In this document: piece after piece, positions 1 through 64,000 of the stretch
Position numbering within the stretch: position 1 is the stretch's first letter
Layout of the letters: the number at the start of each line of letters is the position of its first letter
Origin: Cellulomonas sp. NS3
GTDB lineage: Bacteria; Actinomycetota; Actinomycetes; Actinomycetales; Cellulomonadaceae
Assembly: GCF_024757985.1 (NCBI RefSeq)
Contig: NZ_CP103289.1
Location: 2,790,001 to 2,854,000 of the forward strand
Length of the DNA: 64,000 nucleotides
Direction: 5' to 3'
Position numbers and translations under genes: made by a program
Notes under the pieces: model-generated
Databases searched by the model: none
The model's input: the letters and a program-made list of their open reading frames with translations, nothing else
What the model was told of the DNA's origin: nothing

Positions 1-1
1 T

Positions 2-976
2 GCCGTCGAGGCCGTCTCGCTCCTGTCGCGGTGCGCTGCTGCCGGGTGGTTGCTGGCGACCCGGGGACGTGAACGTCACCCCCGCACGTACGCAGTGATC
101 ATCGGTGTCGATGTGCTGATGTTCGTCGTCAGCTTCGCGCTCATCCAGGGCGTGGCGAACGCTGGCATCCCGCTCGCTCTGATGAGCCGGGTCCCGTTCG
201 TCTTCGCCGTGCTGCCCCGGCGACAGGTCCAGGTGCTGACCAGTCTCATCCTCGTCGGCTGCGACGGGGTGCTGCTCTGGCAGGCGGCCCACGGCAACCT
301 GATCACGATCGGGCTCGCCGTACTGTTCACCGCCGTCGTCCTGGTCACCGGGATCACCGTGCGGGTGCTGACCTCCTCCTTCGCCGCCAGCGCCCGCGGC
401 GCACGCGAGCTCGCCGCCCAGCTCGAGCACGCCGCGCTGCACGACCCCCTCACCGGGCTGGCCAACCGCACCCTGTACACCGACCGGCTCGAGCACGCCG
501 TTGCCCACGCCCATCGCACCGGCCGTGACGTCGCGGTGCTCCTGGTCGACCTCGACCACTTCAAGGACGTCAACGACACCCACGGCCACGCGACCGGTGA
601 CGCGCTCCTGGCAGCCGTCGCGGACCGGCTGCGCGCCACGGTGCGGGCCGGAGACACCGTCGCCCGGCTCGGCGGCGACGAGTTCGTCGTCGTCCTCGAC
701 GACATCGCCGACCCCGCTGATGCCCTCGCCACCGCCCGGCACCTGCGCGACGCCCTGATCGGGCCGATCACCGCCGATGGTGTGCAGCTGCGCTGCAGCG
801 CCAGCATCGGCGTCGCGTTCGCCCGTGCCCGCGGGCACGAGCTCGGCAAGGTGCTCCGCGAGGCCGACGTGGCGATGTACCGGGCCAAGGCACAAGGCCC
901 CGGGCACCTCGAGGTGTTCGACACCACCCCCGACCTCCCGACCGCGCTCCCCCGACGCGCCGTCGACACCTCCTGA
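2..976 (+). CDS. Membrane-anchored GGDEF diguanylate cyclase, 5' end outside window
   Basis: Probably synthesises cyclic di-GMP from GTP at the membrane. The reading frame is open back to base 2, and the first internal start is only a TTG at base 50, so the N-terminus very likely lies upstream of the window. The visible part has about three hydrophobic segments in its first 120 residues, then a short helix and a GGDEF domain of about 165 residues. The catalytic motif RLGGDEF is intact. An inhibitory I-site (RAGD) sits five residues before GGDEF, so product inhibition is expected. No EAL domain follows. It is convergent with the PAS-GGDEF-EAL gene downstream, with 43 bases between them. The upstream sensor part cannot be judged from here. 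Confidence 0.85.
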   Translation, partial: AVEAVSLLSRCAAAGWLLATRGRERHPRTYAVIIGVDVLMFVVSFALIQGVANAGIPLALMSRVPFVFAVLPRRQVQVLTSLILVGCDGVLLWQAAHGNLITIGLAVLFTAVVLVTGITVRVLTSSFAASARGARELAAQLEHAALHDPLTGLANRTLYTDRLEHAVAHAHRTGRDVAVLLVDLDHFKDVNDTHGHATGDALLAAVADRLRATVRAGDTVARLGGDEFVVVLDDIADPADALATARHLRDALIGPITADGVQLRCSASIGVAFARARGHELGKVLREADVAMYRAKAQGPGHLEVFDTTPDLPTALPRRAVDTS

Positions 977-1019
977 CCACCCGGAGGTGTGGCAGCGCCG
1001 GACCCGGGCCTGAGCCAGG

Positions 1020-3161
1020 TCAGGGCTGGGTGTGCTCGCTGCGCCACGCCATCGTGCTGGCTGAGCGGGGTCGGGCGAGCAGGAAACCGGTGGCGGCGTT
1101 CGCGCCGGCCGTAGTGACGGCGTCGAGCTGTGCCGGGGTCTCGATACCTTCGGCGATGACCTGGGCGCCGAGGGCGTGGGCGAGGCTGACGATCCCGGCG
1201 AGCAGGGTGTCCCCGGTGCGTGTGCCGGACGCAGCGACGAAGGAACGGTCGATCTTCACCACGTCGACCGGTGTGCGGGCGAGCCGCGAGAGCGAGCTGA
1301 ACCCGGTGCCGAAGTCGTCGATCGCGACCGCGACGCCCAGGTCACGGACTGCTCTCAGGTTCGCCACGAGGCGCCCGTCGTCCGCGGTGGACTCGGTCAC
1401 CTCGATGCCGAACCTTTCCGCCGGGACGCCTGCCGCAGACAGGTGGTGCTCGAGGAGACGGGCGAGTCCGGGCAGGGCGAGCTGGCGCGGGGAGACGTTC
1501 ACCCAGACCCGCACTCCGGGAACGTGCGCCCATCGGGCGGCCTGGCGAGTCGCCGCGGCGATGATGTGCTCCCCGACGGACAGGATGAGCCCGGACTCCT
1601 CGGCGACGGGAATGAAGTCCAGTGGTGGCACGCCACCCCATGCGGGGTGACGCCAGCGAGCGAGCGCCTCGACGTGAGCGACGTGCCACGTCCGCAGGTC
1701 GAACGCCGGTTGGAAGTGCAGTCCCAGCTCGTCCTGGTTCTCGAGGGCTCGGCGCAGGTGGTGCTGGATGTCCAGTCGTCGCGCGGTCCTGTTGTGGAGC
1801 GCCTGGTCGAACCAGGCGTACCCGTCGCGACCGGCGTCCTTGGCCCGGTGCAGGGCGGCGTCAGCGTTGCGCAGCAGCGTGTCGATGTCGCCCCCGTGCG
1901 CCGCCCGTGCGATCCCGACGCTCGCCGTGATCGACAGCTGGGTCGATCTGGTGGTGATGTGATCGGTCCCCGTGGTCACGACCCGACGTGCGAGGCCTTC
2001 CCCGCACTCGGCCGAGCAGTCGGGAACGACGACAACGAACTCATCGCCTCCGAAACGCGCGAGGAGTCCCCCCTCGGGCAGAAGATCGTTCAGGCGCCGT
2101 CCCACGGCGGCGAGGACCTCGTCGCCGACGACGTGCCCGAGGGTGTCGTTGACGAGCTTGAACTGGTCCAGGTCGATGAACAGCAGCGCCAGTGGCGAGC
2201 CTGGCCGTCGGGTCTGGATGTCGGCGACCTCCCGGAGCAGACCCCACCGGTTCAGCAACCCGGTGACCTCGTCATGGGTGGCTTGGACGGTCAGCTCCCG
2301 CTGCGCCGCCTCAGCCGTGGCGCGCGCTGCTCGTTCGCTCACCAGCAGCCGCTCGCGCTCCGCTTGGGCGGCGTGGCGATCGCTGATGTCGCGGAAGTAC
2401 ACCCCCATGCCCTGCCCCGACAACGGGAACGCACGCACTTCGAACCGCAGACCGGTTCCCTCGTAGTACCCCTCGAACTCCACCGGCGCACCGGTACGCA
2501 TCAGCGTCCGGTAGCGCTCCTCGAAGATCGTCTCGCGCACCGACGGGAAGACCTCCCACAGATCCCGCCCGATCACCTGCGACCCGTCGAGTCGCAGCAG
2601 GTGCTCCGCGCGGCGATTGAGATAGGTCAGCGCCCAGTGCCGGTCGACCGCGACATAGGCATCGCTGATCGACTCCAGGATGTCCATCACGGTCTCAGCC
2701 GCGCGCTGGGCCTCACCAGCTCGCTCCACGGCATCCACGTAGTGCGAAACGTCTCGGACGAGGACGATCGCTCTACCGGTACCGACGATCGCGGAGGAGA
2801 GCTCCACCGGGAACGTCGAACCATCTGCGCGCCTCGCGCGCAGCTCGCCGTGGAAGAAGCCCTCGGCGTTGCGCACCGCGATCGCGTCGATCCACCGATC
2901 ATCGCCCGTGTCAATCAAGCCGACCCGGCCAACACGGCGCAGCTCCGCCTCGTCACGTCCGAGCATCCGGCACGCCGCCGGGTTCGCCGACAGAATCGCA
3001 CCCGACGGGTCGGTGAACAGCACCCCGGCCGAGCTCCGCTCCAGCAATGCACCATAGGCCTCAGCCCTGACCGTCCACGCGCCCGGCGAATCAACAACAG
3101 GCACGCGTCGCTCCGGTTCACCCGGGCGCGCCCCGCCCGTCCCCTTAGCAGCACCCAGCAC
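1020..3161 (-). CDS. PAS-PAS-GGDEF-EAL cyclic-di-GMP protein
   Basis: A 713-residue protein with two PAS domains (about residues 25-140 and 150-270), a GGDEF domain (about 290-450) and an EAL domain (about 465-710). No signal peptide or membrane segment is seen, so it should be cytosolic. GGDEF is intact (RFGGDEF), but the RxxD inhibitory site is missing (PEGG at that place). Most EAL residues are present: VEALARWRHP, NVSPRQL, EVTES, DDFGTGFSS, KIDRSF and AEGIET. The late conserved QG dipeptide reads TG (ATGFLLARP), so the catalytic Gln is replaced and phosphodiesterase activity may be weak. It may act mainly as a cyclase or as a c-di-GMP sensor. The ATG at 3161 is the first good start, and the first PAS begins soon after it. 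Confidence 0.85.
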   Translation of the reverse strand: MLGAAKGTGGARPGEPERRVPVVDSPGAWTVRAEAYGALLERSSAGVLFTDPSGAILSANPAACRMLGRDEAELRRVGRVGLIDTGDDRWIDAIAVRNAEGFFHGELRARRADGSTFPVELSSAIVGTGRAIVLVRDVSHYVDAVERAGEAQRAAETVMDILESISDAYVAVDRHWALTYLNRRAEHLLRLDGSQVIGRDLWEVFPSVRETIFEERYRTLMRTGAPVEFEGYYEGTGLRFEVRAFPLSGQGMGVYFRDISDRHAAQAERERLLVSERAARATAEAAQRELTVQATHDEVTGLLNRWGLLREVADIQTRRPGSPLALLFIDLDQFKLVNDTLGHVVGDEVLAAVGRRLNDLLPEGGLLARFGGDEFVVVVPDCSAECGEGLARRVVTTGTDHITTRSTQLSITASVGIARAAHGGDIDTLLRNADAALHRAKDAGRDGYAWFDQALHNRTARRLDIQHHLRRALENQDELGLHFQPAFDLRTWHVAHVEALARWRHPAWGGVPPLDFIPVAEESGLILSVGEHIIAAATRQAARWAHVPGVRVWVNVSPRQLALPGLARLLEHHLSAAGVPAERFGIEVTESTADDGRLVANLRAVRDLGVAVAIDDFGTGFSSLSRLARTPVDVVKIDRSFVAASGTRTGDTLLAGIVSLAHALGAQVIAEGIETPAQLDAVTTAGANAATGFLLARPRSASTMAWRSEHTQP

Positions 3162-3684
3162 GTCGACCCCCCAGTCGCAACGCGTCCGACGCCCCGAGCG
3201 TAAGCGCAGACTCCGAGCGCATCAGCGCCGTGTGCAACGAACTCGCTGAACGCCGCCACTCTCTGGCCCACCAGGCCGTGCGACCGGCTTCGGGCTCTTG
3301 GGCGCATCGGGTGTTCGAGCGACACGAACACCGCCCCTGGGCAGCTAACGGCTCGGTGAGGTGGAGTCCCTTGTGAGGGACGTTGCCGACCGCCTCGCCG
3401 ACCTTGCGCGGCTCGGGGAAGAGCCGGTCCGGACCTCCTCGTAGGTCGCTGCGCCCTGGCGGACCTCGGCCTGGCGATCGGGGTAGCGGCCGACGCGGTC
3501 CGCAGAAATGGCCTCGGTCAGGGCCACGACGGTCACACGCCGGAGCGCAAGAATGCGCCTCCGAAGCCCGAGGCAGGATCGTCGAAGCCGCACGCCGGCG
3601 AGGGCATCTGAGGCATGCCCGTCATGGCGATCTCGACCCACCCTTATGTCATATCTTGACGCGATGAGTGACGCTGAGACCGAT
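3162..3684. other. Intergenic region left of the IS element
   Basis: About 520 bases with no gene I can support. A 16-base hairpin (GTCCCT-TGTG-AGGGAC) lies at 3366-3381. A short open stretch starting GTG at 3362 gives only 28 codons. An ATG at 3665 opens a frame that runs straight into the left end of the IS, so a small gene could have been interrupted there, but nothing recognisable remains. Confidence 0.4.
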
Positions 3685-3703
3685 CTAGGGCGCGTCTCCC
3701 AAC
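3685..3703 (+). repeat. Left terminal inverted repeat with CTAG target
   Basis: Pairs with 5246-5264 at 15 of 19 positions including CTAG. The mismatches fall at positions 6, 9, 15 and 19. It precedes the transposase start by 26 bases. Confidence 0.6.
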
Positions 3704-3728
3704 CTCCTCTGTAGTTGCCGGGGATGCT

Positions 3729-4645
3729 GTGCGGGTGTCTTGTCGTGCGGTATCGACCGATGCTCAATGGGAGCGAATCGCTCCGCTGCTGCCCTCGGAC
3801 GCGGGGAAGCCTGGTCGCCGGTTCCGCGATCATCGGCAGGTGGTGGAGGGCATCGTCTACCGGTACCGGACGGGCGTCGCCTGGCGGGACCTGCCGACGG
3901 AGTTCGGTCCGTGGCAGACGGTCTGGAAGCGTCACGCCCGGTTCGCCCGGGACGGGACTTGGGACCACGTCTTGACCCGGCTGCTTGCGCAGGCTGACGC
4001 GGCCTGACGCGGCCGGGGCCATCGACTGGGCGGTGTCGATCGACTCGACGATCAACCGGACACATCAGCACGCCGCGACGCTGCCGCACGACACGGGGAG
4101 CCGACGCGAATCACAAAAGTCAGATATCCGAGCCGGCTGACGACGCGATCGGCCGGTCCCGAGGCGGACTGTCCACGAAGATCCATCACGCCGTCGACGG
4201 GCGAGGCCGGCCGCTGGCCGTCCTGGTCGGACCGGGGCAAGGCGGAGATGCACCGATGTGCCTGCCCGTGCTCGATGCGATCCACGTCCCACGCTTGGGC
4301 CCTGGGCGTCCTCGCACTCGGCCGGACTCGGTGCTGGCGGACAAGGCGTACTCCTCGCGGGCCATCCGCGCCCAGCTGCGCCGCCGCGGGATCCGTGCGG
4401 TCATCCCCGAGCCACGCGACCAGCAAGGACATCGCAAACGGCGCGGCTCCCGCGGCGGGCGACCTGTCACTGACGACATCGACGCCTACCGTGGCCGCAA
4501 CGTCGTCGAACGGTCCTTCAACGCCCTCAAGCACTGGCGGGGACTGCCCACCCGCTACGACAAACTCGCCTTGACCTACCGCGGCGGTGCCGTGCTCGCC
4601 GCAATCCTCGCCTGGCTCCGCACACCCCCTCGAGACATGCCGTAG
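3729..4645 (+). pseudogene. IS5-family transposase, broken by two frame lesions
   Basis: The N-terminal part (3729-4007) reads as the DUF4096-type start of IS5-family transposases (QWERIAPLLP, VVEGIVYRYRTGVAWRDLP) and stops at TGA 4005-4007. The next frame continues with the first catalytic Asp (AIDWAVSIDST). A third frame gives the rest (GRSRGGLSTKIH, VLADKAYSS with the second Asp, RNVVERSFNALKHWRG with the Glu) to the stop at 4645. The first break is a 10-base tandem duplication (CTGACGCGGC at 3994-4003 and again at 4004-4013). Removing one copy restores AQADAAGAIDWAVS exactly. The second break is a +1 (or -2) change in the G-run at 4095-4098. No natural programmed frameshift needs both changes, so I call the gene dead. 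Confidence 0.8.
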
Positions 4646-4676
4646 AGGCCCGTTTTCGCGCATCTACGATCACCGG

Positions 4677-5183
4677 ATGACTCCTGTTCTCGCGGTCCGA
4701 AGCGCCGTGGTCGGCGATGCCCATCAGATGGCTCGCGTGCACGTCGACTCCTGGCGGCAGACCTACCGGGGCCTCATGTCGGACTCCGTCCTGGACGACC
4801 CGGAACTCCTCCACACCCGCAAACGCTTCTGGACCGGCGCCCTCACCGATGAGCGCTACAGCAGCAACCGGGTCGCAGTGGCCGAGCGCAACGGCGCCGT
4901 GATCGGCATCGCGATGTCCGGCCCCAGCCAGGACCCGGATGCCACCTGGACCTCTCAACTGTTCGTGCTCTACGTCGATGCCGCCCACCACGGCTCAGGC
5001 GCAGGACCGGCTCTGCTGAACGCCGTCCTGCACCTACACGAAGCGGCCGCTGTCTGGGTTGCGGACCCCAATCCTCGCGCCCAAGCCTTCTACCGCAAGC
5101 ACGGCTTCACGCCCGACGGCCACAGCAAGGCGGGGCCCTACGTGCAGGAGCTCCGGCTCCTGCGCGGCCCGGGGACCGCGTGA
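4677..5183 (+). CDS. GNAT-family N-acetyltransferase, apparent IS passenger
   Basis: A 168-residue acetyltransferase that should move an acetyl group from acetyl-CoA to an amine; the substrate cannot be told. The acetyl-CoA loop is visible in FVLYVDAAHHGSGAGPALL (Q/RxxGxG/A type). It is followed by the usual alpha4 region and a C-terminal beta segment with NPRAQAFYRKHGF. The frame is open further upstream into the transposase tail, but the ATG at 4677 gives the natural GNAT N-terminus. The gene starts 31 bases after the transposase stop and ends 62 bases before the right inverted repeat, so it seems to be cargo of the element. Some GNAT proteins of this kind inactivate antibiotics; that is possible here but not shown. 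Confidence 0.85.
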   Translation: MTPVLAVRSAVVGDAHQMARVHVDSWRQTYRGLMSDSVLDDPELLHTRKRFWTGALTDERYSSNRVAVAERNGAVIGIAMSGPSQDPDATWTSQLFVLYVDAAHHGSGAGPALLNAVLHLHEAAAVWVADPNPRAQAFYRKHGFTPDGHSKAGPYVQELRLLRGPGTA

Positions 5184-5245
5184 CCTGCCCGCCCACCGCC
5201 GCTCGCACCCTCCGGGCAGGCAGGCCGTGTTCCCCGCTCCGCACG

Positions 5246-5264
5246 ATTGAGAGACACGTCCTAG
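5246..5264 (-). repeat. Right terminal inverted repeat with CTAG target
   Basis: The reverse complement matches 3685-3703 at 15 of 19 positions. GAGACACGTCC followed by CTAG is typical of the outer end of IS427-like elements. Confidence 0.55.
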
Positions 5265-5899
5265 TTGACACAGACGCGGAAGCGCGCACGAGAGCGAGCG
5301 TTTAGCGCCTCCACGACGCCGCGCACTGGAGGAAGACTCTGCGGTCGGCACCGCAGGCATCGTCCGGGACTCGCTCCATGACCCCGATTCAGGAAGCGCT
5401 CACACTCCTGGACGTCGCGCTCGATGCGGAAGCCTCGGCGCAGAGCCTCGCTCACGCGGCGGGGGAGGTCGCGCGTGAACCAACGCGACGCTCGCGACCG
5501 TGCGCGTGCGCACGGTGGTGGCCACCGTGTTCCGCGCGCCGAAGCCGACGACCGCTCGCGAGGCCTTGCCCGCATCCCCTGCCGAACCGAGGCGGACTCA
5601 GCGGACGTCGACCTACCCATTCTCAGCGTGCCCCCTCGTCGGTGGCCAGACCAGACTCCGGTCACGACATCGGCAGCCGCCTCGCATCCGCGAGAGCTGC
5701 CACGCTCCGTGCCACCAGCACGCCATGGCATGCCGAGCGATCACGCAACGCGAGGCACGCCCGCGCTCCCCTCATTGCACGACCGCTTCGCGTTCCTGCA
5801 GTCCGGCGAACTTGCAGCCGCTCCCCCGCCCACGTCGCGGCGTGCTGGCCTTGTCTGGCCTGGTAAACGCTTGCACTGTTCCGCTTCGCAGATGTCCTT
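5265..5899. other. Gene-poor region right of the IS
   Basis: About 635 bases where open frames exist on both strands but none shows a recognisable domain or a convincing start site. The stretch from the ATG at 5378 looks protein-like for about 35 codons, then becomes Arg/Pro/Ser-rich noise. The base composition is more mixed than in the neighbouring genes, as in decayed DNA. It probably contains the promoter of the following EAL gene. Confidence 0.4.
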
Positions 5900-8308
5900 A
5901 TGGTGGGGCGTGGGCTCATACATCAGCAGTCGAGGCAGTGTTGTGCGGTGACCGGTTCACGGTCGGAGGCGCCTGAGGGGGCGGCGTCCTGCGATGAGCA
6001 CGACAGCGGGGCGGCTGCGGGCGGAGCACAGCTTCGCGCCGTCTATCAACCGATCGTAGATCTGCGTAGCGGGCGCCCGGTGGCCGTCGAAGGCCTTGTC
6101 CGGGGGGCACGTCACGGGCTGACCGTCTCCCCGGCCGAGCTCTTCGCCGAGGCAGGGCGGTCGGGCCCTGCGGCAGTGGTGCGCCTGGACGAGGCGTGCA
6201 TGCGGTGCGTGATCGGGTCCGCGTCCGACCTGGGGGCCGACGCGACGCTCTTCGTCAACGTGGAGCCGGCAACCCTGGCAACGCTGTCGCGCAGGGCATT
6301 GGCGGAGATGGCGGCCTTGTTGGCGCCGACGGTGCACGTGGTGGTCGAGGTGACGGAACGTGACCTGCTGCGGCAGCCGGCGGCGCTCCTCGCTGGCGTG
6401 GAGCGGGTCCGCGAGCTGGGCTGGCGGGTGGCCGTCGACGACGTGGGAGCCGAGCCGGACGCGCTGGCACTGGTGCCGTTCCTGCGTCCTGACGTGATCA
6501 AGCTGGACTTGGCTCTGGTCCGCGCCCGACCCACGCTTGAGGTGGCGACCATCGTCAACGCCGTCAACGCCGAGGCGCAGCGCTCGGGCGCGCTCGTGCT
6601 GGCGGAGGGCATCGAGACCGCGGAGCACCTGCAGCGCGCCCTGAGCCTGGGAGCCAGGCTTGGGCAGGGATGGCACTTTGCCCACCCAGGTCCGCTCCCC
6701 CAGCAATGGGACGCTGCTCTGCGGCTGCCCGCTGCACGGCCGCGGCAGCCGTCGGCGACAACTGCCTTCCAGCTGATCAGCAGCACCGTGCCTGCTCAGC
6801 TGACCACTCCTGCGCTGCTGGCGCCACTGACTCGGCAGGTGGAACGGCAGGCGATGCTGTTGGACGACATGGCTGTGGTGCTGGCCTCGTTCCAGCACGT
6901 CCGCTTCCTCACCCCCGCCACCCTCCGCCGCTACCAGTCGTTGGCCCAGGTCACCGCCCTGACCGCTGTTCTGGCCCCAGGCGTCCCGGACGAACCCGCA
7001 CCTGGCGTGCGAGGCACCGCTCTTCGCGAAGACGATCCCCTGGCGCAGGAGTGGGTCGTCACGGTGATTTCCCCGCACTTCGCCGCCGCGCTCGCCGCCC
7101 GGGAGGTCAGCGTGCCGAAGGGCGTCCGGTCAGACGGACTGCTCGACTGCTCAGCGGCCGCCGCGGTCCCAGGCACGGAGCAGCGCCGCCTGGAGTATGT
7201 GCTGACCTACGACCGGGACCAGGTCATCGCGGCGGCCGGCTTGCTGATGTCCAAGGTGTCGGCGCGCCCCCTTGCCGACCCGCGGCCGGGTCAGCGCCCG
7301 GGCCCTGGACCTGCTCGTGAGCCGCACGCATCTTCGCCAGCGGGCCGGGGAGCAGACGGGGCCTCACCCCCCGGTGCAGCCCCGAAGGGCCGGGACCCGG
7401 CCGCATCGTTGCTGGGTGTGCCCCCGGCCGAGCTGCCTGCTCTGTTGACGCGGGCGATCTCCACCGCCAGCAACGGGATCGTCATCGCCGACGCCCAGGC
7501 TGCCGACATGCCGCTGGTCTACGTCAATGCAGCGTTCGAGCAGATGACCGGCTACACCCAGCACGAGGTCCTGGGGAAGAACTGCCGCCTGCTACAGGGG
7601 CCAGCCACCGATCACGCCATGGCGCGGATCGTCGCCCGCCGCCTGCTCGCCGGGAGCGCTGTGCAGGCGACGCTGCTGAACTACCGCCGCGACGGCACCA
7701 CGTTCTGGAATGAGATCACTATCAGCCCCGTCCACGACGCCACCGGCGCCCTGACCCACTTCATCGGCAACCAGGTCGACGCCAGCGACCGCATCGACCG
7801 TCATGAACGCGCCACGTACCTCGCTCATCACGACCCCTTGACGGGATTGTCCAGCAGAGCGCGCGTACTCGAAGCCCTGGAAGCGGAACTTTCTCGCAGC
7901 GCCCGGTCAGGAGCAGGCGTCGCGGTGGTCTTCATCGACCTCGACCGCTTCAAGGACATCAACGACGGCTTCGGTCACGCCGCAGGCGACCAAGCGCTCA
8001 TCATCGCGGCGCACCGGCTGCGGTCCGTTGTGCGCTCGGGTGACCTGCTCGGGCGTCTCGGCGGTGATGAGTTCCTCCTCGTCATGACAGGTCTGCGAGC
8101 GGGCGACGACGAGCCGGTACGGCACGTCGTCGAGCACCTCCACACCTCCCTGGCACCCGCCGTCGAGGTCGTCGGCAGCACGCTCCAGCTCAGCGCCGGA
8201 ATCGGCTTCGCCGTTTCACCCGGCGACGGCCGTGACGCAGCAGCCCTCCTCGACATCGCTGACGCCCGCATGTACCAAGCCAAACGCGAGGGTCTGCAGA
8301 ACGGGTAG
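5900..8308 (+). CDS. EAL-DICT-LOV-GGDEF protein (blue-light type cyclic-di-GMP switch)
   Basis: An 802-residue cytosolic protein with an unusual order: EAL (about 45-275), DICT sensory domain (about 290-450, with AVVLASFQHVRFLTP and LEYVLTYDRDQVIAAA), a Pro/Gly-rich linker, LOV (about 530-640) and GGDEF (about 650-800). The LOV core has the photoactive cysteine in GKNCRLLQG (Cys562 from this start), plus the flavin-contacting NYRRDG, FWN and FIGNQ. Blue light should therefore form a flavin-cysteine adduct. GGDEF is intact with an RSGD I-site. The EAL signature is EGL and DDFG is DDVG, but the acidic, Lys, Asn, Glu and Gln catalytic residues (NVEP, EVTERD, IKLD, AEGIET, GQGWHF) are present. 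A GTG at 5948, with GAGGC upstream, is a plausible alternative start. Confidence 0.88.
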   Translation: MVGRGLIHQQSRQCCAVTGSRSEAPEGAASCDEHDSGAAAGGAQLRAVYQPIVDLRSGRPVAVEGLVRGARHGLTVSPAELFAEAGRSGPAAVVRLDEACMRCVIGSASDLGADATLFVNVEPATLATLSRRALAEMAALLAPTVHVVVEVTERDLLRQPAALLAGVERVRELGWRVAVDDVGAEPDALALVPFLRPDVIKLDLALVRARPTLEVATIVNAVNAEAQRSGALVLAEGIETAEHLQRALSLGARLGQGWHFAHPGPLPQQWDAALRLPAARPRQPSATTAFQLISSTVPAQLTTPALLAPLTRQVERQAMLLDDMAVVLASFQHVRFLTPATLRRYQSLAQVTALTAVLAPGVPDEPAPGVRGTALREDDPLAQEWVVTVISPHFAAALAAREVSVPKGVRSDGLLDCSAAAAVPGTEQRRLEYVLTYDRDQVIAAAGLLMSKVSARPLADPRPGQRPGPGPAREPHASSPAGRGADGASPPGAAPKGRDPAASLLGVPPAELPALLTRAISTASNGIVIADAQAADMPLVYVNAAFEQMTGYTQHEVLGKNCRLLQGPATDHAMARIVARRLLAGSAVQATLLNYRRDGTTFWNEITISPVHDATGALTHFIGNQVDASDRIDRHERATYLAHHDPLTGLSSRARVLEALEAELSRSARSGAGVAVVFIDLDRFKDINDGFGHAAGDQALIIAAHRLRSVVRSGDLLGRLGGDEFLLVMTGLRAGDDEPVRHVVEHLHTSLAPAVEVVGSTLQLSAGIGFAVSPGDGRDAAALLDIADARMYQAKREGLQNG

Positions 8309-8504
8309 CTGACCCGACCCAGCGCGAAGATGGTCCCCGATGGAGGCCTCTCCGGCCGCCGCGGTATCGCTCGCTGTACGGCGCGGGTAGTAGCACGTCC
8401 ACGGGTCGTGATCATCGTGATCGGGCGTTGACCCTTCGTCCGCGAAGTGCCGCGAAGTCCTGGCGAGCCGGACCAGTACGAACGTGACGTCGTACGGGCA
8501 ACCG

Positions 8505-8800
8505 CTACAGCGGCGAGACTCCCGACGGCTCCCCCGGTCCGGACACACGCACCGACAGCTCCGCGCGGTCCCGGATGAGGTGCGCCTCGACCGTCGACTC
8601 GCTGACGAACGGCCGCGGGGCGATCTCGCGGTTGCGCAGCCCCCGGTCACGAGCGACCCGATCTCGGTCTCGGTCCAAGTCGGGCCTCCGTCGCTCGCCC
8701 CCGGACGCGGCCGAGCGGCTCGCAGGCGGCGCCGTCCACACTCCTGGAGCGGTATCCCCGGCGACGTCCCAGCGGTCGAGGGTGCGGTGCGGAGTTCCGA
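8505..8800 (-). pseudogene. LuxR-type regulator remnant
   Basis: On the minus strand a frame ending at 8505 contains GLRNREIAPRPFVSESTVEAH, a close match to the helix-turn-helix of LuxR C-terminal domains (usual form NREIAxxLxVSxxTVxxH). The flanks, such as an SAASGGERRRPDLD stretch, resemble the linker just before that domain. The N-terminal ATPase or receiver part is absent and the end of the HTH is scrambled, so this is a decayed fragment. The rest of the 660-base gap (8309-8968) shows no supported gene; its right part must hold the promoter of the chemotaxis gene. Confidence 0.6.
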
Positions 8801-8968
8801 CCCCGACCACCCACCGACTGCAGCCGGATGGCCTCTTTCGTGAGGGACGGTCGCAGCCTCGACGAAGGTCGGTCCCGGCGTTCACCCGGTCGGCCCTCTC
8901 ACCCTGGCGTTGAGGTCGTCGATTCCGCTGGATGGCCTGCGTCTTCAAGTCCGCGTCCCTGGAAATGA

Positions 8969-10594
8969 GTGATCGTGCACTTCTCGCTTCGCCGCGCCTC
9001 CGTAGGTCATCGCCTAGCAGCGTCGTTCGGTGTGGTAACCGTGCTCTTCATTGTGACCGCCGCGACCGGCCTGGGTTTCGGCGAGCTCGAACGTTCCTAC
9101 AGCGACCGGCTGAAGGCGGCGGAGAAGCATCTCGCGATGGCGGAGGCTGTGCGGTTCCAGATCGCCGACGCCACGGGCTGGCAGGCGCTCGTCGTCGCCG
9201 ACGCCATGGTCTACGGCCCCGATGCCGCGCTCGCGCCCGGAGCGGTCAACCGCGACGGGATGCTGGCGACCAAGGCCGCCGTCTACACGTGGCTCGATGA
9301 GCTCGACACAGCGGGGATGGACGCCGATGAGGCCGACGCGCTCGCGCGCCTGCGGGCCGCGTGGGACGACTACTACACCTGGGACGACGCCGTCGTGGAG
9401 TGGATTCGCGACGACACGGCGGCAAGCCACCGTGCGGCTATCGAGTCGATCAACACCGGTGACGCCGGCGCTGCGTACGAGGAGATCCTCGGGGTCGCGG
9501 ACGAGGTCGACGCGTCGGTGCGTGAACGCATCGTCGAGCTGAGTGAGGCGCGTGAGACGACAGGCCAGCGCTCGTCGCTCGCGATCGGGTCGGGCGCCGG
9601 GGCGCTGCTCGTCGCTGTCGTGGCGCTCTCGCTCGTGCTGACGCGCTCGATCGTCCGGCCCGTCCGGGCCGTCGGCTCTGCGCTCGACGCGCTCGCCGTC
9701 GGTGACCTCATGACGACCCCAGACGTGCGCTCGCACGACGAGATCGGCCAGATGGCCGCGGCGCTCGGTCGGGCGCAGACCTCTCTGCGGGCAACGCTCG
9801 TCGCAGTCGCGGACGCTGCGACGACGGTGGACGGTGCCGCAGTCGCGCTGTCGACGTCGGCGAGCGGTGCTGCTGCAGCGTCCCGCGAGGCCTCCGGAGA
9901 AGCGGAGGCTGTCGCTGCTGCCGCCGAGCTGGTGTCGCGCAACGTGCAGGGTGTCGCAGCCGGCGCGGACGAGATGGGCGCCTCGATCCGCGAGATCGCA
10001 CACAACGCGAACAACGCCGCGAAGATCGCGGGCGAGGCCGTCGAGCAGTCGCGCTCGGCCGCCGCCATCGTGACGGAGCTCGGGCGTAGCTCGGCTGAGA
10101 TCGGCCAGGTCGTCAAGCTCATCACGAGCATCGCGGAGCAGACCAACCTGTTGGCGCTCAACGCGACGATCGAGGCCGCGCGCGCCGGCGAGGCCGGCAA
10201 GGGCTTCGCCGTCGTCGCCGGCGAGGTCAAGGAGCTCGCGCGCGAGTCGGCACAGGCCGCCGAGGACATCGGGGCACGCATCGCGGCCAGCCAGCGCCGG
10301 ACGGAGTCTGCCGTCGCCGCGATCACCTCCATCGCGGACGTCATCACCGACATCAACGACTACCAGCTGACCATCGCCTCGGCAGTCGAGGAGCAGACCG
10401 CAACCACCAACGAGATGGCCCGTTCCGTCGTCGATGCGGCGAGCGGATCCGGGGAGATCGCGGCCCGGGTGACGGCACTGGCGCGCGCCTCCGCCGACTC
10501 GTCGGTCGTGCTCGCCGAGATGGGGTCGTCCGTGTCCGAGCTGGCGCGCTTGTCCACGGACCTGCGCAAACGGCTCTCGACGTTCTCCTACTGA
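8969..10594 (+). CDS. Methyl-accepting chemotaxis protein
   Basis: A 541-residue transmembrane chemoreceptor that signals to CheA/CheW. The first membrane helix is at about residues 15-35. A four-helix-bundle type periplasmic sensor (about 36-205) follows, then the second membrane helix (about 207-228, [14 protein letters not shown]), HAMP (about 229-282) and a long coiled-coil signalling domain. The hairpin tip is highly conserved: [20 protein letters not shown] and [15 protein letters not shown]. No C-terminal pentapeptide tether for CheR/CheB is present. The GTG at 8969 follows GGAAATGA; a GTG two codons later is equally possible. No other chemotaxis gene is in the window, so it must work with a remote array. 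Its closeness to three c-di-GMP genes suggests a shared motility or surface-behaviour theme. Confidence 0.92.
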
Positions 10595-10878
10595 CGCCCG
10601 GTCGCCGCGGCGCGATGGTCACCGTCCAGCGCCAGAGACGGGTCGGCGGCGATCTCCCGTGACGGAGCGCTGCGCGCCTGCAGCGCCGTCTGAGAAGCCG
10701 CTCGAAGTTGACTCTCGCCGCGCCTACCTGCGAGTGAGGTCCATACCCGAGGGTTGACGCCCGCCACGAGCGGGATGCGGGCCGGTTCCCGCTTCCTGAC
10801 GAAAGCCGCTGCGGACATGTCGACTATCGACCACGGCAGCCCAAGCCGGCCGCGCTTCCGAGCGCGGCCAATCGTCCG

Positions 10879-11090
10879 GCGACCTACAGCCCTGAGGAGG
10901 TCGCAACCATGCTCGGCACGTCAGCCTGGTGGGTCCGCGAGCAGGCCCGCCGCGAGCGCGTCGCCCACCTGCGACTCGGCAAGGGCCGCATCCGCTTCTC
11001 CCCAGCCCAGGTCGCGGCACTCATCACCAGCGCTACCGTCGAGGTTGTCGAGGATCAGCCGCGGCCGGGACGCAACGTAGCCCGTGAGGA
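10879..11090 (+). pseudogene. Excisionase/MerR-like helix-turn-helix fragment
   Basis: The frame reads ATYSPEEVATMLGTSAWWV, then REQARRERVAHLRLGKGRIRF: the winged-helix pattern (YxxxEVAxxLGxS...VR...lG..IRF) of Xis-type proteins (helix-turn-helix domain 17). An ATG at 10909 lies inside the domain, so translation from there would lose its first helix. Upstream codons are open, but no good start with a ribosome site was found. After about residue 60 the frame continues as unrelated low-quality sequence into the tRNA-like fragment. I treat it as a remnant of an integrative element, although a small active protein with an unseen start is possible. Confidence 0.5.
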
Positions 11091-11283
11091 CGCAGCCGTT
11101 CTCGGAGCGAGCGTCCGGTCGCTCGGCGCACACCGCCGCCGACAGGCGGGCTCTGCTGGCCTCCCGGGCTCCGCGCTCACGGCATCCGGACACCCGTCCC
11201 CCGCGGGGACACAGACACCGATCCTCACGTCACCGCAGGTCAGGCCGGTGACGAGGTCGAGGACGTGTCCGATATGCCGCTTT

Positions 11284-11311
11284 GTCGGGGTTCGAATCCC
11301 ACTCGGGGCAC
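11284..11311 (+). other. tRNA 3'-end-like fragment (possible attachment site)
   Basis: The sequence GGGGTTCGAATCCCACTCGG followed by GGCAC looks like the T-loop, T-stem and acceptor strand of a tRNA, most like tRNA-Glu. No 5' half precedes it, and only part of the T-stem pairs. Such pieces are left by integrases that recombine in tRNA genes. The excisionase-like fragment just upstream supports that reading. Confidence 0.4.
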
Positions 11312-11441
11312 TGCGTCTGCGCAGGGCAGACCCTGTGACCATGGAGACCACCGGACCGACCCGGGCCGCACCGGCGAGCCGACCTGTCACCCGCGTCCGT
11401 GCGTGCCCGAGGGGTCCCGAGCCGATCTCGCGGACATCCGG

Positions 11442-11903
11442 CTACGCGCCGCCGCACAGCCGGACCGTCTCCTCCTGCAGCACCCTCACCGTGCGCGTGA
11501 GGTAGTCGACGATCGCGGCCTGCTCGGAGCTCGTGTAGTCGGCGAACAGGCGCCCCATCGCCGCGCCGAGGTGCCCGTACGCGTCCGCCAGAGCGGGATC
11601 GAGGTCCGGGGCGGCGCGGATGACGGCGCGCCGCCGGTCGACCGGATCCGTCTCGCGAACGACATGGTGCCCCCGGCTGAGCCGGGCCACGAGGCTCGTG
11701 ATCGCGGCCTGCGTCAGCCCCGTGCGCTCGGCCAGCTCGCTCGCGCTGAACGGGCCGTCGCGAGCGATGAGGTCGAGCATCTTCAGGTCCCCCGCCGAGA
11801 GGCCGACCTGCGCGGCGACCGCCTGATGGAACAGGACGACGGCGGCGCTGAGCTCGCGCCCCAGGTCGCTGCCGCCGGACGTCTCGTGGGGGCTGGTTGA
11901 CAC
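11442..11903 (-). CDS. MarR-family transcriptional regulator
   Basis: A 153-residue winged-helix regulator of the MarR family, normally a dimeric repressor released by a small ligand or oxidant. The DNA-binding part is seen in SASELAERTGLTQAAITSLV followed by a wing with RETDPVDRRRAVI (the D-x-R-x DRR signature). It is divergent from the NTF2-fold gene, with 71 bases between the start codons. That gap contains a perfect 14-base palindrome, which very likely is its operator and would couple both genes. The only cysteine is near the C-terminus, so cysteine-based oxidation sensing is unlikely. Confidence 0.88.
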   Translation of the reverse strand: MSTSPHETSGGSDLGRELSAAVVLFHQAVAAQVGLSAGDLKMLDLIARDGPFSASELAERTGLTQAAITSLVARLSRGHHVVRETDPVDRRRAVIRAAPDLDPALADAYGHLGAAMGRLFADYTSSEQAAIVDYLTRTVRVLQEETVRLCGGA

Positions 11904-11930
11904 GGCGCGCTCCTATTACTTAACTTCGTC

Positions 11931-11944
11931 GTAGCATTTGCTAC
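11931..11944. promoter_or_regulatory. Probable MarR operator
   Basis: GTAGCATTTGCTAC is a perfect inverted repeat (GTAGCA, two T, TGCTAC) in an AT-rich patch between the divergent marR-type gene and the NTF2-fold gene. Its position and size suit a MarR dimer that represses both directions. Confidence 0.65.
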
Positions 11945-11974
11945 ACCGGATCTAAGTGAACCAGGGAGGTCCCG

Positions 11975-12448
11975 ATGAGCGCGAACGTAGGAGCCGCCTC
12001 GCCCCGGTCGGACGACGAGGGCGTGCTGGCAGTCATGGAGGAGCTGGAGCGGGCGTGGGCCTCCGGCGATGCCGACGGGTTCGGAGCGCTGCACACGGAG
12101 GCGTGCAGCTACGTCGCCTTCGACGGCACGGTGATGCGCGGCGCCGAGGGCGTGGCGGACGGGCACCGCGCGCTCTTCACCGGCATCCTGCGCGACTCGC
12201 GCCTGGTGACGCAGCACCGCGACGTCCGGTTCGTCACCCCCGAGGCGGCGGTCGTCGTCCAACGCGGGGGGGTCGTCATGTCGTGGCAGCGCGGTCGCAC
12301 GGCACCGTCCCGGAAGCGGCTGTCGACGAGCACGACGTTGCTCACCTTCACCACCGGCCGGTGGCAGGTCGCTGCGTTCCAGAACACGCGGTTCCGGCCG
12401 TGGGCGGAGACGCTCGTCGGCCGCTTGATGACGCGCCGCACGCGCTGA
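11975..12448 (+). CDS. NTF2-fold (SgcJ/EcaC or DUF4440-like) protein
   Basis: A 157-residue protein of the SnoaL/NTF2-like cone fold. Visible features are an N-terminal helix (LAVMEELERAWASGDADGF), the H-x-x-A region after it, and a C-terminal strand (GRWQVAAFQNTRFRP) that is typical of SgcJ/EcaC annotated proteins. No catalytic role can be assigned; these folds include isomerases, hydrolases and simple ligand binders. A strong ribosome site (AGGGAGG) sits 6 bases before the ATG. It is probably controlled by the divergent MarR protein. Confidence 0.75.
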   Translation: MSANVGAASPRSDDEGVLAVMEELERAWASGDADGFGALHTEACSYVAFDGTVMRGAEGVADGHRALFTGILRDSRLVTQHRDVRFVTPEAAVVVQRGGVVMSWQRGRTAPSRKRLSTSTTLLTFTTGRWQVAAFQNTRFRPWAETLVGRLMTRRTR

Positions 12449-12722
12449 CAGGTGGCCGATCGGGCCATCGCACCACACCGGACGGCCCGCTCTCACGGCG
12501 ACAGGTGCACTCGAACGTCCGGCACTCCGCACCAGTACCGCGGCGACGGCCTCAGCGGCTGGGCAGACGGTCCTCGCTCCGCCCCAGCTGCCGCGCGCGG
12601 GTCCGGAGCTGGCCGAACCCGGACGCCAGTTCACTCGTCGGCGAGACCCGATGACGACGCCGAGGTCCCGGAGCAGGCCCGTCGAGGCGACGGGAGCGCG
12701 ACGCCGCGGTAAGACTGGACGG

Positions 12723-14327
12723 ATGACCGAGGTCCACCGTGAGATCGAGGCGACGCTCGTCGCCGACGACGCGTTCGACGTGCCGAGCCTGCTGGAGCTG
12801 GTGCGGTCCTCCGACGCCGCCACCCCGTGGGTCGAAGGCGAGCCCGCGACCCAGGTGCTGCGCGCGACGTACTACGACACCGACGACCTCGCGCTCGCGC
12901 GCCACGGCCTCACGCTGCGCCGGCGCGCCGGGGGCAGCGACTCGGGCTGGCACCTCAAGGTCCCCGACGCGGGTGCGGCGCGGTCCGAGGTCCGTCTGCC
13001 TCCCGGTCGCGCCGGCTCCGCGCTGCCGGAGCCGTTGCGCCGCATGGTCCGGGCCCAGACGCTGGACCGGCCCCTCGTGCCCGTCGCGAAGGTCACGACG
13101 CGGCGGACGGTGCGCCGGCTGTTCGACGCGACTGACCGCCCGGTGCTCGAGCTGGCCGACGACCGCGTCAGCGCCCGGCGCGTGCTCCCGCTGGGCGGCA
13201 CGGGCGCCGCCACGGGTCCGGAGATCACGTGGCGCGAGCTCGAGGTCGAGGCCCTGGACGACGGGACCGCGCTGGTGGACGTCGCCGCGGCGGAGCTGGT
13301 CTCCCGCGGGCTCCGCCCGGCCCCGCACACGTCCAAGGTGGCGCACGTGCTCGGGCTCGACCCGGGCAGCCAGGCCGGTGACGACGGCGGGCGCTCCCGC
13401 CGGCCCGCGAAGCCCGCGAGGTCGGCGAAGGCGGCGCGGGCCGCGACGAGCCAGGTGCCGCTCGCGTACGTGCGCGACCAGGTCGAGCAGCTCCGCACCC
13501 AGGACCTGCTGGTCCGGCTCGACGCACCGGGCAGCGTGCACAAGATGCGCGTCGCGACCCGCCGCCTGCGCAGCGCCCTGGTCACCTACCGCAAGGCGTT
13601 CGACCGGGACGCCTTGCGGCCGCTCCTCCCGGAGCTGAAGTGGTTCGCGGGGGTGCTCGGAGCGGTGCGCGACGCCGAGGTGATGCGCGAGCGCGTCGTG
13701 GACTCCCTGCAGGGGCCGTCCGAGCACCTGCAGGGAGCCGACGCCGGCCCGGACCGCGACCCCGACCTGCGCCCGTGGGACGACGCTCACGCGGCGGCAC
13801 GCGCGGCCCTGCTGGTCGAGCTCGACGGCGAGCGGTACGGCCGCCTGCTGCACTCGCTCGAGCGCCTCGTGACGGACCCTGCCGTGCCGGAGCGCGGGCG
13901 TCGGCCCGCCCGGAAGGTCCTGCGGCGCGGGGTCGCACGGGAGTACGCCGACGTGCGCCGCCTCGTGCGGCGGGCGACCACCGTGAGCGACGAGGCCGAG
14001 CGTGAGGACGCCCTGCACGACGCCCGGAAGGCCGCCAAGCGCGCCCGCTACGCGGCGGAGCTCGCCACCGCCGTGTTCGGGGACGAGGCGCGCGCGTTCG
14101 CCGCGGCCATGGAGAGCACGCAGGAGGTGCTCGGCCGGCACCAGGACTCGGTCGTGCTCCGGGAGCGCCTGCGCGACCTCGCCGCGAGCGCGACGGACCC
14201 GATGACGGCCTTCGACTACGGGCGGCTGCACGCGCTCGAGCAGGTCCGCGCACGCGAGGCGGAGGACCGGCTGCCGTCGGTCTGGCGCAAGGCGAGCCGC
14301 AAGCGCCTGCGCCGCTGGCTGCGGTGA
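12723..14327 (+). CDS. CYTH and CHAD domain protein
   Basis: A 534-residue cytosolic protein. The CYTH domain (about 1-205) belongs to the triphosphate-tunnel fold. It starts HREIEATL, so the usual ExExK signature ends in Thr, which may weaken metal or triphosphate chemistry. An Ala/Lys/Arg linker leads to a helical CHAD domain (about 250-525) with VHKMRVATRRLRSAL and a second HDARKAAKRARYAAE motif, the conserved His/basic pattern thought to bind polyphosphate. CYTH-CHAD proteins are linked to inorganic polyphosphate, so a polyphosphate-granule or triphosphatase role is likely. The frame is open 24 codons further upstream, but the ATG at 12723 starts the CYTH fold directly. Confidence 0.85.
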   Translation: MTEVHREIEATLVADDAFDVPSLLELVRSSDAATPWVEGEPATQVLRATYYDTDDLALARHGLTLRRRAGGSDSGWHLKVPDAGAARSEVRLPPGRAGSALPEPLRRMVRAQTLDRPLVPVAKVTTRRTVRRLFDATDRPVLELADDRVSARRVLPLGGTGAATGPEITWRELEVEALDDGTALVDVAAAELVSRGLRPAPHTSKVAHVLGLDPGSQAGDDGGRSRRPAKPARSAKAARAATSQVPLAYVRDQVEQLRTQDLLVRLDAPGSVHKMRVATRRLRSALVTYRKAFDRDALRPLLPELKWFAGVLGAVRDAEVMRERVVDSLQGPSEHLQGADAGPDRDPDLRPWDDAHAAARAALLVELDGERYGRLLHSLERLVTDPAVPERGRRPARKVLRRGVAREYADVRRLVRRATTVSDEAEREDALHDARKAAKRARYAAELATAVFGDEARAFAAAMESTQEVLGRHQDSVVLRERLRDLAASATDPMTAFDYGRLHALEQVRAREAEDRLPSVWRKASRKRLRRWLR

Positions 14328-14345
14328 CGCCGGCCGCGCCGCTGT

Positions 14346-14423
14346 GACGTCGACGTTGCGGTGACGCCGGCGTTGCGGTGACGCCGGCGTTGCGGTGACG
14401 TCGCCGTTGCGGTGACGCCGGCG
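14346..14423 (+). repeat. 17-bp tandem repeat, four copies plus a partial
   Basis: The unit GACGCCGGCGTTGCGGT occurs at 14346, 14363, 14380 and 14397 with a few changes, followed by a partial copy. It lies between the CHAD stop and the convergent SDR stop. It may help transcript termination, but no stem with a T-run is formed. Confidence 0.85.
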
Positions 14424-14452
14424 GGCCGGGGCGCAGGCCCCCGGCCCGCCGC

Positions 14453-15403
14453 TCACACCGCCGCCACCCCCGCGAACGACACGCCCGCCAGCTCCTCCGA
14501 GACCCTCCAGACCCGCTCCGCCTCCGCGGGGTCGCGAAGCGGGCGGAACAGGGCGTGCTCCGCCGGGCCGCCGCCCAGGTGCCCCGGTCCCGCCGGTCCG
14601 TAGAGCCGCCCGCCGACGGCCTGCGGGGACGTCGCGGCGAGCAGCGCGGGCAACGGCGCGCTGTCGACGGTCCCCACGAGGATCCCGGCCCTGGACAGCC
14701 TGCGGATCAGCGCGATCTGCGGGGTGTCCCGGTCCCGGCCGATCTCCGGGCGCGCGGTGAGCAGGCTGGTCGGTGCCACCCCGGGGTGCGACAGGGTGCT
14801 GGTGATCCCCCACCCGCCGGCGCTGCTCCGGCGCTCGAGCTCGAGCGCGAAGAGCCCGAAGGCGATCTTGGACTGGCTGTACGCCCGCCGACCGTCGTAG
14901 GAGCTCTCCCAGTTGACGTCGGCCCAGTGCACCTCCCCGCTCCGCGCGGCGACGCTGAGCTGCGAGACGACGCGCGCTCGCCCGGCGGTCAGCAGCGGCA
15001 GGAGGTGGGCGACGAGCGCGACGTGGGCGAGGTGGTTCGTGCCGAGCTGGAGCTCGAACCCGTCGTGCGTGGTCTGCCGTTCGGGCGGGGTCATGACCCC
15101 GGCGTTGTTCACGAGCAGGTGGATCGGCAGGCCCTCGTCGCCCAGGCGCCGCCCGAGAGCGGCGACGGACCCGAGGGACGCGAGGTCGAGGTCCCGCAAC
15201 GACACGCGGGCAGCCGGGTGCTCGCGGCGGATCCGGTCCACCGCGGCCGCGCCCTTGGCGCTGCTGCGGACCGGGAGGACCACCTCGGCGCCAGCGGCGG
15301 CGAGACGGCGCGCGATGCCGAGGCCGATCCCGTCGCTGCCGCCGGTGACGAGCGCGCGGCGGCCGGACAGGTCGGGCAGGGTCAGGTGAGGGGGACGCGG
15401 CAT
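14453..15403 (-). CDS. Short-chain dehydrogenase/reductase (SDR)
   Basis: A 316-residue NAD(P)-dependent oxidoreductase of the classical/retinol-dehydrogenase-like SDR group. Motifs: TGGSDGIG for the dinucleotide, NNAGVM, a catalytic Ser in SQLSVAA, and the YSQSK active-site Tyr/Lys. An Arg after the Gly motif (VRSS) favours NADP. The ATG at 15403 starts just before the Rossmann fold. It is 26 bases downstream of the DUF3159 gene on the same strand and probably co-transcribed. The divergent helix-turn-helix regulator with an MmyB-like domain is often found beside SDR genes in actinobacteria, so this enzyme may be its target. Substrate unknown. Confidence 0.88.
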   Translation of the reverse strand: MPRPPHLTLPDLSGRRALVTGGSDGIGLGIARRLAAAGAEVVLPVRSSAKGAAAVDRIRREHPAARVSLRDLDLASLGSVAALGRRLGDEGLPIHLLVNNAGVMTPPERQTTHDGFELQLGTNHLAHVALVAHLLPLLTAGRARVVSQLSVAARSGEVHWADVNWESSYDGRRAYSQSKIAFGLFALELERRSSAGGWGITSTLSHPGVAPTSLLTARPEIGRDRDTPQIALIRRLSRAGILVGTVDSAPLPALLAATSPQAVGGRLYGPAGPGHLGGGPAEHALFRPLRDPAEAERVWRVSEELAGVSFAGVAAV

Positions 15404-15429
15404 GGTTCGGCTCCTGTGCTCGGGGGTCG

Positions 15430-16185
15430 TCAGCGGGTGGTGGGTGTCGAGAGGGCAGGTGCGGTGCGCGGGCGCGCGGCCAGCCGGCGGGCGACGACGA
15501 GCGTCACCGCGAAGTGGAGGGCGAACAGCGTGGTGGCCCCGACCTGGATCGCGGCGAGCACCGCGGGCTCGTCGGCGACGTAGAAGACGACCCGCAGGAC
15601 GAGGTTCGCCGCCGCCATGGCGAGGCCGACGAGCGAGCTGACGACGTAGGCACGCCGGAGCGCCGGGTGCCGGCGCCAGTCGCGCGGGCCGCCCGAGAGA
15701 CGGTTCACCATGACCCCGGCGAGCGGCCGGCCGGCGACGAACGAGATGACGTACGCGACGACGAAGACCGCCGGGAGCACCATCGTGGGCAGGAAGAACG
15801 CGCGCGCCTCGCCGGCGACGGCCGCGACCGTCGCGCACACCGCCGCGACGAGCAGACCGGCGAGCGCCGACCCGGGCGACTCGCGGCGGGCCAGCCGTAC
15901 GGCGCAGGCTGTCACGGCGGTGACGCCGAGCGCCACGAACGCCGGCCCGAGCCCCGCGACAGCGTCCGCAGCCACGAAGGCGATCGTCGGTGCCGCCGCC
16001 GTGGCGAGGCCGAGCGGCCCGCCGACGCGCTCGAGGGTCCGTCGGGTGGCGGCACGGGCCGCGGACTGCACCACGGGCTCGGGCAGCCCGAGCACGCTCC
16101 GGGCGGTCGCGCTGGGACTCGAGCGCGCGCCGCCGGGATCGGCGTGCGCGAGCCCGGGCTGGGCGGTGGTCGGCAGGTAGGTCAC
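15430..16185 (-). CDS. DUF3159 family membrane protein
   Basis: A 251-residue protein with about six hydrophobic segments after a 50-residue soluble N-terminus. The C-terminal half contains the family pattern RPLAGVMVNRLSGGPRDWRR, with a conserved charged loop between membrane helices. The function of DUF3159 is not known. The GTG at 16185 is preceded by AGGAGAG at good spacing. It leads a two-gene operon with the SDR and is divergent from the XRE/MmyB-type regulator. Confidence 0.75.
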   Translation of the reverse strand: MTYLPTTAQPGLAHADPGGARSSPSATARSVLGLPEPVVQSAARAATRRTLERVGGPLGLATAAAPTIAFVAADAVAGLGPAFVALGVTAVTACAVRLARRESPGSALAGLLVAAVCATVAAVAGEARAFFLPTMVLPAVFVVAYVISFVAGRPLAGVMVNRLSGGPRDWRRHPALRRAYVVSSLVGLAMAAANLVLRVVFYVADEPAVLAAIQVGATTLFALHFAVTLVVARRLAARPRTAPALSTPTTR

Positions 16186-16374
16186 GGGACTCTCCTCGGT
16201 CGGGGTGTGCAGCCAGCCTCACGGCGGCCGCAGCTCGGAGCCAGGGCCTGCCGATCCGTGCCTGCGCGGGGTGTGCAGGGCGCAGCGTGCTGAGGGGGGG
16301 ATCGCCGGGCCGTGGCAGCGAGGCGGGCGCGCGGGGTAGGAACGGGACGCACCGATCCGACGAAGGGTGGACCC

Positions 16375-17214
16375 GTGATCGACAGGACAGGGCTGGCGGG
16401 GTTCCTGCGCCGCCGCCGGCAGGCGCTGCAACCGCACGACGTGGGCCTGCCGCGGGGGCAGCGGCGACGGACGGCGGGGCTGCGGCGCGAGGAGGTCGCC
16501 GCGCTGTGCCACATGTCGACCGACTACTACGCGCGGCTCGAGCGGGAGCGCGGTCCCCAGCCGTCCGAGCAGATGATCGCCTCGATCGCCCAGGGCCTGC
16601 ACCTCAGCCTCGACGAGCGCGACCACCTGTTCCGCCTCGCCGGGCACCAGCCGCCGCCGCGCGGGGCGCAGAGCGAGCACGTCAGCCCCGGCCTGCTCCG
16701 CATCCTCGACCGCCTGCCCGACACACCGGCCGAGATCGTGACCGAGCTCGGCGAGACCCTGCGGCAGACGCCGCTGGGCACGGCCCTGACCGGCGACACG
16801 ACCGCGTACACGGGCCCGGCACGCAGCCTCGGGTACCGGTGGTTCACGGACCCGGCTGCCCGCGAGCTCTACGCCGCCGAGGACCACCCGTTCCTGTCCC
16901 GGCTGTACGCGTCGCACCTGCGCACGCTCGTGACGCTGCGGGGCCCCGGCTCGCGGGCAGCTCTCCTGGCGGACCTCGCGCTCGCGGAGAGCGAGGAGCT
17001 GCGGCGCCTGTGGGACACCCACGAGGTCGGCCTCGTGCCCCACGACGTCAAGCGGCTCGTGCACCCCGAGGTCGGTGCGCTCGAGCTGCACTGCCAGACG
17101 CTGCTGGACCCGCAGCAGTCGCACCTGCTCCTCGTGTACACCGCGGCGCCCGGCACCGAGAGCTACGACAAGCTGCAGCTGCTCTCCGTCCTCGGCTCCC
17201 GGCCGCTCGGCTGA
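16375..17214 (+). CDS. XRE-type regulator with MmyB-like ligand-binding domain
   Basis: A 279-residue transcription factor. Residues about 5-80 are a helix-turn-helix (LRREEVAALCHMSTDYYARL). Residues about 105-265 are the MmyB-like PAS-related domain (YRWFTDPAARELY and HPEVGALELHCQTLL). Members bind a small, often lipid-like ligand in this domain. The frame is open to an ATG at 16312, but the GTG at 16375 has AAGGGTGG upstream and begins the HTH at the usual distance. Being divergent from the DUF3159-SDR pair, it probably regulates that pair and itself. Confidence 0.88.
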   Translation: MIDRTGLAGFLRRRRQALQPHDVGLPRGQRRRTAGLRREEVAALCHMSTDYYARLERERGPQPSEQMIASIAQGLHLSLDERDHLFRLAGHQPPPRGAQSEHVSPGLLRILDRLPDTPAEIVTELGETLRQTPLGTALTGDTTAYTGPARSLGYRWFTDPAARELYAAEDHPFLSRLYASHLRTLVTLRGPGSRAALLADLALAESEELRRLWDTHEVGLVPHDVKRLVHPEVGALELHCQTLLDPQQSHLLLVYTAAPGTESYDKLQLLSVLGSRPLG

Positions 17215-17309
17215 CGAGTCCGGGGGTCGCCGTCCCGCCGCTCGACGCCGGGAGGCCCGGACGGTCGACCGCGTCGGGGCCGGCCGGCCCGCTCGGACGT
17301 GGACCGCCG

Positions 17310-17440
17310 AGGTCGGATCTCGGGGGCGACGAGCACCCCGTCCCCGATCCGGGGCCGCTCGGCGAACCCGAACGCCGCGACGAGCCAGGCGACCGCCGCC
17401 GGCACGTCGGACAGAGCCCCGACCCGGTCCGCGCCTCACC
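17310..17440 (-). pseudogene. Glyoxalase/VOC domain fragment
   Basis: The minus strand encodes LSDVPAAVAWLVAAFGFAER followed by PRIGDG, which resembles the first beta-alpha unit of VOC/glyoxalase-like proteins. The remainder of the fold is missing and the frame soon becomes Arg/Pro-rich. I read it as a truncated remnant. The rest of the 320-base gap (17215-17534) has only the hairpin listed next. Confidence 0.4.
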
Positions 17441-17478
17441 CCGGCGCCCGCCGCGCCCCGACGCCCTCGAGTGCGCCG

Positions 17479-17513
17479 CGACGCCCTCGTCGCACGCGGC
17501 GGCGAGGGCGTCG
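17479..17513 (-). terminator. Hairpin downstream of the sugar ABC operon
   Basis: An 11-base perfect stem, CGACGCCCTCG (17479-17489) with CGAGGGCGTCG (17503-17513) and a 13-base loop. It lies 21 bases beyond the last permease stop. There is no T-run, which is common for actinobacterial terminators. The left arm is also directly repeated at 17459-17469. Confidence 0.55.
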
Positions 17514-17534
17514 TGGCGTCCGGTCAGCGCGCCG

Positions 17535-18482
17535 TCACTTGATCGCGCCGCGTGTGACGCCCGAGATGACCCACCGCTGGGCGATCACGTAGACGACGAG
17601 CAGCGGTGCCATCGCCATGAGGTAGGACGCGAAGGCCACCGTGTAGTTCGTCGTGAACTGGCTCTGGAACACGTACTGCACGAGCGGCAGCGTCGCGCCC
17701 CGGGGGTCCGAGACGATGACCAGCGGGAGCAGGAAGTCGTTCCACGCCCACAGGCACGTGAGGATCCCGACCGTCGCGTTCATCGGGGACAGCAGCGGGA
17801 AGATGATCTTCCAGAACAGCGTCCACGTGCTCGCGCCGTCGACGATGGCGGCTTCCTCGAGCTCCCGCGGGATCGAGTTGATGTACGCGACGAAGATGAA
17901 GATGTTGAACGACAGGCCGTACACCACGTACAGCAGGATCAGGCCGACCTGGTTGTCGAGCCCCAGCAGCGCCGTCTGCTTGGCGACGGGCAGCATGAGG
18001 ATCGGGAACGGCACGAACAGCGCCGAGATGAAGTAGAAGAACAGGCCCTTGAACAGCCGCCGGTGCATGTTCCGGGCGATCGCGTAGGCGACCATCGAGT
18101 TCGTCAGGAGCGTCAGGACGACCGCACCGACCGTGATCACCGCGCTGTTCAGGGCGGTGCGGGGGAACTCGGTGAGCTGCCAGGCCTCCGCGAAGTTGCC
18201 CCACGCGAACTCGGTCGGGAACGCGAACCCCGTGCCGCCCAGCTGGTCCTGGGTCTTGAGCGCCGTGACGACCGTGAAGTAGAGCGGGACGAGGATCGTC
18301 AGGCTCAGCACGACCAGCAGCGCGGTGAGCCACCAGTTGACGCGGTACTCCTCCCGTGACTTCCGGGGGCGTCGCGTCCTGCCCCCGGGCCGGCCGGGCA
18401 GGTCCGGGCCGTCCGGGTCGGCGCCGCGCGCGGGCCGCGGGGGTGCGGCGATGGTGTTCGGTCCACTCGTCGGCGTGGTCAT
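17535..18482 (-). CDS. Carbohydrate ABC transporter permease, MalG-like
   Basis: A 315-residue inner-membrane permease, the second of a CUT1-type pair. After a soluble Pro-rich N-terminus of about 45 residues, six membrane segments follow. The EAA loop that docks the ATPase is ELEEAAIVDGASTWTLFWKI. Its ATG overlaps the stop of the upstream permease by one base (TGATG), showing translational coupling. No ATPase gene is in the operon, so a shared MsiK-type ATPase elsewhere must energise it. The substrate is inferred as an alpha-galactoside from the GH36 gene heading the operon. Confidence 0.93.
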   Translation of the reverse strand: MTTPTSGPNTIAAPPRPARGADPDGPDLPGRPGGRTRRPRKSREEYRVNWWLTALLVVLSLTILVPLYFTVVTALKTQDQLGGTGFAFPTEFAWGNFAEAWQLTEFPRTALNSAVITVGAVVLTLLTNSMVAYAIARNMHRRLFKGLFFYFISALFVPFPILMLPVAKQTALLGLDNQVGLILLYVVYGLSFNIFIFVAYINSIPRELEEAAIVDGASTWTLFWKIIFPLLSPMNATVGILTCLWAWNDFLLPLVIVSDPRGATLPLVQYVFQSQFTTNYTVAFASYLMAMAPLLVVYVIAQRWVISGVTRGAIK

Positions 18483-19405
18483 CACACGGACACCTCTCTG
18501 CGCTGCAGGACCCGGAGCTGGACGACCGCGAACGCGACGATCACGATCATGAACAGGACCGCGTTGGCGAGCTGGTAGCCGTACTCGCCGCCCTGGAACC
18601 CGCCGCGGTAGATGAGCACGCCCACGGACTGGGTCGAGGTCCCGGGCCCGCCGTTCGTCAGGGCGATGATGTGGTCGAACACCTGCAGGAAGCTCTTCAG
18701 CGCGAGCACCATGTTGATCGTGAAGAAGCCGGCGATCATCGGGAACGTGATGCTGCGGAACTGCCGCCAGGAGCTCGCGCCGTCGAGCGACGCGGCCTCG
18801 TAGAGCTCCCCCGGCACGGTCTGGAGACCGGCGAGGTAGATGATGATGTTGAACGCGGTGGCCTGCCAGACGGCGAGGACCAGGATGCCGACCCAGGCGA
18901 GCTGCGGGTCGGCGAGGATCGACGTCGACAGCCGGTCGATCCCGAGCGCCGTGGCGATCGCGGGCAGCGAGCCCGAGAAGAGGTACTGGAACACGTACCC
19001 GATGACGAGGATCGAGAGCACGTTGGGCACGAAGTACGCGCCCCGCAGCGTGTTCTTCCACTTGATCTTCCCGTTCAGCCCGATCGCGACCGCCAGGGCG
19101 ATCGCGTTGACCAGGATCGTCGCCAGGAGCGCGAACCGGAAGGTGAAGCCGTACGCCGCACGCACCTGCGGGTCGGCGAACAGCGCGACGTAGTTCTCGA
19201 GCCCCACGAAGCTCCAGTCCCCGTAGCCCGGGGAGTCGGTGAAGCTGTAGAACACGCCCTGGAGCACGGGGACGGTGTGGAACACGAGGAACAGCACGAC
19301 CGCCGGCAGGACCATCCAGTAGAACGTGCGCGGTATGCGGTTCCGGTCGGGCCGGTGGGCCGGCGCACCGGTCCGCCGGGCGGGGGCCTGGGTCGACGTG
19401 GCCAT
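18482..19405 (-). CDS. Carbohydrate ABC transporter permease, MalF-like
   Basis: A 307-residue permease partner with about six membrane segments and the EAA loop ELYEAASLDGASSWRQFRSI. The ATG at 19405 overlaps the stop of the binding-protein gene by one base, and its own stop overlaps the next permease start by one base. The three transport genes are therefore tightly coupled. The frame is open 18 codons upstream inside the binding-protein gene, but the coupled ATG is preferred. Confidence 0.93.
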   Translation of the reverse strand: MATSTQAPARRTGAPAHRPDRNRIPRTFYWMVLPAVVLFLVFHTVPVLQGVFYSFTDSPGYGDWSFVGLENYVALFADPQVRAAYGFTFRFALLATILVNAIALAVAIGLNGKIKWKNTLRGAYFVPNVLSILVIGYVFQYLFSGSLPAIATALGIDRLSTSILADPQLAWVGILVLAVWQATAFNIIIYLAGLQTVPGELYEAASLDGASSWRQFRSITFPMIAGFFTINMVLALKSFLQVFDHIIALTNGGPGTSTQSVGVLIYRGGFQGGEYGYQLANAVLFMIVIVAFAVVQLRVLQRREVSV

Positions 19406-20664
19406 CAGGAGCTCACCGCCCCGAGGCCCCAGGTGCGGCGCTGCGCGACGCGGTCCCACGCGCCGTCGAGCCCGTCGAGGAACGCGTCGGCGTCCTTGTC
19501 GATCAGGAGCTGCTGCAGCAGCGGCCCGAGCGGGATCGCGGGGATGAACTGGTGGTCGTCGAATCCCACGAGACGCTCCTCGTCGATGTAGGGCTGGATC
19601 CCGGCGAGCGCCGGGTCCGGGTTGCTCGCGCCCTCGAGCGCGGGGATCGCGACCTGCTGCTCGGCGTAGTCCTGCACCGCGCCGGGCTCCATCAGGAACT
19701 CGATGAAGCGGCGCGACTCCTCGGGGTGCGCGCCGCCGGCGCCCGCGGTCACGAGCACGTCGACCCCCGAGACGAGCCGGGTGTCGGCCGGGTCGTCCGT
19801 CGCCGGGAGCGGGAAGCTGCCGACGGTGAAGTCCGGCTCGAAGCTGCGGATCTGCGGGACGGCGTAGCTTCCCAGCAGGAGCATCGCGGACTCCCCCGCC
19901 GCGAACGCCACGGTGCCCTCCTGGTACCCGAAGGCCGCGGGGTTCGGCTGGGTGTACTCGAACAGCTCGAGCTCCTTCTCCGCGGCCTCGCGCCAGCCCT
20001 CGGCGAACGTGGCGTCACCCGCGAACCGGGCCTCGAAGAAGCCCTCGGGCGCGGTCTGCGCGGTGAGCGGCGCGAGCGGCGCCTGCGCGGTCCACGCGTC
20101 GGCGAGCATCGCGTAGAACGGCGTGACGCCCGCGGCCTGGAACGTCTGCGCCGCGGCGATCAGCTCGTCCCAGGTCTGCGGGACCTCGACGCCCTGCTGC
20201 TCGAAGAGCTCGACGTTGTACAGCACGCCGCTCGCATTCGCGGCGAACGGGATGCCGTTGACGGCGCCCTCCCCGCTCGCGCCGAGGTCCTGCAGGATCT
20301 CGACGTAGCCCTCGTTGAGGTCCTCGAGGAGCGGGTCGCCCGCGTAGTTCTCGAAGATGCCCGCCGAGGCGAGCTCTCCGAACGTGCCGTTGCCGTTGAG
20401 CGTGAGCACGTCCGGCACGTCGTTCTTGACCAGGCGGGTGCGCAGCGCGGTCTCGGGGTCGGGGACGTTGTCGACGACGACGTCGATGTCCGGGTTCTGC
20501 GCCTCGAACTCCGCGGCGCGCTGCTCGAAGTACGCGACGGCCTCGGGCTTGAACTGGAAGAACGTGAGCTCCGTGCGCTCGCCGGACCCGCCGGCGCACG
20601 CGGTGAGCGCGGAGGCGGCGAGCCCGACGACGAGGAGCCTCGCGACGGTGCGGGGTGGTGCCAT
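19405..20664 (-). CDS. Extracellular sugar-binding lipoprotein of the ABC system
   Basis: A 419-residue solute-binding protein of the CUT1 (family 1) type. It has a lipoprotein signal: charged start, hydrophobic stretch and lipobox ALTAC with the lipidated Cys at about residue 23. The mature part begins with a strand (ELTFFQFKPEAVAYFEQRAA) and carries the usual WDELIAAAQTF region of sugar binders. It should capture an alpha-galactoside such as raffinose or melibiose and hand it to the two permeases. The ATG is preceded by GGAAGGGG. It lies 31 bases after the GH36 gene on the same strand. Confidence 0.93.
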   Translation of the reverse strand: MAPPRTVARLLVVGLAASALTACAGGSGERTELTFFQFKPEAVAYFEQRAAEFEAQNPDIDVVVDNVPDPETALRTRLVKNDVPDVLTLNGNGTFGELASAGIFENYAGDPLLEDLNEGYVEILQDLGASGEGAVNGIPFAANASGVLYNVELFEQQGVEVPQTWDELIAAAQTFQAAGVTPFYAMLADAWTAQAPLAPLTAQTAPEGFFEARFAGDATFAEGWREAAEKELELFEYTQPNPAAFGYQEGTVAFAAGESAMLLLGSYAVPQIRSFEPDFTVGSFPLPATDDPADTRLVSGVDVLVTAGAGGAHPEESRRFIEFLMEPGAVQDYAEQQVAIPALEGASNPDPALAGIQPYIDEERLVGFDDHQFIPAIPLGPLLQQLLIDKDADAFLDGLDGAWDRVAQRRTWGLGAVSS

Positions 20665-20695
20665 GACGGGTGCCCCTTCCGGGGGGTCGACGGGC

Positions 20696-22870
20696 TCAGT
20701 CGGCGGTCGGGCCGCTGGGTGCCCGGCGCACGTGCAGCAGCACGAGGCGCTCGGGGAAGAGCGACGGGACCTGGATCCCGACCGCCGCGAGGGTGCGGCC
20801 GCTGAGCCGCGTGCCGTCCGTCCACCAGGGGACGGGGTAGATCGCGTCCCCGTGCGCGGCGGCGTCGCCAGGCGGCAGCGGCCGCACGTCGTACGTCGCG
20901 GCGGGGTCGAGACCGGGGAGCCGGACGCGCCCCGGAGGGCTCGTGGCCGAGGTGCCGAGCGTCACGACGGCGAAGACCGCCTCCTTGCCGTCCTGCGCGA
21001 CGACACCGTGCACCCACAGCGAGGGGTCCGGCGTGTCCGCGTGCACGACGGTGCCGCTGTGCAGCAGCGCGCGGTGCTCCTGGTGCACGCGCACCCAGGT
21101 GGCCAGCGCGGCGACGTCCGCGTCGTCCGCCCGGGTCAGGTCCCACTCGATGCCCAGGTGGGAGAAGAACGCGGTCCCCGCGCGGAACCCGAGCACGTGC
21201 GTGCGCCCGGTCGTGTGCGCCGTCGGGGCGCCGACGTGCGAGCCGATCATCTCGGGCGGCAGCAGCAGACCCATCCCGGCCTCGATGCCCTGCCGCTCGA
21301 GCGCGTCGATCGTGTCCGACGCCCACACGCGCTCGGCGCGCTCCATGATCCCGAGGTCGGTGCGCCCGCCCCCGCCCGCGCAGGACTCGATCTCCAGCCC
21401 GGGGTGACGGGCGCGCAGCTCGTCGAGCAGCCGGTAGGTCGCGAGCGTCTGCTCGTGCACGCCGGCGCGCCCGGTCGGCCACAGGCCGGCGTCGATCAGG
21501 TCGCGGTTGTGGTCCCACTTGACGTAGTCGACCGGGTGCTCGGTGAGGATCGCGTCGATCCGCTCGAGCACGTGCGCGTACGCGTCGGGGTGCGCGAGGT
21601 TGAGGACCTGCTGGTGGCGCGCGGACGGGCCGAGCCGCCCGCCGGTCTGCAGCAGCCACTCGGGGTGCGCCCGGGCGAGGTCGGAGTCGGGGTTGACCAT
21701 CTCGGGCTCGAACCACAGCCCGAACTGCATCCCGAGACCGCGCACGTGGTCGACGAGAGGCCCGAGGCCGTCGGGCCAGACGTCCTCGTCGACGTACCAG
21801 TCGCCGAGCCCCGCGGTGTCGTCGCGCCGGCCACGGAACCAGCCGTCGTCGAGCACGTAGCGCTCGACACCGAGTGCGGCCGCCCGGTCGGCGAGCGTGC
21901 GGAGCCGGTCGAGGTCGTGGTCGAAGTAGACGGCCTCCCAGACGTTGAGCAGCACGGGGCGCGGCGTGCGCGGGTGCTGTGGACGTGAGCGCAGGTGCGT
22001 GTGGAACCGTCCCGCGAGCTCGTCGAGCCCGACGCCGTACGAGCCGTACACCCACGGGCTCGCGTACGTCTCCCCCGTTGCGAGCCGCACCTCCCCCATG
22101 AGCAGCAGCTCGCCGGCCCCGAGCAGCCGGACGCCCGACGACGTCCGCTCGGCGAGCGTGCGGGTGTTGCCGGACCACGCGACGTGCACGCCCCACACCT
22201 CGCCCGACCGGTAGCCGAAGCCCGTCCGACCGGCGAGCAGCAGCACGGTGGCGTCGTGCGCCCGGCCGCGTCGGCTCTCGCGCAGCCGGGTGCCGACGTC
22301 GAACGGTGCGCGCTGCGGCGAGCGCTCGCGCAGGTGGCGCCCGGTGAAGTCGAGCACCTCGTCGGCCTCGGACGGCACGGGGAGCATCACGTCGAGCGAA
22401 CCCACGGTGTAGGTCCCGTCGCCCGTGCTGGTGAGGCTGCTCCGTGTCCGCAGGAGCCCGCTGCCGAGGAGCTCGAGCTCGAGCGCGAGGCCGAGCCCGG
22501 CGACGTCGTCGCGTGCCGTGACCCGCACGCGGTGCTCGACGCCGGCCTCGGGGCGCCGCGCGTGCTCGGTCCGGGCGGAGGCGAACGCGACGGAGAAGTC
22601 GGCGCCGTCGCGGTGCCCCGTGATCCCGGGCGTCCCGAGCCAGCCGAGCGACTGCTCGGGGAGCAGCGAGACGGGCACCGGGGCGTCGGTCGAGCCGGGC
22701 GCGAGCGGGGGGACGCTCGCGGCGCGCAGGTCGGCGAGCTCGTCGTCGGGGAGGTCGCCGAGGTCGGCGCCCCAGTGCAGGACGCGGGGCAGACGCTCGC
22801 CCTCGACGTCGAGCACGAGGCTCACGCCCGCGGAGCGCAGGTGCAGCAGGAGGGGGTGCGACGGTGCCAC
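20696..22870 (-). CDS. GH36 alpha-galactosidase
   Basis: A 724-residue retaining glycosidase of family GH36 that removes terminal alpha-1,6-galactose from raffinose-type oligosaccharides. The N-terminal beta-supersandwich (about 1-300) is followed by the TIM barrel (LDDGWFRGRRDDTAGLGDW). The nucleophile Asp lies in YVKWDHNRD and the acid/base Asp in WASDTID; ESCAGGGGRTDLGI is also typical. No signal peptide is seen, so it acts inside the cell on imported sugars, which fits its place as first gene of the uptake operon. It starts with GTG. It is divergent from the ROK regulator. Confidence 0.93.
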   Translation of the reverse strand: MAPSHPLLLHLRSAGVSLVLDVEGERLPRVLHWGADLGDLPDDELADLRAASVPPLAPGSTDAPVPVSLLPEQSLGWLGTPGITGHRDGADFSVAFASARTEHARRPEAGVEHRVRVTARDDVAGLGLALELELLGSGLLRTRSSLTSTGDGTYTVGSLDVMLPVPSEADEVLDFTGRHLRERSPQRAPFDVGTRLRESRRGRAHDATVLLLAGRTGFGYRSGEVWGVHVAWSGNTRTLAERTSSGVRLLGAGELLLMGEVRLATGETYASPWVYGSYGVGLDELAGRFHTHLRSRPQHPRTPRPVLLNVWEAVYFDHDLDRLRTLADRAAALGVERYVLDDGWFRGRRDDTAGLGDWYVDEDVWPDGLGPLVDHVRGLGMQFGLWFEPEMVNPDSDLARAHPEWLLQTGGRLGPSARHQQVLNLAHPDAYAHVLERIDAILTEHPVDYVKWDHNRDLIDAGLWPTGRAGVHEQTLATYRLLDELRARHPGLEIESCAGGGGRTDLGIMERAERVWASDTIDALERQGIEAGMGLLLPPEMIGSHVGAPTAHTTGRTHVLGFRAGTAFFSHLGIEWDLTRADDADVAALATWVRVHQEHRALLHSGTVVHADTPDPSLWVHGVVAQDGKEAVFAVVTLGTSATSPPGRVRLPGLDPAATYDVRPLPPGDAAAHGDAIYPVPWWTDGTRLSGRTLAAVGIQVPSLFPERLVLLHVRRAPSGPTAD

Positions 22871-22887
22871 AGGAGTCCAGACGTTGG

Positions 22888-22897
22888 TCCGATCGGA
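22888..22897. promoter_or_regulatory. Palindrome between GH36 and ROK genes
   Basis: TCCGATCGGA is a perfect 10-base palindrome 18 bases upstream of the GH36 start, in the divergent intergenic region. It could be the ROK regulator's operator, but short palindromes are common in GC-rich DNA. Confidence 0.35.
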
Positions 22898-23009
22898 TGA
22901 CTCCGAGTGTTGCTCCGGAAGTCCCGAAGCGTCAAGCGGAGACCTGCATCACACAATGCGGCATCTGCGCGCCCGCTGGACTTCCGTGACGGAGGTATCG
23001 TGGTCCTCG

Positions 23010-23028
23010 GCCAGCCCCAGGGGCTGGC
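23010..23028. promoter_or_regulatory. Hairpin in the ROK gene leader
   Basis: GCCAGCCC-CAG-GGGCTGGC forms a perfect 8-base stem with a 3-base loop, 57 bases before the ROK start. It may be a leader structure or attenuator. No T-run follows. Confidence 0.4.
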
Positions 23029-23084
23029 AGGATGCTGCGCGCAGCGGGCGTGCGACGGGCGGGACCGGGTGCGGAGGAGAAGAC

Positions 23085-24224
23085 ATGACCGACGTCACCG
23101 CGTGGACGCCCGCCGGTGGATCGACGCGCGACGTCGCGCTCGAGGTGCTGCTGCACGGCCCGCTCTCGCGCACCGAGCTCGCGCGCCGCCTTGAGCTCTC
23201 GCAGGCGAGCCTCACCCGGCTCACCAAGCCGCTGCTCGAGTCCGGCATGCTCGTCGAGACCGAGCCGGCGCGGGACCCGGCGACCGGCCGTCCGGCGCGT
23301 CCGCTCGACGTCGTCCCGGGGTCGCACCACTTCGCCGGCGTGAAGCTCACGGGAGACGCCGTACACGCGGTGCTCGTCGACCTGCGCGGCATGGTGCTCG
23401 CGCACGCGAGCGCGCCCCTCACGGAGCACGACCCGGACCACGTCCTCGGCGTGGTGGCCGCCCTGACCCGCGACCTCGCCGGCGGCTCGGACGTCACCGG
23501 GCTCGGCATCGCGCTCGGCGGCCACTCCCCCGACCACCGCTCGGTGCGCAGCGCGCCGTTCCTCGGCTGGGACGACGTCGCGGTCGCAACCCGTGCCGAG
23601 CAGGCGACCGGCCTGCCGACGGTCGTCGAGAACGACGTCGTGGCGCTCACGACCGCGGAGCACTGGTTCGGCGCCGGCCGCGGCCTGCGCAGCCTGGCCG
23701 TCCTCACGATCGGCGCGGGGGTCGGCTACGGGCTCGTGCAGCACGGGCGGCTCGTGACCCACCGGGACAGCGGCCTGGGGCTCGTCGGGCACTACCCGCT
23801 CGACCCCAACGGCGCGGTCTGCTTCGCAGGGCACCGCGGCTGCGCGAGCGCGATGCTCACGATCCCGTCGCTCACGGCCCAGGCGACGGTCGCCCTCGGC
23901 CGGCCGGTCGCCTACGACGAGCTGCTCACGCTCGCGCGCGACGACGAGCCCGCGGCGCGGCTGATCGTGCGCGACGCCGTCGGTGCGCTCGGCCGGCTCG
24001 TCGCCGCGGTCGCCAACCTCACGATGCCCGAGCGCGTCGTGGTGACCGGCGAGGGGGTCGCCCTCGTCGACGCCGACCCGGCGGCGCTGCGGGTGGCCGT
24101 GGCGCGCGACCGGGACCCGCGCACCTCGCCGCTCGATCTCGTGACCCGGCCCGGCGACTTCACCCAGTGGGCCCGGGGCGCGGGCGTCGTCGCGATCCAG
24201 GACTTCGTGCTCCGGGCGCCCTGA
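23085..24224 (+). CDS. ROK-family transcriptional regulator
   Basis: A 379-residue repressor of the NagC/XylR-like ROK group. It has an N-terminal winged helix (SRTELARRLELSQASLTRLT) and a sugar-kinase-like fold. The zinc-loop region reads CFAGHRGCAS: it keeps CxxGxxGC spacing in part but lacks the inner Cys of the usual CxCGxxGCxE and the Glu. The ATP-site glycine pattern is only partial, so regulation rather than kinase activity is expected. The ATG at 23085 follows GGAGGAGA. Divergent placement suggests that it controls the alpha-galactoside operon. Confidence 0.88.
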   Translation: MTDVTAWTPAGGSTRDVALEVLLHGPLSRTELARRLELSQASLTRLTKPLLESGMLVETEPARDPATGRPARPLDVVPGSHHFAGVKLTGDAVHAVLVDLRGMVLAHASAPLTEHDPDHVLGVVAALTRDLAGGSDVTGLGIALGGHSPDHRSVRSAPFLGWDDVAVATRAEQATGLPTVVENDVVALTTAEHWFGAGRGLRSLAVLTIGAGVGYGLVQHGRLVTHRDSGLGLVGHYPLDPNGAVCFAGHRGCASAMLTIPSLTAQATVALGRPVAYDELLTLARDDEPAARLIVRDAVGALGRLVAAVANLTMPERVVVTGEGVALVDADPAALRVAVARDRDPRTSPLDLVTRPGDFTQWARGAGVVAIQDFVLRAP

Positions 24225-24301
24225 GCGTCCTGGCGCAGGTCGCCCGGGCCGGACCGCCCGGGGTCGGCACGAGGAGGGCGGCCGCGGGAGGTCACCCGCG
24301 G

Positions 24302-24790
24302 TCAGCCGGCCGCGGCGCCCGGCCCGGGACCGAGATCGCACCGCATCCGGAAGTTCGTCAGCTCGACCCCCCGGAGCACGGGGTGCTGCTCGGCGACGAC
24401 CACGAAGCCGTGCGCCTCGAAGGCCGGCCGCGCGGTCAGGCTCGCGTTCGTCGTGAGCTCGTGCGCCCCCAGCTCCACGGCCGTCGCCCGCGCCCAGCGC
24501 AGGAGCGCGGAGCCGACACCCTGCCGCGCGACGTCGGGCTCCACGAAGAGCATGTCGACGTACCCGTCCTCGTCGACGTCCGTGAAGCCCACGACGCGGC
24601 CGTCGGCCTCCGCGACCTGGGTCCGGGCCGCCGCGCGTCGACCGGCCCAGACCACCGGGTCGATGTCCGGGCTCGCCCACGCGTCGACCTGCTCCGCGGT
24701 GTAGTCGCGGCTCGCGAGGAGCCGGATCGCGCGGTGGAACACGTCGAGCGTCGCGGCGGCGTCGTCGTCGCGGTACGGGCGCAGGTGCAC
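24302..24790 (-). CDS. GNAT-family N-acetyltransferase
   Basis: A 162-residue acetyltransferase. The acetyl-CoA loop is in DMLFVEPDVARQGVGSALL (RQGVGSA), preceded by VVGFTDVDEDGYVD and followed by LTTNASLTARPAFEAHGF, a pattern found in the YafP-like group. The substrate is unknown. It begins with GTG (VHLRPYRDDD) and is convergent with the ROK gene, with about 77 bases between stops. The TRIC-like gene starts 63 bases away on the other strand. Confidence 0.88.
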   Translation of the reverse strand: MHLRPYRDDDAAATLDVFHRAIRLLASRDYTAEQVDAWASPDIDPVVWAGRRAAARTQVAEADGRVVGFTDVDEDGYVDMLFVEPDVARQGVGSALLRWARATAVELGAHELTTNASLTARPAFEAHGFVVVAEQHPVLRGVELTNFRMRCDLGPGPGAAAG

Positions 24791-24853
24791 GTCCCGAGCG
24801 TAGCCAGCGGGCGTGGCCCTGCCGGGGCACCGAGCGTGCGGTAGACCCGTGTC

Positions 24854-25531
24854 GTGACCACCACGACGACCGTGCTCGTCGTGCTCGACCTGGTAGGCAC
24901 GTTCGCGTTCGCACTGACCGGCGGGCTCACCGCGATCCGCGTGGCGCACGTCGACATCGTCGGCGTCGTGACGCTCGCGGCGATCACCGCGGTCGGCGGC
25001 GGCATCCTGCGCGACGTCCTGCTCGGCGCCCTGCCGCCCGCGACGTTCGTGGACTGGCGCTACCTGACCGTCGCCACCGGCGGAGGGCTGGTCGCCTTCG
25101 CGTTCAGCCGCGGGCTCAGCCGGTTCAGCAACCCGATCGAGGTGCTCGACGCCGCGGGCCTGAGCCTCTTCGCGGTGACCGGGGCGGGGCGGGCGCTCGA
25201 GCTCGGCGCCGGGCCGATGCAGGCGATCATCCTCGGGGCCGTCACCGGGGTCGGCGGAGGGACGCTGCGCGACGTGCTGGTCCGGCAGGTCCCGAGCGTG
25301 CTGAGCAGCGGCGTCTACGCGATCCCGGCGCTCGTCGGCGCGGCCCTCGCCGTCGCCGCGGCGACGGGCGGGGTCGACGAGGTGCTCGGTCTCCCGGCGG
25401 CGCTCGGAGCGGCCGCGGCGTGCTTCACGATCCGGATGGTCGGCCTGCACCTCGGCCTGCACGCTCCACGCCCGCCGGGTACCGACCGGGGGACGACGCC
25501 CGGGCGTGACGGCCGCGCCGGAGCCGGGTGA
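24854..25531 (+). CDS. TRIC-type cation channel family membrane protein (UPF0126)
   Basis: A 225-residue inner-membrane protein with two internally repeated halves of three helices. Each has the glycine-rich motif seen in prokaryotic TRIC homologues: AVGGGILRDVLLG in the first half and GVGGGTLRDVLV in the second. Prokaryotic members form homotrimeric monovalent cation channels; the physiological role in actinobacteria is not settled. The start is GTG. The C-terminal 30 residues are Pro/Gly/Arg-rich and probably disordered. Confidence 0.88.
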   Translation: MTTTTTVLVVLDLVGTFAFALTGGLTAIRVAHVDIVGVVTLAAITAVGGGILRDVLLGALPPATFVDWRYLTVATGGGLVAFAFSRGLSRFSNPIEVLDAAGLSLFAVTGAGRALELGAGPMQAIILGAVTGVGGGTLRDVLVRQVPSVLSSGVYAIPALVGAALAVAAATGGVDEVLGLPAALGAAAACFTIRMVGLHLGLHAPRPPGTDRGTTPGRDGRAGAG

Positions 25532-25583
25532 CGGCACGTGGCGCAGCGCCCGTGGCGGGGCCCGCGGCCCGGGCAAGTCGCGA

Positions 25584-25593
25584 CAACCGCTTG
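25584..25593. promoter_or_regulatory. LacI-type operator-like site upstream of gnd
   Basis: CAACCGCTTG fits the pseudo-palindrome CAAnCGnTTG with a central CG, as usual for LacI-family operators. The reverse complement, CAAGCGGTTG, occurs exactly at 32249-32258 beside the lacI-type gene. It lies about 110 bases before the gnd start. Confidence 0.45.
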
Positions 25594-25701
25594 CCGCGCA
25601 CGTGGCCCGCGGCGGTCAATGGGGTGCGGGACGTCGGCACGTCCCCGCGGCGTCCGGGCACGTCCCCGGGACCGTCACGCTCACGAGGAGAGGATCGTGC
25701 G

Positions 25702-27141
25702 ATGCCCGGAGGAGCTGCTCAGATCGGTGTGACGGGTCTGGCTGTGATGGGTCGGAACCTGGCGCGGAACTTCGCGCGGCACGGGTACACGGTCGCGGTG
25801 CACAACCGGTCCTGGGCCAAGACCGAGTCGCTGGTCGCCGAGCACGGGGACGAGGGGACGTTCGTGGCCTCGGAGTCGATGGCGGACTTCGTGGCCTCGC
25901 TGGCCCGTCCGCGCAAGGTGGTGGTCATGGTCAAGGCCGGTCCGGCCACCGACGCGGTGATCGCCGAGCTGGTCCCGCTCCTGGAGGCGGGGGACATCGT
26001 GATCGACGCGGGCAACGCCCACTTCCCGGACACGGTGCGCCGGGAGGGCGAGCTCAAGGCCCACGGCCTGCACTTCGTCGGGTCCGGGGTCTCCGGCGGG
26101 GAGGAGGGCGCGCTGCTGGGTCCCTCGATCATGCCCGGTGGGTCGCGGGAGTCCTATGCGGTGCTGGGCCCGATCCTGGAGGACATCGCCGCGAAGGTCG
26201 ATGGGGTGCCGTGCTGCACGTATGTGGGGCCGGAGGGTGCGGGGCACTTCGTGAAGATGGTGCACAACGGCATCGAGTACGCCGACATGCAGCTCATCGC
26301 GGAGGCCTACGACCTGCTCAAGCAGGGCCTGGGCGCCTCGGCCGCGCAGATCGGGGAGATCTTCCGGACCTGGAACGAAGGGGACCTGGAGTCGTTCCTG
26401 ATCGAGATCACCGCCGAGGTGCTCACCCACACCGACGCGGCCACGGGTCAGGCGTTCGTCGACGTGGTCCTCGACCGCGCGGAGCAGAAGGGCACCGGGC
26501 GCTGGACCGTGCAGAACGCCCTCGACCTGGGGGTCCCGATCACCGGCATCGCGGAGGCCACGTTCGCCCGGGCGTTGTCGGGGTCGGTCCCGCAGCGCAC
26601 CGCCGCCGCCGGCACCCTGGTCGGGCACGCCGAGCCGTTCGAGGTCACCGACCGGGACGCGTTCATCGAGGACGTGCGCCTGGCCCTGTACGCCTCCAAG
26701 GTCGTCGCGTACTCGCAGGGCTTCGACCAGATCGCGGCGGCGTCCGAGCAGTTCGGGTGGGGCATCGACCGCGGCGCCATGGCCCGGATCTGGCGGGGCG
26801 GGTGCATCATCCGGGCCCGGTTCCTCAACCGGATCACCGAGGCCTACGAACGCGACGCGAACCTGCCGCTCCTGCTCGCCGACCCCTACTTCGTCGGCGC
26901 GGTCGGCAACGGCGTGGCCGCCTGGCGCCGGATCGTGGCCGCCGCCGCGTTCGCGGGCGTGCCGACCCCGGCGTTCTCCTCCTCGCTCGCGTACTACGAC
27001 GGGGTCCGCGCCGAGCGGCTGCCCGCCAACCTCATCCAGGCCCAGCGCGACTTCTTCGGCGCGCACACCTACCAGCGCACCGACCGCGAGGGCACCTTCC
27101 ACACCGAGTGGACCCGCGACCGCACCGAGACCCCCGCGTGA
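25702..27141 (+). CDS. gnd: 6-phosphogluconate dehydrogenase, decarboxylating (NADP type)
   Basis: A 479-residue enzyme of the oxidative pentose-phosphate pathway, converting 6-phosphogluconate to ribulose 5-phosphate and CO2. The N-terminal Rossmann fold has GVTGLAVMGRNLARN. The substrate and catalytic region is VGPEGAGHFVKMVHNGIEYA (catalytic Lys), and the C-terminal tail residues RTDREGTFH complete the dimer site. The length is that of the long, E. coli-type enzyme. The frame is open 58 codons upstream, but the ATG at 25702 has AGGAGAGG at good distance and starts the Rossmann fold. A LacI-type site upstream and the lar genes downstream suggest a sugar-acid setting. Confidence 0.96.
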   Translation: MPGGAAQIGVTGLAVMGRNLARNFARHGYTVAVHNRSWAKTESLVAEHGDEGTFVASESMADFVASLARPRKVVVMVKAGPATDAVIAELVPLLEAGDIVIDAGNAHFPDTVRREGELKAHGLHFVGSGVSGGEEGALLGPSIMPGGSRESYAVLGPILEDIAAKVDGVPCCTYVGPEGAGHFVKMVHNGIEYADMQLIAEAYDLLKQGLGASAAQIGEIFRTWNEGDLESFLIEITAEVLTHTDAATGQAFVDVVLDRAEQKGTGRWTVQNALDLGVPITGIAEATFARALSGSVPQRTAAAGTLVGHAEPFEVTDRDAFIEDVRLALYASKVVAYSQGFDQIAAASEQFGWGIDRGAMARIWRGGCIIRARFLNRITEAYERDANLPLLLADPYFVGAVGNGVAAWRRIVAAAAFAGVPTPAFSSSLAYYDGVRAERLPANLIQAQRDFFGAHTYQRTDREGTFHTEWTRDRTETPA

Positions 27142-27295
27142 GCGACGAGCCGACCTCACCCTGCCGGGGTGCCCGCGCCCCGAGCGCCGACGATCCCGAC
27201 CGCTGGCGTCCGGGCTCGTCCCGTGCGCCGGGGGGCGCGCGCGCTGCGGCGGCCCCGCCGTTGCCGCAGGTCAGGGCGCACGGCAGGGTGGCGGC

Positions 27296-28660
27296 ATGAC
27301 CGTCGAACCCCAGGTGTCCACCGGCGGCACCGGTCGCGTGCTCTGGGTCGACGCGTCCGCCGGGGTCGCGGGCGACATGCTGCTCGGCGCTCTCGTCGAC
27401 GCGGGCGTCGCGCTCGACGCGCTGCAGGCTGCCGTCGACGCCGTTATCCCGGGCTCCGTCCGGCTCACGGCGTCGACCGTCACCCGCGCCGGGCTGCGCG
27501 CCACCAAGGTCGAGGTCGAGGTGCTCGTCGACGACCCGCCGCACCGCACGTGGTCGACCATCCGCGCGCTGCTCGACGAGGCCGACCTCGACCCGCCGGT
27601 CCGCACCGCGGCCCTCGCGGCGTTCGCGCGCCTCGCCGACGCCGAGGGCCGCGTGCACGGCGTCCCGCCCGAGGACGTGCACTTCCACGAGGTCGGGGCG
27701 CTCGACGCGATCGCGGACGTGGTCGGCTCGTGCGCCGGGGTCGCGAGCCTCGGCGCGGCGCACGTCGTCGTCTCCCCCGTCGCGCTCGGCTCGGGCACGA
27801 TCGAGGCGCACCACGGGACCCTGCCGGTGCCCGCGCCCGCGGTGCTCGAGCTGGCGCGCGGCTGGGACGTCGTCGCGGGCGGCCGGGGTGAGCTCGCGAC
27901 GCCCACGGGCCTCGCGCTCGTGACCGCGCTGGCCTCCGAGTCCGGCCCCTTGCCCGCCATGCGCGTCGAGCGCACCGGCATCGGGGCGGGCACGCGGGAC
28001 CGGCCCGACCGCGCCAACGTGCTGCGGCTCGCGCTCGGCACCGGGGCGCACCTCGGCGCGCCGCACGCCGGGTCGCGGCCGCACACCGAGCCCGCCGTCC
28101 TGCTCGAGACCAACGTCGACGACCTCGACCCGCGGCTGTGGCCCGGGGTTCTCGCGCACCTCCTCGCCGCCGGGGCGTCCGACGCGTGGCTCACCCCGAT
28201 CCTCATGAAGAAGGGTCGCCCGGCGCACACGCTCCACGTGCTCGCCGACCCGTCCGTCGCCGACGCGCTCCGGGCGGTCGTCCTCGCCCACACGACGACG
28301 CTCGGGGTCCGGGTGAGCACCGTCGAGAAGGACGTGCTCGACCGGGCCTGGGTCCCGGTGCGGGTCGACGTGACGACCGCCGGTGCCGGTCCCCGCGCCG
28401 AGGCCGGCCACGGGCACCCGCACCCTCACGCGGTTGTCGCCCCGACCGACATGGGAGCGCCGGGCACCGGCGTCGTGCGGATCAAGGTCGGTCACCGCGC
28501 GGGCCTCGTCGTCCAGGCGATGCCGGAGTTCGAGGACGTGGCTGCCCTGGCGGACGCCACCGGCGTGCCGGCCGCCCGCGTGCTGGCCGACGCGCACGCA
28601 GCCGCGGAGGCCGCCGGGCTGGTCGCGGGTGCGTCCTGGGACGGCAGCCGGGCGGGGTGA
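27296..28660 (+). CDS. larC: LarC, nickel insertion for the nickel-pincer cofactor
   Basis: A 454-residue CTP-dependent cyclometallase that inserts nickel into pyridinium-3,5-bisthiocarboxylic acid mononucleotide, the last step in making the LarA cofactor. It starts with the family pattern DASAGVAGDMLLGALVDAG. It has FHEVGALDAIADVVG in the middle and LETNVDDLDPRLWPGVL, LMKKGRPAHTL in the C-terminal half. A His-rich stretch (HGHPHPHA) could hold nickel. In Lactiplantibacillus the protein is made by frameshifting between two frames; here it is one continuous frame. It is transcribed towards larB/larE and separated from gnd by 154 bases, so it may share the gnd transcript. Confidence 0.95.
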   Translation: MTVEPQVSTGGTGRVLWVDASAGVAGDMLLGALVDAGVALDALQAAVDAVIPGSVRLTASTVTRAGLRATKVEVEVLVDDPPHRTWSTIRALLDEADLDPPVRTAALAAFARLADAEGRVHGVPPEDVHFHEVGALDAIADVVGSCAGVASLGAAHVVVSPVALGSGTIEAHHGTLPVPAPAVLELARGWDVVAGGRGELATPTGLALVTALASESGPLPAMRVERTGIGAGTRDRPDRANVLRLALGTGAHLGAPHAGSRPHTEPAVLLETNVDDLDPRLWPGVLAHLLAAGASDAWLTPILMKKGRPAHTLHVLADPSVADALRAVVLAHTTTLGVRVSTVEKDVLDRAWVPVRVDVTTAGAGPRAEAGHGHPHPHAVVAPTDMGAPGTGVVRIKVGHRAGLVVQAMPEFEDVAALADATGVPAARVLADAHAAAEAAGLVAGASWDGSRAG

Positions 28661-28679
28661 GCCTCGCAGCGGCTCGCGG

Positions 28680-29372
28680 TCAGCCCGAGTGCCCCCACGG
28701 CGCCGCGACCTGCGCGGCGAGGTGCCCGGCGCCGTAGCCGTTGTCGATGTTGACCACGGCGACGCCCGGGGCGCACGCGTTGAGCATCGTGAGCAGCGGC
28801 GCCAGCCCCTCGAACGCCGCGCCGTAGCCGACCGACGTGGGCACCGCGACGACGGGCGCCTCGACGAGCCCCGCGACGACGCCGGGCAGCGCGCCGTCCA
28901 TACCGGCGACCACCACGAGCGCCCGGGCCGAGCGCACGAGGTCGAGGTGCCCGAGCACGCGGTGCAGGCCCGCGACCCCGACGTCGACCACGGTCTCGAC
29001 GGGACGCCCGAGGTGGCGGGCGGTGAGCGCCGCCTCGCGCGCGACCGGGAGGTCGGACGTCCCGGCGGCGAGCACCACGACGAGGCCCCCCGTCGCCTCG
29101 GGCGGCTCCCCCGGCCACGCGACCAGCCGCGCGTCGGGGTCGTGCGCCGCCCCCGGGAGCTCCGCGAGGAGCACGTCGACCTGGGCGTCGGTCACGCGGG
29201 TGAAGAGCGTCCGCGCGTCGCGCGTGCGGACCTGGACCGCGATGACGCGCACCTGCTCGACGGACTTCGACTCGCACAGCACGGCCTCGGGGAACCCGCG
29301 GCGTCGGGCCCGGTCGTGGTCGAGCTCGACGAAGTCCGCGAGCGCCGGCGGCGGCGCCCAGCGCTCAGCCAC
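28680..29372 (-). CDS. larB: LarB, carboxylase of the nickel-pincer cofactor pathway
   Basis: A 230-residue enzyme that carboxylates and hydrolyses nicotinic acid adenine dinucleotide to pyridinium-3,5-biscarboxylic acid mononucleotide. The C-terminal half is PurE-like, with AGTSDLPVAREAALTA, VVVAGMDGALPGVVAGLV and the serine/glycine loop VPTSVGYGAAF. The N-terminal part contains DHDRARRRGFPEAVLCESKS, typical of LarB. It starts with a GTG inside the end of larE (8-base overlap), so the two are translationally coupled. It ends 19 bases from the convergent larC stop. Confidence 0.95.
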   Translation of the reverse strand: MAERWAPPPALADFVELDHDRARRRGFPEAVLCESKSVEQVRVIAVQVRTRDARTLFTRVTDAQVDVLLAELPGAAHDPDARLVAWPGEPPEATGGLVVVLAAGTSDLPVAREAALTARHLGRPVETVVDVGVAGLHRVLGHLDLVRSARALVVVAGMDGALPGVVAGLVEAPVVAVPTSVGYGAAFEGLAPLLTMLNACAPGVAVVNIDNGYGAGHLAAQVAAPWGHSG

Positions 29373-30246
29373 CGCGCACCCCGACGAGCGGGAGCGTGAA
29401 CGCACCGGACTGGACGCCCGCGAGGTCGAGCGCGACGAACCGGAAGCCCGCCGAGCGCACGGCCCGCCACACCTCGTCGCGCAGCGGGTCGCCCACGACG
29501 GCCGCGAGGTCGCGCACCGGGACCTCGAGCCGGGCGACGTCGCCGTGGTGCCGCACGCGCAGGTCCCCGAGCCCGAGGCGCCGGAGCTCGGCCTCGGCGG
29601 CCTCGACCTGCGCGAGCTTCTCGGGGGTGACCTCCTCGAAGTGCGGGATCCGCGACGCGAGGCAGGGCGCCGCGGGCTTGTCGGCGGAGGGCAGCGCGAG
29701 CGCGTGCGCGACCCGCCGCACCGCCGCCTTGTCGAGCCCGGCGTCGGCGAGCGGGCGCAGCACCCGGTGCTCGGTCGCCGCCCGGGAGCCGGGCCGGTCC
29801 GGGCGGCGCGCGTCGTCGGCGTTCTCGCCGTAGGCCACGGCGGTGAGCCCGTGCGCGGCGACGACGTCCGCGCCGATGCGCGTGAACAGCTCGTCCTTGC
29901 AGAAGAAGCAGCGGTCCGGCCCGTTCCGCCGGTACTCCGGGTTGTCGCCCTCGTGGGTCTCGACCTCGACGAGCGGTGCGCCGACGACCCGGGCGACGTC
30001 GTGCGACGCGGCCCGCTCGTCGGACGCGAGGCTCGGCGAGACGCCCAGGACCGCCACGACGCGCGCCGCGCCGAGCGCCTCGGCCGCCAGGGCCAGCACG
30101 ACGGACGAGTCGACCCCGCCCGAGAACGCGACGCCGAGGCGCCCGGACGGCACGGCGGACCGCAGCGCGGTCGAGAGGTTCTCGACGGCATCGCGGTCCT
30201 CGTCCTCCAGGAGCCGCAGCCAGGGCCGCTCGACGTTCCGGGGCAT
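29365..30246 (-). CDS. larE: LarE, sulfur transfer for the nickel-pincer cofactor
   Basis: A 293-residue PP-loop ATP pyrophosphatase that converts the two carboxylates of the LarB product to thiocarboxylates. The PP-loop is SGGVDSS. Three cysteines stand out: Cys113 and Cys116 (RCFFCKDEL) and Cys195 (AAPCLASRIPH). The last corresponds to the sulfur-donating Cys of the Lactiplantibacillus enzyme. A three-cysteine set is also how LarE proteins with a [4Fe-4S] cluster carry sulfur catalytically; I cannot decide between the two from sequence alone. It overlaps larB by 8 bases and lies 134 bases downstream of the glucuronidase gene on the same strand. Confidence 0.94.
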   Translation of the reverse strand: MPRNVERPWLRLLEDEDRDAVENLSTALRSAVPSGRLGVAFSGGVDSSVVLALAAEALGAARVVAVLGVSPSLASDERAASHDVARVVGAPLVEVETHEGDNPEYRRNGPDRCFFCKDELFTRIGADVVAAHGLTAVAYGENADDARRPDRPGSRAATEHRVLRPLADAGLDKAAVRRVAHALALPSADKPAAPCLASRIPHFEEVTPEKLAQVEAAEAELRRLGLGDLRVRHHGDVARLEVPVRDLAAVVGDPLRDEVWRAVRSAGFRFVALDLAGVQSGAFTLPLVGVRGG

Positions 30247-30379
30247 CAGGCCTCCTGAGCGGGGATCGGGCGGGTCACGACCACGCTCTCGGCGCGGCCG
30301 CGGGCGACCTCTCCGACCCTAGCCGGGACGGTCGCGCGGGCCAGCGGGAGGAGGGGCGAGGAGCGCCGCGGCTGCACGG

Positions 30380-32161
30380 TCACGGCTGGCGGGTCCAGCG
30401 CCGGCGCAGCGCGTGCGCGGCGGCCTTGGGCTGGCGGTCCCGCGTGAACACGCCCTTCTTGTTGCCGCCGACGCGCATCACGCCCGACGACGTCGCGAAG
30501 TCCGCGAAGTTCCACACGTGCTCGCCGACGACCGCGTCGATGTCGTCGAACACCCGGTGATTCATGTCGAGGTACTCGACCTGGTACTCCTCGGTCCACG
30601 GCACGGGCGTGACCGAGTGCAGGCCGGGCAGCGTGTCCGCGCCGTACTCGGTGATGATGATCGGCTTGCCGTCGCCGGCCCACGCCTCGAGCTCCTCGCG
30701 CCACGCGGCCTCGGCGGCGACCAGGTCCCCGCTGTGCACGTACCAGCCGTAGTAGCGGTTGAGCATGAGCACGTCGCCGAGCTGCGAGACCTGGCGCTGT
30801 CCGTGCGGCGCGAGCATGACGTTGACGAAGCCGACGGGCCGGGTCGGGTCGAGCTCCTTGGTGAGGGCGAACAGCGGCTCGAAGTACGCGCGCGCCGCGT
30901 CGGTCTCCGACTCGGGCTCGTTCGCGATCGACCACAGCACGACGCTCGGGTGGTTCTTGTCACGGGCGACGAGCTCGCGGATGGCCTGCGCGTGCACCTC
31001 GCGCGAGGTGTCGTTGACCGTCTCGGGCGAGAACGTCACGTAGCCCTGCGTGCCGAAGATCCCGCCGCCGAGGCCCATGTTCTGCCCGACGGCCGCGACC
31101 TCGTAGATCACGACCACGCCGTGGCGGTCCGCGTAGTCGTACACCTCGTCGGCGTACGGGTAGTGCGACGTGCGGAACGAGTTGGCGCCGATCCAGTCGA
31201 GCAGCGCGAAGGCGTGCACGAGGAACGCGTCGTCGTGGCCCTTGCCGCGCACGGCGCTGTCCTCGTGCTTGCCGAAGCCGGTGAAGTGGAACGGCTCGCC
31301 GTTGAGGAGGAACTCGATCCCGCGGACCTCGACCGTGCGGATGCCGACCGTCTGGAGGTAGCTGTCGAGCGTCGCGCCGTCCTCGCCGACGAGCTCGACG
31401 TCGAGCTCGTGGAGGAACCCGTCGCCGGGCGCCCACAGGTGGGCGTCCTCGACGCGCAGCTCGCCCTGCTCGCCCTCGCCCGTGGCGACGACGCGGCCGT
31501 CGGCGTCGCGCAGCGTCACGCGCGTGGTGCGCGCCGCGTCGCCGGTGGACTCGACCGCGTAGCGCACGACGCCGGTGGTGCCGTCGAGCTCCGTGACGAC
31601 CGTGACGTCGCTGACGTACGTCGTCGGCGTCGCGTAGAGCCACACAGTGCGGTGCAGGCCGGCGTAGTTGAAGAAGTCGTGGAAGGAGCGCTGCCGGCGC
31701 CCGTGCGGGGTCTCCTGGACGAGGCCCGGCGGGATGGTCTGGAACGAGAGCTCGTTGTTCACGACCGCGGTGACGCGTAGCTCCTCGCCGGGCACCGCGA
31801 GGTGCGTGACGTCCGCCTCGAACGGCGTGTACCCACCCTCGTGCTCGGCGACCTGCGTGTCGCCGACCCACACCACGGCCCGGTGCGTCGCGGAGTCGAA
31901 CCGCAGCACGACCCGCTCCCCGGCCCACCCGCGCGGGACGCGGACGGTCGTCTAGTACCAGGCGTCGCCGACGTGGTCGCGCACCGCCGCGTCGGCGAGG
32001 ACGTCGTTGTAGCTCGCGGGCACCGGGATGTCGACCGCCCCGTCGAGGGCGCGGGCGAACCAGCGGTCGCGGCGGCCCGCCCCCTCCGCGTCGAGCCGGA
32101 GCTGCCAGATCCCGGCGAGGGACCTGCGCTCGCGCGTCCGGGTGTCCTGGGGGCGGAGCAT
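30380..32161 (-). pseudogene. GH2 beta-glucuronidase with an in-frame TAG at codon 70
   Basis: If read through, this would be a 593-residue cytosolic GH2 beta-glucuronidase (GusA-like; usual length about 600). It has the sugar-binding domain, Ig-like domain and TIM barrel. The acid/base Glu is in SIANEPESE and the nucleophile Glu in IIITEYGADT; NKKGVFTRDRQPK near the end is the glucuronate carboxylate-binding N-x-K region of true glucuronidases. A single TAG (31952-31954) follows DAWY; the frame is otherwise perfect on both sides. Homologues usually have Gln there, so CAG to TAG is likely. The ATG at 32161 has a perfect AGGAGG. The product may be lost, rescued by suppression, or re-initiated downstream. 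Confidence 0.85.
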
Positions 32162-32248
32162 GGGGTTCCTCCTCTGCGCCGGGCGTGCCGGCGGGGCCGT
32201 CGTGCGGTGTGCGTCCACCCCCATTCACCGCCGCGCCCGGCGCGACGA

Positions 32249-32258
32249 CAAGCGGTTG
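32249..32258. promoter_or_regulatory. LacI-type operator-like site between glucuronidase and lacI genes
   Basis: CAAGCGGTTG matches CAAnCGnTTG and is the exact reverse complement of the site upstream of gnd. It lies inside a wider inverted pair GACAA...TTGTC (32246-32270). Its position between the divergent genes suits autorepression plus control of the glucuronidase. Confidence 0.55.
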
Positions 32259-32290
32259 CCGTGGGTTGTCACCGCCCGTACGGTGCAGGT

Positions 32291-33463
32291 ATGCCCGACG
32301 ATCAGGGCCCGCAGCGCCGCGGACCGACGATCTACGACGTGGCCCGCGAGTGCGGCGTCGCGCCGTCCACGGTCTCCCGGGCCTTCTCCCGGCCGGGCCG
32401 CGTCAACGCCGAGACCGCGGCGCGTATCCGGGCGGTCGCCGAGTCGATGGGCTACCGCGCGAACCCGCTGGCCCGGGCGCTGCCCACCGGACGGACCGCG
32501 CTCCTCGCCCTCGTCGTCTCGGACGTGACGAACCCGTTCTTCTTCGAGATCATCCGCGGCGCGGAGCAGGCGGCGACCGCGGCCGGGTACACCGTGCTCG
32601 TCTCGGACGTGCAGGAGTCCGCGCAGGCCGAGCGGCAGGCGCTCGACCGGGTGCTGCCCCTCGTCGAGGGGGTCGTGCTCGCGACGTCGCGCATGTCCGA
32701 CTCGACGATCCGGGTGATGGCCAAGCAGCGACCGACCGTGATGCTCAACCGGGTGCTCACCGAGGTGCCGAGCGTGGTCACCGACAACTCGCGCGGCATG
32801 CGGCGGGCGGTCGAGCACCTCGGGGAGCTCGGGCACCACACGGTCGCGTACGCGGCCGGGCCCGAGGCGTCGTGGGCCGACGGGATGCGCTGGCGCAGCA
32901 TGCGCGAGGCCGGCTACGAGCTCGAGCTCAAGGTCCGGCGCCTGGGCCGGTTCGAGCCGACGGTGCGGGGCGGGCTCGACGCCGCGCAGGCGCTCGCCGA
33001 GGCGCCCGCCACGGCGGTGGTCTGCTACAACGACCTCGTCGCGATCGGGCTCATGCGCGGGCTGGCGTCGATGGGCGCTCGGGTCCCCGCGGAGGTCAGC
33101 GTCGTGGGGTTCGACAACATCTTCGGGTCCGACTTCTGCAGCCCGCCGCTCACGACCGTCGCCGCGCCGCTGCGTGCGCTCGGGTCGCACGCGGTGCGCG
33201 CGCTGCTGCGCGAGCTGGGGCACACCACGCCGCACGCGGTGCGCGCGACGGTGCTGCCCGCCCAGCTCGTGGTGCGCGGCTCGACGGCCACGCCCGGCCG
33301 GCGCCGCCACGCGTGGACCCAGCCCGGCGCGGCGGCGCCCGCGCAGGCGTCCGGCTCCGCGTCGGCGTCGACCGCGACGGCGTTCCCGTCCGCGTCCGCG
33401 TCCGCGTCGGCGTCGTCGTCCTCGCCCGCACCGGCTCGCGCGGCACCCGTCCGGCACGGTTGA
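32291..33463 (+). CDS. LacI-family transcriptional regulator
   Basis: A 390-residue repressor. The N-terminal HTH and hinge read TIYDVARECGVAPSTVSRAF and YRANPLARALPTG. The periplasmic-binding-protein-like effector domain runs from about 60 to 340 (LVVSDVTNPFFFEI, VVGFDNIFGSDFCSPPLTTV). The last 50 residues are an unusual Ser/Ala run encoded by GTCCGC-type short repeats (about 33385-33415) and are likely disordered. The ATG at 32291 is close to the HTH start. It is divergent from the glucuronidase, and larA follows 79 bases downstream on the same strand. A glucuronide or sugar acid is the likely inducer (inference). Confidence 0.92.
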   Translation: MPDDQGPQRRGPTIYDVARECGVAPSTVSRAFSRPGRVNAETAARIRAVAESMGYRANPLARALPTGRTALLALVVSDVTNPFFFEIIRGAEQAATAAGYTVLVSDVQESAQAERQALDRVLPLVEGVVLATSRMSDSTIRVMAKQRPTVMLNRVLTEVPSVVTDNSRGMRRAVEHLGELGHHTVAYAAGPEASWADGMRWRSMREAGYELELKVRRLGRFEPTVRGGLDAAQALAEAPATAVVCYNDLVAIGLMRGLASMGARVPAEVSVVGFDNIFGSDFCSPPLTTVAAPLRALGSHAVRALLRELGHTTPHAVRATVLPAQLVVRGSTATPGRRRHAWTQPGAAAPAQASGSASASTATAFPSASASASASSSSPAPARAAPVRHG

Positions 33464-33481
33464 GCCGCCGCCGGGTCCGGG

Positions 33482-33511
33482 CGTTGCCGCACGTTGCCAC
33501 GAGCCGTTGCC
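33482..33511. promoter_or_regulatory. Repeated GTTGCC elements upstream of larA
   Basis: Three GTTGCC copies lie in 30 bases. The last, ACGAGCCGTTGCC (33499-33511), differs at two places from ACAAGCGGTTGCC of the lacI-side operator. The first, CGTTGCCGCA (33482-33491), is identical to a 10-mer at 27259-27268, 28 bases before larC. They may bind the neighbouring LacI protein. Confidence 0.35.
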
Positions 33512-33542
33512 CCCGGGTGCCGCGGAGGCGCAGGGTGGGCGG

Positions 33543-34835
33543 ATGACAGCCCACACGCAGACCGCGGACCGCGTCGGTGCCCGCTCGATCGGCGGTCCGG
33601 GCCAGGTGCTCGACGACGCCACCGTCCGCGCGTTCGTCACCGAGCGCCTCGCCGAGATCGACCTCGCGGGCCGGACCCTGTGCGTCGTCGTCCCCGACGG
33701 GACCCGCAGCTGCCCGCTGCCTCTGCTGCTCGGGGCGGTGCACGAGGCCGCGACGGCCGCGGGCGCGGCGCACCTGACGTTCCTCGTCGCGCTCGGCACG
33801 CACGCGGCGATGGCCGAGCCGGAGCTGGCGCGCCACCTCGGGTACGGGGCCGGCGACCTCGCCGGGACCTTCCCCGGCACCACCGTGCTCAACCACGAGT
33901 GGTGGGACGAGGCGACGTTCGTGTCCGTCGGCACGATCACCGCCGCGCGGCTGTCCGAGCTGTCCGAGGGACGCCTCGTGCGCGACGTCGACGTGCGCCT
34001 GAACCGCGCGGTCGTCGAGCACGACGTCACGCTCATCATCGGCCCGGTGTTCCCGCACGAGGTCGTGGGGTTCTCGGGCGGCAACAAGTACCTGTTCCCG
34101 GGCGTCGCCGTGAAGGACGTCATCAACGTCTCGCACTGGCTCGGCGCCCTCATCAGCAGCTCGGAGATCATCGGCACGCGCGGGATCACCCCCGTGCGGG
34201 CGCTGATCGACGAGGCCGCCGCGCTCGTGCCCGGCGAGCGGTACGCGCTGTGCGTCGTCGCGCAGTCCGGCACCGGGGCCCTGCACGCCGCGAGCTTCGG
34301 GAGCCCTGAGGACGCCTGGGCGGCCGCCGCCGACGTCTCCGCCGAGACGCACGTGCGGTACCTCGACGCGCCCGTGCGCCGCGTGCTGTCGGTGATCCCC
34401 ACCAAGTACGAGGACATGTGGACCGGCGCGAAGGGGTTCTACAAGGTCGAGCCGGTCGTCGCCGACGGCGGCCAGGTCGTCCTCTACGCGCCGCACATCA
34501 CGGAGATCTCCGTGATGCACCCCCAGATCCTCGAGATCGGGTACCACTGCCGCGACTACTTCGTGCAGCAGTGGGACCGCTTCAAGCACCTGCCGTGGGG
34601 CGACCTCGCGCACTCGACGCACCTGCGCGGGCAGGGCACCTACGACGACGTGCACGGCGAGCGGTGCCGCGTCACGGTCACGCTCGCGACGGGGATCCCT
34701 GAGGACGTCGTGCGGGCGGCGAACCTCGACTACCTCGACCCGGCCGAGGTCGACGTCGACGCGTGGGCCGCCGACCCGGACACCCTCGTGGTCCCGCAGG
34801 CGGGCGAGGTGCTGCACCGGCTCCGGACGCCCTGA
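33543..34835 (+). CDS. larA: LarA-family nickel-pincer racemase/epimerase
   Basis: A 430-residue member of the lactate racemase superfamily, which interconverts alpha-hydroxy acids by hydride transfer to a nickel-pincer nucleotide. All key residues are visible: Asp and Arg in VPDGTRSCP, His in LGTHAAM, His in FPHEVVGFSGG, the cofactor-tethering Lys182 in GGNKYLFPG (Lys184 in the Lactiplantibacillus enzyme), and the nickel-ligand His in NVSHWLGA. The family includes lactate, malate and gluconate epimerases. With a glucuronidase, a LacI regulator and gnd nearby, a sugar-acid substrate is more likely than lactate (inference). larB, larE and larC in the same region supply the cofactor. Confidence 0.94.
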   Translation: MTAHTQTADRVGARSIGGPGQVLDDATVRAFVTERLAEIDLAGRTLCVVVPDGTRSCPLPLLLGAVHEAATAAGAAHLTFLVALGTHAAMAEPELARHLGYGAGDLAGTFPGTTVLNHEWWDEATFVSVGTITAARLSELSEGRLVRDVDVRLNRAVVEHDVTLIIGPVFPHEVVGFSGGNKYLFPGVAVKDVINVSHWLGALISSSEIIGTRGITPVRALIDEAAALVPGERYALCVVAQSGTGALHAASFGSPEDAWAAAADVSAETHVRYLDAPVRRVLSVIPTKYEDMWTGAKGFYKVEPVVADGGQVVLYAPHITEISVMHPQILEIGYHCRDYFVQQWDRFKHLPWGDLAHSTHLRGQGTYDDVHGERCRVTVTLATGIPEDVVRAANLDYLDPAEVDVDAWAADPDTLVVPQAGEVLHRLRTP

Positions 34836-34968
34836 CGTCCCGCGTGGAGCGGGCCGGGAGGCCCGCGCGCCCGGTGCCGGCGCGGGCCAGGGCCGGCCCG
34901 CACGGGGGCGGGTCGCGCGATCGTGCGGCGCGCGTGCCCCGGCCGCCCGGCACCGCCAGACTCGGGGC

Positions 34969-36045
34969 ATGAGCGCTCCGACGCCCTGGGTCCTGCACGT
35001 CGACCTCGACCAGTTCGTGGCCGCCGTCGAGGTGCTGCGCCGCCCCGAGCTCGCCGGGCGGCCCGTGGTCGTGGGCGGGCGCGGCGACCCCACCGAGCGC
35101 GGCGTCGTGTCGACCGCGTCCTACGAGGCGCGCGAGCTCGGCGTGCACTCCGGCCTGCCGCTCCGGGTCGCCGCGCGCAAGGCGCCCGACGCGGTGTTCC
35201 TGCCCGTGGACGGCCCGGCGTACGAGGCGGTCTCCGACGAGGTCATGACGGCGCTGCGCGGGCTCGGCGTCGTCGTCGAGGTGCTCGGGTGGGACGAGGC
35301 GTTCCTCGGCGCCGTGACCGACGACCCCGAGGCCCTCGCCCGCCGGGCCCAGGAGACGGTGCTCGCGGCGACCCGGCTGCACTGCTCCGTCGGGATCGGC
35401 GACACCAAGGTCCGGGCCAAGATCGCGACCGGCTTCGGCAAGCCCGCGGGGATCTTCCGGCTCACCGAGGCGAACTGGTTCGACGTCATGGGCGAGCGGC
35501 CGACGATCGAGCTGTGGGGTGTCGGCACCAAGGTCTCGCGCCGGCTCACGGGGCTCGGGGTCCGCACGGTCGCCGAGCTCGCCGCCGCCCCGACCGAGGC
35601 GCTCGTCGCCGAGTTCGGACCGCGCATGGGGGTCTGGTACCACGAGCTGGGTCACGGGCTCGGGCCCACGACGGTCGACGACCGGCCGTGGGTCCCGCGC
35701 GGGCACAGCCGCGAGACCACGTTCCAGCAGAACCTCACGACCCCCGAGCAGGTGCGCGCCGCGGTCGACGAGCTCGCCCGCGCGGTCGTCACCGACACCG
35801 CGGAGGACGGGCGCGAGGTCGTCCGCGTCGCGCTCAAGGTCCGCTACGCGCCGTTCGAGACCAAGGTCGTGAGCCGCAAGCTCGCCGCGCCGAGCCGGGA
35901 CGGCGCCGACGTCGTGGCCGCCGCCCTCGCGCTCGCCGAGGGCCTCGAGGACCGGGAGGTGCGCCTGCTCGGGGTGCGCGCCGAGATGGCGATGCCCGAC
36001 GACGCCGACCCGGCCGAGCGGACGCCGGTGCGCGGACGGATCTGA
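34969..36045 (+). CDS. dinB: Y-family DNA polymerase IV, DinB2-like
   Basis: A 358-residue translesion polymerase. Palm carboxylates are in HVDLDQF (Asp12, Asp14) and GWDEAFL (Asp-Glu), followed by SVGIGDTKVRAKIATGFGKP, the helix-hairpin-helix (WGVGTKVSRRLTGLGV) and the little finger. In ordinary DinB the motif is DMDAFFASVE. Here it is DLDQFVAAVE, so the aromatic steric-gate residue that keeps out ribonucleotides is Val17. The same loss (Leu at that place) is known in mycobacterial DinB2, which can insert ribonucleotides. No beta-clamp motif is obvious at the C-terminus. It is a stand-alone gene, 133 bases after larA. Confidence 0.92.
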   Translation: MSAPTPWVLHVDLDQFVAAVEVLRRPELAGRPVVVGGRGDPTERGVVSTASYEARELGVHSGLPLRVAARKAPDAVFLPVDGPAYEAVSDEVMTALRGLGVVVEVLGWDEAFLGAVTDDPEALARRAQETVLAATRLHCSVGIGDTKVRAKIATGFGKPAGIFRLTEANWFDVMGERPTIELWGVGTKVSRRLTGLGVRTVAELAAAPTEALVAEFGPRMGVWYHELGHGLGPTTVDDRPWVPRGHSRETTFQQNLTTPEQVRAAVDELARAVVTDTAEDGREVVRVALKVRYAPFETKVVSRKLAAPSRDGADVVAAALALAEGLEDREVRLLGVRAEMAMPDDADPAERTPVRGRI

Positions 36046-36104
36046 CGCGTCGGGGCGGGGCCGGACGCGGCGCGACCACCCGTCGCGCGGACCGCCCGGC
36101 CGGG

Positions 36105-37562
36105 TCAGGCGTCGGGTGCGCCGGCGCGCGCGTGGTGCGGGCTGTCCGGGTTCAGCAGCGAGTGCCGCCGCCCGTACCCGAAGTAGAGCGCGAGGCCGAT
36201 CAGGAGCCACACCCCGAACCGCAGCCACGTCTCCCAGTGCAGCTGCAGGATCAGGAACAGCGAGGCCAGCACGCCGAACGCGGGCACGAACGGCATCCAC
36301 GGGAGCCGGAACGAGCGCGGCGCGTCCGGGCGCGTGTACCGGAACATGATCACGGCGACGCACACGACGACGAACGCGGACAGGATGCCGATGTTCGTGA
36401 GGTCCGCGACGGCCCGGATCGGGAAGACGCCCGCGAGCAGCGCGGACGCGATGCCGGCGATCCACGTGACGCGCTGCGGCGTGCCGTGCTCGTCGACGCC
36501 CGCGAACCACGTCGGCAGCAGACCGTCGCGGCTCATCGAGAACCACACGCGCGTCACACCGAGCAGGAACGTCAGCATCACGGTGAGGATCGAGAGCACC
36601 GCGAACACCGAGATGATGCTCGCGATCACCGGCAGGCCCACGTTCGTGAACGCGGACGCGAAGCCGGCGGTCGGGTCGATGTCCTCGTAGCTCTGCAGGC
36701 CGGTGAGCACGAGCGTGGCGGCGACGTACAGGAGCATCGCGATGATGAGGGACAGGATGATCGCCTTCGGCATGTGCTTGCGCCCGTCCTCGGCCTCCTC
36801 CGCCGCGGTCGACATCGCGTCGTACCCGAAGACCGCGAAGAAGACCGTGGCCGCGCCGGTGAGGACCGGACCGAAGCCGTTGGGCAGGAACGGGTCGTAG
36901 TTGGCCGTGTCGACGTAGAAGATGCCCAGGCCGATGATGAACAGGATGAGCACGACCTTGATCGCGACGGCGACGAGCTCGAACCGCCCGAACGTCCTCG
37001 TGCCGCGGCTCAGGATGAACGTCACGAGCAGGCAGATGAGGACCGCGGGGATGTTGACGACGCCGCCCTCCTCGGGGCTCGCCGTCACGGCCGTCGGCAG
37101 CTCGACGCCGAACCCTGCGAGGAACGCGTCGAGGTACCCCGAGATGCCGATCGCGACGACCGCGACGATCGCGATGTACTCGAGCAGCAGGTCCCAGCCG
37201 ATGAACCAGCCGACGATCTCCCCGAGCGCCACGTACCCGTACGTGTACGCCGACCCGGCGCGCGGGATCATGCCCGCGAACTCGGCGTAGGACAGCGCCG
37301 CCGCGGCCGACGCCAGGCCGGCGATCAGGAACGAGATCAGCACCGCCGGCCCCACCCCGGGGTTGTCGGCGTCGCCGTGGGCGACGAGGCCGGCGAGGGA
37401 GAAGATCCCCACGCCGATGATCCCGCCGACCCCGATCGCGGTGAGCTGCCACAGCCCGAGGCTCTTCGTGAGCCGTCCCGCCCCGCTCGCGCTCTCCACG
37501 TCGTCCATCCGGTCGACGGGCATCCGTCGCCAGATCGAGCTCTGCTCCCTCGACACGGCCAT
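36105..37562 (-). CDS. APC-family amino acid permease
   Basis: A 485-residue inner-membrane transporter with 12 membrane helices, of the cationic amino-acid (CAT/YfnA-like) branch. Helix 1 has the unwound substrate-binding motif GVGGIIGVGIFSLAG. FFAVFGYDAMSTAAEEAEDG corresponds to the helix 6 region typical of the branch. It has a 30-residue soluble N-terminus (SIWRRMPVDRMDD). The frame is open 31 codons further upstream; the ATG at 37562 has GAGGGGAG at good spacing. The substrate could be lysine, arginine or a broader range. It is a monocistronic gene, convergent with dinB. Confidence 0.92.
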   Translation of the reverse strand: MAVSREQSSIWRRMPVDRMDDVESASGAGRLTKSLGLWQLTAIGVGGIIGVGIFSLAGLVAHGDADNPGVGPAVLISFLIAGLASAAAALSYAEFAGMIPRAGSAYTYGYVALGEIVGWFIGWDLLLEYIAIVAVVAIGISGYLDAFLAGFGVELPTAVTASPEEGGVVNIPAVLICLLVTFILSRGTRTFGRFELVAVAIKVVLILFIIGLGIFYVDTANYDPFLPNGFGPVLTGAATVFFAVFGYDAMSTAAEEAEDGRKHMPKAIILSLIIAMLLYVAATLVLTGLQSYEDIDPTAGFASAFTNVGLPVIASIISVFAVLSILTVMLTFLLGVTRVWFSMSRDGLLPTWFAGVDEHGTPQRVTWIAGIASALLAGVFPIRAVADLTNIGILSAFVVVCVAVIMFRYTRPDAPRSFRLPWMPFVPAFGVLASLFLILQLHWETWLRFGVWLLIGLALYFGYGRRHSLLNPDSPHHARAGAPDA

Positions 37563-37730
37563 GCGTGTGCTCCCCTCGAGGACGGGGCGGCGCCGGAGCG
37601 TCGTCCACCGGACGCCTGCCACCCGAGCCTCACAGCGATCCGGCCGCGCGTCCACCGGTCGCGGGCCCGCACCGGCGTCCGCCCCGAACGGGCAGGGACG
37701 GACGCCGGGCGGGTGCGGCGGTGCGCTCCG

Positions 37731-38195
37731 TCAGACGGGGGCGAACGCCGCGCGGAGCGCGACGACCCGCTCGGGCACGTACGGCGTGACGAGCAGCGGC
37801 CGGCCCCACTCCGCGGGCGTCCGGTCCGCCTTCGCGTTGTTGCACGCGCGGCACGCCGCGACGGTGTTGAGCCAGGTCAACGCCCCACCGCGCGACGCGG
37901 GGACGACGTGGTCGACGGTGTCGGCCCGGCCGCCGCAGTACGCGCACCGGTGGCGGTCGCGCGCCCGGACGCCGGCCTTGGTGCACGCCGCGGCACGGCG
38001 CTGCAGCCAACCCATCGCGACGTACCGCAGCAGGCGGACCTTGGTCGGCAGCGGGTGCGGCCCGAAGGTGGCGCCCTCGACGAACTCCTCGACGATCGCC
38101 ACGCCGCGGGCCAGCATCGTGATGGCGTGCTGGAGCGAGACGTGGTGCAGGGGCTCGTAGCCGGCGTTGAGGACCTGCACGCTGCGGGTGCTCAC
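37731..38195 (-). CDS. HNH endonuclease
   Basis: A 154-residue HNH-fold nuclease common in actinobacteria. The zinc knuckles CAYCG and CRACNNAK bracket the catalytic core TVDHVVPASRGGALTWLN, with the His-Asn-Asn/His arrangement. The N-terminal 65 residues (VLNAGYEPLHHVSLQHAITM) are typical of a broadly conserved chromosomal family, so it is probably not phage-derived. Its role is unknown; DNA repair or recombination is often guessed. Confidence 0.9.
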   Translation of the reverse strand: MSTRSVQVLNAGYEPLHHVSLQHAITMLARGVAIVEEFVEGATFGPHPLPTKVRLLRYVAMGWLQRRAAACTKAGVRARDRHRCAYCGGRADTVDHVVPASRGGALTWLNTVAACRACNNAKADRTPAEWGRPLLVTPYVPERVVALRAAFAPV

Positions 38196-38299
38196 GGTCC
38201 GTCCTTCCTCTCGTGGTGGGTCGTGCTGCGGGCTGGGGGTGGCTGCGGTGTCTGCGGGCGGGAGAGGTGCGTGTGGGTGGCGGGGTGCACGGTGTGCGG

Positions 38300-38539
38300 A
38301 TGGACATGGGCGCGGTCACCGACGACGACATCCGGGCTGCCCGGGACGCGTGGCTCCTCGTGCGGCCGCTGGGTGAGCGCGACGGGCCGGAGTACGCGTT
38401 CCTCCTCAACCTCGTGCAGGCGCAGTCCCAGCAGCTCGCCGCGGCGTTCCGGGCCGAGCGTGCCGGTCGTGCGGACCCTGCGGACCGCGCCGGCAGCCAG
38501 GCGCGGACGGGTCAGCCGGACGGCTCGACGTCCGGCTGA
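38300..38539 (+). CDS. Small hypothetical protein
   Basis: A 79-residue soluble protein (MDMGAVTDDDIRAARDAWLL) with a helical, Gln-rich middle (NLVQAQSQQLAAAF) and an Arg/Gly/Asp tail. Third codon positions are almost all G or C, as in neighbouring genes, which supports real coding. A second ATG two codons later is possible. It is divergent from the HNH gene. I do not recognise a family. Confidence 0.6.
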   Translation: MDMGAVTDDDIRAARDAWLLVRPLGERDGPEYAFLLNLVQAQSQQLAAAFRAERAGRADPADRAGSQARTGQPDGSTSG

Positions 38540-38550
38540 GGTGGGCCCGC

Positions 38551-38590
38551 GGTGCGCGGAGGGGATCGAACCCCCGACCTGCTGCTTCGG
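38551..38590 (-). other. tRNA 3'-half-like fragment
   Basis: The minus strand reads GCAGCAGGTCGGGGGTTCGA then TCCCCTCCGCGCACC: anticodon-stem 3' side, variable loop, a well-paired T-arm and acceptor strand, similar to a tRNA-Arg. No matching D-arm or anticodon stem precedes it. It is probably a remnant of a tRNA gene cut by recombination. Confidence 0.5.
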
Positions 38591-38610
38591 ACGGCCCACG
38601 TCCCGGTCCC

Positions 38611-38632
38611 GCCGTCGGCGCAGGCCGACGGC
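38611..38632. terminator. Strong hairpin after tRNA-Arg
   Basis: GCCGTCGGC-GCAG-GCCGACGGC is a perfect 9-base stem with a 4-base loop, 31 bases beyond the 3' end of tRNA-Arg on the minus strand. It is a probable terminator without a T-run. Confidence 0.5.
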
Positions 38633-38663
38633 GTGCACGGTGAACGGTCGCCGTGCCGACCTG

Positions 38664-38736
38664 TGCGCCCGGAGGGACTCGAACCCCCAACCTCCGCATC
38701 CGTAGTGCGGCGCTCTGTCCGTTGGGCTACGGGCGC
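38664..38736 (-). tRNA. tRNA-Arg (anticodon ACG)
   Basis: A 73-base cloverleaf. Acceptor GCGCCCG pairs with CGGGCGC. The D-arm is GCCC/GAGC-like. The anticodon stem CCGCA/TGCGG encloses the loop CTACGGA with anticodon ACG (A34 would be edited to inosine). The T-arm is GGGGGTTCGAGTCCCTC. CCA is not encoded. This is the usual Arg tRNA for CGN codons. Confidence 0.93.
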
Positions 38737-38959
38737 ATGCTCTCGACGCCGCGCTCCCCCGGCCCGGGCGGGTCGGCGTGCGCGGTCGTCCTCTCTCGCT
38801 GTGCAGCTGTCAGACCGGCGTCCGCGTGCGGCGGGCGGCGGCCACGAGCACGCCCCGGTGACGGGGGTGCGGGTGGTGCGGGTCGAGCGCGTCGAGCGGT
38901 CGTGCGGGTCAGGCCGGTCGGGCCGGTCGGACCGCCGCCGGAGACGCCCGGACATGCGA

Positions 38960-38992
38960 GGAGCCGCCTCGGGACGACTCCCGGGCGGCTCC
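38960..38992 (-). terminator. Long hairpin downstream of the 51-residue ORF
   Basis: GGAGCCGCC (38960-38968) and GGCGGCTCC (38984-38992) form a perfect 9-base stem, extended inside by CGGGA/TCCCG. It begins 27 bases past the stop of the small minus-strand ORF. There is no T-run. The rest of 38737-39018 shows no gene. Confidence 0.6.
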
Positions 38993-39018
38993 GCGACGCT
39001 GTGCCAGACGGTGTCCGG

Positions 39019-39174
39019 TCAGGTCGCGGGGCCTCCGTGGGCGGCGCGGGGCTCGCGCTTCGCGCGGTCGAGCGGCTCGGCGTACGGGTTCGCGGACGAC
39101 GCTCCCGCGGTGGGGGGCAGCACGGCGCAGCGCAGGCTGTGAGCCTGGTGCGTGCGCGTCATGCGGCGGTCCAT
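39019..39174 (-). CDS. Small protein of 51 residues
   Basis: Begins MDRRMTRTHQAHSLRCAVLP and contains NPYAEPLDRAKRE. It is not secreted and has no membrane segment. A strong ribosome site (GAGGAG, 8 bases before the ATG) and the strong hairpin after the stop argue that it is expressed. I do not recognise a family; the composition is basic with one Cys. Spurious coding remains possible in such GC-rich DNA. Confidence 0.45.
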   Translation of the reverse strand: MDRRMTRTHQAHSLRCAVLPPTAGASSANPYAEPLDRAKREPRAAHGGPAT

Positions 39175-39305
39175 CGTGTGCTCCTCGTGCGTGGTGGCCG
39201 GCCGGCCGGCCGGTGCGTGCGTCGTCGCGGCGAGCGGGCCCGGACCGGGCTCGTGTCGACCGCGGACGGGAGCCTGCCACGGCGCCCGAGACGCGTGCAC
39301 GCCAT

Positions 39306-39884
39306 TTACGCCGTGGCGCGGCGCAGCAGGAAGAAGAACGGCTCGGGTATCCCGCGCAGGTCCATGACGCCGAGCAGCGTCCGCTCGTCGACGCGGCGGA
39401 ACACGTCGATGATCGGCACGGAGTCGTAGACCATCGCGGCCGTGCGCACGCCCCGGTGCTCGACGGTGCGCAGGCGCGAGCGGGGCGCGCGCGTGGCGAG
39501 CAGCGGGAGGACCCGCCGGAACGCCCCGCCGACGAGCGGGAGGCGCGCCAGGCCGGGCCGGCGGACGAGGAGCGCCAGCGGGAGCCGACCGGGGTCGAGC
39601 GACCACAGCGCGCCGGCCGCACCCCGGAACACGAGCGGGTACCCGTCCTCGGTCCCCGCGAACCGCTTGCCGTGCCAGCCGAGCCGCTCGAGCAGGCCGT
39701 CGAACGGGTGCCCGGTCGGGACCTCGGCGCCGCGCCACGCACCGACGACGTCGTCCACGTCCACCGGGGGCAGCGCGTCGAACAGCCCGAGCAGCTCGCC
39801 GGCCGAGCCACCGCTGCGGAGGAGGTCGGGCAGCGGACGGCTTCCCGGAGCAGGCGCCGCCGAGCGGCCCGAGGGCACCGTCAC
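39306..39884 (-). CDS. GXWXG / DUF4334 domain protein
   Basis: A 192-residue soluble protein with the N-terminal GXWXG motif (VVGAWRGAEVPTGHPFDGLL) and a C-terminal DUF4334 region (MVYDSVPIIDVFRRVDERTL, GVMDLRG). The fold is a predicted beta-barrel that may bind a lipid or small ligand; no enzyme activity is established. It starts with a GTG that overlaps the upstream DUF1992 stop by three bases within GTGA, so the two are translationally coupled. Confidence 0.82.
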   Translation of the reverse strand: MTVPSGRSAAPAPGSRPLPDLLRSGGSAGELLGLFDALPPVDVDDVVGAWRGAEVPTGHPFDGLLERLGWHGKRFAGTEDGYPLVFRGAAGALWSLDPGRLPLALLVRRPGLARLPLVGGAFRRVLPLLATRAPRSRLRTVEHRGVRTAAMVYDSVPIIDVFRRVDERTLLGVMDLRGIPEPFFFLLRRATA

Positions 39885-40672
39885 GCGTCACCACCGCCCG
39901 GGGCGCCGCCGCCTGCCGAGCCGCCGCCTGCCGAGCCACTACCCGATCCGGCGACACCCGACGCACCCGAGCCCGGCGGGCGGTCGTACTCGTGCGCCCG
40001 GCCGCGCAGCCGCCCGAGCACGCGCGGCCAGGACCGGGACCGGGCGGTCGCCCGGTGCTCGACGGCGGCAGCCGCGGACTCCTCGCGCTCGCGCTGCGCC
40101 GCCTCGGCCCGGCGCATGCGCCGGCGCTCGTGCCAGCGCGCGACCTCGGTGTCGACGTCGCGCAGGGGCGTGACGACCGGCGGGCCGCCGAGGAGCTGAC
40201 GGCGCGCGGCGACGACCCGGGCGTTGAGCTCCTCGACGAGCTCGCGCACGCGCTCCTCGGTCCGTTCCTGGTCGAGGCGTCCGTCGAGCGCGGCGTCGTC
40301 CTTGCGGAGCTGGAGCGCCTCGGGCAGCACGCCCGTGATCTGCTCGCGCTCGATCAGCGCCTTGAGCCACCAGTCCGGGTCGTGCCGGCCCGTGAGCCCG
40401 GGGATCGGCTTGCCGGTGAGCGGGAGGTCGTCGAACTCGCCGCGGGCCATCGCCTGGCGGACGAGCTCGTCGGCGAACGAGCCGCGCGCCGCCATGCTCG
40501 GTGGCCGGGGCGCCGGCGGACGGTCCGCAGCCGGGTCCGCTGCGGTCGAGGGCGCCGACGACGACTCCCCCGGGCCCCCCTCGTGCGGGCCGCCGGAGTC
40601 CTGCCGGTCCTGCTCGGCGAGCCGGTCGAGCCGGTACTGCACGGCGCGGCGGTGCGGGTCCTGGTCGTGCAT
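39881..40672 (-). CDS. DUF1992 (DnaJ-homologue subfamily C28-like) protein
   Basis: A 263-residue protein. The conserved region (about 60-130) reads FADELVRQAMARGEFDDLPL, then GKPIP and DPDWWLKALIEREQ, matching DUF1992, whose function is unknown. A charged coiled-coil-like segment (RVRELVEELNARVVAARRQL) follows. The last 40 residues are Gly/Ser/Ala repeats and probably disordered. The ATG at 40672 precedes the conserved domain by about 60 low-complexity residues. It is co-transcribed with the DUF4334 gene. Confidence 0.82.
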   Translation of the reverse strand: MHDQDPHRRAVQYRLDRLAEQDRQDSGGPHEGGPGESSSAPSTAADPAADRPPAPRPPSMAARGSFADELVRQAMARGEFDDLPLTGKPIPGLTGRHDPDWWLKALIEREQITGVLPEALQLRKDDAALDGRLDQERTEERVRELVEELNARVVAARRQLLGGPPVVTPLRDVDTEVARWHERRRMRRAEAAQREREESAAAAVEHRATARSRSWPRVLGRLRGRAHEYDRPPGSGASGVAGSGSGSAGGGSAGGGAPGGGDA

Positions 40673-40842
40673 CGCCACCCCCGTGCGGGCCGTCGGTCGT
40701 CGTCGCACACCGGCCGTGCGGGGACGTGCACGGCCGTGCGACCACGCTACGACGACGACGCGGACCGCGCCCCACCGACCGTCGTGCCGGCGCAGACCGT
40801 CCCGCCCGCGGTGGGCCGTCCCGCCCGCGGAGGAGCGGACCG

Positions 40843-41871
40843 TCAGCCCCAGCAGTTCCGCACGCCGAACGGCACGTTCTCGGAGCCGACCCCGGGCACC
40901 GGGTAGCGCGTGACCAGCGTGACGCCGGTGTCGAGGTACCCGTTCGGGCGGTCCCCGCCGCGCACCGCCTCGGCGATCTGCCGGACGCCCTGCGCAGCCA
41001 TGTTCTCCGGGTACTGCTGCGCGGTCGCGTCGAGGTCCCCGGGGCGCACGGCGCTCTTCATCGCGGCGCACCCGCCGTCGATCGACACGACGACGACCTC
41101 GGCCATGTCGATCCCGGCGTCGCGCATGACGGCGATCGCCCCGAGAGCCGCCGGCTCGTTGACGGTGTAGACGACGTTGATGCCCGGGTCCTCTGCGAGC
41201 AGCTCACGCATCGCGACGCGCGCGAGGTCCTCGTCGCCCTCGGTGTCGACCGACCCGGAGATCACCGGGTCGCCCTCCTCGATCCCGAAGCCCGAGAGGA
41301 AGCCCTCGCGCCGGAGCTCGCCCGACGCGATCCCGGGGGCGAGGTCGAGCAGCGCGACCCGCGGCTCGATGCCCAGCTGGGCGACCTTCTCGCGCGCGTA
41401 CCCGCCGACGAGCGCACCGGCGCGCTGGTTGTCGGTCGCGAACACCGCGTCGACCGCGCTCGTGGGGTCCGTCGGGGTGTCGACCGCGATGACGATCACG
41501 CCCGCGGCCCGCGCCTCCTCGATCGCCGGGACCACAGCCTGGGAGTCGGTCGGCGCGACGAGGATGCCGTCGACACCGTCCGCGGTCATCCGGCGGATGG
41601 CCTCGACCTGCGACTCGACGTCGACGTCCGACGAGCCGGTCGCCGTCAGGAGCTCGACGTCGTGGTCGTCGGCGGCGTCGAGCGCGTCGTTCTTCATGGC
41701 GACCCAGAAGGGGTTGGTCTCCTGCTTCGTGATCAGCCCGATCGTGACCTCCTCCTGCTCGTCACCGCTACAGGCCCCGAGCACGGCGACGAGCGCGCAC
41801 GCCGCGCCGAGCGCGAGCGCGCGCGACCGGCGCGCCTGCGGGTGCGGGCCGGGCCGACGGCGCGTGCGCAT
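40843..41871 (-). CDS. ABC-type sugar-binding lipoprotein (ribose/fructose-like), no ABC partners nearby
   Basis: A 342-residue periplasmic-binding protein of the LacI/RbsB-like (CUT2) type. It has an Arg-rich start, a hydrophobic stretch and a lipobox-like LGACSG, so it should be a surface lipoprotein. Ligand-site patterns include TKQETNPFWVAMKNDALDAA, DGILVAPTDSQAVVPAI and VSIDGG. No ATPase or permease of the ABC class lies nearby. Instead it directly follows a FucP-like MFS permease (14-base gap), which is unusual. It may feed a distant ABC system or cooperate with the permease. Confidence 0.9.
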   Translation of the reverse strand: MRTRRRPGPHPQARRSRALALGAACALVAVLGACSGDEQEEVTIGLITKQETNPFWVAMKNDALDAADDHDVELLTATGSSDVDVESQVEAIRRMTADGVDGILVAPTDSQAVVPAIEEARAAGVIVIAVDTPTDPTSAVDAVFATDNQRAGALVGGYAREKVAQLGIEPRVALLDLAPGIASGELRREGFLSGFGIEEGDPVISGSVDTEGDEDLARVAMRELLAEDPGINVVYTVNEPAALGAIAVMRDAGIDMAEVVVVSIDGGCAAMKSAVRPGDLDATAQQYPENMAAQGVRQIAEAVRGGDRPNGYLDTGVTLVTRYPVPGVGSENVPFGVRNCWG

Positions 41872-41885
41872 GGTCTCTCCTCGGT

Positions 41886-43214
41886 CTAGAGGGCGGGAGC
41901 GAGCTGGTGCGCGTCCTCGCTGCGGGTCGTGCGCAGGTCGAAGAGCGCATACGCGGCGACGACCGCGAGGCAGGCCGCGGGGACGACGAACCCGAGGGAG
42001 GTGCGACCGGACGCGTCCATGACCGCGCCCTGGACCATCGGGAGCAGCGCGCCGCCGAGGATCGCCATGACCAGGCCGGCGGCACCGAACTTCGCGTCGT
42101 CGCCGAGGCCGCGCAGGGCGACGCCGTAGATGGTGGGGAACATGAGCGACAGCGCCGCGGAGATCATGACGACCGCGATGAGTCCGACGATGTTGAGCGC
42201 CACGACGGCGACGAGGCAGCACACGACCCCGAACACCGCCATCACGAGCAGCAGCAGCGCGGGGCGGAAGATGCCGAGCAGGTACACCATGACGAACCGC
42301 GAGACGAGGAAGACCAGGAGGCTCGCCTGCAGGAACCAGCCGGCCTGCTCCGGTGCGAAGCCGACGACGTCCTGGGCGTAGATGATCGTGAACGTCCAGG
42401 CGCACGTCTGCGCGGCGACGTTGAAGAACTGGGCGATGACACCGAACCGGTAGTGGCGGTTGCGCCACAGCCGGCGCCCGACGCCCTTGCGCGGCAGCGC
42501 GGTCGCCTCCTCCTCGACGGGCACGCTCATCTTCTGGAACGCGATCAGCAGCCAGATGGCGACGAGCACGACGGCGATCCCGACGTACGGTCCCAGCACG
42601 AGCGACAGGTCCTGCTGCTGGCTCTCGCGGATCTCCTCGGGCGACATGATGACCTTGGCGGCCTCGGACGTCAGCGCGGGCAGGATCAGCAGCGCCCCGA
42701 GCAGGACGCCGACATTCGCGCCGACCGGGTTGAAGGCCTGCGCGAGGTTCAGCCGCTGCGTCGCACTGCGCTCCGAGCCCATCGCGATGACGAACGGGTT
42801 CGCCGACGTCTCGAGGATCGACAGCCCGGCGGCGAGCACGAACAGCGCGATGAGGAAGAACTCGTAGACCAGCAGCTGGCTCGCGGGCACGAACAGGAAG
42901 CCGCCGACGGCCGCGAGCCCGAGGCCCGTGAGCACACCGGCCTTGTAGCCGAACCGCCGGTTGATGAACGCGGCCGGCAGCGCGAGCAGAAAGTACGCGC
43001 CGTAGTAGGCGAACTGCACGAGCGAGGCCTGGAAGTTCGACATGTCGAAGATGCTGCGGAACACCCCGACGAGCACGTCCGTGAGGTTCGCCGCCGCACC
43101 CCACGCGGCGAAGCACAGGAGCAGGAGGTAGAACGGGACCCGCAGCCGGCGATCGACGAGCGGGGCCTTCGCGCGCTGCGCCCCCTGCGGTTCGACCGCT
43201 GCCGGAGTGGCCAC
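41886..43214 (-). CDS. FucP-like MFS sugar:H+ symporter
   Basis: A 442-residue transporter with 12 membrane helices in the L-fucose permease branch of the major facilitator superfamily. It has the early motif FQASLVQFAYYGAYFLLALP, then RRFGYKAG between helices 2 and 3, and LETSANPFVIAMG in helix 4, as in FucP and related glucose/galactose permeases. The GTG at 43214 is chosen because GGGGGAG lies at the right distance; an earlier GTG is too close to it. The sugar may be fucose or another hexose. It heads the operon with the binding lipoprotein. Confidence 0.88.
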   Translation of the reverse strand: MATPAAVEPQGAQRAKAPLVDRRLRVPFYLLLLCFAAWGAAANLTDVLVGVFRSIFDMSNFQASLVQFAYYGAYFLLALPAAFINRRFGYKAGVLTGLGLAAVGGFLFVPASQLLVYEFFLIALFVLAAGLSILETSANPFVIAMGSERSATQRLNLAQAFNPVGANVGVLLGALLILPALTSEAAKVIMSPEEIRESQQQDLSLVLGPYVGIAVVLVAIWLLIAFQKMSVPVEEEATALPRKGVGRRLWRNRHYRFGVIAQFFNVAAQTCAWTFTIIYAQDVVGFAPEQAGWFLQASLLVFLVSRFVMVYLLGIFRPALLLLVMAVFGVVCCLVAVVALNIVGLIAVVMISAALSLMFPTIYGVALRGLGDDAKFGAAGLVMAILGGALLPMVQGAVMDASGRTSLGFVVPAACLAVVAAYALFDLRTTRSEDAHQLAPAL

Positions 43215-43347
43215 GGCGATCACTCTCCCCCATCGGCGTGATCGTGCTCTGAGGCGAACATATGCCCGGATCGTCCGGAGCGACACCGGCGGCGACCTGC
43301 CGGTGCCCCGGGCCGCGCGGATCCGCCCCGAGGTGCAGGATGGCGGC

Positions 43348-44895
43348 GTGCTGCTCGCCGACGTCGCCGCCACGTCCACGGCCCTCGCCGCGACCCGGTC
43401 GCGCCTCCAGAAGCGCGCGCTGCTCGTCGAGCTGCTGCGCCGCACGGCCCCCACGGAGGTGCCGGTCGTCGCGCGCTACCTCGCGGGCGAGCTCCGCCAG
43501 CGCCGCACCGGGCTCGGGTGGCGCTCGCTCGCGTCGCTCCCCGCCCCGGCGACGGAGCCGAGCCTCGAGGTGACCGCGGTCGACGCCGCGTTCGAGGAGA
43601 TGGCGGGCCTGTCCGGGCCGGGCTCGACGACGGCCCGCACGGCGCTCGCGTCGGAGCTGTTCGCGGCGGCGACCGAGCCCGAGCAGCGGCTGCTGCGCGG
43701 CCTCGTCTCCGGCGACCTGCGGCAGGGCGCGCTCGACGCGCTGCTGCTCGACGCCGTCGCCGACGCCGCGGGGGTCGCGCCCGAGGCGGTCCGGCGCGCG
43801 GCGATGCTCGCCGGCAGCACCGAGCCGGTCGCGGTGACCGCGCTGGGCGCGGCGTCGCCCGAGGAGGCCCTCGCGGCGCTCGGCGGGTTCGGGCTCACGG
43901 TCGGGCGTCCCGTGCGCCCCATGCTGGCGGCGTCGGCGCCCGACGTGCCGGCGGCGGTCGCGGGCTTCGACGGCCGGCCCGTCGTGGTCGACGCGAAGCT
44001 CGACGGCATCCGGGTGCAGGTGCACCGCGACGGCGACGACGTGCGGGTGTTCACGCGCAGCCTCGACGACATCACCGCGCGGGTGCCCGAGGTCGTCGCC
44101 GTCGTCCGCTCCCTGCCGGTGCGCACGGTGGTGCTCGACGGCGAGGCGCTCGCGCTCGACGACGCCGGCCGGCCCCGGCCGTTCCAGGAGACCGCGTCGC
44201 GCAGCGCGACCCGGGACGCCGAGCTCGCCGCCGAGGTCGAGCTGCGGCCGTTCTTCTTCGACGTCCTGCACGCCGACGGCCGGGACCTGCTCGACACCCC
44301 GCTCGTCGAGCGGCTGGAGGTGCTCGACGCCGTCGCCGGCGCGCACGTCGTCGAGCGGGTCGTCGCGCAGGACGCCGGCGCCGCGCAGACGGCGTTCACC
44401 GGCTGGGTCGCCGCCGGGCAGGAGGGCGTGATCGTCAAGGACCTCGGCGCGCCGTACGAGGCGGGTCGGCGCGGGTCCGCCTGGGTCAAGGTCAAGCCGC
44501 GTCACACGCTCGACCTCGTCGTGCTCGCGGTCGAGCGCGGCTCGGGCCGGCGCAGCGGGCTGCTCTCGAACATCCACCTCGGCGCGCGCGACGGGTCGGG
44601 CGGGTTCGTGATGCTCGGCAAGACGTTCAAGGGCATGACCGACGAGATGCTCGCGTGGCAGACGCGGCGGTTCGGCGAGCTCGCGGTCGAGGACGACGGC
44701 TGGACCGTGCGGCTGCGGCCCGAGCAGGTCGTCGAGGTCGCGTTCGACGGCCTGCAGCGCTCGACCCGGTACCCCGGCGGGCTCGCGCTGCGGTTCGCCC
44801 GCGTCGTGCGCTACCGCGACGACAAGGCCGCGGGCGACGCGGACACGATCGAGACGGTGCGGGCGCTCGCCGGCCCGACCGGCGGGGCGTCGTGA
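43348..44895 (+). CDS. ligB: ATP-dependent DNA ligase (LigB-like)
   Basis: A 515-residue ligase of the actinobacterial LigB type (about 507 residues in Mycobacterium). An N-terminal helical DNA-binding domain (about 1-190) precedes the nucleotidyltransferase core. The adenylated Lys is in VVDAKLDGIRVQVHR (motif I, KxDGxR). Other motifs are LDGEALALD, FFFDVLHADG, EGVIVKDLGAPYEAG and WVKVKP, followed by an OB-fold. It seals nicks using ATP and is accessory to the NAD-dependent LigA. The GTG at 43348 is preceded by AGGATGG. The SGNH hydrolase start overlaps its stop by GTGA. Confidence 0.92.
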   Translation: MLLADVAATSTALAATRSRLQKRALLVELLRRTAPTEVPVVARYLAGELRQRRTGLGWRSLASLPAPATEPSLEVTAVDAAFEEMAGLSGPGSTTARTALASELFAAATEPEQRLLRGLVSGDLRQGALDALLLDAVADAAGVAPEAVRRAAMLAGSTEPVAVTALGAASPEEALAALGGFGLTVGRPVRPMLAASAPDVPAAVAGFDGRPVVVDAKLDGIRVQVHRDGDDVRVFTRSLDDITARVPEVVAVVRSLPVRTVVLDGEALALDDAGRPRPFQETASRSATRDAELAAEVELRPFFFDVLHADGRDLLDTPLVERLEVLDAVAGAHVVERVVAQDAGAAQTAFTGWVAAGQEGVIVKDLGAPYEAGRRGSAWVKVKPRHTLDLVVLAVERGSGRRSGLLSNIHLGARDGSGGFVMLGKTFKGMTDEMLAWQTRRFGELAVEDDGWTVRLRPEQVVEVAFDGLQRSTRYPGGLALRFARVVRYRDDKAAGDADTIETVRALAGPTGGAS

Positions 44896-45545
44896 CGCAG
44901 GCGGCCGGCCCGGCGCCGGGCGGGCACGTCGTGCTCCTCGGCGACTCGGTGCTCGACAACGGCGCCTACGTGCCCGGCGAGCCGGACGTCGTCCGGCAGC
45001 TGCGCGGTGAGCTCGGCGCCGCGTGGTCCTCGACGCTGCTCGCCGTGGACGGCGACGTGGTGGGTGGCGTCGAGCGGCAGCTGCAGGGGCTGCCGCTCGA
45101 CGCGACGCACCTCGTGGTCAGCGCCGGCGGGAACGACGCGCTCGGGTCCGCCGACCTGCTGTGGGCAGACGCCCGGTCCGTCGCCGCGGCGGTCGACCTG
45201 CTGGCCGGCGCCCAGGAGCAGCTCGCCCAGCGGTACGACGCGATGCTGACCGTGCTGCTCGGGACCGGTCTGCCGACCGCCGTGTGCACCATCTACGACA
45301 CGCGCCTGACCGAGCCGAGCCACCGTGTCGTGCGCACCGCGCTCGCGCTCTTCAACGACGTGATCACCCGCTCCGCCGCGGCCCGCGGGGTCGCGGTGCT
45401 CGACCTGCGCGTGGTGTGCGCCGAGGACGCCGACTTCGCCAACCCCATCGAGCCGTCCGCGCACGGGGGCCGCAAGATCGCCCGGACCATCGCCGCGTGG
45501 CTCGAGCCCGGCCGCCCGGCCACGCGCTCGACGGTCGTCGTCTGA
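44892..45545 (+). CDS. SGNH/GDSL-type hydrolase
   Basis: A 217-residue esterase-like enzyme without signal peptide. The nucleophile Ser lies in LLGDSVLDN (block I), the oxyanion Gly/Asn in SAGGNDALG (block III), and the catalytic His in EPSAHGGRKIA (block V). The ester substrate is unknown. The GTG start overlaps the ligase stop (GTGA), so the two are co-translated, though no functional link is obvious. Confidence 0.88.
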   Translation: MTQAAGPAPGGHVVLLGDSVLDNGAYVPGEPDVVRQLRGELGAAWSSTLLAVDGDVVGGVERQLQGLPLDATHLVVSAGGNDALGSADLLWADARSVAAAVDLLAGAQEQLAQRYDAMLTVLLGTGLPTAVCTIYDTRLTEPSHRVVRTALALFNDVITRSAAARGVAVLDLRVVCAEDADFANPIEPSAHGGRKIARTIAAWLEPGRPATRSTVVV

Positions 45546-45596
45546 GCGCTCCGCCTGCCCGGCGCCGGCCCGGGCCTGGGCGGCCGTGCCGGGCCC

Positions 45597-46580
45597 TCAG
45601 CCCAGGTCGAACGTCGCGACCACCGGCGCGTGGTCCGACTCGGGGTACTTGCGGTCGACGGCGAACGCCGCCGACTCGTCGTGCAGCACCTCGTTGTGGA
45701 TCTCCGTGCCGCGGTAGTGCTCGAGCAGGTTCCGGGTGACGAGCATGTGGTCGAGCATCTGCCCCCGGCCCTGGTGGTAGAGCGTGACCCGCGACGGCTC
45801 CGGGACCGTGCTCTCGACGGGGACGAGCACGCGGTGCACCAGGTCCGGGTTGCCGGTGTCCTCGACGTTGCCGCGCACGGCGAGCACCGAGACCTCGTCG
45901 GGCCCCGCGTTGAAGTCGCCGGCGACGACCACGCGCGCTGCGGGGTCCGCGTCGAGGACCTGGTCGACGAGCCGGCGGGTCTCGAGCGCCTGGGCCATGT
46001 GCTTCATCGACGAGAGGAACGACCCCTCGGCCCAGCCGTCCGCGGTGCGCCAGGTGAAGCTGTCCACCCGCTGACCCGGGATGTCGGTCGCGAGCTTGGA
46101 CTTCCAGTGCACGTCCACGACGTGCAGGGCCGTGCCGTCGGGGAGCTGCAGCACGACGTGCAGGACGGGGCGCTCGATCCCGACGACGACGGCGGCCGCG
46201 TCGGGCGGCACGGCCGTGAGGCGCCGGTACGTGAGCGGCGCGACGAGGTCGTTGCGGAGCTGCTGCACGGACAGCACGGGCAGGTGGCTGACGACCACGA
46301 GGTTGCGCTCGTCGAACACCTCGCCGCCCTGGGTGCGGGTGCTCGTCATGGTGGCGCCCTCGAGCCGGGTTCCCTGGAGCAGCCCGGTCAGGGCGTGCAG
46401 CCCGCGCGGGAGCCCGTCGCGCTCCTGGCCGTTGACCTCCTGGAGGCACAGGACGTCCGCGCGCAGCCGGGCGACCTGGGGGCGCATCAGGGTGATCCGC
46501 TCGGCGAGCGACGGGCGCACGCCGGGTGGCGTCTCGTCGAGGTTCTCGACGTTGAACGTCGCGATGCGGAGCTCGGCCAC
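45597..46580 (-). CDS. Endonuclease/exonuclease/phosphatase-family protein
   Basis: A 327-residue enzyme of the EEP fold. Metal and catalytic residues: Asn in IATFNVENLD, Glu in VLCLQEVNGQ, Asp/Asn in VVVAGDFNAGPDE and Asp/His in ESDHAPVVATF. It could be a nuclease or a phosphodiesterase acting on lipid or nucleotide phosphates. The GTG at 46580 (VAELRIATFN) starts the fold at once and has AGGGG upstream; the longer open frame would add a low-complexity N-terminus. It is divergent from the xylanase gene, so the 318 bases between hold both promoters. Confidence 0.88.
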   Translation of the reverse strand: MAELRIATFNVENLDETPPGVRPSLAERITLMRPQVARLRADVLCLQEVNGQERDGLPRGLHALTGLLQGTRLEGATMTSTRTQGGEVFDERNLVVVSHLPVLSVQQLRNDLVAPLTYRRLTAVPPDAAAVVVGIERPVLHVVLQLPDGTALHVVDVHWKSKLATDIPGQRVDSFTWRTADGWAEGSFLSSMKHMAQALETRRLVDQVLDADPAARVVVAGDFNAGPDEVSVLAVRGNVEDTGNPDLVHRVLVPVESTVPEPSRVTLYHQGRGQMLDHMLVTRNLLEHYRGTEIHNEVLHDESAAFAVDRKYPESDHAPVVATFDLG

Positions 46581-46783
46581 GGCACACCCCTGGTCGGGGG
46601 TCGGCGCACCCCCGGTCGCGCCGGCTCGTCGCCGCGTCGCCGTCGCGGCGTCGGCTCCCCCGCCGTCCGGGGGCGCACCCAGGGAGGAGAACGGCAGGTC
46701 CGTGATACGCGCGCCGGTCTCGCCGGTCCCGCCGGTCCCGCCCCACGCTCCGGGACGCTCGGACATGCGGGAGCGCGACCACT

Positions 46784-46803
46784 CGGTAAGGATGTCGATA
46801 CCG
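46784..46803. promoter_or_regulatory. Putative control region of the xylanase operon
   Basis: CGGTA and TACCG form an inverted repeat with a 10-base spacer. It is followed by the unusually AT-rich CGTTTTACAAAAATCG, about 80-100 bases before the xylanase ATG. Just upstream, GGGAGCGC (46769-46776) resembles half of the actinobacterial cellulase/xylanase operator TGGGAGCGCTCCCA. It is probably a promoter with regulator sites. Confidence 0.45.
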
Positions 46804-46898
46804 TTTTACAAAAATCGTTCTCCACCTCTGTACGCCGCGCTCCGCACCGCTTACGGTGAGGGCGCATCCACCCGGAATCAGTCGCAAAGGGGCGATAG

Positions 46899-49800
46899 AT
46901 GACGCGTTCATCCGCGCGTTGGACAGCACGAGGGGCAGCCCTGCTGGCCGTGGTCATGGCAGCGGCCGTGGCCCCGGGCGCAGCAGCCGTCCCGACCACC
47001 ACCGACCTCGCCGCGGCCGCCGAGCCCGTCGTCGTCCTCGGCACCGACTTCGAGGACGGCTCCTGGGCGCCGTGGACGCAGAGCGGCGCGGCGCCGCTCT
47101 CGGTCGTCGACGTCGACGGCGGCAAGGCGCTCCTCGTGAGCGGCCGCGCGGCCGACTACGAGGGCATCCAGTCCCCCACCGGGCTGCTCGAGCCCGGCAC
47201 CTCCTACACGTTCTCGATGCGGGCCCGGCTCGCCGAGGGCACCGCGGGCTCCGCGGGCGTGCGGTTCGTCGTCAAGCCCGACTACACCTGGGTCGGGAAC
47301 ACGTCGATGACCGCCGACGCGTGGACGACCGTGACCGGCTCGTTCACCGCACCCGCCGCGGCCGACCCGGCGGCGCTGCAGGTCTACCTCGGCACCGGCG
47401 ACCTCGCTGCGCCGTACGACTACCTCGTCGACGACATCGTGCTCACCGCGACCGGCGGCAGCATCGAGCCGCACCCGGACGTGGTCCCCGGCGGCGCGGT
47501 CGACCCCGTCCCCACGCCCGTGACCACCGCACGCAGCACCGGGAACGTCGCCGCGCTGACGTTCGACGACGGCCCGAACCCCGGCGAGACCGACGACCTC
47601 CTCGACTTCCTCGCCGAGAACGACCTGACCGCGACGTTCTGCGTCATCGGCCAGAACGTCCAGGTCGAGGGCGGTGCCGCGCTGCTGCGCCGGATCGTCG
47701 ACGAGGGCCACACGGTCTGCAACCACACGACCACGTACGCCGACATGGGGAGCTGGACGCCCGAGCAGATCCGTGCGGACCTCGTCGAGAACCTCGCGAT
47801 CATCCGCGAGGCCGCCGGCGACCCCGAGCTCGAGGTCCCGTACTTCCGTGCCCCGAACGGCAGCTGGGGCGCGACCCCGGCCGTCGCGGTCGAGCTCGGC
47901 ATGCAGCCGCTCGGCCTGGGCAACGTCATCTCCGACTGGGACGGCAACGACCTGTCCGAGGAGACGTTGACCGCCAACCTGCGCGCGGCCGTCACGCCCG
48001 GCGCGATCGTGCTGGTGCACGACGGCGGCGGCGACCGTGCGAACGGCATCGCGGCCGTCCGCACGGTGATCGGCGAGCGCCTCGCCGAGGGCTGGACGTT
48101 CACGCTGCCGTCGGGCGGCGCAGCCCCCACCGTCACCTCGCTCAGCACCGACTTCGAGGACGGCCTCGACGGCTGGGTCCCGCGCGGCGACGCCGACGGC
48201 GACCCCACCGTGGAGCTCACGACCACGCAGGCGCACGGCGGCGCGCAGGCCGCGCTCGTGAGCGGGCGCTCGTCGCAGGGCGACGGCATCGGCCGCGACG
48301 TCACCGGGCTGCTGACCGCGGGCACGACGTACGACATCAGCGCGTGGGTCCGGTTCGGTGAGGGCGCTGCGACGGACGACGTCTGGCTGAGCGTGCAGCG
48401 CACCGCCGAGGGCGCGACGACGTACGACACCGTCGCCCAGCTCACGGGTGTGACGTCCGGTGCGTGGCACGAGATCCGGGCGACCTACCAGATGCCCGCG
48501 GCCGAGTCCGCGTTCCTGTACCTCGAGACCTCCTACCCCGACGGCTCGACGGCCGACCTCCTGGTCGACGACGTCGTCATCTCCGCGAAGCAGCCCAGCG
48601 AGGTCCAGGACCTCACGCCGCTGCAGGACACCGTCGACTTCCCCGTCGGCGTCGCGATCGACAGCCGCGAGACCACCGGCCCCGCGGCCGAGCTGCTCCT
48701 GCGACACTTCGACCAGATCACGGGCGAGAACCACATGAAGCCCGAGGCCTGGTACACCGACGCGCGCGAGTTCCGCACGCACCCCGAGGCCACCGCGCTC
48801 ATGGAGTTCGCGCAGGAGAGCGACGTGCGCGTCTACGGGCACACGCTCGTGTGGCACAGCCAGACCCCGGCGTGGTTCTTCACGCACGAGGACGGCACGC
48901 CCCTCACCGCGAGCGAGGCCGACAAGCAGGAGCTGCGGATGCGCATGCGGACGCACATCTTCGACGTCGCCGAGGCGCTCAGCACCGGCGGCGGCTACGG
49001 CCTCTTCGGCAGCGAGACCAACCCGGTCGTCGCGTTCGACGTCGTCAACGAGGTCGTCTCCGACGGTCGCAGCGAGGAGGACGGGCTGCGCCGCAGCGAG
49101 TGGTACCGGGTGCTCGGCGAGGAGTTCATCGACCTCGCGTTCCGGTACGCCGACGAGGCCTTCAACGGCGAGTTCGCGGTCGAGGGCGAGCGTCCCGTGA
49201 CGCTCACGATCAACGACTACAACACCGAGCAGGCCGGCAAGCAGCAGCGCCTGCACGCGCTCGTCGAGCGGCTGCTCGCGCGCGACGTCCCGGTCGACGC
49301 GGTCGGCCACCAGTTCCACGTGAGCCTGGCCATGCCGGTCCAGGCGCTCGAGGACGCGATCGTCGCGTTCGACGACCTGGGCCTGACGCAGGTCGTCTCG
49401 GAGCTCGACGTCACGACGGGCACGCCCGTCACGCAGGCGAGCCTCATCGAGCAGGGCTACTACTACCGCGACGCGTTCCGGATCTTCCGCGAGCACGCCG
49501 AGGACCTGTTCTCCGTGACGGTGTGGGGTCTGACCGACGGCCGCAGCTGGCGCGTCGACTCGGGTGCCCCGCTCCTCTTCGACGACGCGCTGCAGGCCAA
49601 GCCGGCGTACCACGGCGCGGTCGACGGCGAGCTCCCGGCCCGCCAGCGTGCGGCGAACGCGTTCCGTGGGGACGTCCCCGTCGCCGCGGGTGCCACGGGG
49701 GCGGTCGAGTGGCGGCAGCTGCCGCTCCAGACGGTCGAGGACGTCGCGGGCTTCTCGGTGCGCTGGGAGGCCGACCACCTGTCGGTCTACGCCCGGGTCA

Positions 49801-50966
49801 CCGACGCCACGGTCGACGCGTCCGACGCGGTCACGTTCGTCGTGGGCGAGGAGTCGTCCACGGTCGGGCGCGACGGCGAGTCCGACGTCGAGGCCGTCGT
49901 CGAGGCGGTCGACGGCGGGTACGCGGTCGTCGCGCACCTGCCGCGCACGTCGGCCGAGGGCGACCAGGTGAGCTTCGACGTCCAGGTCACGGACGGCGAG
50001 AGCACCGCGGCGTGGAACCAGCCGGGCGTGCTCGGGACGCTCACGCTCGTCGAGGCCCTGTCCACCACCCAGGTGGTCGAGGCCGCGGCGGCGCCCGTGA
50101 TCGACGGCCAGGTCGACGCCGCGTGGGCGTCGGCGAACGCCGTCACGACCGACAAGCAGATCGAGGGCCAGGGTGGGGCGACCGCGGACGTGCGGACGCT
50201 GTGGCGCGAGAACACCCTCTACGTGCTGGCCGAGGTCGCGGACCCGACGCTCGACGCCACGGGCTCCGACCCGTGGGTCCAGGACTCGCTCGAGATCTTC
50301 CTCGACGCGGGCAACGTCAAGAACGGTCCCTACCGCTACGACGACACGCAGATCCGGATCAGCTACCTGGGCGAGACGTCGTTCGGCACGGGTGACGAGG
50401 CGTTCCAGCAGAACCGTCTCGTCAGCCGGACCAGCACCGTCGAGGGCGGCTACGTCGTCGAGGCGTCGATCAGCCTGCTCGAGGCCGGCGGCGTGGGGAC
50501 GTTCCACGGCCTGGACTTCCAGGTCAACGACGCGACGGCCGGCGCGCGCACCGCGGTGCGGGCGTGGGCGGACCCGACGGGTCGCGGCTACCAGAGCACG
50601 GCCCGCTGGGGCGTCGCCGAGCTCGTCCCCGCGGTCGTCGTCCCCGAGCCCGACCCGAGCGTCTCGGCCGACCGGAAGGTCCGCGCCGGCGCGCAGCTCG
50701 AGGTCACGCTCGAGGGCTACCTCCCCAGCAGCACGGTCGAGCTCGTGCTCGAGCGGCGCATCGGGCGCTGGGTCGTGGCCCGCGTCGACCTCGGCGACGT
50801 CACGGTCGGCGCGGACGGCTCCGCGACGACCGAGGTCCGGGTCCCGCGCGGGGTCCTGCCGGGGAAGTACACGCTGCGCGGCACCTCGGGCGAGGTCACG
50901 GCCGACACCACGGTGACCGTGCAGCTCGCCAAGCCGTCGTGGTGGTGGGGATGGTGGCCGTTCTGA
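46899..50966 (+). CDS. Secreted multidomain CE4 deacetylase-GH10 xylanase
   Basis: A 1355-residue exported enzyme. The signal peptide (about 1-32) ends near APGAAA. A CBM4/9/22-type module (45-190) is followed by a NodB-like CE4 deacetylase (215-405; TFDDGPN with Asp223/Asp224, FRAPNGSWG, LVHDGG). A second CBM22-like module spans 415-565 and GH10 spans 568-915 (acid/base Glu718 in DVVNEVV, nucleophile Glu835 in VVSELDV). Two CBM9-like modules (915-1065 and 1066-1245) and an Ig-like domain ending in a Trp-rich tail (WWWGWWPF) complete it. It should deacetylate and cleave xylan outside the cell. Upstream is AAAGGGGCG. The next gene overlaps its stop by one base. Confidence 0.93.
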   Translation: MTRSSARWTARGAALLAVVMAAAVAPGAAAVPTTTDLAAAAEPVVVLGTDFEDGSWAPWTQSGAAPLSVVDVDGGKALLVSGRAADYEGIQSPTGLLEPGTSYTFSMRARLAEGTAGSAGVRFVVKPDYTWVGNTSMTADAWTTVTGSFTAPAAADPAALQVYLGTGDLAAPYDYLVDDIVLTATGGSIEPHPDVVPGGAVDPVPTPVTTARSTGNVAALTFDDGPNPGETDDLLDFLAENDLTATFCVIGQNVQVEGGAALLRRIVDEGHTVCNHTTTYADMGSWTPEQIRADLVENLAIIREAAGDPELEVPYFRAPNGSWGATPAVAVELGMQPLGLGNVISDWDGNDLSEETLTANLRAAVTPGAIVLVHDGGGDRANGIAAVRTVIGERLAEGWTFTLPSGGAAPTVTSLSTDFEDGLDGWVPRGDADGDPTVELTTTQAHGGAQAALVSGRSSQGDGIGRDVTGLLTAGTTYDISAWVRFGEGAATDDVWLSVQRTAEGATTYDTVAQLTGVTSGAWHEIRATYQMPAAESAFLYLETSYPDGSTADLLVDDVVISAKQPSEVQDLTPLQDTVDFPVGVAIDSRETTGPAAELLLRHFDQITGENHMKPEAWYTDAREFRTHPEATALMEFAQESDVRVYGHTLVWHSQTPAWFFTHEDGTPLTASEADKQELRMRMRTHIFDVAEALSTGGGYGLFGSETNPVVAFDVVNEVVSDGRSEEDGLRRSEWYRVLGEEFIDLAFRYADEAFNGEFAVEGERPVTLTINDYNTEQAGKQQRLHALVERLLARDVPVDAVGHQFHVSLAMPVQALEDAIVAFDDLGLTQVVSELDVTTGTPVTQASLIEQGYYYRDAFRIFREHAEDLFSVTVWGLTDGRSWRVDSGAPLLFDDALQAKPAYHGAVDGELPARQRAANAFRGDVPVAAGATGAVEWRQLPLQTVEDVAGFSVRWEADHLSVYARVTDATVDASDAVTFVVGEESSTVGRDGESDVEAVVEAVDGGYAVVAHLPRTSAEGDQVSFDVQVTDGESTAAWNQPGVLGTLTLVEALSTTQVVEAAAAPVIDGQVDAAWASANAVTTDKQIEGQGGATADVRTLWRENTLYVLAEVADPTLDATGSDPWVQDSLEIFLDAGNVKNGPYRYDDTQIRISYLGETSFGTGDEAFQQNRLVSRTSTVEGGYVVEASISLLEAGGVGTFHGLDFQVNDATAGARTAVRAWADPTGRGYQSTARWGVAELVPAVVVPEPDPSVSADRKVRAGAQLEVTLEGYLPSSTVELVLERRIGRWVVARVDLGDVTVGADGSATTEVRVPRGVLPGKYTLRGTSGEVTADTTVTVQLAKPSWWWGWWPF

Positions 50967-52234
50967 TGGCTGTCGATCTCCGGCACCGCACCGCCGACGC
51001 CACGCTGACCGTGCGTGGCGCCGGCGGGCGGCCCCTGGCCGACACCGAGGTCGTCGTCGAGCAGACGCGTCACGCGTTCGCGTTCGGCAACATCGGCTTC
51101 GACTTCATCGGGCTCGCGAACGACGAGACGGAGGCGCTCCCGGACAGCCCGTTCGGGGGCGCCCCGCCCGCGAGCGCCGCACGGCTCGCGGACCTGTTCC
51201 TCGACGTGTTCAACACGGTGACGCTGCCGTTCTACTGGGGCGGCTTCGAGCCCCGCCGCGGCGAGCCGGACACGGCGCGGCTGCTGCGCACCGCGCAGTG
51301 GTTCGCCGAGCGCGGGGTCACGGTCAAGGGCCACCCGCTGGTCTGGCACACGGTCACCGCCGACTGGCTGCGCGAGCTCTCGACCGACGAGGTCGAGGCC
51401 GCGCAGCGGGCCCGGATCCGGCGCGAGGTCACCGACTTCGCCGGGGTCGTGGACGTGTGGGACGCGATCAACGAGGTCGTGATCATGCCGGTGTTCGACA
51501 ACGAGGAGCACCGCAACGGCATCACGCGACTCTGCTACGAGCGGGGCCGCATGGCGACGATCCGGATGGCGTTCGAGGAGGCGCGCGCGGCCAACCCCCG
51601 CGCGACGCTCCTGCTCAACGACTTCGACCTGTCGACCGCGTACGAGTGCCTCATCGAGGGCGTGCTCGAGGCGGGCATCCGGATCGACGCCATCGGGCTG
51701 CAGAGCCACATGCACCAGGGCTACTGGGGCGAGGAGAAGACGCTGCGGATCCTCGACCGCTTCGCCCGGTACGGGCTGCCGCTGCACCTGACCGAGAGCA
51801 CGCTACTCTCGGGCGACCTCATGCCGCCGCACATCAAGGACCTGAACGACTACCAGGTCCCGTCGTGGCCCTCGACCCCGGAGGGCGAGGAGCGGCAGGC
51901 CGAGGAGATGGTGCGGCACTACCGCACGCTCGTGGCGCACCCCGCGGTGCAGGCCGTGAACTACTGGGGGATCTCCGACGAGGGCGCGTGGCTCGGCGCA
52001 CCCGTCGGGCTCGTGCGCGCGGACGGCACCCCCAAGCCGTCGTACGACGCGCTGCACGGGCTGGTCAGGGACGAGTGGTGGCACGGGCCGACGACGCTGC
52101 GCTCCGACGCGTCGGGACGGGTCGCCGTCCGCGGGTTCCTCGGCGACTACCGGGTCACCGCCGGCGACGCGTCGGCGTCGTTCGCGCTGACCTTGCCCGG
52201 CGCCGTCGAGGCGGAGGTGTCCCTCCCCCGCTGA
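50966..52234 (+). CDS. Intracellular GH10 endo-xylanase
   Basis: A 422-residue GH10 enzyme with no signal peptide. A small N-terminal beta-domain (ATLTVRGAGGRPLADTEVVV) precedes the barrel. The acid/base Glu170 is in WDAINEVV; the nucleophile Glu277 is in HLTESTL, where most family members have TELD. HPLVWHT and NYWGISDEGAW are also family motifs. It probably trims xylo-oligosaccharides after uptake. The ATG overlaps the upstream stop (TGATG), so the two xylanases are translationally coupled; an in-frame ATG five codons earlier is also possible. Confidence 0.9.
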   Translation: MAVDLRHRTADATLTVRGAGGRPLADTEVVVEQTRHAFAFGNIGFDFIGLANDETEALPDSPFGGAPPASAARLADLFLDVFNTVTLPFYWGGFEPRRGEPDTARLLRTAQWFAERGVTVKGHPLVWHTVTADWLRELSTDEVEAAQRARIRREVTDFAGVVDVWDAINEVVIMPVFDNEEHRNGITRLCYERGRMATIRMAFEEARAANPRATLLLNDFDLSTAYECLIEGVLEAGIRIDAIGLQSHMHQGYWGEEKTLRILDRFARYGLPLHLTESTLLSGDLMPPHIKDLNDYQVPSWPSTPEGEERQAEEMVRHYRTLVAHPAVQAVNYWGISDEGAWLGAPVGLVRADGTPKPSYDALHGLVRDEWWHGPTTLRSDASGRVAVRGFLGDYRVTAGDASASFALTLPGAVEAEVSLPR

Positions 52235-52242
52235 CGCCCCGC

Positions 52243-52303
52243 GACGGCCCGTCGCCTCCCCCGCCCACCGGCTCTGCCCGGGGCGGGTGCGGGGCGGGCC
52301 GTC
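52243..52303. terminator. Long stem between convergent xylanase and subtilase genes
   Basis: GACGGCCCG (52243-52251) pairs with CGGGCCGTC (52295-52303) across a 43-base GC-rich loop that can fold further. Lying between two convergent stops, it may terminate both transcripts. Confidence 0.4.
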
Positions 52304-52318
52304 GTCGCTCGGCCCTGG

Positions 52319-53677
52319 TCAGAGCGGGACGTCGACGAACGGCGGCACGTACCCGTCGCCGTCGGCCGCCGCAGCACCGGCCACGAGCGACGACCACGCC
52401 TCCCGTACCGGGACGCCCTGCTTCGCGGCGCGGCGGGCGACCTGACCGGTGAGCAGCGCGGCCGAGAACGACGTCCCGCCCCAGCGGCCCTGGCCGGAGA
52501 ACTCCTGCACCGTGCCGTCGTCGAGCTCGACCGGGCCGGTCAGGTAGGTGCTCAGCAGCCCCTCACCGGGAACCACGACGTCGATCCACGGTGAGTCCGG
52601 CGGCGTGAACGCCGTGAGCGTCGCCGAGCGGGTCTTCTTCTTCTTCGACTCGCGAGCCCGGGCCGAGCCGACCGCGACCACGTCGTCGAGCGCCGCCGGC
52701 CACGCGGGCTCGCGGGCGTCGACCCGCAGCGCGCCGTCCGGCCCGGTCCCCCCGACCTGCTGGGCGACGACGGGGTCCGCGTGGTTGCCGGCACACGCCA
52801 CGACGAGGACCTCGGGCGGGAGCCGGTCGACCGCCGTCGCGAGCGCGAGCGGCGGACGCGAGTCCGACGTGTAGCACACGAGCGAGAGGTTGAGGACGTC
52901 GATCCCGCTGCGCCCGAGCGCGACGATGCCGCGCGCCACGTCCCACGACGACGCCGCACCCCGGTCGTCGAGCACGCGCCGCACCCGGACCGTCGCGCCG
53001 GGCGCACGGTGCAGCACGAGCCCGGTCACGAACGTGGCGTGCCCAGCAGCCACGGGGAACGGCCCGTCGCCGGCCACCAGGTCGTCCGGCGGGTCCGCGA
53101 GGAAGCGACCCGCGAGCGCCGGGTGGGGGGACACCGCGGTGTCGAGCACGCCGACCCTGATCCCCGCGCCCCCGCGGCCCCCGAAGCGCACGGGCTGGTC
53201 GGTGCGCTCCGGTGGCGGGCCGCCGCCGTGCGAGACGGTCCCGCCGCCGTTCGTGACGAGCCCGACGAACCGGTTCTTGCCCATCGTCGGGAACCAGCCC
53301 GAGTACCGGTCGCGGAACGACGCCCGCAGCAGGGTCAGGAGCTCGTCGGCGTGGTCGGGCTCGAGCCCGCCGTCGACGGCCCGGCGCAGCGGCCTCGCGT
53401 ACCCCGGGTCGAGCCGCGGGACCGTGGCGTCGTCCTGCACGTCGTCGGGCCCGGAGTCCTGCGGCCGCTCGCGCCACCCGTCCAGCAGCCCCTCGAGGTG
53501 CTCGCGCGGGAACGCGAGGCGGCTCAGGCCCAGTGCCTCGTCGCTCTCGTACGCGTAGCCGGTCGCCCCCCAGCGGTCGAGCGTCGTGCGCACGAGCCCG
53601 TCGTGCTCGGCCGCGACGAGGAGGTCCGCGGTCGCGGACGGCGTCGCGGTGGCGCGCCTCGGGGTCTGCTCGGACAT
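52319..53677 (-). CDS. S8-family subtilisin-like protease, no signal peptide
   Basis: A 452-residue serine protease. The triad is visible: Asp in VGVLDTAVSPH, His in AAGHATFVTGLV and Ser in GGTSFSAALLTG, with the oxyanion Asn in VACAGNHADP. The N-terminal 165 residues are not the usual I9 propeptide. They end in a GWFPTMGKNRFVGLV segment and may be a regulatory or recognition domain. Without a signal peptide it should act in the cytosol. A KKKK insertion lies between the oxyanion and Ser motifs. It is divergent from the TPR-CHAT gene, with 146 bases between them, suggesting that the two proteases form one system. Confidence 0.9.
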   Translation of the reverse strand: MSEQTPRRATATPSATADLLVAAEHDGLVRTTLDRWGATGYAYESDEALGLSRLAFPREHLEGLLDGWRERPQDSGPDDVQDDATVPRLDPGYARPLRRAVDGGLEPDHADELLTLLRASFRDRYSGWFPTMGKNRFVGLVTNGGGTVSHGGGPPPERTDQPVRFGGRGGAGIRVGVLDTAVSPHPALAGRFLADPPDDLVAGDGPFPVAAGHATFVTGLVLHRAPGATVRVRRVLDDRGAASSWDVARGIVALGRSGIDVLNLSLVCYTSDSRPPLALATAVDRLPPEVLVVACAGNHADPVVAQQVGGTGPDGALRVDAREPAWPAALDDVVAVGSARARESKKKKTRSATLTAFTPPDSPWIDVVVPGEGLLSTYLTGPVELDDGTVQEFSGQGRWGGTSFSAALLTGQVARRAAKQGVPVREAWSSLVAGAAAADGDGYVPPFVDVPL

Positions 53678-53823
53678 GTGCGCCTCCGTGGCCGGCGGGA
53701 TCCTCCGTCAGTCTCCCAGCGGCACCCTCGCCCCGAAAGGCTCGCGGACTGCCCGTTGACGAAGCGCCCCGCACGCGCGACCGTCGGAGCAGGACGCGTG
53801 CGCAGCCAGGACGAGGCGGGGAC

Positions 53824-56559
53824 GTGACGGAGCTCAGGGTCGACGCCGACGAGGCGCTACGGCTCGCGGGGGTCGACCCCGCCGCCGCGGTCCTGCTCGC
53901 GGGCGACGTCGTCCCAGCGTCCCGGGCGGCGCGCGACTGGGCCGCGGCGTGCGTCGCGGAGCGGGCCCTGGGCGTCGCGGCGATGCAGCAGTCCCGGCTC
54001 GACGACGCGCTCGTCCACCTGCGCGCCGCGGTCCGGGCCGGGCACCGCGCCGCCGAGGCCGGGCTGACCGGTGAGGCCCGGATGAGCCTCGCGTCCGCGC
54101 TCATGCTCCGGGGCCAGCCCCGGCAGTCGGCGCAGGAGATCGGCCGCGCGCTCGCCGAGCTCGACGGCGTCGCGGCGGCCCGGGCGCTGACGCAGCGCGC
54201 CGCGATCTCGCAGGAGCTCGGCCGCCTCGACGACGCGTTGGACGACCTGCGGCGCGCCCTGCCGGTGCTGCGCCGGGCGGGGGACGTGCAGTGGGCGACG
54301 CGCGCGCTCTCGAACCGCGGGCTGCTGCACACCGCGCGGCGCGAGTTCGCCGCCGCGGAGTCCGACCTCGTCGCCGCGAGGCGCCTCTGCACGGAGCACG
54401 GCCTGCGGCTGCCCGGTGCGATCGTCGCGCACAACCTCGCGTGGGTGCACGCGCAGCGCGGCGACGTCCCGGCCGCGCTGCGGCACCTCGCCTCCGCCGA
54501 GACCGCCTTCACGGGGCTCGGGCTGGCGCCGGGGTCGATCCTCACGGACCGCGCCGAGCTGCTGCTCTCGGTGCGTCTCGTCGACGAGGCACGGGCGACC
54601 GCGGAGGCAGCGGTCGCCGCCGACGAGCGGGACGGGCGGCGCAACCACCTGCCGGAGGCCCGGCTGCTGCTCTCGACGATCGCGCTCGTCCAGGGCGACG
54701 CCGAGCGGGCCCGGGCGGCGGCCGAGACGGCGATGCACGACTTCGGCCGGATGGGCCGCACCGAGTGGACGACGCTCGCCCGGTACGCGCGCGTCCAGGC
54801 CCTCGTCGAGGCGGACCGCGCCGTGACGCCGGCGCAGGTGCGCCGGGTCGCGGAGGCGCTCGCGCAGTCGGGGTGGGCGGTCCCCGCGCTCGAGGCGCGC
54901 ATCCTCGCGGCCCGGCTCGCCCTGCGCCGCGGCGACGCCGCCGGTGCACGCCGCGACCTCGCCGAGGCCGGCCGGGCGCGCCGGGCGGGACCGGCGGACG
55001 CGCGCGCCCGGGCGTGGCTCGCCGAGGCGATGCTCCGCGAGCAGACGGGCAGCCGCCACGGTGCCGTCGCCGCGCTGCGCGCCGGCCTGCGGGTCGTCGA
55101 GGACCACCGTGCGACGCTCGGGGCGACCGAGCTGCGCGCGCACGTCACCGTCCACCGGGGCGCGATCGCCCGGATGGGCCTGCGCCTCGCGCTCGAGGAC
55201 CGCGACGCCCGGCACGTCCTGTGGTGGGCGGAGTGCAACCGTGCCACGGCGACCCTGCTGCGTCGCGTGCACCCGCCCGAGGACGCGGTGCTCGCCGACC
55301 TGCTCGCACAGCTGCGCGCGACCATGACCGCGATCGAGGAGCGGCGGACCGCCGGGGCCCCGACGTCGTCCACGGTGCAGCAGCAGGTCGTGCTCGAGCG
55401 CACGATCCGCGACCACTGCCGCGAGCTGCCCGGGCAGGGCGGCGACGCACCCGTGCGCCCGCGGCCGGTCGCCGAGCTGCAGCAGGCGCTGGGCGGTGCG
55501 GCGCTCGTCGAGTACGTCGAGCACGAGGGCCGGCTGCTCGCGGTCACGGTGAGCGCGGGCCACGTCCGGCTGCACGCGCTCGGGTCCGTCGAGGACGTCC
55601 GCGCGCAGGTCGAGCTCGTCGGCTTCGCGCTGCGGCGCCTCGCGGCGGGGACCGGGCGCCCGGCGAGCCTCGCGGCCGCCGAGACGGTGCTCGAGCGCGC
55701 CGGTGCGCGGCTCGACGCGCTCCTCGTGCTCCCGTTGCGGGGCACGGTCGGCGACCGTCCGCTCGTCGTCGTCCCGGTCGGCGTCCTGCAGCAGGTGCCC
55801 TGGTCGGTCCTCCCGTCGTGCCGGGGCCGTGCGGTGAGCGTGAGCCCGTCGGCGACGCTGTGGCACGCCGCAGCCGGGCGCGAGGCCCCTGCCGACGGCC
55901 GGGTGGTCGTCGTCGCCGGCCCGGGGCTGCCCGGTGCACGCGCCGAGGCGGACGCGGTCGCGGCCGGGTACCCGGGCGCGCGTCTGCTCGTCGGCCCGGA
56001 CGCCGCCGCCGCCCCCGTCGGGGAGGCCCTCGACGGAGCAGCACTCGTGCACCTCGCCGCGCACGGGCGGCTGCGCTCCGACAACCCGATGTTCTCCGCG
56101 CTCACGCTCGCCGACGGACCGTTCACGGTGCACGACCTCGAGCGCGTCCCGCGCGCGCCGCACCACGTCGTGCTCGCCGCGTGCGACACGGCCCGCTCCG
56201 AGGTCGTAGGGGGCGGGGAGATCCTCGGGTTCACCGCGGCGCTGCTCGCCGGGGGGACGGCGACGCTCGTCGCCCCGGTGGTCCCCGTCGCCGATGCCCA
56301 GACCGTCGCGCTCGTCGTCGCCTACCACCGCGAGCTCGGCCGGGGCCGGACCCCCGCCGACGCGCTCGCGCACGCCCAGCTCGCGCTCGCCGGTGCGGAC
56401 CCGCAGTCCCGGGCGGCGGCCGCCGGCTTCGTCGTGCTCGGCCACGGCGACCGCCCGGCGTCGGCGTCACCCGGACCGACGCCCGCCCGGGCCCCGGCGC
56501 TGGAGCCGGCCGACGCGGTGCCGGGGCGCACGCCCGTCGCCGCGGCCTTGCCCGCATGA
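53824..56559 (+). CDS. TPR-CHAT caspase-like protease
   Basis: A 911-residue cytosolic protein. The first 560 residues are alpha-helical TPR-like repeats (for example AEAGLTGEARMSLASALMLR and GDVPAALRHLASAETAF). The last 300 form a CHAT domain of the caspase/separase clan. The catalytic dyad is His747 in VHLAAHGRLRSDNPMFSAL and Cys787 in VVLAACDTARSE, followed by GEILGFTAALLAGG, all typical of active CHAT. The C-terminal 40 residues are Pro/Ala-rich. The start is GTG 53824 after GAGGCGGGG. It is flanked by a divergent subtilase and, downstream, by an unknown 156-residue gene and an ECF sigma gene. TPR-CHAT proteins elsewhere cleave partner proteins when a sensor is triggered. Confidence 0.92.
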   Translation: MTELRVDADEALRLAGVDPAAAVLLAGDVVPASRAARDWAAACVAERALGVAAMQQSRLDDALVHLRAAVRAGHRAAEAGLTGEARMSLASALMLRGQPRQSAQEIGRALAELDGVAAARALTQRAAISQELGRLDDALDDLRRALPVLRRAGDVQWATRALSNRGLLHTARREFAAAESDLVAARRLCTEHGLRLPGAIVAHNLAWVHAQRGDVPAALRHLASAETAFTGLGLAPGSILTDRAELLLSVRLVDEARATAEAAVAADERDGRRNHLPEARLLLSTIALVQGDAERARAAAETAMHDFGRMGRTEWTTLARYARVQALVEADRAVTPAQVRRVAEALAQSGWAVPALEARILAARLALRRGDAAGARRDLAEAGRARRAGPADARARAWLAEAMLREQTGSRHGAVAALRAGLRVVEDHRATLGATELRAHVTVHRGAIARMGLRLALEDRDARHVLWWAECNRATATLLRRVHPPEDAVLADLLAQLRATMTAIEERRTAGAPTSSTVQQQVVLERTIRDHCRELPGQGGDAPVRPRPVAELQQALGGAALVEYVEHEGRLLAVTVSAGHVRLHALGSVEDVRAQVELVGFALRRLAAGTGRPASLAAAETVLERAGARLDALLVLPLRGTVGDRPLVVVPVGVLQQVPWSVLPSCRGRAVSVSPSATLWHAAAGREAPADGRVVVVAGPGLPGARAEADAVAAGYPGARLLVGPDAAAAPVGEALDGAALVHLAAHGRLRSDNPMFSALTLADGPFTVHDLERVPRAPHHVVLAACDTARSEVVGGGEILGFTAALLAGGTATLVAPVVPVADAQTVALVVAYHRELGRGRTPADALAHAQLALAGADPQSRAAAAGFVVLGHGDRPASASPGPTPARAPALEPADAVPGRTPVAAALPA

Positions 56560-56746
56560 GCACCCCGCGCCGCCCCGACGGGCACGGCCGTCGACCCGGT
56601 GTATCAGGGCGCCGGGTCGCGGCTCCCCCGGGTGGTGCACCTGCACCCGGGGACGCGCAGAGCGCACCGCGGTGGGACGCTGGGACCGGGGCTCCGGCAC
56701 CGGCGGCGCACCGCCGGCCCCCGCGGACGAGTGGACGGTGACGGTC

Positions 56747-57217
56747 ATGACGCAGCCACGATGGACCGACGACGACGAGCTCCTCGCGGACCTGCGCAGC
56801 GCCCTGGGCGGGGGCGCACCGGTGGGCGAGGGCGCACCGGTGAGCGCGCGCGAGCTCGAGGCCGCCCGGGCCGCGTACACCTGGCGGACCGTGGACGCCG
56901 AGCTCGCGACCCTGAGCTACGACTCGCTGCTCGACGACCGCGTCCTGGTGCGCGGGGCGGCGGCCGCGCCGCGCAGCCTCGTGTTCGACGCCGCGGACCT
57001 CACCGTCGAGCTCGAGGTCACCGCGGGCCGGCTCGTGGGCCAGCTCGTGCCGCCCGGCCCCGGCGAGGTGGTGCTCGACACGCAGTCGGCGCAGGAGGGA
57101 CCCGTCGCCACGGACGACGCCGGCTGCTTCACGCTCTCCGCGCCCCCCGGCGCGCGCGTCCGGCTGCGCTGCACGACCCCGTCGGGAACCGTCGTGACCG
57201 ACTGGGTGCGTACCTAG
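56747..57217 (+). CDS. Unknown protein of the CHAT-sigma locus
   Basis: A 156-residue protein. The N-terminal third is acidic and helical (WTDDDELLADLRSALGG; ELEAARAAYTWRTVDAELA). A flexible Gly/Ala/Pro stretch splits it, and the C-terminal half is beta-rich (LTVELEVTAGRLVGQLVPPG...), like small transthyretin-type or carboxypeptidase-regulatory domains. No family can be named. It starts 187 bases after the CHAT gene, and its stop shares CTAG with the convergent sigma-factor stop. By position it could be an anti-sigma-like partner or a CHAT substrate; that is inference only. Confidence 0.75.
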   Translation: MTQPRWTDDDELLADLRSALGGGAPVGEGAPVSARELEAARAAYTWRTVDAELATLSYDSLLDDRVLVRGAAAAPRSLVFDAADLTVELEVTAGRLVGQLVPPGPGEVVLDTQSAQEGPVATDDAGCFTLSAPPGARVRLRCTTPSGTVVTDWVRT

Positions 57218-57807
57218 CCCTCGGGGGACGCCGCGATCCACGCGGCCACGGCCGGGTGCTCCCGGATGCGCTGCAGCGCACGCGCACGGGTCGGCCCGAT
57301 GCTGCCGACGGGGATGCCGAGCCGGGCGCTGATCTCCGCGTAGCTCGGCGGCGGGTCCTCCACCAGGACCAGGAGCAGCTCCCGGTGCTGCGCGGACAGC
57401 TCGGCGAACGCCCGCAGCAGGAGCTCGTGGCGACCGGCGTGGTCGAGGTCCTCGACGACCTCCTCGTCGAGGCGCGCGGTCGCCGGTGGCTCGTGGTCGA
57501 TCCCGGGCCCGAGCGGGTCGACCGGCTGGGTGCGCCGGCGGGCGCGCAGGAGCCGCAGGCACTCGTTGCGGGCCGTCGCGACGATCCAGCCCGGCAGCGC
57601 GGCCGGTTCACGCAGGTCGTCGAGGTGCTCGACGAGGCGCAGCCAGAGCGTCTGCACGACGTCCTCGACGTCCGAGCCCTGCAGGCGGTAGCGGCGCACG
57701 ATGCCGTGCACGAGCGGCGTGAACCGCACGACGAGGTCGTCCCACGCCGCCTGCTGCCCCCCGCGCGCCGCGAGGACGAGCTCCGCGACGGAGACGTCGT
57801 CCGCCAT
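57214..57807 (-). CDS. ECF-type RNA polymerase sigma factor
   Basis: A 197-residue sigma-70 family protein with only regions 2 and 4. Region 2 reads FTPLVHGIVRRYRLQGSDVE followed by DVVQTLWLRL, with GWIVATARNECLRLLRARRR at the end. Region 4 has PPSYAEISARLGIPVGSIG then PTRARALQRIR as the DNA-reading helix-turn-helix. The ATG at 57807 follows GGGAGG. No classical transmembrane anti-sigma gene is adjacent; instead it is convergent with the unknown gene of the CHAT locus. It may direct transcription of the protease genes. Confidence 0.92.
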   Translation of the reverse strand: MADDVSVAELVLAARGGQQAAWDDLVVRFTPLVHGIVRRYRLQGSDVEDVVQTLWLRLVEHLDDLREPAALPGWIVATARNECLRLLRARRRTQPVDPLGPGIDHEPPATARLDEEVVEDLDHAGRHELLLRAFAELSAQHRELLLVLVEDPPPSYAEISARLGIPVGSIGPTRARALQRIREHPAVAAWIAASPEG

Positions 57808-57965
57808 GGGCTGCCTCCCGGTCACCGGCGAGGACGGTACCGGCGCCGCGTCGCGCCGGGTCCTCCCGAGGCTACGCCGGTGCGCCGCCGGGGTGCGCCC
57901 CGGGTCAGGCGGTGCACCGCCGTCGTGCACCGCGGTCGGCGGTGCACGGCGGCGGGCGCCGCCGG

Positions 57966-58364
57966 TCAGGCCGTGCGCAGCGTGAGCCGCTCTCCGGCGA
58001 GCGCCTTGGTGAAGGGGCACAGCGCGGCGGCCTGCTCGAGCACGCGGTCCGCGGTGTCGGCCGGGAGGCCGGTCACCTCGAGCACGAACGAGGAGGTGTA
58101 CCCGGAGCCGTCGCCCGACTCGAGAGTGACCGTCGCCTCGACGTGGGCGTCGACGGCGGACGCGCCCTGCGAGCTCGCCGCGACCTGGAGCGCCTGGTGC
58201 AGGCAGCCTGCGAGCGCCGCGGCCATGAGGTGCTCGGGCGACGTCGCGCCGTCCGACCCGTCGGCGTCACCGGCGACGGCCAGGCCGACGTCGAGGCTGC
58301 CGTCGGGCGTGCTGACCCGGCTCGCCGATGCGGTGGCGCGTGCCTCGTGGACCTGCTGCGTCAT
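57966..58364 (-). CDS. OsmC/Ohr-family peroxide-reducing protein
   Basis: A 132-residue thiol peroxidase of the Ohr/OsmC fold that removes organic hydroperoxides. The two redox cysteines are in ALAGCLHQALQ and AAALCPFTKAL. The N-terminus (VSTPDGSLDVGLAVAGDADG) and SPEHLMAAA are standard. The ATG at 58364 starts the fold; the longer frame upstream is unlikely. Monocistronic; the sigma factor upstream on the same strand is 158 bases away from it and may not be linked. Confidence 0.9.
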   Translation of the reverse strand: MTQQVHEARATASASRVSTPDGSLDVGLAVAGDADGSDGATSPEHLMAAALAGCLHQALQVAASSQGASAVDAHVEATVTLESGDGSGYTSSFVLEVTGLPADTADRVLEQAAALCPFTKALAGERLTLRTA

Positions 58365-58470
58365 GGTGGTCTCGCTCTCGTCGTCGCGGGGCGTGCCGTG
58401 TGCCTCTACTGTCACCAGCGCGGGCGCGCCGCGCATCTCGGCCGCGCATCTCCGCCGCGCACCCCGCGGG

Positions 58471-59274
58471 TCACGCGAGCGAGAGCGCGAAGGACAGCAC
58501 GAAGCCGCCGGTCGTGCTGAGGGCGACGAGCGGGCCCCCGCGCTCGTACGCCTCCGGCATGAGCGTGTCGGCGAGGGACGCGAGCACCGCGCCCGCCGCG
58601 AACGCGAGGGGCAGCGAGATCGTCTCGGGGGACGTCTGCGAGAGCGGGCCGGCGCCGAGCACGACGGCGAGCGTCAGCAGCACCGCGCACACGACCCACA
58701 GCCCGACGACGTACCGGTGCGAGCGTCCCTGCGCCCGCATCGACGCGGCCCCCACGAGCGCCTCCGGGAAGTTCGACACGAAGATCGCCGCGAGCAGCGC
58801 GAGCCCGCCGGTGCCCTCGCCGAGGGACACGCCGAGCGCGAGGTTCTCGGGGACGCCGTCGAGCGTGACCGCAGCGAGCAGCGCGAGCCCGGCTGCCCCC
58901 TGCGTCGAGGCCGACGACGCGCGCCGGTCGGACGCGGCGGCGTCGAGGTCGAGCTTGTCGCTCGCCTCCTCGCCCTCCCGTGTCGCTGACCCGGCGCGCG
59001 CGGCCTTGTCGAGCTGCGCGCTGAGCACCGTGAACACGACCGCTCCGAGGACGAGGCCGGCCACGGCGCGCCAGAGGCCACCGCGCTCGTAGGACTCCTC
59101 GAAGAGCTCGAACGCGAGCGCCGTGATGAGCGCCCCGGCGGCGAACGCGAGCATCCCCGCGAGCACGCGCTTCGGCACGGTGACCCAGCCGCCGACGAGC
59201 GCCCCGATCACGAGCGCGCTCGAGGCCACGGCGCCGAACACCAGCGACTCGCCCATGTGCTCACTGAAGCGCAC
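58471..59274 (-). CDS. ZIP-family metal transporter
   Basis: A 267-residue inner-membrane protein with about eight helices. Helix 4 carries AAVTLDGVPENLALGVSLGE and helix 5 carries VSNFPEALVGAASM, the metal-binding pair of ZIP transporters, although the usual His in each (HNxPEG, HNIPEG-like) is replaced (DGVPEN, SNFPEA). A charged loop (about 90-120) separates the halves. The metal could be zinc or iron. The ATG at 59274 is used; an ATG six codons later is equally good. Confidence 0.83.
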   Translation of the reverse strand: MRFSEHMGESLVFGAVASSALVIGALVGGWVTVPKRVLAGMLAFAAGALITALAFELFEESYERGGLWRAVAGLVLGAVVFTVLSAQLDKAARAGSATREGEEASDKLDLDAAASDRRASSASTQGAAGLALLAAVTLDGVPENLALGVSLGEGTGGLALLAAIFVSNFPEALVGAASMRAQGRSHRYVVGLWVVCAVLLTLAVVLGAGPLSQTSPETISLPLAFAAGAVLASLADTLMPEAYERGGPLVALSTTGGFVLSFALSLA

Positions 59275-59303
59275 GGCCGCGCGCGTCGCCAGGGCTGGAG
59301 GCC

Positions 59304-59429
59304 GGCTCCCGCGGCGTCACGAGCGCAGCGGGTGGGGCTCCCCGGTTTCAGGCACGCGGCGGGCGCGGCTCCCGCGGCGTCAGGCACGCGGCGGGTGCGG
59401 CTCCCCGGCGTCAGCCGCGCGGCGGGTGC
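59304..59429. repeat. Tandem repeat of 31-32 bases, four copies
   Basis: Units starting GGCTCCC lie at 59304, 59336, 59367, 59399 and (partial) 59430. Each contains a GCGTCAG-like middle and GCGGCGGGTGC-like end. There are no unique spacers, so this is a minisatellite and not a CRISPR array. It lies between the ZIP start and the small CxxxxC ORF and slightly enters the latter. Confidence 0.8.
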
Positions 59430-59560
59430 GGCTCCGAGGCGGGAACCGCACAGACCCCGTCGACGCACGCCCCGGCGTCGTCGTCGCCGAGCGGCACGAG
59501 CGCGAGGCCCGGGAGGACCGGGAGCGGGACAGCGCGCAGGGCGGGCGACGCGTCGCTCAT
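59411..59560 (-). CDS. Small protein with CVDGVC motif
   Basis: A 49-residue ORF: MSDASPALRAVPLPVLPG, then a hydrophobic patch and DDDAGACVDGVCAVP with two cysteines four residues apart. Its ATG overlaps the DsbA-like stop (ATGA), so it would be translationally coupled. A thiol-disulfide or metal role beside an oxidoreductase is plausible but unproven. The 3' end runs into the tandem repeat. Confidence 0.5.
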   Translation of the reverse strand: MSDASPALRAVPLPVLPGLALVPLGDDDAGACVDGVCAVPASEPHPPRG

Positions 59561-60222
59561 CGCGCGACCGCCCGCTCGTCGCGCACGCGCTCGAGCGCGG
59601 AGAGGAACACGTCGGGGCTCTGCGCGCCGGACACCGCGTAGCGGCCGTCGACGACGTGGAACGGCACGCCGCGGATCCCGATCTCCTGCGCGGCGGCGAT
59701 GTCCTGCTGGACGGCGTCGGCGTACCGGCCCGACTCGAGCGCGGCCCGGGTCTCGCCCGCGTCCAGCCCCACCTCGGCGGCGAGCGCGACCAGCTCGTCG
59801 ACCCGCCCGACGTGCCGGCCCTCCTCGAAGTACGCCCGGAACAGCCGCTCGACGAGCGCGCCCTGGCGGTCGAGGGCCCGCGCGTGGTGGATCGCCTGGT
59901 GCGCGAGCAGCGTCTTGGTGTGCCGGAGCGCGTCGAAGTCGTACGCGAGCCCCTCGCCCGCGGCGAGCTCGGTCATCTGCGCGAGCATCTCCTCGACCTG
60001 CGCAGCCGGCAGCCCCTTGTGACCCGCGAGGAAGTCCACCTCGGTCCCCTCGAAGTCGACGGGGGTGTCGGGGGCGAGCTCGAACGCGTGGTACTCGACG
60101 AGCACCTCGCCGTCGAACTGCTCGATCGCCTTCTCGAGGCGCCGCTTGCCGATGTAGCACCACGGGCAGGCGATGTCGGACCAGACGTGGACGGTCACGG
60201 AATTGCTCACGACCGTCGTCAA
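59557..60222 (-). CDS. DsbA-family (FrnE-like) thiol oxidoreductase
   Basis: A 221-residue cytosolic thioredoxin-fold enzyme with the active site CPWC (Cys19, Cys22) near the N-terminus, a helical insertion, and the cis-Pro loop RGVPFHVVDGRYAVSGAQ. These proteins act as disulfide isomerases or 2-hydroxychromene-carboxylate-isomerase-like enzymes. There is no signal peptide. A later in-frame start would also keep CPWC. It is followed by the coupled small CVDGVC ORF. Confidence 0.9.
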   Translation of the reverse strand: MTTVVSNSVTVHVWSDIACPWCYIGKRRLEKAIEQFDGEVLVEYHAFELAPDTPVDFEGTEVDFLAGHKGLPAAQVEEMLAQMTELAAGEGLAYDFDALRHTKTLLAHQAIHHARALDRQGALVERLFRAYFEEGRHVGRVDELVALAAEVGLDAGETRAALESGRYADAVQQDIAAAQEIGIRGVPFHVVDGRYAVSGAQSPDVFLSALERVRDERAVAR

Positions 60223-60279
60223 CGCCGGGCGCGCGCCGCTATTCCCGCACGCCGCGAGCCCGAGGGCGCGCCGCGCCCG

Positions 60280-60951
60280 TCAGGCGTGGGCGGCCGGGGC
60301 ATCGTCGGCCAGCACCCCGAGCGTCTGCGGCGACGGGGACGCCGCGCGCGCGGACACCGCCGTGAGCCGGTGGCGGTGGTGGCGCCGGCACAGCACCTCG
60401 TAGCCGACCGTGTCGGCGTCCGCCTCGACGTCCCCGACGACGACCTGCTCGCCCTCGACGACCATGACGCCGCCGACGGTCCGGGCGTTGTGGGTCGCGC
60501 GCTCCCCGCACCAGCACAGCGCGCGCACCTGCAGCACCTCGACGCGGTCCGCGAGCTCGACGAGCCGCGCGGAGCCGGGGAACAGGCGGGTCCGGAAGTC
60601 GGTCGTGATGCCGAACGCGAAGACGTCGACGCCGAGCTCGTCGACGACCGCCGCGAGCTGGTCGACCTGCTCGGCCGTGTAGAACTGGGCCTCGTCGCAG
60701 ATCAGGTAGTCGACGGCCCGGCCCCGCGTGCGCCGCGCGACGACCTCGGCCCAGAAGTCGGTGGTGTCCGCGACCTCGTGCGCGTCGACGCTGAGCCCGA
60801 GGCGCGACGACAGCCGCGCGGCGCCGGCCCGGTCGTTCCGGGTGAACAGGACCCCGTCGCGCCCGCGGGCCTCGTGGTTGTGGTGCATCTGCAGCGCGAG
60901 CGTCGACTTGCCGCAGTCCATCGTGCCGGAGAAGAACGCGAGCTCAGCCAC
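60280..60951 (-). CDS. tdk: Thymidine kinase
   Basis: A 223-residue type II thymidine kinase of the salvage pathway (thymidine to dTMP). The P-loop is GTMDCGKST (residues 9-17), Walker B-like YLICDEAQFY, and the lasso/zinc region has CWCGERATHNAR and LCRRHHRHRL, keeping the four zinc ligands. GYEVLCRR supports full length; the last 25 residues are an Ala/Pro tail. It is 28 bases after the phosphodiesterase gene on the same strand. Confidence 0.94.
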   Translation of the reverse strand: MAELAFFSGTMDCGKSTLALQMHHNHEARGRDGVLFTRNDRAGAARLSSRLGLSVDAHEVADTTDFWAEVVARRTRGRAVDYLICDEAQFYTAEQVDQLAAVVDELGVDVFAFGITTDFRTRLFPGSARLVELADRVEVLQVRALCWCGERATHNARTVGGVMVVEGEQVVVGDVEADADTVGYEVLCRRHHRHRLTAVSARAASPSPQTLGVLADDAPAAHA

Positions 60952-60978
60952 GGACGGCCCCGCTCACGCGAGCCCCGT

Positions 60979-62253
60979 TCACGCCTGCACCGCGAGGAAC
61001 GGCACCACGACCTCGTGCGGCGTGAGCGATCCGTGCACGCCCACGAGCTCGAGCGAGCCGGGGCTCTGCGTGCGCGAGTCCACGACCGTCGCCCGGCCGG
61101 CCATCGCGACGACGACGTCCCCGATGAGCGGGCGCACGTGCTCCGCGACGTCCCCGAACCACCCCGCCGCGACCGCGTCCACCCCGGTCACCACGACCGC
61201 CGCGGGACCGAGAGTCTCCCGCCAGCGCCCGACGACCCCGCGGGCGCGCACGGCGACCTCGTCCGGCCCGGCGTCCTCCCCCGGCTGCGTCACGTGCAGG
61301 TGCAGCGCGCGCGGCTCGCCGGCGACGACCACGACGCCCTCGGCGAGCGCCGGCGTCGTCGCCACGTCCCAGCGCCGGGCGGGGTCGACGTCGACCATCC
61401 CGTGGTCGGCCGTCACGTACAGCGACGTGCCGCGCGGGAGCGACCGCGCGAGGCGGGCGAGCTCGCTGTCGACCGCGCTGAGCTCGTCGCCCCACTGGCT
61501 CGACCCCCAGCCGTGGTGGTGCCCGGCCTTGTCGAGGTCGCCCCAGTAGAGGTAGACGAGCGACCGGCCGACGAGCTCGGCCGCCGCGGCGTCGACGCGC
61601 TCCGGCAGCGACTCGGCGCCGACGTAGCGCGCCCCGCGCAGCGCCGCCTCGGTGAGGCCCGAGCCGGCGAACCGCGCCGGGCCCACGCTGGTGACCGCGA
61701 TGTCGTCGTCCGCGAGCTGCTCGAAGACGGTGGGCTCGCGCTGCCACAGGTGCGGGTCGGCGCCGTCGTTCCAGGACACCATGTTCGCGAGCGCACCCGT
61801 CGCGGGGACCCGCACGCTGTAGCCGACCAGTCCGTGGCGCCCCGCCGGCGTCCCCGTGCCGAACGACGCGATCGACGCCGCGGTCGTCGACGGGAAGCCG
61901 GAGCGCAGCGCGGGCGATCCCTGCAGCAGCGAGCGCAGGAACGGTGCGTGGCCCGCGCGCTCGCTCAGGTTGTGCCGGCCCAGCCCGTCGACCAGGACGA
62001 CGCACGCGCGCCGGGCGCCGGGCAGCCCGAGCCGCCCGCGGGCGTCGGCGGCACCGCGCGCGTCGCGGGCCCCGAGCGCGGCGGCCACGGCGGGCAGCAC
62101 GGCACCGAGGTGGCGGCCCGGGAACGCGGGGACGAGCAGCCCGGCGGTCGACAGCGCCGCACCGACCTCGGCGGCGGGGTCGACGGCGGCGTCCGCCGCG
62201 GGCGCGTCGGCGGGCGTCGCGCCCGTCAGGGGCGACGAGGACGGCTCGGTCAT
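60979..62253 (-). CDS. Alkaline-phosphatase-superfamily phosphodiesterase/nucleotide pyrophosphatase
   Basis: A 424-residue enzyme of the type I phosphodiesterase/nucleotide pyrophosphatase family. It has the first metal Asp in CVVLVDGLG, the nucleophile Thr in SGFPSTTAAS, YLYWGDLDKAGHHHGWGS with Asp/His ligands, and YVTADHGMVDVD with the Asp-His pair. No signal peptide is present, so it acts inside the cell; its substrate is unknown. The ATG overlaps the DUF5998 stop (ATGA). It forms an operon: DUF5998, this gene, tdk. Confidence 0.9.
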   Translation of the reverse strand: MTEPSSSPLTGATPADAPAADAAVDPAAEVGAALSTAGLLVPAFPGRHLGAVLPAVAAALGARDARGAADARGRLGLPGARRACVVLVDGLGRHNLSERAGHAPFLRSLLQGSPALRSGFPSTTAASIASFGTGTPAGRHGLVGYSVRVPATGALANMVSWNDGADPHLWQREPTVFEQLADDDIAVTSVGPARFAGSGLTEAALRGARYVGAESLPERVDAAAAELVGRSLVYLYWGDLDKAGHHHGWGSSQWGDELSAVDSELARLARSLPRGTSLYVTADHGMVDVDPARRWDVATTPALAEGVVVVAGEPRALHLHVTQPGEDAGPDEVAVRARGVVGRWRETLGPAAVVVTGVDAVAAGWFGDVAEHVRPLIGDVVVAMAGRATVVDSRTQSPGSLELVGVHGSLTPHEVVVPFLAVQA

Positions 62254-62825
62254 CGCGGGCCGGAGGTCGCGGCGGACAGAGCGCGGGCGAAGGTCGACGC
62301 CGCGCGCACGGCGCCCGCCCCCTCGGCGACGGCCGAGACGCGTACGACGACGTCGTCGGGCGTGAGCGTCCCGGTGAGCCCGTGGTCCGCCTCGCACCCG
62401 GCGTCCCCGCACGTCGCGGGCTCGAGGTCGACGCGCGAGACGGCGCCCCACCCGATCGCGAGCGTGAGCTCGGACGCCGCGTCGCCGGTGCGGTGCTTCT
62501 CGGGCTTCGCGACCACGTGGGTCAGGGCGACGGACCGCAGCTCGGCGAGCGGGACCGACTCGGTCGTCGCGGAGGCGCTCGCCGACGGGTTCTCGCTGTC
62601 CGCGGGGTGGTCGTCGACGTGCGCGACGACGAGCCGCGACGGCGTCAGGACGAGCACCGTGACGTGCCGGCGCACCTCGGCGTCGTCGAACGTCGTCTCG
62701 GGATGGACGAGGTGCGCCACGACCGGCTCGTCGGCGAGCGCGACGTCGAGCACGTCGGCGACCAGGTCGGGGTAGTACCCGGCCCGGTGGAGGTCGTGGC
62801 GGAGTTCGGTGAACGCGGCGGGCAC
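62250..62825 (-). CDS. DUF5998 family protein
   Basis: A 191-residue protein conserved in actinobacteria. Features: ELRHDLHRAGYYPDLVADVL at the start, HLVHPETTFDDAEVRRHVTV in the middle, and a Cys pair in ATCGDAGCEADHG near the C-terminus that could bind metal. Function unknown. It starts with GTG; its stop overlaps the phosphodiesterase start by four bases. The acyl-CoA synthetase gene upstream on the same strand ends 42 bases before it. Confidence 0.8.
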   Translation of the reverse strand: MPAAFTELRHDLHRAGYYPDLVADVLDVALADEPVVAHLVHPETTFDDAEVRRHVTVLVLTPSRLVVAHVDDHPADSENPSASASATTESVPLAELRSVALTHVVAKPEKHRTGDAASELTLAIGWGAVSRVDLEPATCGDAGCEADHGLTGTLTPDDVVVRVSAVAEGAGAVRAASTFARALSAATSGPR

Positions 62826-62866
62826 GGGTCCATCCTCCCATCCCGCGCGGCCCCGCCGGCCCCGCG

Positions 62867-64000
62867 TCACGTCGGGAGCGCCCGCCGGGAGCCGTCGGCG
62901 CGGTCCGCCGTGCCGAGCTGGGCCCGCGCGCCGAGCACGGTCGCGCCGTGCTCGGAGACCACGACGGGGTTGAGCTCGAGGCTGCGCAGCTCGGGCAGGT
63001 CGTCCGCGAGGACCGACAGCCGCGCGATGACGTCCTCGAGCGCGTCGACGTCGAGCGGCGGGAGCCCGCGGTAACCGAACAGCCGGGGCGCGGCGCGCGC
63101 GGCCCGCACGAGCTCGGCGACGTCGACGTCCGTGAGCGGCGGGACGGCGTAGCTGATGTCCCCGAGCAGGTCGGACGCGTCGCCGGAGAGCCCGAAGCTC
63201 AGGACCGGCCCGAACAGCGGGTCCTCGACCGACCGCACGACGCAGGCCGCGCCGAGCGGGGCCATGCGCTGCACCTCGAGCGGCGCGCGCCCGGGGTCGA
63301 GCGGGTGCCCCTGCGCGAGCGCGAGCACCTGCTCGACGTCGGCGCGCAGCTCGGCCTCGTCGTGCACGTCGAGCCGGACCCCGCCGAGGTCCGCGCGGTG
63401 CCGCAGCGCCGGCACGGTGGTCTTGAGCGCGACCGGCCAGCCGATCCGGCGCGCGGCCTCGACCGCCTCGTCGGGCGTCGCGACGGGGACCGACTCGAGC
63501 ACCGCGATGCCGGCGCACGCCAGCAGCTCGGTGGTCTCGGCGGGGCTGAGGTCGACCGCGTCCCCCGGGGTCACGTCCGCGAGCCTCGCGAGGACCAGGC
63601 GGCGGGCCCGGCGGGTGTCGACCCCGTCGGGCTGCACCGGGCTCCCGCGGTCCGCCGAGCGCCACGCCGCGTAGCGCTCCGCCTGGCCGAGCGCGAGGAC
63701 CGCGTCCTCGGGGGTCGTGTAGGCGGGGATCGTCCAGCGCCGCCCGTCGTCGTCCTCCGCGGTGAGGTCGTCGGTCGCGCCGTGCAGCCCGAGCATGCAC
63801 GCGACCGTGGTGCGCCCCGACCCGGCCGCGACGGCCGCGAGCGCGCGCGAGACCCGCACCTGCGAGTGCCCGACGGTCGGCACGTGGACCGCGACGACGA
63901 CGTCCACCGCGGGGTCCGCGTACAGGCGCGTCAGCGTGGCGGCGAGCGCCTCGTCCTCGGCGTCCTCCCGGACGATCGCGGCCTTGCCGCCGACGACGAG
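62867..64000 (-). CDS. Acyl/acetate-CoA ligase (NDP-forming type), 5' end outside window
   Basis: The frame is open to the window end, so the N-terminal part is missing. The visible 378 codons cover the end of the succinyl-CoA-synthetase-like CoA-ligase domain (SQVRVSRALAAVAAG, CMLGLHG) and the ATP-grasp domain (VALKTTVPALRHRADLGGVR, MAPLGAACVVRSVEDPLFGP, LELNPVVV). Such proteins make acyl-CoA with ADP-forming chemistry or, when fused to a GNAT domain, acetylate lysines on other proteins (Pat type). Which one applies depends on sequence beyond the window. It is probably transcribed with DUF5998 and the downstream genes. Confidence 0.88.
   Translation of the reverse strand, partial: LVVGGKAAIVREDAEDEALAATLTRLYADPAVDVVVAVHVPTVGHSQVRVSRALAAVAAGSGRTTVACMLGLHGATDDLTAEDDDGRRWTIPAYTTPEDAVLALGQAERYAAWRSADRGSPVQPDGVDTRRARRLVLARLADVTPGDAVDLSPAETTELLACAGIAVLESVPVATPDEAVEAARRIGWPVALKTTVPALRHRADLGGVRLDVHDEAELRADVEQVLALAQGHPLDPGRAPLEVQRMAPLGAACVVRSVEDPLFGPVLSFGLSGDASDLLGDISYAVPPLTDVDVAELVRAARAAPRLFGYRGLPPLDVDALEDVIARLSVLADDLPELRSLELNPVVVSEHGATVLGARAQLGTADRADGSRRALPT

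Follow-up and report, generated by a model that had tools for sequence, protein, structure and literature searches.

Can two proteases, a sigma factor and a small protein without family assignment, encoded side by side in the chromosome of a soil actinobacterium, form a switch in which proteolysis controls transcription without any part of a CRISPR system? The question arises from the window (that is, the whole 64-kb stretch of DNA analysed here, positions 2790001–2854000 of the complete 4.78-Mb genome of Cellulomonas sp. NS3), in which an initial annotation had described a TPR-CHAT protease, a subtilase (S8), a 156-residue protein (here p156) and an ECF sigma factor. All four genes are present as described, with intact open frames and the expected Pfam assignments (Table 1), and the convergent ECF and p156 genes share 4 nt where their stop codons meet. 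Judged from sequence, this conserved four-gene set has the look of a complete gene switch under protease control.

Table 1. Features of the module, in positions of the window
Feature	Position	Strand	Details
S8 subtilisin-like serine protease	52319–53677	−	452 aa, PF00082
TPR-CHAT cysteine protease	53824–56559	+	911 aa from GTG at 53824, PF12770
Promoter-like element TGTATCA-N16-CTC	56600–56625	+	Predicted −35/−10, upstream of p156
p156	56747–57217	+	156 aa, without family match
ECF sigma factor	57214–57807	−	197 aa, sigma-70 region 2

The four proteins and their predicted parts

The S8 protein (PF00082, E 7e-16) carries its own N-terminal region of ~165 aa and retains all of its catalytic residues (Asp179, His213, Asn298 and Ser403); in agreement with its earlier description as signal-less, no signal peptide was seen and no hydrophobic stretch rises above the usual limit. 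The CHAT domain spans residues 625–860 (PF12770, E 1.3e-34) of its protein. Of the claim that an intact His/Cys CHAT domain follows TPR repeats, the catalytic part stands, given that His747 and Cys787 (the latter already named as the catalytic cysteine) are both in place; the Pfam TPR models cover only residues 119–223, and the remainder of the ~600-residue front part is presumably TPR-like. Among aligned relatives (the reference and some duplicate loci being counted as rows), the CHAT His and Cys are kept in 86/86 covered rows, and the S8 residues likewise (Asp in 86/86, His in 87/87, Asn and Ser in 89/89). A membrane segment is predicted above threshold in 26 of 91 CHAT rows, where in the window protein it corresponds to a part of the CHAT domain that looks buried, and in none of the S8 or ECF relatives; both proteases appear to be cytosolic.

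The sigma factor is recognized by sigma-70 region 2 (PF04542, E 1.6e-15) and by TIGR02937 (E 4.5e-21), with region 4 (PF04545) falling below cut-off (20 of 24.1 bits), and we count it as an ECF sigma factor with regions 2 and 4, as expected of group ECF54.

p156 was rightly said to belong to no known family: no Pfam, NCBIfam or PADLOC family scores above threshold, and the Pfam search revealed no recognized anti-sigma domain. Across 91 relatives, two parts of it are constant, namely an N-terminal stretch in which two helices are predicted and a domain at the C-terminus, and the AlphaFold2 model (mean pLDDT 85.0, pTM 0.67) accordingly has two parts (that is, helices at residues 9–20 and 34–48, and a C-terminal beta-sandwich at about 76–156, with a block pLDDT of 94–98 from residue 81 on). 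No membrane segment is predicted in 95 relatives. Foldseek returned no match reaching E 0.001, the best, non-significant ones being Ig/FN3-like sandwiches; the p156 profile reaches a beta-domain of known structure from a biofilm-associated surface protein (E 4.3e-6). PF13620 (CarboxypepD_reg), which we take to be a non-enzymatic, regulatory-like domain, matches 17 of 62 p156 relatives (best 8.4e-7), the window protein not being one of them. We regard p156 as the best candidate in the module for an anti-sigma factor or a protease substrate. Arg69 had been considered as a near-invariant cleavage site and was dropped, as Arg occupies this position in 64 of 88 sequences only. At two Geodermatophilus loci, two p156 genes lie near one module (10602–11063 and 13806–14273 at locus L045; 10602–11063 and 11175–11654 at locus L048).

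Conservation and co-occurrence of the module

Genome contigs were searched with the ECF alignment, which found at least 568 stretches encoding a relative; the best 80 were kept (that is, the closest ECF relatives and hence a favourable sample), and their neighbours were called with profiles of the module proteins. Among these best 80 of at least 568, all from named genomes, p156 lies nearby in 76 and all four genes in 71, the rest consisting of p156 with CHAT (3), p156 alone (2) and none of them (4), with several incomplete loci stopping at a contig end. The genes occur in about eight orders, since two (L093 and L115) of the ten order strings seem to arise only from ranking genes by the midpoints of their open frames; on the tree (56 rows, near-copies left out), this amounts to 9 changes of order with L115 taken as an order of its own, or a minimum of 7 with eight orders. 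The closest relative of the window locus among the named loci is that of Cellulomonas cellasea. Sigma and p156 share a strand in 74 of the 76 loci, usually with sigma first and the ends nearly touching, an arrangement often found in sigma/anti-sigma pairs; the 2 exceptions are Cellulomonas relatives with the convergent order of the window. In a coevolution analysis of 218 sigma–p156 pairs, the top scores exceeded those of full permutations and of coarse permutations inside clusters, though not those of a finer within-cluster scheme, and a model of a read-through fusion of the Actinoplanes sigma–p156 pair, obtained without an inter-domain error table, reached a pLDDT of 85.8 and a pTM of only 0.58.

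Taking p156 rather than the sigma factor as the starting point, a profile of 62 rows was run against 394 genomes sampled across the class and matched in 121 of them. We examined 138 p156 places (that is, the listed places of the class draw with 8 kb on either side, two places in the window genome and two others), of which 134 have an ECF gene within 1.5 kb; within 7 kb, CHAT is found at 108 and S8 at 90, so that p156 tracks ECF more closely than it tracks either protease. By combination, 86 places have ECF, CHAT and S8, 21 have ECF and CHAT without S8, 26 have ECF only (9 of them near a contig end) and 4 are without ECF. For 18 of the 26 ECF-only places, the genome was searched further, and in 17 of these 18 the CHAT profile matched elsewhere (16 matches nearly full length and 1 split over two contigs), and S8 adjoins CHAT in 16 of the 17 separate CHAT loci fetched, the 17th being a 5.4-kb contig. 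The system thus consists of two halves, sigma–p156 and CHAT–S8, which are separable and yet co-occur. Across the 394 genomes, with CHAT presence set at E 1e-60 or better, 110 have both p156 and CHAT, 11 p156 alone, 7 CHAT alone and 266 neither (Fisher p 5e-75, uncorrected for relatedness). Given that 21 places combine ECF and CHAT without S8, and that only 2 of 20 genomes having sigma, p156 and CHAT without a nearby S8 encode a module-grade S8 elsewhere, S8 is a common yet dispensable fourth part, and the initial idea of two proteases acting in sequence found no support. The expectation that the four genes stay together across actinobacteria is thus borne out, and what was found is a conserved neighbourhood, with co-occurrence even where the set is split, in place of the missing neighbourhood that the initial annotation had named as grounds for giving up the idea.

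The window genome itself holds two Pfam CHAT matches, each of which adjoins an ECF and a p156 relative, a grouping beyond chance. The second is a divergent ECF–p156–CHAT row (genome 1090000–1109000, at about 6713–10506 of this piece), which sits on a very long branch (best identity 31%) and has no S8 within the 19 kb fetched. It adjoins genes that by eye resemble those for ribosomal protein L7/L12 (rplL) and rpoB, a setting common to 12 loci, mostly of Cellulomonas (names likewise by eye), and a thymidine-kinase-like neighbour of the window module (60280–60951) clusters with genes from 13 further loci. These shared settings point to long vertical residence rather than to a mobile defence island. 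The window neighbours are, by eye, household genes (xylanases, OsmC, a transporter and others): two large glycoside-hydrolase-like, probably xylanase-like, genes (46899–52234) come just before S8, and an OsmC-like peroxidase gene (PF02566, 57966–58436) adjoins the sigma gene on the same strand. The suggested defence role consequently found no backing, as PADLOC, run with the four module proteins only, gave weak or generic matches (S8 to a generic subtilase model at 1.3e-10, CHAT to BovA at 0.014) and none for p156 or ECF, and as a single-sequence query found no p156 relative on viral contigs; the defence-island reading was therefore set aside.

A promoter-like element upstream of module genes

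The word TGTATCA emerged from a k-mer scan and is thus a post hoc choice, its position and spacing having been tested afterwards; an earlier two-box scan (5-mer plus 4-mer) had found nothing above shuffles. TGTATCA lies upstream of 19 of 198 ECF genes (0.4 expected) and 7 of 46 S8 genes, and its reverse complement upstream of 25 of 120 divergent CHAT genes (0.3 expected). Altogether, 63 of its 136 occurrences in 3.57 Mb fall inside 116 kb of upstream windows, against 2.4 expected. A second box, CTC, follows at offset 16 in 38 and at offset 17 in 19 of 64 sites; as CTC also stands at 16 in 41 of 69 occurrences outside the upstream windows, many of these are probably real sites as well. The combined pattern, TGTATCA-N16/17-CTC, has 58 sites upstream of module genes where 1.8 are expected, an enrichment of about 30-fold in which related genomes are treated separately and events are not independent, and it marks 57 of 215 loci, a minority. 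Behind the 104 two-box sites, the nearest gene in the same direction is S8 at 40, ECF at 21, p156 at 6, CHAT at 0 and another gene at 22, with none found at 15.

The element ahead of p156 (Table 1) is conserved in C. cellasea and is the sole exact match in the window genome, in which the reversed control pattern also has 1 match; an exact copy is missing from the other module of that genome. Across 20 genomes, partly picked because their module had the site, 42 matches compare with 46 for the reversed control (that is, no genome-wide excess); judged by position, the module has a match in 12 of the 13 genomes of this set that carry p156. TGTATCA-N16/17-CTC is a predicted promoter that the ECF sigma factor of the module would read.

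Large AAA-LuxR regulators are encoded directly behind the element at three loci (L215, 8499–11177; L206, 13161–15839; L195, 1042–2817), and such genes may be a further target of the sigma factor. In Nocardioides (L152, 9225–9602; L150, L090 and others), a small protein without Pfam match, beginning MTW, is encoded behind the element and divergently from sigma. Among the other enriched words, TCTATACTC precedes 10–13 ECFs, CTACCAT precedes 13 CHATs and TTGACG, perhaps a housekeeping promoter, precedes 16 of 120 CHAT genes, usually at a distance of ~50 nt; words enriched upstream of p156 were taken as the end of the sigma gene.

A proposed circuit and its relation to known systems

Beside the observed gene association and co-occurrence, intact active sites, predicted two-part fold and enriched element, we set out tentatively, at a little short of an even chance, a cytosolic, CRISPR-free switch in which p156 is inhibitor and substrate, CHAT the sensor and sigma its own transcriber, and in which the signal, all binding and cleavage, and the reading of the element by sigma are inferred. 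At rest, the ECF sigma factor would be bound and held inactive by p156, probably through the helical arm. The TPR part would sense a signal and so activate the CHAT protease, which would cut p156 directly, or through S8 where this is present, and thereby free sigma. The freed sigma factor would then transcribe its own module from TGTATCA-N16/17-CTC (usually S8, sigma and p156; here p156), and the p156 newly made from the element would reset the switch. Given that CHAT is never found behind the promoter-like element, it may be the standing sensor, with S8 as an induced second protease. Against the circuit weigh the failure to recognize an anti-sigma domain in p156, coevolution scores that stay below the stricter permutations, the low pTM of the fusion model, the convergent and hence non-operonic sigma and p156 genes of the window and two relatives, the modules without S8, the genomes with only one of p156 and CHAT, and, for the element, its small share of loci, its missing genome-wide excess and the empty first scan.

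The same association data are fitted equally well by the account already in print. For ECF54, a 2022 review (PMC8999054, citing Casas-Pastor 2021 and Huang 2015) describes a context of subtilase, CHAT and 'carboxypeptidase', names a member from Geodermatophilus and proposes proteolytic control without an anti-sigma factor. The sigma factor of the window matches ECF54 by this published gene context, as distinct from the group's own HMM or clade test. Transferred to the module, the proteases would degrade sigma itself, and p156, which does lack a known anti-sigma domain, would be an adaptor, scaffold or co-activator that delivers or shields it. However, the 'carboxypeptidase' is probably the p156 domain and not an enzyme; if so, the premise of a sigma factor without partner falls, since p156 is its most constant neighbour and PF13620 is a regulatory-like domain without enzymatic function. 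We therefore consider degradation of sigma rather unlikely, although to be taken seriously. It is quite improbable, in our estimate, that the proteases are instead the output, with a p156-held sigma factor inducing S8 (and the S8–CHAT pair) in a self-destructive or housekeeping response whose signal enters at p156: S8 is indeed the commonest first gene behind the element, yet CHAT, the more constant protease, never takes this place, and many modules are without S8.

A separate doubt concerns the element, which may be bound by a different regulator, such as one of the large AAA-LuxR proteins, rather than being the promoter of the module's sigma factor. All three downstream proteins tested match AAA_16 and GerE, and many modules lack an exact copy; on the other hand, two boxes at fixed spacing have the geometry of a promoter, and the window has the element with no AAA-LuxR regulator noticed by eye beside the module, and we judge a foreign site to be unlikely. 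That the genes are merely inherited together as a neighbourhood without function would agree with a within-genus conservation that is largely vertical, but is scarcely credible in view of the many gene orders, the co-occurrence of unlinked halves and the old second copy. Our preferred reading thus remains the p156-inhibited, CHAT-triggered switch. Its context and proteolytic control were in print before; what is added here is the identification of the 'carboxypeptidase' as p156 and the predicted promoter, and a literature search, beyond whose reach lay two ECF classification papers, found no publication in which a p156-like protein is discussed as an anti-sigma factor.

In type III-E CRISPR, according to PMC10028731, the TPR-CHAT protease Csx29 cuts Csx30, the inhibitor of an ECF-type sigma factor, and the analogy drawn with this system (Craspase) is apt in logic: both sets combine a TPR-CHAT protease with a His/Cys dyad, an ECF-type sigma factor and a third protein alongside, and the profile of the window CHAT protein reaches the Craspase TPR-CHAT chains in the catalytic part (E about 5e-4). 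The module differs from Craspase (that is, Cas7-11, Csx29, Csx30 and CASP-sigma) in its added S8 protease. Its description as having no CRISPR part agrees with what was seen: no Cas7-11 or other cas gene was recognized by eye among the listed window ORFs, and a repeat scan of the 64-kb window, which returned six close direct-repeat families, contained no CRISPR-like array. Only one of these families exceeds two copies, a tandem with a 17-nt period in four overlapping copies (14331–14423). Csx30 is absent from the PDB sequence matches of the p156 profile up to E 10 and from the best 50 of 1127 Foldseek matches of p156.

It is conceivable, although we would call it doubtful, that the module is a stand-alone, widespread and cytosolic counterpart of the Craspase output arm, in which TPR-CHAT cuts a new soluble anti-sigma factor, p156, and sigma has a dedicated promoter found, in this genome, only at the module. 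If so, the CRISPR version would be one variant of an older and more general protease–sigma circuit, and caspase-like control of transcription would be common in actinobacteria, given the frequency of p156 in genomes of the class, rather than peculiar to type III-E CRISPR. ECF54, in print without an anti-sigma factor, would gain a concrete partner, substrate and promoter, and a natural CRISPR-free protease–sigma module would be at hand.

With ECF54 as published, the module shares an actinobacterial ECF sigma factor with a conserved subtilase and CHAT nearby, and Geodermatophilus loci are among the ECF relatives found here (L045 with the full module); it departs from the published group, for which the review gives no anti-sigma factor, in its constant partner p156. 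With the regulated proteolysis of RseA and RsiW (PMC10028731), the proposed circuit shares the principle that a protease relieves the inhibition of an ECF sigma factor. Unlike these membrane anti-sigma factors, p156 and its relatives have no predicted membrane segment, and the proteases of the module belong to other families and are apparently cytosolic.
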